From positions 1 to 24,325 of the forward strand of contig DYJV01000035.1 of NCBI GenBank assembly GCA_020722945.1: a stretch of DNA of 24,325 nt, written 5' to 3'. Below the pieces are notes generated by a model. That model saw only the letters and a list, made by a program, of their open reading frames with translations. It was not told where the DNA came from and made no database searches. The stretch is from Candidatus Methylomirabilis sp. (GTDB lineage: Bacteria > DYJV01). Positions 1 through 24,325 of this stretch are shown here, piece by piece (the first letter of the stretch is position 1; every line of letters begins with the position of its first letter). The position numbers were made by a program, and so were the translations under genes.

Positions 1-20
1 GCGTCTATTAGCGTTCATTA
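1..20. repeat. Two tandem copies of a degenerate 10-bp repeat at the window edge
   Basis: The first 20 bases are two decamers in direct tandem, GCGTCTATTA and GCGTTCATTA, differing at two positions. A third unit (GTGGTTTCAC) is only loosely similar. The array may continue to the left of the window. It lies in non-coding DNA downstream of the UbiB-like gene. The rest of 1-118 shows no credible gene and no clear terminator. Confidence 0.45.
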
Positions 21-118
21 GTGGTTTCACTATTCATCATCTTTTAAATCTTCTTTTGGCATTACCTTTTTTCAATGTATGGGACCAACTATTCTGACAT
101 ATTGGGGTAGCTTTTCTA

Positions 119-1780
119 TTACAATCTGCCAGATTTTAAGATTCCATAAATCAACCAAAGACCCAAAATAGAGGCAAATATCAAACCTGCAACTCCAAAT
201 ATAGACAATCCTCTGATACTTGGACCAAGTTCTGATTTTATAATAAAAGATGAAGCGATAACTATTGCAGATATTATGATACCAAAAGTTAATCTATTTG
301 CGGATTTATCTATCTCTTTTGTAAATTCATCAAGACCTTTGTGGTAAAATTTTATTTCAAGATTACTTTTAACAAGCTGTTTCAATGCTTCTGAAAAATT
401 ATTTGGGATGTCTTGGAGAAGCTCATTTATATTCTGAATATTTTTAGTTGCTCTTTTTTTCAATGAATGAAAATTATTCTCATTTTTTATGACTTCTTTT
501 ACAATCTCTTTCCCATTGTCAAAAACATTAAATTCAGGATACATCTTTTTTGAGATAGATTCTATGGTCAGCATCGCTTTATCAAGAAGAACATAATCTA
601 CAATAAGTGTAATATTATGCCTCCTTAAAATCCTGAGCATCTCTTTTAGAACCATACCAACATCAAAATTTTTCAACTTAACATTGTAGTAACTTTCAAT
701 AAAATCAAGGAGTTCTTTTTTAAATTTGGTCATGTTGCTGATATAAAAATCGTTACTCATTTTGGAGAGAATTTTGATTATCTCATCAATATCTTTATCT
801 GAAATTGCAAATATAAGCTTGCTGATAAAAGCCCTCATTTCACCTGTCAATCGCCCCATCATTCCAAAATCTACATAAGCTAACCTTCCATCATCAAGTA
901 TAAATATATTTCCGGGGTGAGGGTCAGCATGGAAAAAACCGTAAACAAGAATCTGCTCTATAACTTTTTTACTCCATTTAATTGTAAGCTCTTTTAAGTC
1001 TATCCCTTTACTGCAAAGCTCATCTAAATTTGTAATCTTGGTTCCTTTGATATACTCTATTACCAAATAATTTTTGTTACAAAACTCTTCATAGACCTCA
1101 GGAACATATATAAATTCATCCCCATCAAATATCTGCTTAAAATTTCTCATATTTTGACGTTCATGATAAAAATCTATCTCCTTTGTAATTATATCTTCAA
1201 ACTCCTCTACAAGATTGAGTGGCCTAAAGTTTCTCGTTTCGGGGATATATGTTTCAAGAAGTATTGCAAGATGCTTCAAAAGTAGGATATCAGTTTCTAT
1301 AATTTCATCAATCTGTGGTTTCTTTATTTTGATAACCACTTCCCGATTATCCTTTAATCTTGCAAAATGAACTTGTGCAATGGATGCTGATGCAAGCGGC
1401 TTTTCATCTATATAGGAAAAATCATCTTGAAGGAGACTTTTAATCTGATTAAATGGGAGATTGTCAGTTTTGTCTTGAAGAGTTTCCAGCTCAGTTATCC
1501 ATTCATCATTAAAAAGGTCTTCCCTTGTGCTAAGGACTTGACCAAGTTTTATGAAGGTAGGACCAAGCTCTTTAAGAGCAAGTGTGAATCTTTTGGCATT
1601 TGAAAGTGATTCGTAATTCTTTATCTCTTTTATTTTAAAGATATTTTTACTTAAATAAAAGTAGTAATCTATTTTAAGTTCTTTTAGTATCCCACCAAAA
1701 CCATATTTAATAAGGACAGGGATTATCTGGTTTAATCTTTTTAATTTTTTGTATGTTTTAGCAATGCCAATTATATTCAT
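119..1780 (-). CDS. ubiB: UbiB/AarF (ABC1) family atypical kinase
   Basis: This is an atypical protein-kinase-like ATPase of the ABC1/UbiB/ADCK family, which supports isoprenoid-quinone or membrane-lipid metabolism at the inner membrane. At 553 residues it matches UbiB-sized members (about 546). Family hallmarks visible are the KxGQ motif (K78-L-G-Q81), the Ala-rich nucleotide loop LASASIAQVH near 129-138, the lysines around 151-153, the catalytic-loop motif FHADPHPGN (283-291) and the DFG triad (304-306). The C-terminus has two hydrophobic segments (about 498-515 and 527-548), typical membrane anchors. The start is 6 nt after the phasin-like gene stop with only a weak ribosome site, so translation is probably coupled. 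The exact substrate is unknown; the symbol reflects the family, and involvement in ubiquinone or menaquinone synthesis is an inference. Confidence 0.85.
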   Translation of the reverse strand: MNIIGIAKTYKKLKRLNQIIPVLIKYGFGGILKELKIDYYFYLSKNIFKIKEIKNYESLSNAKRFTLALKELGPTFIKLGQVLSTREDLFNDEWITELETLQDKTDNLPFNQIKSLLQDDFSYIDEKPLASASIAQVHFARLKDNREVVIKIKKPQIDEIIETDILLLKHLAILLETYIPETRNFRPLNLVEEFEDIITKEIDFYHERQNMRNFKQIFDGDEFIYVPEVYEEFCNKNYLVIEYIKGTKITNLDELCSKGIDLKELTIKWSKKVIEQILVYGFFHADPHPGNIFILDDGRLAYVDFGMMGRLTGEMRAFISKLIFAISDKDIDEIIKILSKMSNDFYISNMTKFKKELLDFIESYYNVKLKNFDVGMVLKEMLRILRRHNITLIVDYVLLDKAMLTIESISKKMYPEFNVFDNGKEIVKEVIKNENNFHSLKKRATKNIQNINELLQDIPNNFSEALKQLVKSNLEIKFYHKGLDEFTKEIDKSANRLTFGIIISAIVIASSFIIKSELGPSIRGLSIFGVAGLIFASILGLWLIYGILKSGRL

Positions 1781-1786
1781 AAAATA

Positions 1787-2089
1787 TTAATCTTTACTTG
1801 CCAGCCTCTCTTCAAGTGCAGCAACTCTCTGTTCAACTCTTTCAAGATCACTTTTGGTTGCTAATCCTGATTTTTGAATAAATTTCTCCATCTGAATATC
1901 TATCTTCTTATCAAGATCAGATAGAAAATCTTTGTATCTATCCTTAAATTTGGAAAGGAGATCTCGCCCCTCTTTCTCTGTCATTTCACCTTTTGTAACA
2001 AATTTTTCGATATTCTCTCTAAACTTCTCCTCAGAAAGTGATATAAAGCCAATACCTGCCAAAAAAGTTTTCCTTAATAAATCTTCCAT
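1787..2089 (-). CDS. Phasin-like small coiled-coil protein
   Basis: This is a 100-residue acidic/basic helical protein resembling the short phasin or polyhydroxyalkanoate granule-associated family. A hydrophobic N-terminal stretch (LLRKTFLAGIGFISLS) is followed by charged amphipathic helices. The last 25 residues, SGLATKSDLERVEQR and onward, form a heptad coiled coil ending ALEERLASKD, a tail commonly seen in this family. The start is well supported by GGAGGGG just upstream (about 2094-2100, read on the minus strand). It sits directly upstream of the UbiB-like kinase. No PHA synthase is present in the window, so a granule role is not shown; it could instead be a membrane or envelope coiled-coil partner of the kinase. 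Confidence 0.7.
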   Translation of the reverse strand: MEDLLRKTFLAGIGFISLSEEKFRENIEKFVTKGEMTEKEGRDLLSKFKDRYKDFLSDLDKKIDIQMEKFIQKSGLATKSDLERVEQRVAALEERLASKD

Positions 2090-2171
2090 TTTGCCCCTCC
2101 AGATTTTTTATTTACAGTATAAAAAATTACTCATTATATCTAAAAATCAATGGCTCTGATATCTTATATTT

Positions 2172-3392
2172 TCAAGATGTTGGTGAAATTTCTAAAGATC
2201 TTAATATTGAATAGGGTGGGATATCAGAAAAATCCCCCTTAATTATAAATTTACTCATAGGTTGGACAAAATCAATAGCTTCACCCTCTAAATTGTAAAT
2301 ATTTTCAAATTTAAACTTCATATTGAAAAAATCTTTACTGATAATTTCACAATTATCACCTTTTAGAATCTTGTTCCTTGCTTCCACTACCATCTCATTG
2401 CCATTAACTTGAATAACCATACCTATAAATTTAAAGTTCCTTATATAACCAGATGATTCAAGGTTTTGCATACCAAGTGTGTTTCTACTTTCAAAAAAAC
2501 CATTGGTGTAACTTCTATTGCTGACAGCATTAAGCTCTTGTAGCCATTCATCTTTGACTTTAAAAGTATCTTTACTCTGATAGTATGAATCTATCGCTTT
2601 TCTATAAACCCTTACAACATTCGCAAGGTAGTAAAGGCTCTTCATCCGACCTTCAATTTTCAAAGAATCTATCCCCATTGAAATAAGATCAGGGAGATAA
2701 AAAATACCGCATAAATCTTTTGAATTAAATATGTAAGCTCCCCTCTCATCTTCAAAGATAGGGAAATATTCATCAGGCCTCGTCTCCTCAGTAATAAAGT
2801 AGTTCCACCTGCACGGGTGGGTGCATTCACCTTTATTTGAGGCTCTTCCAGTTAGAAAATTGCTTAAAAGACATCTACCTGAAATAGACATACACATAGC
2901 ACCATGTATAAAAACCTCAAGCTCAACATCGGAGCGTTCTCTGATACTTTTTATATCTGAAAGAGAGAGCTCCCTTGCAAGATTTACTCTCTTAACCCCT
3001 AAATTTTTCCAAAAATTAACAGAGAGATGGTTGCTGCTATTTGCCTGTGTGCTGAGATGAATCGGAATATTAGGAACAATTTGTTGAGATAAAGCCACTA
3101 CTCCAGCATCAGAAACTATCAGAGCGTCAGGCTCTATATCCTTTAGAGATAGCAATAAATTATAAATTTCGTCAAGGTCATCTTCGTAAGGGTATATGTT
3201 TAGGGTGAGATAAATCTTTTTCCCTAATTTAGAGGCAAGCTCTTTTGCAAACTTAAGCTCTTCTGTGGTAAAATTACCTGAAAGATTTCTCAGGCTAAAC
3301 TTTTTCCAGCCAAGATACGCTGCGTCTGCCCCATACTCAAAAGCTATCTTTAATTTTTCGATATTACCAGCAGGAGCTAATAACTCTATCAT
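2172..3392 (-). CDS. trhP: U32 family tRNA hydroxylation protein, TrhP/YegQ-like
   Basis: This is a U32 'peptidase' family protein. The best resemblance is to TrhP (YegQ) of E. coli, which takes part in prephenate-dependent formation of 5-hydroxyuridine at the wobble position of some tRNAs. The N-terminus MIELLAPAGN, the segments HLSTQAN and RELSL, and the U32 signature region FIHGAMCMSISGRC are all present. Four cysteines (C167, C174, C190, C194) are placed as in Fe-S-binding U32 proteins. Segments SKDL and SLKIEGRMKS also match the family. At 406 residues it is somewhat shorter than E. coli TrhP (about 453) because an internal stretch after the cysteines is reduced. The start codon overlaps the stop of the upstream GntR gene (TAATG), so it is co-transcribed and coupled with the regulators. 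True proteolytic activity is unlikely; another U32 paralogue role (RlhA or UbiU-like) is possible. Confidence 0.8.
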   Translation of the reverse strand: MIELLAPAGNIEKLKIAFEYGADAAYLGWKKFSLRNLSGNFTTEELKFAKELASKLGKKIYLTLNIYPYEDDLDEIYNLLLSLKDIEPDALIVSDAGVVALSQQIVPNIPIHLSTQANSSNHLSVNFWKNLGVKRVNLARELSLSDIKSIRERSDVELEVFIHGAMCMSISGRCLLSNFLTGRASNKGECTHPCRWNYFITEETRPDEYFPIFEDERGAYIFNSKDLCGIFYLPDLISMGIDSLKIEGRMKSLYYLANVVRVYRKAIDSYYQSKDTFKVKDEWLQELNAVSNRSYTNGFFESRNTLGMQNLESSGYIRNFKFIGMVIQVNGNEMVVEARNKILKGDNCEIISKDFFNMKFKFENIYNLEGEAIDFVQPMSKFIIKGDFSDIPPYSILRSLEISPTS

Positions 3393-4057
3393 TAATCGTG
3401 AACTTTTTGGGCTATCTTTATTCCGATATCCTTTATGTAGTTTTCATAATCAATTCTCAAATTAAAAACATCTCTATTTTTGATGTCAGCTACTATCTTT
3501 TTCTGATAATTTGTGATGTCAGATAAAGTATCAGGATACTTAAAACAGAAATATCTGTATCTTAGGGTATGGTTGTTCATTTTGAGATTAATCTCAATAA
3601 GGTATTGGTTGGTGCAGTTTTTAATGAGGGTAGAGTTGAACTTGTCATACTCTTTGAAGAATTTGACAACTTCATTTTTCTCAATATATTTAGATTCGTT
3701 ATCAATAAAACTTTCTAATTTGGATATATCTTTTTCCGCTGCTTCACAACTTGTCTTGCTCACACCAAGAGCTTCAACAACTGCTTTTACCTCAAAAGTA
3801 TTTATTATATCCTCTTTTGAAAAAGATTTTACAACAGCACCCTTTCGTGGAATAATCTCGATAAACCCTTCACATTCAAGGAGTCTTATTGCTTCTCGTA
3901 TCGGTGTGCGGCTGATTTGGAGCTCCTCTGAGAGCTTTGCTTCAGATACCTTCTCCCCTGCTTTTATCTCCCCTATGATAATTTTATCTCTAATAAAATC
4001 AATTATTCGGTTAGGCAAGACATTGTGGTCTATTGGTGATTGAAATACATTTTTCAT
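3392..4057 (-). CDS. GntR family (FCD/FadR-type) regulator with degenerate effector site
   Basis: This is a 221-residue transcription factor. Residues about 14-80 form a GntR winged helix-turn-helix, with the recognition segment ELQISRTPIREAIRLLE and wing motif IIPRKGAVV. The C-terminal region is an all-helical FCD-type effector domain. In FCD proteins a metal or ligand site is built from an Asp and three His residues. Here the usual Phe-His pair reads KFN and the later helix (NYQKKIVADI) has no His, so the standard metal site looks lost. The start has a good ribosome site (AGAGGA) and lies 1 nt after the stop of the second GntR gene. It overlaps trhP at its end. It is probably expressed from the promoter at 4764-4792. 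Effector and targets are unknown. Confidence 0.85.
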   Translation of the reverse strand: MKNVFQSPIDHNVLPNRIIDFIRDKIIIGEIKAGEKVSEAKLSEELQISRTPIREAIRLLECEGFIEIIPRKGAVVKSFSKEDIINTFEVKAVVEALGVSKTSCEAAEKDISKLESFIDNESKYIEKNEVVKFFKEYDKFNSTLIKNCTNQYLIEINLKMNNHTLRYRYFCFKYPDTLSDITNYQKKIVADIKNRDVFNLRIDYENYIKDIGIKIAQKVHD

Positions 4058-4058
4058 A

Positions 4059-4736
4059 TTAATCCTCTTTTATATAATAATTTTTAATTAGATCTATTCC
4101 AAGATTGGCATTCTTACTTATAGTTTGCTCAACTAAATTTATATCCCCTTTTTTAAGTGAATCTATAATATCCTGATGTTGCGCAATAACTTCATTAATA
4201 AAATTAGTGTGTTCAACCATGAGTCTAAATCTCATATACTTTTTGGTAAGTCTATCAAGTATCTCCATTAGGAGTAAATTCCCTGATAAATTAATTATTT
4301 TCTCATGGAATGAATTATGGATCTTGTTAAACTGCTCTGCCAATGCTTCCGAATCATCATTGCTTGACTGCTTGAATTTCTTTAATAAAGAGTTGAGGTG
4401 CTCCAACTCCTTTATATCATCTTGGCTGATATTTTTTAATGCAAGCTTACCAGCAAGTGATTCAAGTGCTCCTTTTATCTGATAAAATTCTATTACGGTC
4501 TGCTCCTTTATCTCAGTAATAGCAGCCCCTTTTCTTGGTATAATAGTAAGAAAACCTTCACTTTCAAGCCTCCTAAATGCTTCTCTTATCGGAGTTCTGC
4601 TGATACCATATTTTTTAGAAAGCTCAAGCTCTGTAACACGGTAGCCCGGCTTTAACTCTCTATTTAGTATAGATTTTCTTATTAATTTGTATATCTTATC
4701 CCGTAAAGGTAAATGGTTCTCGAGAAAATTATTCAA
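4059..4736 (-). CDS. GntR family (FCD/FadR-type) regulator
   Basis: This is a GntR winged-helix regulator with the motif KYGISRTPIREAFRRLESEG and wing IIPRKGAAI, followed by an FCD-like domain. The chosen start is the TTG at 4736 (225 residues, beginning NNFLENHLPLRDKIY), because GGGGGG lies 5 nt upstream of it. An upstream in-frame TTG at 4772 lies inside the promoter palindrome and has no ribosome site. In the effector domain the HNSFHEKI segment keeps the FCD His, and a second His sits in AQHQDII, so more of the ligand site is retained than in its neighbour. It is adjacent to, and probably an old tandem paralogue of, the GntR at 3392-4057. A palindrome of GntR-operator type covers its -10 box, suggesting autoregulation. 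Confidence 0.87.
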   Translation of the reverse strand: MNNFLENHLPLRDKIYKLIRKSILNRELKPGYRVTELELSKKYGISRTPIREAFRRLESEGFLTIIPRKGAAITEIKEQTVIEFYQIKGALESLAGKLALKNISQDDIKELEHLNSLLKKFKQSSNDDSEALAEQFNKIHNSFHEKIINLSGNLLLMEILDRLTKKYMRFRLMVEHTNFINEVIAQHQDIIDSLKKGDINLVEQTISKNANLGIDLIKNYYIKED

Positions 4737-4760
4737 AATATCCCCCCAAAAAGAATGTCT

Positions 4761-4792
4761 TTTTGTATACAAAATTTCAAAGAAAAAAACAA
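4761..4792 (-). promoter_or_regulatory. Promoter of the GntR-trhP operon with overlapping palindromic operator
   Basis: Read on the minus strand, TTGTTT (4792-4787) is followed after exactly 17 nt by TATACA (4769-4764), a good sigma-70-type promoter about 30 nt upstream of the TTG start. A perfect 14-bp palindrome, TTTTGTATACAAAA (4761-4774), covers the -10 box. GT-N2-AC inside a dyad is the usual core of GntR-family operators. A protein bound here would block RNA polymerase. The same core and an identical 11-mer (ATACAAAATTT, 4767-4777) recur at the por promoter at 18107-18117. Confidence 0.65.
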
Positions 4793-4875
4793 CTTAAAAT
4801 TGTTTAATTAATATAAAAGAAATAACCATATTTAATTTGTTGTATTTATTATTAAGAATGTTATATTTACTTTTT

Positions 4876-7494
4876 TTATTTTTGGATAAAATTCTTTATT
4901 ACATAATCTTTCTCTTCATTTATATTTCTTATATTCCCAAGCAACTTATTTTTAACTATACCTTCAAATATCTCTTTAAAGGTGTGCGACGGGGTTAATC
5001 CCATTTCAATTAGAGAGTCTCCATTCAAAATAGGCTTTATAAATCTTTCAGATATAAGAAACTTTATAACTTTATTCCTGACATCTTCACTGCTGTTCTT
5101 TGCCAGACTCAAAATTATACTCTCAGCTTTTTTATCCATCAAAAGTATATATAGTGCATATTTATCAATACTCTTTTCTGAAATAAGATGTTTTAGGATT
5201 ATCTTTGATTCATCAATTATCTTTATCAGGGAGAGTGCTTCTTTGCTTGATAGAAAAAACTTCTCACAGATATCAATAATTTCCTCCCTGCTCATATTTT
5301 GTAAAAAAGCTGAAAAATAGAGGAAAGGGACAGATATAGATTCATTGGGGAATGTAATCTTATACCATTTTGCAAGTTCGTAGATACTATTAAGAAAATT
5401 TATAAATTTCTGATTAAAATTACATTTAGGGAATACCATTTTTAATAAATTATAGCTGTTGAGCTTTATCAAAATATCTATAACCTTATCCTCATTAAAG
5501 ATAGCTTCAATTTCGTGAAATATCCTTGCCCCTGATACCGTATTAAGGAGATTGAGATTGTTAGCATTTTTTATTAAACTTTCTGTCTGTTTACCAATCT
5601 CAAACCCAAACCTCAAAGAGAACCTAAACGCCCTAAAAATTCTCGTAGGATCCTCAACAAAACTCAAATTATGAATAATCCTTATCTTCTTCTCTTTTAT
5701 ATCTTTGAGTCCACCAAAAAAATCTATCATCTGCCCAAAATGCTCTTTTGAAATATCTATTGCCATAGTGTTGATAGTAAAATCACGCCTATAAAGATCC
5801 ATTTTAAGAGAACTCTTCTCCACTATTGGGAGACTACCAGGTTTCTTGTAATACTCAAGCCTTGCAGTTGCAATATCAAAACTGCTATTGTCATCAAAAA
5901 ATATCTTTGCAGTTTTAAACTTTTCATAAGTTTTGATCTTGACTATTTCGGGTAGCTTCTGCTTTGCAAATTTGGCAAATTTAATTCCGTTACCCTCAAT
6001 CACCAGATCAATATCAACAGTGTCTTTTTGGAGCATTATATCCCTCACAAAACCACCAACAACATAAATTTTGTAATTTTGTTCACCTGCAATCTCACCA
6101 AGTTTTTCAAGTTTTAATAATATATCTTCGCTAATCTGATTTTTAAGGAGGTTTTTTATATCTCGCTGAGTAGGGGATACTTGCACAAAATTATTTTTAC
6201 TCTCTATTTCGTAAATTGTTTTCAACATATCAGTTCTTGTAATAACACCCACCAACCCACTCTCATCTACAACAGGTAGTAGTCTCTGGTTTTGCTTTAA
6301 TATAATGTCTTTAACTACATCGATGTTATCATCAGGGGTTACTGTGTGAAACTCTTTAAGCATATACTCTGTAACAGGGAGCTCTTTAAGATTGTGATAT
6401 ATCGATTTACCTATAATCTGCCTTGTTACTAATCCTATGATTTTACCCAGCACTCTATCCATAACAGGCAGAACATTTATATTGTATCTATTGAGAATTT
6501 CATCAGCAAATAAAATTGTGTCATCTTCAAAAATATGTATTACAGGTGATGTCATTATTGTTTTTGCTTTTATACCGGGAACATCTATTGAGAGAAGATA
6601 CGCCTTGATCTCATTGTAAACTTGTATAACTGTCCTCTCCCTGACTATTGCCGATGATGCTGACTCATGACCACCACCGCCAAAATATTCAGCAATCTTT
6701 TTTACATCTATCTCTTTGCTGGAACTTCTCGATATCAGGTAAACTTTATTTTCAAACATCATTATAGCAATTACCACTTGTGCATTTTTCATATCTTTAT
6801 ATTTATGAATAACTGTAGCTGCTTCATTGATATACTCATCATTAAACGCCTGAACTAAAGATATATTGACACCCCGTATTTTTATTATCTCCTCAGAATC
6901 TATAAATTGTTTGAGTAGGTTTACCTGCTCGATGGTTATATCATGATAGAGGATATCCCTTACTGTATTGAGGTTTGCACCACTTTTTAAAAGAAAAGCT
7001 GCTGCATAGTAGTCAAACTCTGTGGTTGTATTAAATGTGAGATTACCGGTATCTTCATATATACCCATCATCAAAATAGTGGCTTCTTCATCTGTAACTT
7101 CTATATTTTTCTCATTGAGCAGCTCTACAACTATAGTTGTGCATGCTCCACGCTTTTTAAGGAATTTCTTTTCTGTATTTATATTGTCCTCTTCAAAATG
7201 GTGGTCATATATAATTATTTCTAAATTTTCTCTTGTGAGAATCTCTGAAAAAACTCCTATCCTGTCGCTTCTTGATGTATCGGCAATAATAAGTTGCTCA
7301 ACTTCATCAAGATTAACTTCATTTATCTTCAAAATATCGAGTGAATAAATTATTGTTTGTATGAAGAAATTCTTCATACTCCTCTCTGTAGTCCCATTGA
7401 GCACAATAAAAGCATCAGGATAAATCTTTTTTAATCCTATGGCACTTGCAAGAGCATCATAATCAGGATTAAAATGAGTAGTAATAATTTTCAT
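4876..7494 (-). CDS. DHH phosphoesterase - CBS pair - tRNA nucleotidyltransferase (CCA/A-adding) fusion
   Basis: This is an 872-residue multidomain protein. Residues 1-300 are a DHH/DHHA1 phosphoesterase: NPDYDALAS (9-17), D72 in ADTSRSD, the D97-H98-H99 triad, D148 in YEDTG and GGGGHES (272-278). Residues about 310-430 carry two CBS repeats. From about 473 onward comes a class II tRNA nucleotidyltransferase: GGFVRD (480-485), catalytic DID (494-496), RRDFTIN (569-575) and EDPTR (614-618), then the helical tRNA-binding body. This architecture is known from Aquifex and many deltaproteobacteria, where the fused enzyme is usually the A-adding or CCA-adding enzyme of the tRNA 3' end. The DHH part might act on nucleotide or oligonucleotide substrates, with the CBS pair as adenine-nucleotide sensor. 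All catalytic residues look intact. The start overlaps the aminotransferase stop by 4 bp (ATGA). No CC-adding partner is in the window. Confidence 0.9.
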   Translation of the reverse strand: MKIITTHFNPDYDALASAIGLKKIYPDAFIVLNGTTERSMKNFFIQTIIYSLDILKINEVNLDEVEQLIIADTSRSDRIGVFSEILTRENLEIIIYDHHFEEDNINTEKKFLKKRGACTTIVVELLNEKNIEVTDEEATILMMGIYEDTGNLTFNTTTEFDYYAAAFLLKSGANLNTVRDILYHDITIEQVNLLKQFIDSEEIIKIRGVNISLVQAFNDEYINEAATVIHKYKDMKNAQVVIAIMMFENKVYLISRSSSKEIDVKKIAEYFGGGGHESASSAIVRERTVIQVYNEIKAYLLSIDVPGIKAKTIMTSPVIHIFEDDTILFADEILNRYNINVLPVMDRVLGKIIGLVTRQIIGKSIYHNLKELPVTEYMLKEFHTVTPDDNIDVVKDIILKQNQRLLPVVDESGLVGVITRTDMLKTIYEIESKNNFVQVSPTQRDIKNLLKNQISEDILLKLEKLGEIAGEQNYKIYVVGGFVRDIMLQKDTVDIDLVIEGNGIKFAKFAKQKLPEIVKIKTYEKFKTAKIFFDDNSSFDIATARLEYYKKPGSLPIVEKSSLKMDLYRRDFTINTMAIDISKEHFGQMIDFFGGLKDIKEKKIRIIHNLSFVEDPTRIFRAFRFSLRFGFEIGKQTESLIKNANNLNLLNTVSGARIFHEIEAIFNEDKVIDILIKLNSYNLLKMVFPKCNFNQKFINFLNSIYELAKWYKITFPNESISVPFLYFSAFLQNMSREEIIDICEKFFLSSKEALSLIKIIDESKIILKHLISEKSIDKYALYILLMDKKAESIILSLAKNSSEDVRNKVIKFLISERFIKPILNGDSLIEMGLTPSHTFKEIFEGIVKNKLLGNIRNINEEKDYVIKNFIQK

Positions 7495-8654
7495 TTTGAT
7501 AATTTCTGTAATTTTTCGATTGCTCTATTTAAGGTATCCTCTTTTTTGCAAAAGCAAAACCTTACAAATTTACTCTTATCTTCTGCATCTTTTCTGTAAA
7601 AACTACTTCCCGGCACAACAGCAATACCGATATCCTTTATAAGATGCTCTGTAAATTTAATATCATTATCAAATCCAAAATTTTCAAAAGATGTCATGAT
7701 ATAGTATGCACCTTCAGGTGCTATGCAGGAAAACCCAACATCCCTAAGAGCTTTGAGCATCATATCTCTTCTTCTAAAATAGAAATCTTTCAGTTGAAGA
7801 TAGTAATCGTTCCCTACTCTGAGTGCTTTTGCTGCACCCTCCTGCAAAGGAGCAGGTGCTCCAACTGTAAGGAAATCGTGCACTTTCCTTATCCCTGACG
7901 AAAGAGATTCCGCAGCAAGTATATACCCTATACGCCACCCTGTTACACTGAAAGTTTTTGAGATTCCATTTATTATAATACTCCGATCTTTCATCCCTTC
8001 AATGGTTGCAATAGGGATATGTGGTTTGTCAGTATATAAAATATGCTCATAAATCTCATCTGTAATAGCAAGAACATCAAACTCTTTACAATATTTGGCA
8101 ATAAGTAAAAGCTCTTGATATGAGAATACTTTCCCGGTAGGGTTGTGAGGAGTATTTATAATAATGGCTTTTGTATTTTTATTAAAAACTTTCTTAAGAT
8201 CATCCTCTGTGAAAGTGAAATCAGGAGCTTTAAGATTTATAAAAACAGGTTTTGCACCACTTAAAATTGCATCAGGTCCATAATTTTCATAAAAAGGTTC
8301 AAATATAATTATCTCCTCACCCTCATTTACCGTCCCCATAAGTGAGGCTATCATTGACTCTGTCGAACCACAACAGACTGTTATCTCCCTTTCAGGATTG
8401 TATTTGAGGTTATAAAGATTTGAATATTTATCCGCAATAGCCTCTCTTATACTTTGACTTCCCCATGTTACGGCATATTGGTTGATATCAGCTTCTATTG
8501 CCTCTACTGCATATTTTTTTATAAAATCTGGAGCAGGGAAATCTGGAAATCCTTGTGCAAGATTTATTGCATTATACTGCTTTGCAACTCTGCTCATCTC
8601 TCTGATAACTGATTCTTCAAATTGGTTAGCTTTATTTGAGGGATTGATTTTCAT
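7491..8654 (-). CDS. Class I/II PLP-dependent aminotransferase (methionine/kynurenine aminotransferase-like)
   Basis: This is a 387-residue fold-type I aminotransferase. The PLP Schiff-base lysine is K233 in SKTFSVTGWR. The substrate and cofactor residues N171 (HNPTG), D199 and Y202 (TDEIYEH) and the C-terminal arginine in FVRFCF are present. The N-terminal NLAQGFPDFPAPDF and NQYA segments resemble the YbdL and kynurenine/glutamine transaminase K subgroup, which transaminate methionine, aromatic amino acids or glutamine with 2-oxo acids. The start has a strong AAGGAGG ribosome site. It is the first gene of a two-gene minus-strand operon and overlaps the tRNA nucleotidyltransferase fusion by 4 bp. 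The precise amino donor cannot be told from sequence, and the functional link to tRNA maturation is not evident. Confidence 0.85.
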   Translation of the reverse strand: MKINPSNKANQFEESVIREMSRVAKQYNAINLAQGFPDFPAPDFIKKYAVEAIEADINQYAVTWGSQSIREAIADKYSNLYNLKYNPEREITVCCGSTESMIASLMGTVNEGEEIIIFEPFYENYGPDAILSGAKPVFINLKAPDFTFTEDDLKKVFNKNTKAIIINTPHNPTGKVFSYQELLLIAKYCKEFDVLAITDEIYEHILYTDKPHIPIATIEGMKDRSIIINGISKTFSVTGWRIGYILAAESLSSGIRKVHDFLTVGAPAPLQEGAAKALRVGNDYYLQLKDFYFRRRDMMLKALRDVGFSCIAPEGAYYIMTSFENFGFDNDIKFTEHLIKDIGIAVVPGSSFYRKDAEDKSKFVRFCFCKKEDTLNRAIEKLQKLSK

Positions 8655-8697
8655 TCTCCCTTCCTCCTTTTTTATATTTTACTACTACATTTAAGGC

Positions 8698-8726
8698 ATT
8701 GTAATTACAGGCAATATAAAGGTAAA
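8698..8726 (-). promoter_or_regulatory. Probable promoter of the aminotransferase operon
   Basis: On the minus strand TTTACC (8726-8721) is followed by a 17-nt spacer and TACAAT (8703-8698), about 44 nt upstream of the aminotransferase ATG. A 10-bp palindrome, TGTAATTACA (8700-8709), overlaps the -10 box and might be an operator. The match to the -35 consensus is modest. Confidence 0.4.
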
Positions 8727-9013
8727 CTAAAGCATTACTATCTGCCCTGACTAAAAACTCTCAAAAACCTGAAAGAAAAAGCATCAACAGAGTCAACATT
8801 AAAAAATTTTTCATATTTTGTCGAGTAAAAGTTTGCAAGTATACTATAGATAGAATTAAAAATATAGTAAAAAAGAGAATATCAGAGATAAAATCCTCTT
8901 TTTAAATATAATTTCACCTACAAAATAAAATTATTATAATCTTCAATCATAATTTATCACTAAAAAGTAGATTTTTAAAAAAAATTAACCACAACTGAAT
9001 ATTTTTCTTTTTT

Positions 9014-9057
9014 TTTACTTTCAGTTAACAATTTTTTAACATTTTTATATTTAAATT
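9014..9057 (+). promoter_or_regulatory. Pho-box-like direct repeats and -10 element upstream of phnC
   Basis: Two identical hexamers TTAACA lie at 9025-9030 and 9036-9041, exactly 11 bp apart, preceded by a weaker unit TTTACT at 9014-9019 in the same 11-bp phase. Eleven-base periodic repeats are the hallmark of PhoB/PhoP binding sites, and TTAACA-type units are the PhoP version. A -10-like TAAATT begins 10 nt after the last unit (9052-9057), the spacing known for pho promoters where the box replaces the -35. phnC starts 36 nt further on. This predicts induction by phosphate starvation. Confidence 0.55.
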
Positions 9058-9093
9058 AGAAATCTTTTAAAAGTTTCTACAGATGGAGGGGTT

Positions 9094-9897
9094 ATGATTA
9101 ATATAGTCAATGGAGATATAGGATACGGAGAGAAGCTGATCCTTAATTCTATCAATTTATCAATAGTAAAAGGTGAGTTTGTTGGGGTCATCGGTTCTTC
9201 TGGAGCAGGGAAAACAACTTTGTTAAGAGCAATCACCAACAAAGCTGATATTATATCAGGGAATGTGAGAGTATTAGGTTTTGATTTATCATCAATATCA
9301 AAAAAAGATCTTATACTACTAAGAAGCAAGATAGGTTTTATCTTTCAGGGTTTCAATCTCGTAAATAGGATGAACGCAATAGAGAATGTTCTATCAGGGA
9401 TGCTCCATAAAATTTCACTATTTCGCTCTATAATCAAACTTTACAAAGATGAAAATATTGAAAAAGCGTATCTATGTTTAAAAACAGTTGGTCTTGAGAA
9501 AGAAGCATTATCAAGATGCGACAAGCTATCAGGTGGTCAGAGACAAAGAGTAGCAATAGCAAGAGCACTTGCTCAAGAGCCTGAGATGATTCTTGCTGAC
9601 GAACCAGTTGCGGCCCTTGATCCATATAGTGCAAAAGAGGTTATGGATATCCTAAATAAGATCAACAAAGAGTTAAAGGTAACAGTTGTTGCTAACCTCC
9701 ACCAATTAGAGATTGCCAAAGATTACTCAAAAAGGATTGTAGGAGTAAATAATGGCAACATACTCTTTGACAATCAAACATCTCTTCTCAGCAAGAGTGA
9801 CACTGACGAAATATATAAAAAATTGATAGACAAAAATATTTGCTTTAAAGAAAACAGTAAATACATTCAAAAATCAATCCAAGCAATAACAATATAA
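9094..9897 (+). CDS. phnC: Phosphonate ABC transporter ATP-binding protein PhnC
   Basis: This is the cytoplasmic ATPase of the phosphonate importer PhnCDE. At 267 residues it is a normal length. Walker A GSSGAGKTT is at 34-42, signature LSGGQRQR at 145-152, Walker B with ILADEP at about 166-171, and a switch His in NLHQLE. The SISKKDLILLRSKIGFIFQ stretch is typical of PhnC. The start is well supported by GGAGGG just upstream. It is the first gene of the phn operon, directly behind the Pho-box-like repeats. phnD and phnE follow, which confirms the assignment over other importer ATPases. Confidence 0.95.
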   Translation: MINIVNGDIGYGEKLILNSINLSIVKGEFVGVIGSSGAGKTTLLRAITNKADIISGNVRVLGFDLSSISKKDLILLRSKIGFIFQGFNLVNRMNAIENVLSGMLHKISLFRSIIKLYKDENIEKAYLCLKTVGLEKEALSRCDKLSGGQRQRVAIARALAQEPEMILADEPVAALDPYSAKEVMDILNKINKELKVTVVANLHQLEIAKDYSKRIVGVNNGNILFDNQTSLLSKSDTDEIYKKLIDKNICFKENSKYIQKSIQAITI

Positions 9898-9934
9898 AAT
9901 AAAAAAAATTAAAAAATCAGAAAAGGAGAGTTGA

Positions 9935-10810
9935 ATGAAAAAATTACTATTAATGTTTCTATCATTGTCAATTTTTGTAACAAGCTTATTTGCAGAAGAG
10001 GCGAAATACTCAAATGTAAAATGGCCTGAAAAAATTGTATTTGCAGTTATTCCAGTTGCATCAAGCAGGGAGATGTCTGAAAACTTTGACCCACTTGTAA
10101 AATATATGGAGAAAGAGCTTGGGATTAAAGTAGAATTTAAAGTAGCAAGTGATTATGCTGCTGTTATCAATGGAATGGGATTTAAACATGTCGATGTTGC
10201 ATATTTCGGACCAAACTCTTACTGTGAAGCTGCAGAAAGAGCCGGTGCAGAGGCTATAGCTGTTGAAGTAGATAAAAGTGGATCACCAGGATATTACGGT
10301 TATATCATTACCAAAAAAGATTCTAATTTAAAGACACTTGAAGATATAAAAGGTAAAACATGGGCATTTACTGACCCAAGTTCTACAAGTGGAACACTTG
10401 TCCCAACAGTTTTCTTTGCTAAAAAAGGTATTGACCCAAATAAATATTTTAGTAAAGTAATATACTCTGGCAGCCATGAAGCTTCTATTTTATCAGTTAA
10501 AAATGGGAAAGTGGAGTCAGCTTCTACAAACAACCTTGATTTTGAAAGAGGTTTAGGTAAACATTGGGAGAAGACAGATTTTAACATCATTCATAAATCA
10601 GATCTTATCCCCGGTTCACCTATTGCTGTAAGAAAAGATCTTCCTGAATCATTAAAAATGGCACTAAAAGGTGTTTTTGTATCTTTTAATGACCCTGTTG
10701 GATTAGAAAAATTAAAATTAAAAGGTTATGCTCCCAGTGATGATAAAATGTATGATGGGATAAGAGAACTTATAAAATTCAAAAAAGAGTTAAAGAAAAA
10801 ACAGCAGTAA
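9935..10810 (+). CDS. phnD: Phosphonate ABC transporter substrate-binding protein PhnD
   Basis: This is the periplasmic phosphate/phosphite/phosphonate-binding protein of the PhnCDE importer. The 291-residue product starts with a classic signal peptide (MKKLLLMFLSLSIF core) and a likely cleavage after LFA at residue 20; there is no lipobox cysteine, so it should be a soluble periplasmic protein rather than a lipoprotein. The mature part shows PhnD-family features: FAVIPVASSREMSENFDPL near the start, the hinge segment VDVAYFGPNSY, and the phosphonate-pocket region FTDPSSTSGTLVPT. The ribosome site is AAAGGAGAG upstream of the ATG. A stable hairpin follows the gene, which may protect the upstream mRNA so that the binding protein is made in excess over the permease. 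Confidence 0.94.
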   Translation: MKKLLLMFLSLSIFVTSLFAEEAKYSNVKWPEKIVFAVIPVASSREMSENFDPLVKYMEKELGIKVEFKVASDYAAVINGMGFKHVDVAYFGPNSYCEAAERAGAEAIAVEVDKSGSPGYYGYIITKKDSNLKTLEDIKGKTWAFTDPSSTSGTLVPTVFFAKKGIDPNKYFSKVIYSGSHEASILSVKNGKVESASTNNLDFERGLGKHWEKTDFNIIHKSDLIPGSPIAVRKDLPESLKMALKGVFVSFNDPVGLEKLKLKGYAPSDDKMYDGIRELIKFKKELKKKQQ

Positions 10811-10821
10811 ATCTTCTCCAT

Positions 10822-10859
10822 CTCACCTCTGCTATTTAAGATTTATAGGCAGGGGTGAG
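10822..10859 (+). repeat. Stable hairpin between phnD and phnE
   Basis: CTCACCTCTGC (10822-10832) can pair along all 11 positions with GCAGGGGTGAG (10849-10859), counting one U-G pair, around a 16-nt AT-rich loop. No T-tract follows immediately, so it is more likely an mRNA 3'-end stabiliser or partial attenuator than a full terminator. Confidence 0.65.
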
Positions 10860-10888
10860 CTCTCCTGTTAAAAAAAAGAGGAAATCAT

Positions 10889-11746
10889 ATGAGTTATCTA
10901 AATATAAAAAGAGAGTTAAACCCCTTTAAATTTAAAAATATATTTATTTCATTAGTAGCTTTGATGGTATTTGTCTGGTGCTGGAAGTCAACTGAAATGA
11001 GCTTTCAAAAGCTTATTACTGGGATGAATTCAATGTGGGCATACATTATAGGGAATCCTAAAATTGAAAATAGTAGTTTTTTTGATCTCAACCTAAACCC
11101 ACGTTATCTGATACTTTATTCAAAATCTATTTTAGAAACAATCCAGATGGCACTAATTTCATTAGTTATCTCAATCATAATTGCGTTTCCTCTATCATTT
11201 TTTGCTTCAAGAAATTTATTAGAAGTTTTTCTACCCGGCAATTCATTAATGAACGCTATTTTAAGAAAAGTTATATACTATTCAGCTTTTATAATTGCAA
11301 ATGTATTTCGCTCCATAAATGAGCTTGTATGGGCTCTCATATTTGTAACAGCCGTTGGTCTTGGTCCTATGTCAGGAATATTGGCACTCGGAATCCACAC
11401 ATCAGGAGTGTTATCAAAATTACTTGCAGAGGGGAATGAAAATATAGACCCTGCACCAATTGATGCACTGATGTCAACAGGTGCAAGTTTTATAAAAATA
11501 ATCAGGTTTGCTGTTTTACCTCAGACTCTACCTCATTTTGTTTCAATGGTTCTTTATAGATTTGAATCTGATGTTCGCTCTGCTTTTGTTTTGGGATTTG
11601 TGGGTGCAGGCGGTATAGGTTTTTATCTTTTCGATTCAATGAGGTCATTTGATAACGGCAGTGTTTCTACAATTCTTTTACTGATTGTGATCACAGTCTA
11701 TACAATAGACAAAATTAGTGCTTATATCAGAGCAAAGGTTGGATAA
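10889..11746 (+). CDS. phnE: Phosphonate ABC transporter permease PhnE
   Basis: This is the inner-membrane permease of the phosphonate importer, probably acting as a homodimer. It has 285 residues with about six hydrophobic segments, beginning with IFISLVALMVFVW near residues 19-31 and including MALISLVISIIIAFPL and a C-terminal ILLLIVITVYTI. The cytoplasmic EAA-type loop is present (ALMSTGASFIKIIRFAVLPQTLP region). FRSINELVWALIFV is typical of PhnE. The ribosome site is AAGAGGAAAT. The stop overlaps the phnG start (TAATG). Only one permease gene is present, as in E. coli K-12 and unlike species with a PhnE1/PhnE2 pair. Confidence 0.94.
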   Translation: MSYLNIKRELNPFKFKNIFISLVALMVFVWCWKSTEMSFQKLITGMNSMWAYIIGNPKIENSSFFDLNLNPRYLILYSKSILETIQMALISLVISIIIAFPLSFFASRNLLEVFLPGNSLMNAILRKVIYYSAFIIANVFRSINELVWALIFVTAVGLGPMSGILALGIHTSGVLSKLLAEGNENIDPAPIDALMSTGASFIKIIRFAVLPQTLPHFVSMVLYRFESDVRSAFVLGFVGAGGIGFYLFDSMRSFDNGSVSTILLLIVITVYTIDKISAYIRAKVG

Positions 11747-12162
11747 TGGCACGTGAAGAGTTAAATTTTTTTCTACAGTATAGCAACCAAGATAAATTAA
11801 AAAATCTTACTTCAAAAATTAGAGAGATGGAGAGTATTGAGATTATTATCAAACCTAATCAGGTTACTTTGATGCTTCCGATAAATGACCCTGTCAGCCA
11901 AAAACCTTTTTATTCCGGTGAGATTTTGGCAACACAATGTTATTTGGAGGTAAATGGAGTCAAAGGTTGGGCAATGGTTCCAGATTTTAACAATGAATTA
12001 TCTGAAAACATTGCAATATGTGATGCTTGTTTTGCTCAAAACATCCATTTGGCTGAGATAGAAGAGTTGCTCAATCAAGGGAAAAGAGAATACCAAAGCT
12101 TGATAGAAAGAGATAAAAAAATTGCAACTGATACAAAAGTTAATTTTGAAATAATGAATTAA
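11746..12162 (+). CDS. phnG: C-P lyase core subunit PhnG
   Basis: This is a subunit of the PhnGHIJ carbon-phosphorus lyase core complex, which converts alkylphosphonates to the ribose 1-phosphonate triphosphate and then cleaves the C-P bond. The product is 138 residues, slightly shorter than the usual 150. The central segment PFYSGEILATQCYLEV followed by NGVKGWAMVPDF and the C-terminal AICDACF region match PhnG proteins. With PhnH and PhnI, PhnG is needed for nucleophilic displacement of adenine from ATP by the phosphonate. It is translationally coupled to phnE by a TAATG overlap. It is followed by 169 bp of structured non-coding DNA, unusual inside a phn operon. Confidence 0.9.
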   Translation: MAREELNFFLQYSNQDKLKNLTSKIREMESIEIIIKPNQVTLMLPINDPVSQKPFYSGEILATQCYLEVNGVKGWAMVPDFNNELSENIAICDACFAQNIHLAEIEELLNQGKREYQSLIERDKKIATDTKVNFEIMN

Positions 12163-12163
12163 A

Positions 12164-12262
12164 AATCTCCTCTAATCCCTACTTTTAAGTAGGAGATACT
12201 CACAAATCAAACGATTAAAATGAGTTTATCTCTCTTTATAAGGGGGATAGCGGGGATTAAAA
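12164..12262. repeat. REP-like inverted repeat pair between phnG and phnH
   Basis: Two imperfect inverted copies face each other. The left arm runs AATCTCC, TCTAATCCC, then the CTACTTTTAAGTAG dyad and GGAGAT (12164-12196). The right arm, read on the opposite strand, runs AATCCCCGCTATCCCCC, TTATAAAG, AGAGAT (from 12259 back to about 12229). The layout of C-rich motifs, an AT dyad and an inverted partner resembles dispersed REP/BIME-type repeats of other bacterial genomes. In mRNA the CTAATCCC and GGGGATTA ends could pair over the whole element. Confidence 0.55.
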
Positions 12263-12331
12263 TAATGATTTTATGAGCAATAATGTTAATTTAAAATTAT
12301 TATAATGTAGCACCCAATACCAGAGGAGATA

Positions 12332-12862
12332 ATGGATATTGAAAAATTTAATAGGGTAAATTTCAGAAGTTTTCTAAAGGCAATCTCTTACCCCGGCACA
12401 CCTTTTAAGATAGAGAGTATTTATAACTCCTATATTTTAGCAGCAGCATCAACTTTTGTCTCACCAGAAACAACCTACTACATAGATGATACTGATAAAG
12501 TAAAAGAGAGTGCTGCAATTATTACAAATGGCTTAACATCAAAACCTGAAGATGCAGATTATATCTTTTCAGATAAATTGGACATAGAACTTCTTAGTAA
12601 ATCAAAAAGTGGTGATTTTTTAAATCCTGATAAAAGTGCAACTCTTTTTTTTCAAACATTAGTTACAAATCAGATACAAGTTACTCTGTCTGGAGCAGGT
12701 ATAAATGGGAAAAAGAGGGATTCACTCTCTATTGGGAAAGATTTCATCGAATCTTTTTATAAAAAAAATATGAATTTCCCTGTTGGGGTTGATGTTTTCC
12801 TTTTAAATAGCAACGGTTATGTTGTAGCTCTTCCAAGAAGTATAAAAATCGAGGTATTATAA
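12332..12862 (+). CDS. phnH: C-P lyase core subunit PhnH
   Basis: This is a core subunit of the C-P lyase complex PhnGHIJ, a small alpha/beta protein with a fold related to PLP-dependent transferases but without cofactor. It has 176 residues against about 194 in E. coli. The N-terminal NFRSFLKAISYPGTPFKI (the 'PG' motif), the central Thr-rich stretch and the C-terminal SGAGINGKKRDSL plus FPVGVDVFLL segments match the family. The ribosome site AGGAG (12324-12328) is very close to the ATG. A TATAAT at 12301-12306 lies upstream without a good -35 box. The stop overlaps phnI (TAATG). Confidence 0.92.
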   Translation: MDIEKFNRVNFRSFLKAISYPGTPFKIESIYNSYILAAASTFVSPETTYYIDDTDKVKESAAIITNGLTSKPEDADYIFSDKLDIELLSKSKSGDFLNPDKSATLFFQTLVTNQIQVTLSGAGINGKKRDSLSIGKDFIESFYKKNMNFPVGVDVFLLNSNGYVVALPRSIKIEVL

Positions 12863-13878
12863 TGGCTTATGTAGCTGCTAAAGGTGGCGAGCACGCAATA
12901 GAGAAATCAAAAGAGCATTACTTTAATCTCGTAAGAGCAAATAATCTCCATTTTTTAATTGATAAAATAATTAGCGAGGGAGCCCTTTATTCAGAAATTC
13001 TTGCATTAAAAGCATTAACTGAATCTGGCGGAGAACCTCTAAATGCAGGATTTTACTTGAGAGCACAAAGGACAACTTACAGAAGGCTCGGAAATCTTGC
13101 CGTATCATCCTTAATTAATTTTAGAATTATAAGAAGGATATCCTCTGCATTCAAAGATGTCCCCGGTGGACAAATATTAGGGCCCACTAATGATTATATA
13201 TTAAAAATTTTAAATGGTGGTGCTAAAATCAATTCATTTAATAGAGAGGATACAGATACCGAAGTTACTAATTTCATTGAAAATCAAAATATTCCAAGTG
13301 CAGTTGATCTTGTAAGAGATATGGGTTTAATTTTCCCTATAAATATAGATGAATCTCAACCATCTGATATAACAAGAGAGGCTCCTGCTCCTCCATATCC
13401 AAGGTCTGCTTCACTACAAATTATGGCAAGAGGTGAAACAGGGGGTATGCTTCTCCTTGCTTATACTTCGATGAGGGGTTACGGTGATATTCACCCTACT
13501 GTGGGGGATTTGAGAATAGGATACCTTGAGATTCTCTTCAAACACCCATTTACAGATAGAGAAGTAAAGATTGGAGAGATCAGAGCAACATCGTGCGAAG
13601 TAGTAGGTGCAACAAAAATTAAAGATAAGATGCTATTTACAGTTGGTTACGGATTTTGCTTTGGTTTTAACGAAACAAAAGCTATCTCTATGGCAATACT
13701 TGATAACGCCATGACATACTCATCATACACCGTAGGAGAAAAAGGTATTGCAGCAAGCAAAGAGATGGTTCTTATGCATATTGACAGCATAGAATCACTC
13801 GGATTTTGCAACCATTACAAACTCCCACACTATGTTACATTTCATTCCGATCTAAATATTGTAAAAGGTGATAAATAG
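12862..13878 (+). CDS. phnI: C-P lyase core subunit PhnI
   Basis: PhnI is the nucleosidase-type subunit that, with PhnG and PhnH, replaces the adenine of ATP by the phosphonate to give alpha-D-ribose 1-methylphosphonate 5-triphosphate. The product has 338 residues (E. coli 354). Conserved stretches are the N-terminal MAYVAAKGGEHAI, LRAQRTTYRRLGNL, RRISSAFKDVPGGQILGPT and RGYGDIHP (205-212) in the middle of the protein. Its start overlaps the phnH stop, and phnJ begins immediately after its stop, so the four core subunits are made in near-equal amounts as expected for a stoichiometric complex. Confidence 0.95.
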   Translation: MAYVAAKGGEHAIEKSKEHYFNLVRANNLHFLIDKIISEGALYSEILALKALTESGGEPLNAGFYLRAQRTTYRRLGNLAVSSLINFRIIRRISSAFKDVPGGQILGPTNDYILKILNGGAKINSFNREDTDTEVTNFIENQNIPSAVDLVRDMGLIFPINIDESQPSDITREAPAPPYPRSASLQIMARGETGGMLLLAYTSMRGYGDIHPTVGDLRIGYLEILFKHPFTDREVKIGEIRATSCEVVGATKIKDKMLFTVGYGFCFGFNETKAISMAILDNAMTYSSYTVGEKGIAASKEMVLMHIDSIESLGFCNHYKLPHYVTFHSDLNIVKGDK

Positions 13879-14715
13879 ATGAGTGAATATCTCAATTACA
13901 GTTATCTCGATGAAGATACAAAAAAGGAGATAAGAAGAGCAATAATAAAAGCAGTGGCTATCCCCGGATATATAGTTCCGTTTGCATCAAGAGAGATGCC
14001 AGTTTCAAGGGGTTGGGGGACAGGTGGATTGCAAATAACTCTCACAATAATTACGGAGAATGATAAATTAAAAGTAATTGACCAAGGTAGTGATGACTCT
14101 GTTAATGCCGTAATATTGAGAAACTTTATATCCTCATCCTCAAATTGTGGCAAAACCACCGATACAACAGAAGCAACAATTATTCAGACAAGGCATAGGA
14201 TTCCCGAAACAAAGACAAATGAAAATCAGATAATAGTCTTCCAAGTGCCTTATCCTGATGCTCTTGTAACAGTTGAACCAGACTCTTACAAACAGAAACT
14301 ACTTCACGCTTTTAATGATTATTCAAAATTATGGACACTCCTTTATGAAGATATATCTACAATGGGCGACAGCAGATTTAGCCATAGATATCCTGTAAAA
14401 GTTAACAACAGATATATAATGGATCCATCACCTATACCAAGATACGATATCCCAAAACTTAACAACAATAGTTCTTTACTACTTTTTGGTGCAGGTAGAG
14501 AGAAGCGAATTTATGCAATTCCGCCTTATACCACAGTAGAACCGATAAAGTTTGATGATATCCCATTTAAGATAGAAAGATACGACAACATCAGATGTGA
14601 AAAATGTGGTGCAGCGGATGTTTTTTTAGATGTTATTAAAATTAATGGAGAAGAGCACTATTTTTGTAACGACACAGATTTTTGTAAAAGGAATTTGAAT
14701 GCTGTTAAAAGCTGA
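13879..14715 (+). CDS. phnJ: Alpha-D-ribose 1-methylphosphonate 5-phosphate C-P lyase PhnJ
   Basis: This is the radical-SAM catalytic subunit that breaks the carbon-phosphorus bond, releasing alkane (methane from methylphosphonate) and the ribose 1,2-cyclic phosphate 5-phosphate. At 278 residues it matches the family (281). The C-terminal cysteine set typical of PhnJ is complete: C240, C243, C263 and C269 (C-x2-C-x19-C-x5-C). Three bind the 4Fe-4S cluster, and the last corresponds to the thiyl-radical cysteine (Cys272 in E. coli). Gly30 in AIPGYIVPF corresponds to the glycine proposed to carry the glycyl radical (Gly32). Other PhnJ hallmarks are RGWGTGG, QTRHRIPET, DPSPIPRYD and FGAGREKRIYA. 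The enzyme therefore looks active. It overlaps phnK by 17 bp. Confidence 0.97.
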   Translation: MSEYLNYSYLDEDTKKEIRRAIIKAVAIPGYIVPFASREMPVSRGWGTGGLQITLTIITENDKLKVIDQGSDDSVNAVILRNFISSSSNCGKTTDTTEATIIQTRHRIPETKTNENQIIVFQVPYPDALVTVEPDSYKQKLLHAFNDYSKLWTLLYEDISTMGDSRFSHRYPVKVNNRYIMDPSPIPRYDIPKLNNNSSLLLFGAGREKRIYAIPPYTTVEPIKFDDIPFKIERYDNIRCEKCGAADVFLDVIKINGEEHYFCNDTDFCKRNLNAVKS

Positions 14716-15529
14716 AAATATAAGTAGAATTTATGGTGCTTCTTGCGGAAAGTGCCTTGATAAAACAGGTGCAAGTCAGAACAGCTCGATATGTCCAATT
14801 TGTAAAAGCATTGTGGCTGTAAAAAATGTTAATCTCACATTAAACAGAAATCAGGTATTAGGTATTGTGGGTGAAAGTGGCAGTGGCAAATCAACTCTTT
14901 TAAAAATATTATACCTCATAGAACAACCAACTTATGGTGCTCTATATATAACCCAACCAGAATCATTCAAAAATAAAAATATATTCTCGCTCAATCTGAT
15001 AGAGCAGAATCTTTATCGGAATGTTTACACCTCTATAGTTCACCAGCGGATAGAAAATGGTTTAAATTTTAATTTTTCAGCAGGAGCAAATGTTTCAGAG
15101 CGTATAATCTCCTCAGGTCAAAGGAACTTTGAATATATCAAAAATCAGGTTAATAATTTACTCGAAAAAACAGAGATTCCTACTTCAAGGGGGAATGACC
15201 TTCCAGAAAAATTTTCAGGTGGTCAGCAGCAGAGGATACAGATTTCAAAATCACTTGCCAATTCACCTTTTCTACTCTTTCTTGATGAGCCAACAACAGG
15301 GCTTGATGTATCTATTCAGGCAAAGATAATAGACCTTATAAAAAGTCTTCAAGATAGCTACAAATTCTCAATAATATTGGTGTCGCACGATTTAAGTGTG
15401 ATCAAACACCTTACAGATATAACAGTTGTTATGAAAAATGGTGAAATAGTTGAAAAAGGGTTAACTGACCAGATACTTGAAGACCCTCAGCACCCTTACA
15501 CTCAATTACTTGTATCAAGTATTCTTTAA
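14699..15529 (+). CDS. phnK: C-P lyase ABC-type ATPase PhnK with N-terminal four-Cys insert
   Basis: PhnK is an ABC-type ATPase that docks on the C-P lyase core rather than on a membrane permease. It has 276 residues with Walker A GESGSGKST (58-66), signature FSGGQQQR (172-179) and Walker B LLFLDEPT (192-199). Between the first beta strand and Walker A it carries an insert with two knuckles, C16-x2-C19 and C32-x2-C35, that could bind zinc or an Fe-S centre. E. coli PhnK lacks this, though as I recall many other bacterial PhnK proteins have it. The start lies within the end of phnJ, with AAAAGG upstream. Homology to peptide-transport ATPases is general, but position and the GIVGESGSGKST context fix it as PhnK. 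Confidence 0.93.
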   Translation: MLLKAENISRIYGASCGKCLDKTGASQNSSICPICKSIVAVKNVNLTLNRNQVLGIVGESGSGKSTLLKILYLIEQPTYGALYITQPESFKNKNIFSLNLIEQNLYRNVYTSIVHQRIENGLNFNFSAGANVSERIISSGQRNFEYIKNQVNNLLEKTEIPTSRGNDLPEKFSGGQQQRIQISKSLANSPFLLFLDEPTTGLDVSIQAKIIDLIKSLQDSYKFSIILVSHDLSVIKHLTDITVVMKNGEIVEKGLTDQILEDPQHPYTQLLVSSIL

Positions 15530-15550
15530 TCAAGGGGAACAAGGGGAAGT

Positions 15551-16246
15551 ATGAAACTAATTGTAGATAAACTTTCAAAAAAATTTAAACTCCACCTGCA
15601 AAATAGCAGAGAGATTTCTGCAGTCACAGATGTCTCCTTCTCATTAAAAAAGGGTGAGTTTCTCTCAATTATTGGTCCCAGTGGTTCAGGTAAATCTACT
15701 ATTTTAAAATGTATATACCGAACATATCTACCAACAGATGGTGAGATAAAATTTTTTAAAGAAGATAGTCAAATTTTAAATCTACATAATGCCACAGAGG
15801 ATGAAGTAATAAAATTAAGAAGGGGAGAAATAGGTTATATAAGCCAATTTCTCAAAGTTTTACCAAGAGTAGCAACTTTGGACATAGTTGCCAAACCTTT
15901 GATAGATATAGGAGTAAAAGAGAGCGAAGCAAAAGAGGAAGCGAGGGAGTTGCTTCTCTACCTTGGGATAAAAAGAGAGCTTCACGATATTTCACCATTG
16001 ACATTTTCAGGGGGTGAACAGCAGAGGGTTAATATTGCAAAGGAGATAATCGCACCTAAAAAGCTACTATTAGTTGACGAACCAACCGCATCACTTGACG
16101 AAGAGAGGAAAAAACTTGTTGTTCAACTTTTTAAAAAGCTTAAAGAGCAAAATATAACCATCATAAGCATTTTTCATGAATTAGATTTGATAAATAAAAT
16201 TACAGATAAGTTTTTAAAATTAGATGAGGAGAAATATGCAGATTAA
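15551..16246 (+). CDS. phnL: C-P lyase ABC-type ATPase PhnL
   Basis: This is the second ABC-type ATPase associated with the C-P lyase complex; in known structures a PhnK dimer, with PhnL on top of it, is bound to the core. It has 231 residues with Walker A GPSGSGKST (42-50), signature FSGGEQQR (152-159) and Walker B LLLVDEPT (172-179). The Q-loop region GYISQFLKVLPRV and following LDIVAKPL are characteristic of PhnL and distinguish it from LolD-type ATPases. A purine-rich AAGGGGAAG precedes the ATG. The end overlaps the start of phnM by 11 bp. Confidence 0.94.
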   Translation: MKLIVDKLSKKFKLHLQNSREISAVTDVSFSLKKGEFLSIIGPSGSGKSTILKCIYRTYLPTDGEIKFFKEDSQILNLHNATEDEVIKLRRGEIGYISQFLKVLPRVATLDIVAKPLIDIGVKESEAKEEARELLLYLGIKRELHDISPLTFSGGEQQRVNIAKEIIAPKKLLLVDEPTASLDEERKKLVVQLFKKLKEQNITIISIFHELDLINKITDKFLKLDEEKYAD

Positions 16247-17363
16247 TTTACGTTCTACAAGAGTGATGATTGAAAATGAGATAAGAAAAGCAGATATTAC
16301 AATAAAAAATGGTAAAATATCAAAAATATTAGAGTATAAAACATTGCCATACTGTAAAAATATGGCAAATGCGTTGATTTTACCGGGATTTATAGATCTT
16401 CACTCCGATGCAATCGAAAAAGAGATAGAGCCAAGACCGGGTGCAATTTTCCCTATAGAAGAAGCTATCCTCGATTTAGATAAAAAATTGTCAATTGCAG
16501 GTATTACAACGATGTTTCATGCAGTAGCTTTTGAAACTGTTGTAGGTGGGAAAATCCGTAGTGCGGAGATATCAGAAAAAATAGTAAGAGCAGTAAAATC
16601 TCTCAAAGAGAAACTCTCTACCAACAATATGGTTCATCTCAGATACGATATTGCAGCTACTGAATCTTTTAATACTGTTAAAAATTTAATAGAAGAGGGT
16701 TATGTAGACCTATTCTCTTTAATGGATCATTCCCCCGGACAGGGGCAGTTTAAATCTTTTGATAAATGGAAAAAATATTATTCAGGTGCATATAATCTTG
16801 ACGAAAATGAACTCAAAAAATTAAAGGAGAAGAAATTACAGAAAAATGAGGATAATATAGTAGAACTAATTAAGACAGCAAAAGCTCACCAAATCAAAAT
16901 TGCTTCCCATGATGATGATACAGTGGAAAAGGTTGATATTATAAAAAAATATGGTATTACAATCTCTGAATTTCCTCTATCTGTTGAAGTAGCTGAAAAA
17001 GCAAAAGAGTATGGGATAATGACCGGAATGGGGGCGCCTAATGTTGTCAGAAATGGAAGTCAATGTGGGAATATATCTGCAAAAGAGTTGATAAAAAGGG
17101 GGCTATGTGATTATCTCTGTTCAGATTATCATCCAAATTCAATGTTAAAAGCAGTTTATACAATTAATAGAGATTTAGGTATCCCAATCGAAGAGGCTTT
17201 CCAAATAATAACCTCTAACCCGTCAAAAGCTGCAGGTCTTTCAGAGTATGGTGAGATAAAAGAGGGTAAAAAAGGTGATATTGTGGCTGTCCATGATAGC
17301 AATATCTACCCTGAAATCATCTTAACAATATGTAACGGTAAAATAGTATATAGCAAAAGCTAA
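16236..17363 (+). CDS. phnM: Alpha-D-ribose 1-methylphosphonate 5-triphosphate diphosphatase PhnM
   Basis: PhnM is a metal-dependent amidohydrolase-superfamily enzyme that removes pyrophosphate from the ribose 1-phosphonate 5-triphosphate, making the substrate of PhnJ. The ATG at 16236 is preferred over the ATG at 16224: AGGAG (16227-16231) lies 4 nt upstream of the former, while the earlier one has no ribosome site. This gives 375 residues (E. coli 378). Metal-site motifs are GFIDLHSD (51-58, replacing the usual HxH by HSD as in PhnM), a conserved HLRYD, ASHDDDT (223-229) and CSDYHP (295-300). It overlaps phnL by 11 bp and leads into phnN with a 10-nt gap. Confidence 0.95.
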   Translation: MQINLRSTRVMIENEIRKADITIKNGKISKILEYKTLPYCKNMANALILPGFIDLHSDAIEKEIEPRPGAIFPIEEAILDLDKKLSIAGITTMFHAVAFETVVGGKIRSAEISEKIVRAVKSLKEKLSTNNMVHLRYDIAATESFNTVKNLIEEGYVDLFSLMDHSPGQGQFKSFDKWKKYYSGAYNLDENELKKLKEKKLQKNEDNIVELIKTAKAHQIKIASHDDDTVEKVDIIKKYGITISEFPLSVEVAEKAKEYGIMTGMGAPNVVRNGSQCGNISAKELIKRGLCDYLCSDYHPNSMLKAVYTINRDLGIPIEEAFQIITSNPSKAAGLSEYGEIKEGKKGDIVAVHDSNIYPEIILTICNGKIVYSKS

Positions 17364-17373
17364 CCTTGATAAA

Positions 17374-17901
17374 ATGGATAAAAAATTTTTTCTCATAACA
17401 GGTCCAAGTGGCTCTGGCAAAGACACATTAATCAAAATTGCAAGACAATCGTTAGAACATAATGAAAATTTTCTATTCATCAAGAGGTATATTACGAGAA
17501 AACCTGATACAAATGAAGAAAACTACTACTTATCAAAAAGTGCCTTTAAAATTCTTGAAAAAAATAATTTTTTCTTTACTACATGGTCAATTTATAATAA
17601 TTTTTACGGTATAAGTCTTGAAGATATATCAGAAAAGAGTAAAAATATTATTATTTCAGTATCAAGGGATAAAATTGGAGAATTTGAGGAGAAATTTAGC
17701 AATGTTACAACCATCTATATAACATCTACTCTCGCCAAAATAGAAACAAGACTTCAAACGCGAGCAAGAGAAGATAAAGAGTTGATAAAGGATCGCCTGA
17801 GCAGATTTGATATTATTCCTAATGCAAAAAATCTTAAAACTATATTCAATGATGAATTGATAAGCTCATCTGAGGAACTGATAAAAATATTAAATAGTTA
17901 A
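17374..17901 (+). CDS. phnN: Ribose 1,5-bisphosphate phosphokinase PhnN
   Basis: PhnN phosphorylates ribose 1,5-bisphosphate to PRPP, returning the ribose carrier of the C-P lyase pathway to nucleotide synthesis. The product has 175 residues, close to the E. coli enzyme (185). The P-loop GPSGSGKDT is at 10-18, and the family resembles guanylate kinases; the RYITRKPD segment and the HGW-like position, here YNNFYGIS, correspond to the nucleotide-monophosphate kinase layout. The ribosome site before the ATG is weak. It is the last gene of the phn cluster, with no clear terminator after it. No phnP (the cyclic phosphodiesterase that makes its substrate) is found here. Confidence 0.85.
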   Translation: MDKKFFLITGPSGSGKDTLIKIARQSLEHNENFLFIKRYITRKPDTNEENYYLSKSAFKILEKNNFFFTTWSIYNNFYGISLEDISEKSKNIIISVSRDKIGEFEEKFSNVTTIYITSTLAKIETRLQTRAREDKELIKDRLSRFDIIPNAKNLKTIFNDELISSSEELIKILNS

Positions 17902-18066
17902 AATAATTAATAACAACTAAAATTACTACTATAGCTCCTTACTCAAATAACATCAGTAATCAACAAAGATGCAAAACAATCCATCACTTCAATTATATTT
18001 CATTTGAACCTTTTAAAATCAATTTTTTACATATATTGAAAAAAGATTAACACATTTATAAAACAC

Positions 18067-18117
18067 TTGACTTTGAAATCATTTTAAAATATGTATACTG
18101 TATACAATACAAAATTT
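18067..18117 (+). promoter_or_regulatory. por operon promoter with tandem TGTATAC operator-like repeats
   Basis: TTGACT (18067-18072) and TTGAAA (18073-18078) are candidate -35 boxes; TATACT (18094-18099) lies 15 nt after the second. Two units, TGTATAC (18092-18098) and TGTATACA (18099-18106), sit head to tail at the -10/start region, followed by ATACAAAATTT (18107-18117). The same palindromic core and the same 11-mer occur at the GntR promoter (4761-4777). The porC ATG follows at 18135 behind AAGGGG. The exact -35/-10 pair is uncertain. Confidence 0.55.
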
Positions 18118-18134
18118 AATTAAGGGGTTTATAG

Positions 18135-18686
18135 ATGATTGAAATAAGATTTCATGGAAGGGGTGGACAGGGTGCTGTTACTTCAGCAGAGGTTCTTGCT
18201 ACTGCTGCAATCAACAGTGGGAAATTTGCCCAAGCATTTCCAAGTTTTGGGCCAGAGAGAAGGGGCGCCCCGGTTATTGCATTTTCAAGAATTGCAGACC
18301 ATAAAATCCTTAACAGAACCAAAATTTACAATCCAGACATCGTAATAGTTCTTGATCCCTCTATAATGAAAATCGTTGATGTAACATCAGGCATTAATGA
18401 CAATGGCGTTGTTGTCGCCAATACAAAGCTTTCACCTGAAGAGATGAAAGCAATTTTTAAAAAAAGCAATATACGATGTGCTACTGTTAATGCCACCAAG
18501 ATAGCTCTCGATATACTCAAAAGACCTATTACCAACATTGTTATGCTTGGTGCACTCCTAAAAGCAAATAATGTGGTTGATATGGAGTATTTTTTAGAAC
18601 CTCTTGAAGCACGCTTCGGTAAAATTGCTGCTAAAAATATGGAAGCATGCAAAAAAGCATTTGAAGAAGTAAAAATATCAAATTAA
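18135..18686 (+). CDS. porC: Pyruvate:ferredoxin oxidoreductase gamma subunit
   Basis: This is the gamma subunit of a four-subunit 2-oxoacid:ferredoxin oxidoreductase, which oxidises pyruvate plus CoA to acetyl-CoA and CO2 with reduction of ferredoxin (or the reverse in CO2 fixation). It has 183 residues, the usual size. The GRGGQG motif (8-13) and [19 protein letters not shown] are diagnostic of the gamma domain. The VVVLDPS-like segment reads IVVLDPS in other family members and IVIVLDPS here. It heads a seven-gene operon, and its ribosome site AAGGGG (18122-18127) is well placed. Assignment to pyruvate rather than 2-oxoisovalerate rests on the porA and porB sequences. Confidence 0.92.
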
Positions 18687-18711
18687 AATAAAGAGAATAA
18701 AGGAGTAAAAA

Positions 18712-19014
18712 TTGAAGTGGCCAGTTAAAAATATTCAAGATATAAAATGGCAAGATCTCGAACTGGGAATGACAATTACTGAGCCTGGTAGTTCAAGATT
18801 TTACAAAACCGGAGATTGGAGAACATTCAAGCCTGTTGTTGACAAATCAAAATGTATAAAGTGTGGTTTATGCTATATATTTTGTCCAGATGCAGCTATT
18901 TACGAGGATAATGAGGGTTTTTTTGTTGCAAATCTCGACTACTGTAAAGGTTGCGGAATATGTGCTAAAGAGTGTTATGTCCAATGTATCACAATGGTTG
19001 AGGAGGAGGTATAA
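18712..19014 (+). CDS. porD: Pyruvate:ferredoxin oxidoreductase delta subunit (2x[4Fe-4S])
   Basis: This is a 100-residue ferredoxin-like delta subunit carrying electrons from the catalytic subunits to the external acceptor. Two 4Fe-4S binding sets are visible: C48, C51, C54, C58 and C78, C81, C84, C88. The second set ends CYVQC instead of the usual CP, with an extra cysteine (C92). The N-terminal part up to TGDWRTFKPVVD is typical of PorD. The start codon is TTG (18712), supported by AGGAG (18701-18705) six nt upstream and by the absence of a better in-frame ATG. It overlaps porA by one base. Confidence 0.92.
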   Translation: MKWPVKNIQDIKWQDLELGMTITEPGSSRFYKTGDWRTFKPVVDKSKCIKCGLCYIFCPDAAIYEDNEGFFVANLDYCKGCGICAKECYVQCITMVEEEV

Positions 19015-20192
19015 TGTCTAAAAGAGTAGGGATAGAGGTTTCATTAGGTGTAAGTGAAGCTGTAAAACTTTCAAATAGCGATTGCATTGCAGCATATCCG
19101 ATAACTCCTCAAACTCATATTGTTGAGCATCTTTCCGAAATAGTTGCTAATGGTGAGCTTGACGCAGAATTTATTCCGGTAGAATCTGAACATTCAGCAA
19201 TGAGCGTATGTTGTGGTTGTTCAGCTGCTGGTGCAAGGACTTATACTGCTACAAGTTCACAAGGTTTGGTCCTTATGAGTGAAATAGTCCATATAGTTCC
19301 TTCATTGAGGTTACCCATAGTGATGACCCTTGCAGACAGGTCTATTTCAGGACCTATCAGTATATGGAATGACCATACAGATGCAATGAGTATCCGTGAT
19401 TGCGGATGGATACAGTTTTTTGCTGAAAATGGTCAGGAATCATTCGATGCACATCTTCAGGCTTTCAAAATAGCAGAAGATAAAAGAGTTCTTCTTCCTG
19501 TAATGGTTCATATGGACGGCTTTATACTTACCCATATGATAGAGCCTATAGAGTTTCTTGACCAGAGTGAAGTTGACAAATTTTTACCCAAAAATTATGA
19601 ACCTATTATGCAGCTTAATCCTGAGAAGCCATTTACAATGGGGGCAGTAGGTATTCCCGAAATTTATACAGAAGCCAAAAAAGTCAACGATTACATACTT
19701 CAAGAATCAAAAAAAGTTATTCTTGAGGTATGGAAAGATTTTGGTGATAAATTTGGGAGATACTTCAATCCAATAGAATCCTACAAAACAGAAGATGCAG
19801 ATATAGTGCTAATCACAATGGGGAGTTTTGGTGAAATAGCTGCACTTGCTATTGATGAGCTAAGAAAAGAGGGTGAAAAAGCAGGTCTTGTAAAGATAAG
19901 ACTTTGGAGACCTTTCCCATATCAAGAGTTTTACAACGCTATCCAAAATGTAAAAGGTATCGGCGTTATTGATAGAGCAATCACTTATGGGACAGAGGGT
20001 GGTCCTGTTGGAATAGAAATAAGAAGCTCCCTTTATGATATGCCAAATAAACCTGTTGTTACAGATTTCATTGCAGGTCTTGCAGGCAGGGATGTTAAGA
20101 TAAATGATTTCAAACAGATGTATTACAAAACAAAAGAAGCCGTTAAACAAGGCAAAGCACTTCCTTATCAATTTATAGGAGTAAGAGGCTAA
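19014..20192 (+). CDS. porA: Pyruvate:ferredoxin oxidoreductase alpha subunit
   Basis: This is the alpha subunit containing the pyrimidine-binding part of the thiamine diphosphate site. It has 392 residues. The motif AAYPITPQTHIVEHL near residue 26 and VESEHSAMS near 56 (Glu being the thiamine-activating residue) are diagnostic, followed by ARTYTATSSQGL and WNDHTDAMS. The C-terminal domain (about 250-390) has the transketolase-C layout, with the ITMGSFGEIAA segment. The stop/start overlap with porD and porB implies tight coupling. Compared with 2-oxoglutarate enzymes, YPITPQT and the separate gamma and delta genes favour pyruvate, but related 2-oxo acids cannot be excluded. Confidence 0.92.
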   Translation: MSKRVGIEVSLGVSEAVKLSNSDCIAAYPITPQTHIVEHLSEIVANGELDAEFIPVESEHSAMSVCCGCSAAGARTYTATSSQGLVLMSEIVHIVPSLRLPIVMTLADRSISGPISIWNDHTDAMSIRDCGWIQFFAENGQESFDAHLQAFKIAEDKRVLLPVMVHMDGFILTHMIEPIEFLDQSEVDKFLPKNYEPIMQLNPEKPFTMGAVGIPEIYTEAKKVNDYILQESKKVILEVWKDFGDKFGRYFNPIESYKTEDADIVLITMGSFGEIAALAIDELRKEGEKAGLVKIRLWRPFPYQEFYNAIQNVKGIGVIDRAITYGTEGGPVGIEIRSSLYDMPNKPVVTDFIAGLAGRDVKINDFKQMYYKTKEAVKQGKALPYQFIGVRG

Positions 20193-21118
20193 TGGAAAAA
20201 TACAATATATATTCAGCTAAATTATTACCCAAATGGGAAATTTTATCTCAAGGACACAGAGCATGTCAAGGGTGTGGAGAGCTCCTCGCTGTGCGACAGG
20301 TTTGCAAAGCAATTGGTCCTGATATGATTATTGCTAATGCAACAGGTTGCCTCGAAATTGTTACTTCATCTTTTCCTGACACTGCATGGACTGTCCCATG
20401 GATGCATGTTGCTTTCGAAAATGCTGCGGCTGTTGCAAGTGGAATAGAATCAGCAATTAAAGTCCTAAAAAGGAAAGGGCGATACCCTACAGACAGAGAA
20501 ATTAAAATTCTTGCCTTTGCTGGTGATGGGGGGACTGCAGATATAGGTCTTCAAGCATTAAGTGGTGCTCTTGAAAGAGGACACGATTTTATGTATGTCT
20601 GTTATGACAATGAAGCTTATATGAATACAGGTATCCAGCGTTCAAGCTCTACCCCTTTCTGTGCAAGCACTACTACTTCTCCTGCTGGCAAAAATAGTAG
20701 AGGTCAACGGACAAACAAAAAAAATATCCCTGAAATTGCTGTTGCTCACAATATCCCTTACGTTGCAACCGCTTGTCCATCATACCCTTTTGATCTTATG
20801 GCAAAAGCCAAAAAGGGAGCTGATATGAAAGGTGCCGCATATTTACATATATTTGCTCCATGTCCTACTGGTTGGAGGACATTACCTGATGACACCGTAG
20901 ATATAGGGAGAATTGCTGTTGAAACAGGCATTTTTCCACTTTATGAAGTTGTGAACGGAGATTACAAAATGACCTATACTCCACAAGAGTTACTACCTGT
21001 CAAAGATTACCTCAAAGGCCAAGGGAGATACCGACACCTTACAGAGCAGGATATAGAAGAGATTCAACAAATGGTCAAGAACAACTATAGCAAACTGCTC
21101 AAAAAATGCACTTTATAA
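20192..21118 (+). CDS. porB: Pyruvate:ferredoxin oxidoreductase beta subunit (ThDP, 4Fe-4S)
   Basis: This is the beta subunit binding thiamine diphosphate and the proximal 4Fe-4S cluster. It has 308 residues. Cluster ligands are C25, C28, C53 and C224, in the RACQGCGE, TGCLE and APCPTGW contexts. The ThDP/Mg motif is GDGGTADIG (111-119) with the Asn/Thr end in NEAYMNTG (140-147). WTVPWMHVAFENAAA and RSSSTPF match PorB rather than KorB. It overlaps porA by one base. A short gap with AAAGGAG leads to the nuoE-like gene, showing that the oxidoreductase and diaphorase genes form one transcription unit. Confidence 0.93.
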   Translation: MEKYNIYSAKLLPKWEILSQGHRACQGCGELLAVRQVCKAIGPDMIIANATGCLEIVTSSFPDTAWTVPWMHVAFENAAAVASGIESAIKVLKRKGRYPTDREIKILAFAGDGGTADIGLQALSGALERGHDFMYVCYDNEAYMNTGIQRSSSTPFCASTTTSPAGKNSRGQRTNKKNIPEIAVAHNIPYVATACPSYPFDLMAKAKKGADMKGAAYLHIFAPCPTGWRTLPDDTVDIGRIAVETGIFPLYEVVNGDYKMTYTPQELLPVKDYLKGQGRYRHLTEQDIEEIQQMVKNNYSKLLKKCTL

Positions 21119-21130
21119 AGGAGTTAATAA

Positions 21131-21577
21131 ATGGAATATATTGACAAGATATTATCCAATTACAATAATGACAAATCTTACCTTATCTCTATACTTCAAG
21201 ATATGCAGGATAATGCTGGTTATCTCAAAAAAGAAGATCTTCTGGAGCTTGCTAAAAAACTTGATCTACCTATTATAGATGTTTATAGGGTTGCTTCATT
21301 TTTTAGAGCTTTCAGCCTTACTCCAAGAGGGAAAAACATTATTCAGATATGTCTTGGGACAGCCTGCCATGTCAGGGGTGGAGATAAAGTCCTTGATGAA
21401 TTTGAGAGAAACCTCAAAATTCAACCATCATCTACAACAAAAGATGGCAAATTTACACTTGAGACCGTTAACTGTCTCGGTGCGTGTGCTCTTGGTCCTG
21501 TAGTAGTTGTAAACAGCAAATATTACGGAAATGTAATCCCAAAAGATGTTCCTGAAATACTTGCAAAATATGAATAA
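21131..21577 (+). CDS. NuoE-like [2Fe-2S] subunit of a diaphorase module
   Basis: This is a thioredoxin-fold 2Fe-2S subunit of the NuoE/HndA/HydC family. It has 148 residues. An N-terminal helical bundle (about 1-65) is followed by the cluster site C74-x4-C79 (CLGTACHVRGG) and C115-x3-C119 (CLGACALGP). It normally pairs with the NuoF-like subunit near FMN. The ribosome site is AAAGGAG. In the operon it lies between porB and the NuoF-like gene, not in a nuoA-N cluster, so it belongs to a soluble NAD(H)-reactive complex rather than to complex I. Confidence 0.92.
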   Translation: MEYIDKILSNYNNDKSYLISILQDMQDNAGYLKKEDLLELAKKLDLPIIDVYRVASFFRAFSLTPRGKNIIQICLGTACHVRGGDKVLDEFERNLKIQPSSTTKDGKFTLETVNCLGACALGPVVVVNSKYYGNVIPKDVPEILAKYE

Positions 21578-21595
21578 GATTATGAGGTGCCTACA

Positions 21596-23449
21596 ATGAA
21601 ATTTAACTCTACAAAAGATTTTCAAATTTATACCACAAAATTAAAAGAGTCAAATAAAAGTAAAGAGAAGATAACTATTACTGTCTGTTCAGGGACTGGA
21701 TGTCAAGCTCATGGAAGTTCTGAAGTTATCTCTGCTCTTAAAGATAAGATAACTTCCAAAAATCTCTCTCAAAAAGTAGAGCTTAAAGCCACTGGTTGCC
21801 ACGGATTTTGTGAGAGAGGTCCTCTTTTTGTTATCCACCCGCAAGGTGTATTTTACGAAAGAGTAAAAGTCGATATGCTTGATGAGATATTAGATGAAAC
21901 TATTATCAACGGGAAAGTAATCGAGAAATTTTTATACAAAGACCCTTCCACCAAAGATAAAATTACTCTTGAAAAAGATATCCGATTTTACTCATTGCAG
22001 GAGAGAATTTTACTTAAAAACAACAGTTTTATAGAGCCTGACAAAATTGATGACTACTTTTTGGTTGATGGCTATACTGCTCTATGCAAAGTCCTTCAGA
22101 ATATGTCACCTACCCATATAATTGATGAAATAAAGAAATCTGGTCTCAGAGGCAGGGGTGGTGGAGGCTTCCCTACTGGAGTTAAATGGGAATCAAGCCA
22201 AAAAATCAAAAGTAACAAAAAATATATCATTTGCAACGCTGATGAAGGTGATCCCGGTGCATATATGGATAGAAGTCTCCTTGAAGGGAATCCTCATCTT
22301 GTCATTGAGGGGATGCTTATTGGTGCGTATGCTGTTGGTGCTGATGAAGGTTTTGTATATGTCAGACACGAATATCCTCTGGCAGTCAAGAATCTTACTA
22401 CTGCTATCAAACAAGCTGAAGAGAGAGGCTTGCTTGGTCAAAACATACTTGGAACAGGGTTTAATTTTAAACTCCACGTAAGCCGAGGTGGTGGAGCATT
22501 TGTGTGTGGAGAATCTTCAGCACTCATTGCTTCAATCGAGGGTAAAGCTGGAGAACCTCGTGCCAAACATATACATATGTCAGAAAGAGGTTTATGGGAC
22601 AAACCGACTGTCCTTAATAATGTGGAAACATGGGGGAATATCCCTTTTATAATCAACAATGGAGCAGATTGGTTTTCCAAAATAGGGACAGAGGGTAGCA
22701 AAGGCACAAAAATATTCTCGCTTGTTGGAAAAGTCAATAATACTGGATTAGTCGAAGTCCCTATGGGAGTTACATTAAGGCATATAATTTTTGATCTTGG
22801 TGGAGGTATATTAAACAAGAGAAAATTTAAAGCTGTCCAGACAGGTGGTCCCTCTGGTGGCTGTATCCCTGAATCTTTACTTGATACAAAAGTTGATTTT
22901 GACGAGCTTATAAAAGTTGGCTCTATGATGGGTTCTGGTGGAATGATTGTTATGGATGAAAGAACTTGTATGGTTGATGTTGCCAAATATTTTCTCAACT
23001 TCCTAAAAGATGAATCTTGCGGTAAATGCACTACATGTAGAGAAGGCATCAAAAGAATGCACGAAATTCTTCAGAAAATCACAAATGGTGAAGGGGAAGA
23101 GGGTGATATAGAACTGCTTGAAAATATTGCTGAAGTTGTAAAAGAGGCTTCTCTGTGCGGACTTGGAAAGACAGCACCTAATCCAGTTTTAAGCACCCTT
23201 AGATATTTTAAGGATGAGTATCTCGCACATATCAGAGACCACAAATGTCCAGCAGGAGTTTGTAAAAACCTCACAACATTCAAAATAGATGAAGATAAGT
23301 GTGTAGGCTGCCAAGCTTGCTACAAAAATTGCCCAGTTGAAGCAATTAGTGGAAGCAAAAAAGAGCCTCACAAAATTGATCAGAGTAAATGTATTAAATG
23401 TGGGATATGTTATGATAGCTGTAAATTTGATGCTGTTAAAATAAATTAA
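21596..23449 (+). CDS. NuoF-like NADH-binding subunit with extra Fe-S domains (HydB/HndC type)
   Basis: This is an NAD(H)/FMN-binding flavoprotein subunit of 617 residues from the ATG at 21596. That start has GAGGTG 6 nt upstream, while the GTG at 21587 lies inside this site. Domains in order: an N-terminal thioredoxin-like 2Fe-2S (C31, C36, C68, C72); the FMN/NADH core with GRGGGGFP (186-193), CNADEGDPGAY and RGGGAFVCGE; the 4Fe-4S site CGKCTTC with C521; a CPAGVC motif (551-556); and a C-terminal 2x[4Fe-4S] ferredoxin (C569, 572, 575, 579 and C599, 602, 605, 609). This layout is that of HydB/HndC/BfuB, not of plain complex I NuoF. Such subunits can couple NAD(H) to ferredoxin; here no hydrogenase is encoded beside it. 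Confidence 0.93.
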   Translation: MKFNSTKDFQIYTTKLKESNKSKEKITITVCSGTGCQAHGSSEVISALKDKITSKNLSQKVELKATGCHGFCERGPLFVIHPQGVFYERVKVDMLDEILDETIINGKVIEKFLYKDPSTKDKITLEKDIRFYSLQERILLKNNSFIEPDKIDDYFLVDGYTALCKVLQNMSPTHIIDEIKKSGLRGRGGGGFPTGVKWESSQKIKSNKKYIICNADEGDPGAYMDRSLLEGNPHLVIEGMLIGAYAVGADEGFVYVRHEYPLAVKNLTTAIKQAEERGLLGQNILGTGFNFKLHVSRGGGAFVCGESSALIASIEGKAGEPRAKHIHMSERGLWDKPTVLNNVETWGNIPFIINNGADWFSKIGTEGSKGTKIFSLVGKVNNTGLVEVPMGVTLRHIIFDLGGGILNKRKFKAVQTGGPSGGCIPESLLDTKVDFDELIKVGSMMGSGGMIVMDERTCMVDVAKYFLNFLKDESCGKCTTCREGIKRMHEILQKITNGEGEEGDIELLENIAEVVKEASLCGLGKTAPNPVLSTLRYFKDEYLAHIRDHKCPAGVCKNLTTFKIDEDKCVGCQACYKNCPVEAISGSKKEPHKIDQSKCIKCGICYDSCKFDAVKIN

Positions 23450-23461
23450 GAGGAGCAATTT

Positions 23462-24151
23462 ATGGTTAAGCTTAAAATAAACGGTAAAATTATAGAGGTC
23501 AAAGAAGAGACAACTATATTGGAAGCTGCATCCAAATTAGGGATACAAATTCCTACACTTTGCAACCACGAAGCATTGTCACCTTACGGATCTTGCAGAT
23601 TATGTATTGTAGAGGTAAAAAGAGGTGGTAGAAGTGAAATTACAACCTCCTGTAATTACCTTATCACAAAGGAGATAGAGGTCCAAACCAACAGTGAAAA
23701 AATTATAAAATATAGACAAATGATAATACAGCTTCTACTTGGAAGATGCCCGGACAACCCCAAATTACTCGAATTAGCCAAATCTTTGGGTGTTACCTCC
23801 CCCATATTCCAAGCCGATCCTTATGACGATTGCATCTTATGTGGCAGATGTGTCAGAGCGTGCAGTGAGGTTGTCAAGGTAAATGCTATTACCTTTGCCG
23901 GCAGAGGTGTATCAAGGAGAGTAGAACCACCTTTTGGTGATTACAACGATCTCTGCATTGCTTGTGGAGCCTGTGCTTTTGTCTGCCCAACAGGAGCAGT
24001 TCAGGTTCAATTTGATGGGACAAATAAAATTATTGATAAATGGGAGAAAGTTACCCCTATTGTTGAAGTTAAAAATTCTGGTCAACATTATATGACAGAA
24101 GCTCAGATAAATTACTTCAAAAATTCATTTAACTTTACACCAAACAACTAA
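23462..24151 (+). CDS. Short NuoG/HydA-like ferredoxin subunit (2Fe-2S plus 2x4Fe-4S), no catalytic domain
   Basis: This is a 229-residue electron-transfer subunit. The plant-type 2Fe-2S site is C34, C45, C48, C64. Then comes a linker (LLLGRCPDNPKLLELAKSLGV region, 91-111) where NuoG and HydA normally have a His-Cys 4Fe-4S site; only C96 is present, so that cluster is probably absent. Two 4Fe-4S sites follow: C124, C127, C130, C134 and C165, C168, C171, C175. The protein stops about 50 residues later, with neither an H-cluster (hydrogenase) nor a molybdopterin domain. The start has AGGAG. It is the last gene of the operon and is followed by a rho-independent terminator. It probably bridges the NuoEF-like pair and the pyruvate oxidoreductase, either directly or through ferredoxin. 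Confidence 0.88.
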   Translation: MVKLKINGKIIEVKEETTILEAASKLGIQIPTLCNHEALSPYGSCRLCIVEVKRGGRSEITTSCNYLITKEIEVQTNSEKIIKYRQMIIQLLLGRCPDNPKLLELAKSLGVTSPIFQADPYDDCILCGRCVRACSEVVKVNAITFAGRGVSRRVEPPFGDYNDLCIACGACAFVCPTGAVQVQFDGTNKIIDKWEKVTPIVEVKNSGQHYMTEAQINYFKNSFNFTPNN

Positions 24152-24164
24152 AAATAATCCAAAC

Positions 24165-24192
24165 AAAAAAGAGGGGTATAGCCCTCTTTTTT
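24165..24192 (+). terminator. Rho-independent terminator of the por-diaphorase operon
   Basis: An A-tract (24165-24170) plus GAGGG (24171-24175) pairs with CCCTC (24182-24186) plus a T-tract (24187-24192) across the 6-nt loop GTATAG. It begins 13 nt after the last stop codon. The A-tract makes it work in both directions. Confidence 0.88.
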
Positions 24193-24221
24193 GTTGCCCT
24201 CTTTTAAAGAGTATCTAATCA

Positions 24222-24259
24222 TTCATATAAAAACATATAAAAATAGATGTTTTTATGAA
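24222..24259. repeat. AT-rich imperfect inverted repeat
   Basis: TTCATATAAAAACAT (24222-24236) faces ATGTTTTTATGAA (24247-24259), the same arm with a two-base AT deletion. It could be a cruciform or operator of the next gene outside the window. A second AT-only dyad, AAAAATTGAATTTTT, lies at 24296-24310. No gene is seen in 24193-24325. Confidence 0.4.
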
Positions 24260-24325
24260 AGTCAATATTATTACAGCTCAATAACCATACTAAATAAAAA
24301 TTGAATTTTTGTAGTTATCCTCTTT

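Follow-up and report, generated by a model that had tools for sequence, protein, structure and literature searches.

A probable Por-Bfu operon linking pyruvate oxidoreductase to an NAD(H)/ferredoxin module in a hydrogenase-free genome

The window, that is, the whole 24,325-nt stretch of DNA analysed here (contig DYJV01000035.1, Candidatus Methylomirabilis sp.), carries seven consecutive genes encoding the four subunits of a pyruvate:ferredoxin oxidoreductase (POR) followed by NuoE-, NuoF- and NuoG-like proteins, designated BfuC, BfuB and BfuA (Table 1). All seven open reading frames were identified by NCBIfam or Pfam profiles, and most of their starts are accompanied by a GGAG-like ribosome site. 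From porC to bfuA the intergenic distances are 25, -1, -1, 12, 9 and 12 nt, and a terminator-like hairpin follows bfuA; the operon proposed in an earlier, sequence-only reading is borne out, with gaps of at most 25 nt and two 1-nt overlaps. No hydrogenase gene lies among the seven (18135-24151).

Table 1. Genes and other features of the por-bfu operon (positions refer to the window)
Feature	Position	Strand	Description
porC	18135..18686	+	POR gamma subunit, 183 aa; NCBIfam NF006321 228.9 bits, cut-off 225; Pfam POR
porD	18712..19014	+	POR delta subunit, 2x[4Fe-4S], 100 aa, TTG start; NCBIfam PorD_Arch 122.9 bits, cut-off 120
porA	19014..20192	+	POR alpha subunit, 392 aa; PorA_Arch 486.9 bits, cut-off 550
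porB	20192..21118	+	POR beta subunit, binds TPP, 308 aa; 433.3 bits (cut-off 405) with NCBIfam NF008819, pyruvate synthase PorB
bfuC (nuoE-like)	21131..21577	+	NuoE/HydC-like, one 2Fe-2S, 148 aa; PF01257, 169.8 bits
bfuB (nuoF-like)	21587..23449	+	NuoF/HydB-like, 620 aa, GTG start; FMN/NAD(H) site, predicted ferredoxin branch; Complex1_51K, NADH_4Fe-4S, Fer4
BfuB B2-cluster ligands C461, T499, H548, C554, C559	22967..23263	+	Bifurcating-family signature; ungapped alignment to 7t2r_B, offset 23
bfuA (nuoG-like)	23462..24151	+	HoxU/NuoG-N-like, 2Fe-2S + 2x[4Fe-4S], 229 aa
Terminator-like hairpin	24162..24195	+	14 pairs plus T-run

The POR portion has the composition of a four-subunit enzyme, with pyruvate-specific NCBIfam models matched by alpha, beta, gamma and delta; three of the four subunits (PorB, PorC and PorD) exceed the equivalog cut-offs and PorA scores below its own. 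Related OFOR models match these subunits too, as do models of NADH-dependent phenylglyoxylate dehydrogenase, the latter with scores far under cut-off. The nearest solved structure to PorA is 9bt4, a POR alpha subunit, and the eight cysteines of PorD are kept in 12 of 12 relatives.

The three remaining subunits have the hallmarks of the Bfu family. BfuC contains the NuoE-like 2Fe-2S domain, its four cysteines are conserved in 17 of 17 sequences, and its best PDB match is 8a6t_C (HydC). BfuB does possess the extra parts that the sequence-only reading had ascribed to the NuoF-like protein, namely an N-terminal 2Fe-2S thioredoxin-like domain, a CPAGVC motif and, at the C-terminus, a 2x[4Fe-4S] domain, and it displays the Complex1_51K, SLBB (23.1 against a Pfam cut-off of 27), NADH_4Fe-4S and C-terminal 4Fe-4S ferredoxin domains expected of a Bfu-family BfuB. 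Its best PDB match is the electron-bifurcating 7t2r_B, ahead of 9mqx_B (no literature identity was found for 9mqx), 8a6t_B and 7q4v_B; 587 residues align with 7t2r_B without gaps, B2 ligands included. Residues C461, H548, C554 and C559 are conserved in 17 of 17 Por-Bfu sequences, H548 corresponding to H525 of 7t2r in the ungapped alignment, and T499 stands in place of C476, as Thr likewise does in two thirds of the family. Clusters B2-B5 are missing in non-bifurcating homologues, which also lack the conserved B2-cluster His that is diagnostic of bifurcating BfuB (Schut et al. 2022; PMC9304861); BfuB of the operon keeps all of these clusters plus the diagnostic His. BfuA, best matched by 9mqx_A, has 12 ligand cysteines for one 2Fe-2S and two 4Fe-4S clusters (conserved in 16 of 16), with both the catalytic domain and the His-Cys3 motif absent. 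It thus corresponds to a Type 2 BfuA, having three clusters only, with A3 and A5 missing; the assignment of the three as A1/A2/A4 is taken from PMC9304861. The C-terminal CxxC found in BfuA of 15 of 16 relatives reads VxxS in the window, so that its cysteines are lost.

This operon arrangement is not new, for a Por-Bfu enzyme was predicted from Dehalococcoides mccartyi and syntrophic Proteobacteria by Schut et al. (2022; PMC9304861), who also cite co-expression of the D. mccartyi genes. The predicted enzyme, like that of the window, combines four POR subunits and BfuABC in one cluster, with a Type 2 BfuA devoid of a catalytic domain and conserved BfuBC cofactors, but the lineage of the present host is not among the Chloroflexi and Proteobacteria treated in that paper. 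In its BfuB classification the Por-Bfu subtype falls into clades 35, 44 or 45. The window is a further Por-Bfu member, from a sparsely sampled lineage that is Thermodesulfobacteriota-like; the host RpoB is nearest, at 57%, to a Thermodesulfobacteriota MAG. In the characterised Wor-Bfu of Acetomicrobium mobile, as cited in PMC9304861, a low-potential third substrate likewise feeds a Type 2 BfuA and the BfuBC core follows the same logic, with a tungsten aldehyde oxidoreductase where the window has POR. More distant are NiFe-HydABCSL (PDB 7t2r, 7t30), whose BfuB is the one that aligns so closely but whose third partner is a [NiFe]-hydrogenase and whose BfuA measures 692 aa as opposed to 229, and FeFe-HydABC/Hnd, where homologues of BfuB and BfuC with NAD, FMN and ferredoxin clusters are combined with a BfuA that, unlike the window's, contains an H-cluster. 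Phenylglyoxylate dehydrogenase (Pad) resembles the window's predicted enzyme in belonging to the POR family and in being NAD(H)-linked; its NAD-linked subunit is of another type, not Bfu.

Is the association confined to this genome? The order porC-porD-porA-porB-bfuC-bfuB-bfuA is identical and complete in 18 other loci (15, plus L176, L178 and L180), and the same order is cut by contig ends in two more (L011 and L175), the carriers being Chloroflexota, Thermodesulfobacteriota/Deltaproteobacteria, SAR324, WOR-3, Bacillota and Zymogenaceae. The synteny that the sequence-only reading had proposed to look for therefore spans several phyla, Por-Bfu gene pairing occurs in many unrelated lineages, and a chance arrangement is excluded because the whole order is conserved in unrelated genomes. 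In the one genome examined from the host's own order, BfuB is absent. When PorA paralogues of 36 genomes were binned by identity, bfu genes came next in 21 of the 23 copies with 52-64% identity, versus 1 of the 26 copies at or below 50%, the lone case being a Promethearchaeota (Loki) MAG. With the Loki enzyme excepted, the Bfu-linked PORs make up one clade (SH-aLRT 98) with two unlinked members only; these, L177 and L179, are without downstream bfu genes, and POR of this clade can therefore probably work without adjacent Bfu.

The Loki locus (L072) reads porC-D-A-bfuC-bfuB-[bfuA::porB], the last gene being a single in-frame ORF of 496 aa in which residues 1-185 are BfuA and 190-492 PorB. This natural fusion, found in one MAG only (no second full-length match turned up among 195 genomes of the phylum), suggests that BfuA docks directly on PorB; it also matches NADH-dependent phenylglyoxylate dehydrogenase models, below cut-off. 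The POR of this locus belongs to another lineage than the other Bfu-linked PORs, and when Loki is counted in, the hypothesis that the pairing arose once on the POR side is rejected (AU p = 3.7e-7). On the Bfu side a single origin is not rejected by the AU test (p = 0.11, on less than the full 81-row set); in the BfuCBA trees monophyly of the Por-linked members is neither recovered nor rejected, and near the window sequence these trees, like that of BfuB, have poor resolution.

Neither an H-cluster domain nor a NiFe large subunit was detected in the whole host genome, which is 98% complete; an [FeFe] or [NiFe] hydrogenase encoded elsewhere is thus rejected as the Bfu partner, and the absence of hydrogenase noted earlier for the operon extends to the genome for these two types. 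A second bfuCBA set occurs in the host, without a catalytic partner gene next to it. No citrate-synthase-fold protein (PF00285) was found and CODH/ACS is present, so the reductive TCA role suggested in the sequence-only reading finds no support and is rejected for this host, while its other part, POR and a Bfu-type diaphorase as one NAD(H)/ferredoxin-linked enzyme, gains from the synteny, the dedicated POR clade and the fusion. The host was also rejected as a sulfate reducer, as no DsrA scored above cut-off, the sole match (19 bits) being ferredoxin-like.

We consider it probable that the seven genes specify a single Por-Bfu heptamer that works as a reversible pyruvate:NAD+/ferredoxin oxidoreductase. 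That its Por and Bfu subunits form one complex is likely, and true electron bifurcation is plausible. PorABC and PorD would convert pyruvate and CoA to acetyl-CoA and CO2 at TPP, and the electrons would pass from the PorB/PorD clusters through the three clusters of BfuA to the core formed by BfuB and BfuC. There, FMN together with the B2/C1 clusters may split them between NAD+ and ferredoxin, the ferredoxin branch running via the ferredoxin-like clusters at the BfuB C-terminus. Pyruvate synthesis, the opposite direction, would be driven jointly by NADH and reduced ferredoxin. With potentials of -500 mV for pyruvate, -280 mV for NAD and -500 mV for ferredoxin (PMC9304861, Table 1), oxidation of two pyruvate is computed to yield about -42 kJ, and Por-Bfu would balance at an [AcCoA][CO2]/([pyr][CoA]) ratio of ~10^3.6, compared with 10^0 for a ferredoxin-only and 10^7.2 for an NADH-only enzyme. 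Such an intermediate gear might in vivo oxidise pyruvate when pyruvate is low, or make it more cheaply from CODH/ACS-derived acetyl-CoA. Neither biochemistry nor a structure of any Por-Bfu was found in the literature or among the PDB matches.

The same potentials also suit a rival reading. Pyruvate is no less reducing than ferredoxin, and bifurcation is thermodynamically unneeded for that reason; the complex could then be a plain NAD-linked POR passing electrons from pyruvate to NAD+, modelled on the NADH-linked phenylglyoxylate dehydrogenase, a POR relative whose models the Por subunits and the Loki fusion match below cut-off, or on the NADH-only hydrogenase of Syntrophomonas wolfei. We regard this as rather unlikely, given that the clusters and the His lost from non-bifurcating homologues are all kept here and that Wor-Bfu, with a substrate of equally low potential, is tightly coupled according to work cited in PMC9304861. 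Two separate enzymes might also share the operon, a ferredoxin-reducing POR and a BfuABC that uses its ferredoxin, NAD(H) and some other third partner, as the two unlinked members of the POR clade and the partnerless second bfuCBA set of the host would allow; the fusion, the specificity of the Bfu association for one POR clade, the constant gene order across phyla and a BfuA without catalytic domain in a hydrogenase-free genome make this quite improbable. A Por-Bfu type complex acting on another 2-oxoacid, e.g. 2-oxoisovalerate, would fit the low PorA score and the matches to related OFOR models, and is very unlikely in view of the pyruvate-specific scores of PorB, PorC and PorD. Shared order, POR-clade association, fusion, BfuB residues and the hydrogenase-free host strengthen the single-enzyme reading. 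For the family at large we lean, somewhat beyond an even balance, towards a Por-Bfu that is widespread and genuinely bifurcating, with BfuA docked on PorB, Bfu joined from at least two POR lineages, and pyruvate oxidised or synthesised at intermediate potential.

POR holds a central place in the carbon metabolism of anaerobes, and ferredoxin is usually given as its sole electron carrier. What is added here, a BfuA-PorB fusion protein and a clear operon in a hydrogenase-free host, makes the Por-Bfu prediction directly testable. Should a large clade of POR prove to be permanently coupled to a core that bifurcates between NAD and ferredoxin, both the electron carrier and the energetic cost of pyruvate would be misassigned in many metabolic models of Dehalococcoidia, Deltaproteobacteria and anaerobes related to them.

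The operon and terminator noted in the sequence-only reading are borne out in all details checked. The gaps from porC to bfuA are, in order, 25, -1, -1, 12, 9 and 12 nt, and all seven genes were identified by curated models, with PorC, PorD and PorB exceeding pyruvate-specific cut-offs and PorA falling below its own. The operon is real, not a chance arrangement, and is a further member of the Por-Bfu kind, which was largely anticipated in the literature: it was predicted from 12 sequences, mainly of Chloroflexi and syntrophic Proteobacteria (Schut et al. 2022; PMC9304861). In the literature searched, the name is used by that paper only, and no Por-Bfu structure was found among the PDB entries searched. 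Directly upstream lies a phosphonate (C-P lyase) operon, of which phnC, phnD, phnE and phnH pass curated cut-offs; the ORFs in the phnI and phnJ places had no NCBIfam match at 1e-20.

Features in the window and in the compared loci
Feature	Location	Strand	Details
porC, porD, porA, porB, bfuC (NuoE-like), bfuB (NuoF-like), bfuA (NuoG-N-like)	18135-24151	+	seven ORFs, in this order
terminator-like hairpin	24162-24195		14 pairs, 3' of the operon
phosphonate operon	9094-17901		phnC, D, E, G, H ... M, N
ORFs in phnI and phnJ places	12862-13875; 13879-14712		
bfuA::porB	L072:8836-10326		in-frame fusion, one 496-aa ORF; BfuA ~1-185, PorB ~190-492
second POR operon	L100:2149-6422		host contig C68; porC, GltD-like flavoprotein (542 aa), porA, porB
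second bfuC-bfuB-bfuA set	L097:5349-8597		host contig C146
porA/porC-like genes, bfuCBA	L075:3161-7918		Deltaproteobacteria MAG CSMAG_234
complex I-like operon	L103:4068-8728		host contig C110; nuoB, C, D, H, I, J

Four independent lines (gene order, specificity, phylogeny and a gene fusion) point to Por and Bfu forming a single enzyme. The porCDAB-nuoEFG order, whose presence in other genomes had been proposed as a check, recurs in several phyla: a search from BfuB similarity found it complete in 15 loci and cut by a contig end in one more, and regions fetched later added three complete loci and one cut, the hosts including Chloroflexota, Thermodesulfobacteriota, other Deltaproteobacteria, SAR324, WOR-3, Bacillota and Zymogenaceae. 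In 36 genomes, PorA paralogues fall apart by identity to the window's PorA: bfu genes follow 21 of 23 copies with 52-64% identity and one of 26 with at most 50%. Since these genomes were selected for having a similar BfuB, the absolute rate of linkage is biased; the comparison of paralogues within genomes is a fair one. The Bfu-linked PORs, that of L072 (Promethearchaeota (Loki) MAG Hel_238_bin105) excepted, unite in one clade (SH-aLRT 98) whose only unlinked members are L177 and L179.

Forcing the POR of L072 together with the other Bfu-linked PORs was rejected (AU p = 3.7e-7); it belongs to a different lineage, and therefore at least two POR lineages have paired with Bfu modules. One origin on the Bfu side, L072 included, was not rejected (p = 0.11). 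The order in this locus is porC-porD-porA-bfuC-bfuB-[bfuA::porB], the fusion ORF replacing the separate bfuA and porB genes, which suggests that BfuA lies against PorB. The fusion was seen in one MAG only; a search of 195 genomes from the same phylum yielded no other full-length match.

The best PDB matches of BfuB are solved bifurcating subunits (7t2r_B, from NiFe-HydABCSL, then 9mqx_B, 8a6t_B and 7q4v_B), with complex I NuoF well below. Its alignment to 7t2r_B is gap-free over 587 positions and therefore allows direct residue transfer. The ligands of the B2 cluster, a mark of the bifurcating family (Schut et al. 2022), are thereby C461, H548, C554 and C559, kept in all 17 of the Por-linked BfuB proteins compared (a count without the Thr site); T499 replaces C476, as in about two-thirds of the family. 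BfuA (229 aa) has 12 conserved Cys, corresponding to one 2Fe-2S and two 4Fe-4S clusters, and neither a His-Cys3 motif nor a catalytic domain was found in it, matching the Type 2 BfuA of PMC9304861; unlike 15 of 16 relatives, it has lost the C-terminal CxxC (V203, S206). Electrons from pyruvate would most likely leave TPP by way of the clusters of PorB and PorD, reach BfuA and then enter the BfuBC core, where they would be split between NAD+ and ferredoxin. Computed from the potentials in Table 1 of PMC9304861, oxidising two pyruvate yields about -42 kJ when NAD+ and ferredoxin are the acceptors, and the enzyme is in balance when the product ratio is about 10^3.6, midway between ferredoxin-only and NADH-only.

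Other POR and Bfu loci were also seen. The GltD-like flavoprotein of the host's second POR operon has C-terminal Cys motifs resembling PorD; comparable gene spacing is seen in L189, L197, L200 and L201, suggesting a further type of NAD(P)H-linked POR. The BfuB of the second bfuCBA set is 48-49% identical, and no catalytic partner gene was found on its 9.3-kb contig in this hydrogenase-less genome. In L075, distant porA/porC-like genes (28-31%) precede bfuCBA and may represent another kind of 2-oxoacid oxidoreductase linked to Bfu. A gene of ~525 aa follows bfuCBA in L012, L014, L023, L037, L045, L048, L055 and L080, from bacteria and one archaeon. The NuoG of the host's complex I-like operon is formate dehydrogenase-like, and its reading frame contains a TGA at a selenocysteine-like site (DHCARL-U-HSSTVAGL). 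The adjoining gene encodes a GltD-like protein of 646 aa that carries a NuoF C-terminal domain.

The host genome (2.51 Mb, 184 contigs, 98% complete, 5.8% contamination) has its nearest RpoB in a Thermodesulfobacteriota MAG (57%); BfuB was not found in the sole order-mate genome compared. Neither [FeFe] nor [NiFe] hydrogenase was detected in it, nor was DsrA found; an RnfC-like protein is encoded. Given the second POR operon, which is of four-subunit type, and a divergent single-chain PFOR-like protein, Por-Bfu is not its sole pyruvate enzyme. The suggested role in a reductive TCA cycle is not supported for this host: no citrate-synthase-fold protein was found in the genome and CODH/ACS alpha/beta is present, so pyruvate metabolism is probably tied to the Wood-Ljungdahl acetyl-CoA pool instead. 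To the predicted Por-Bfu kind, the analysis adds a new host, an association specific to certain PorA paralogues, a second lineage of POR and the BfuA-PorB fusion.
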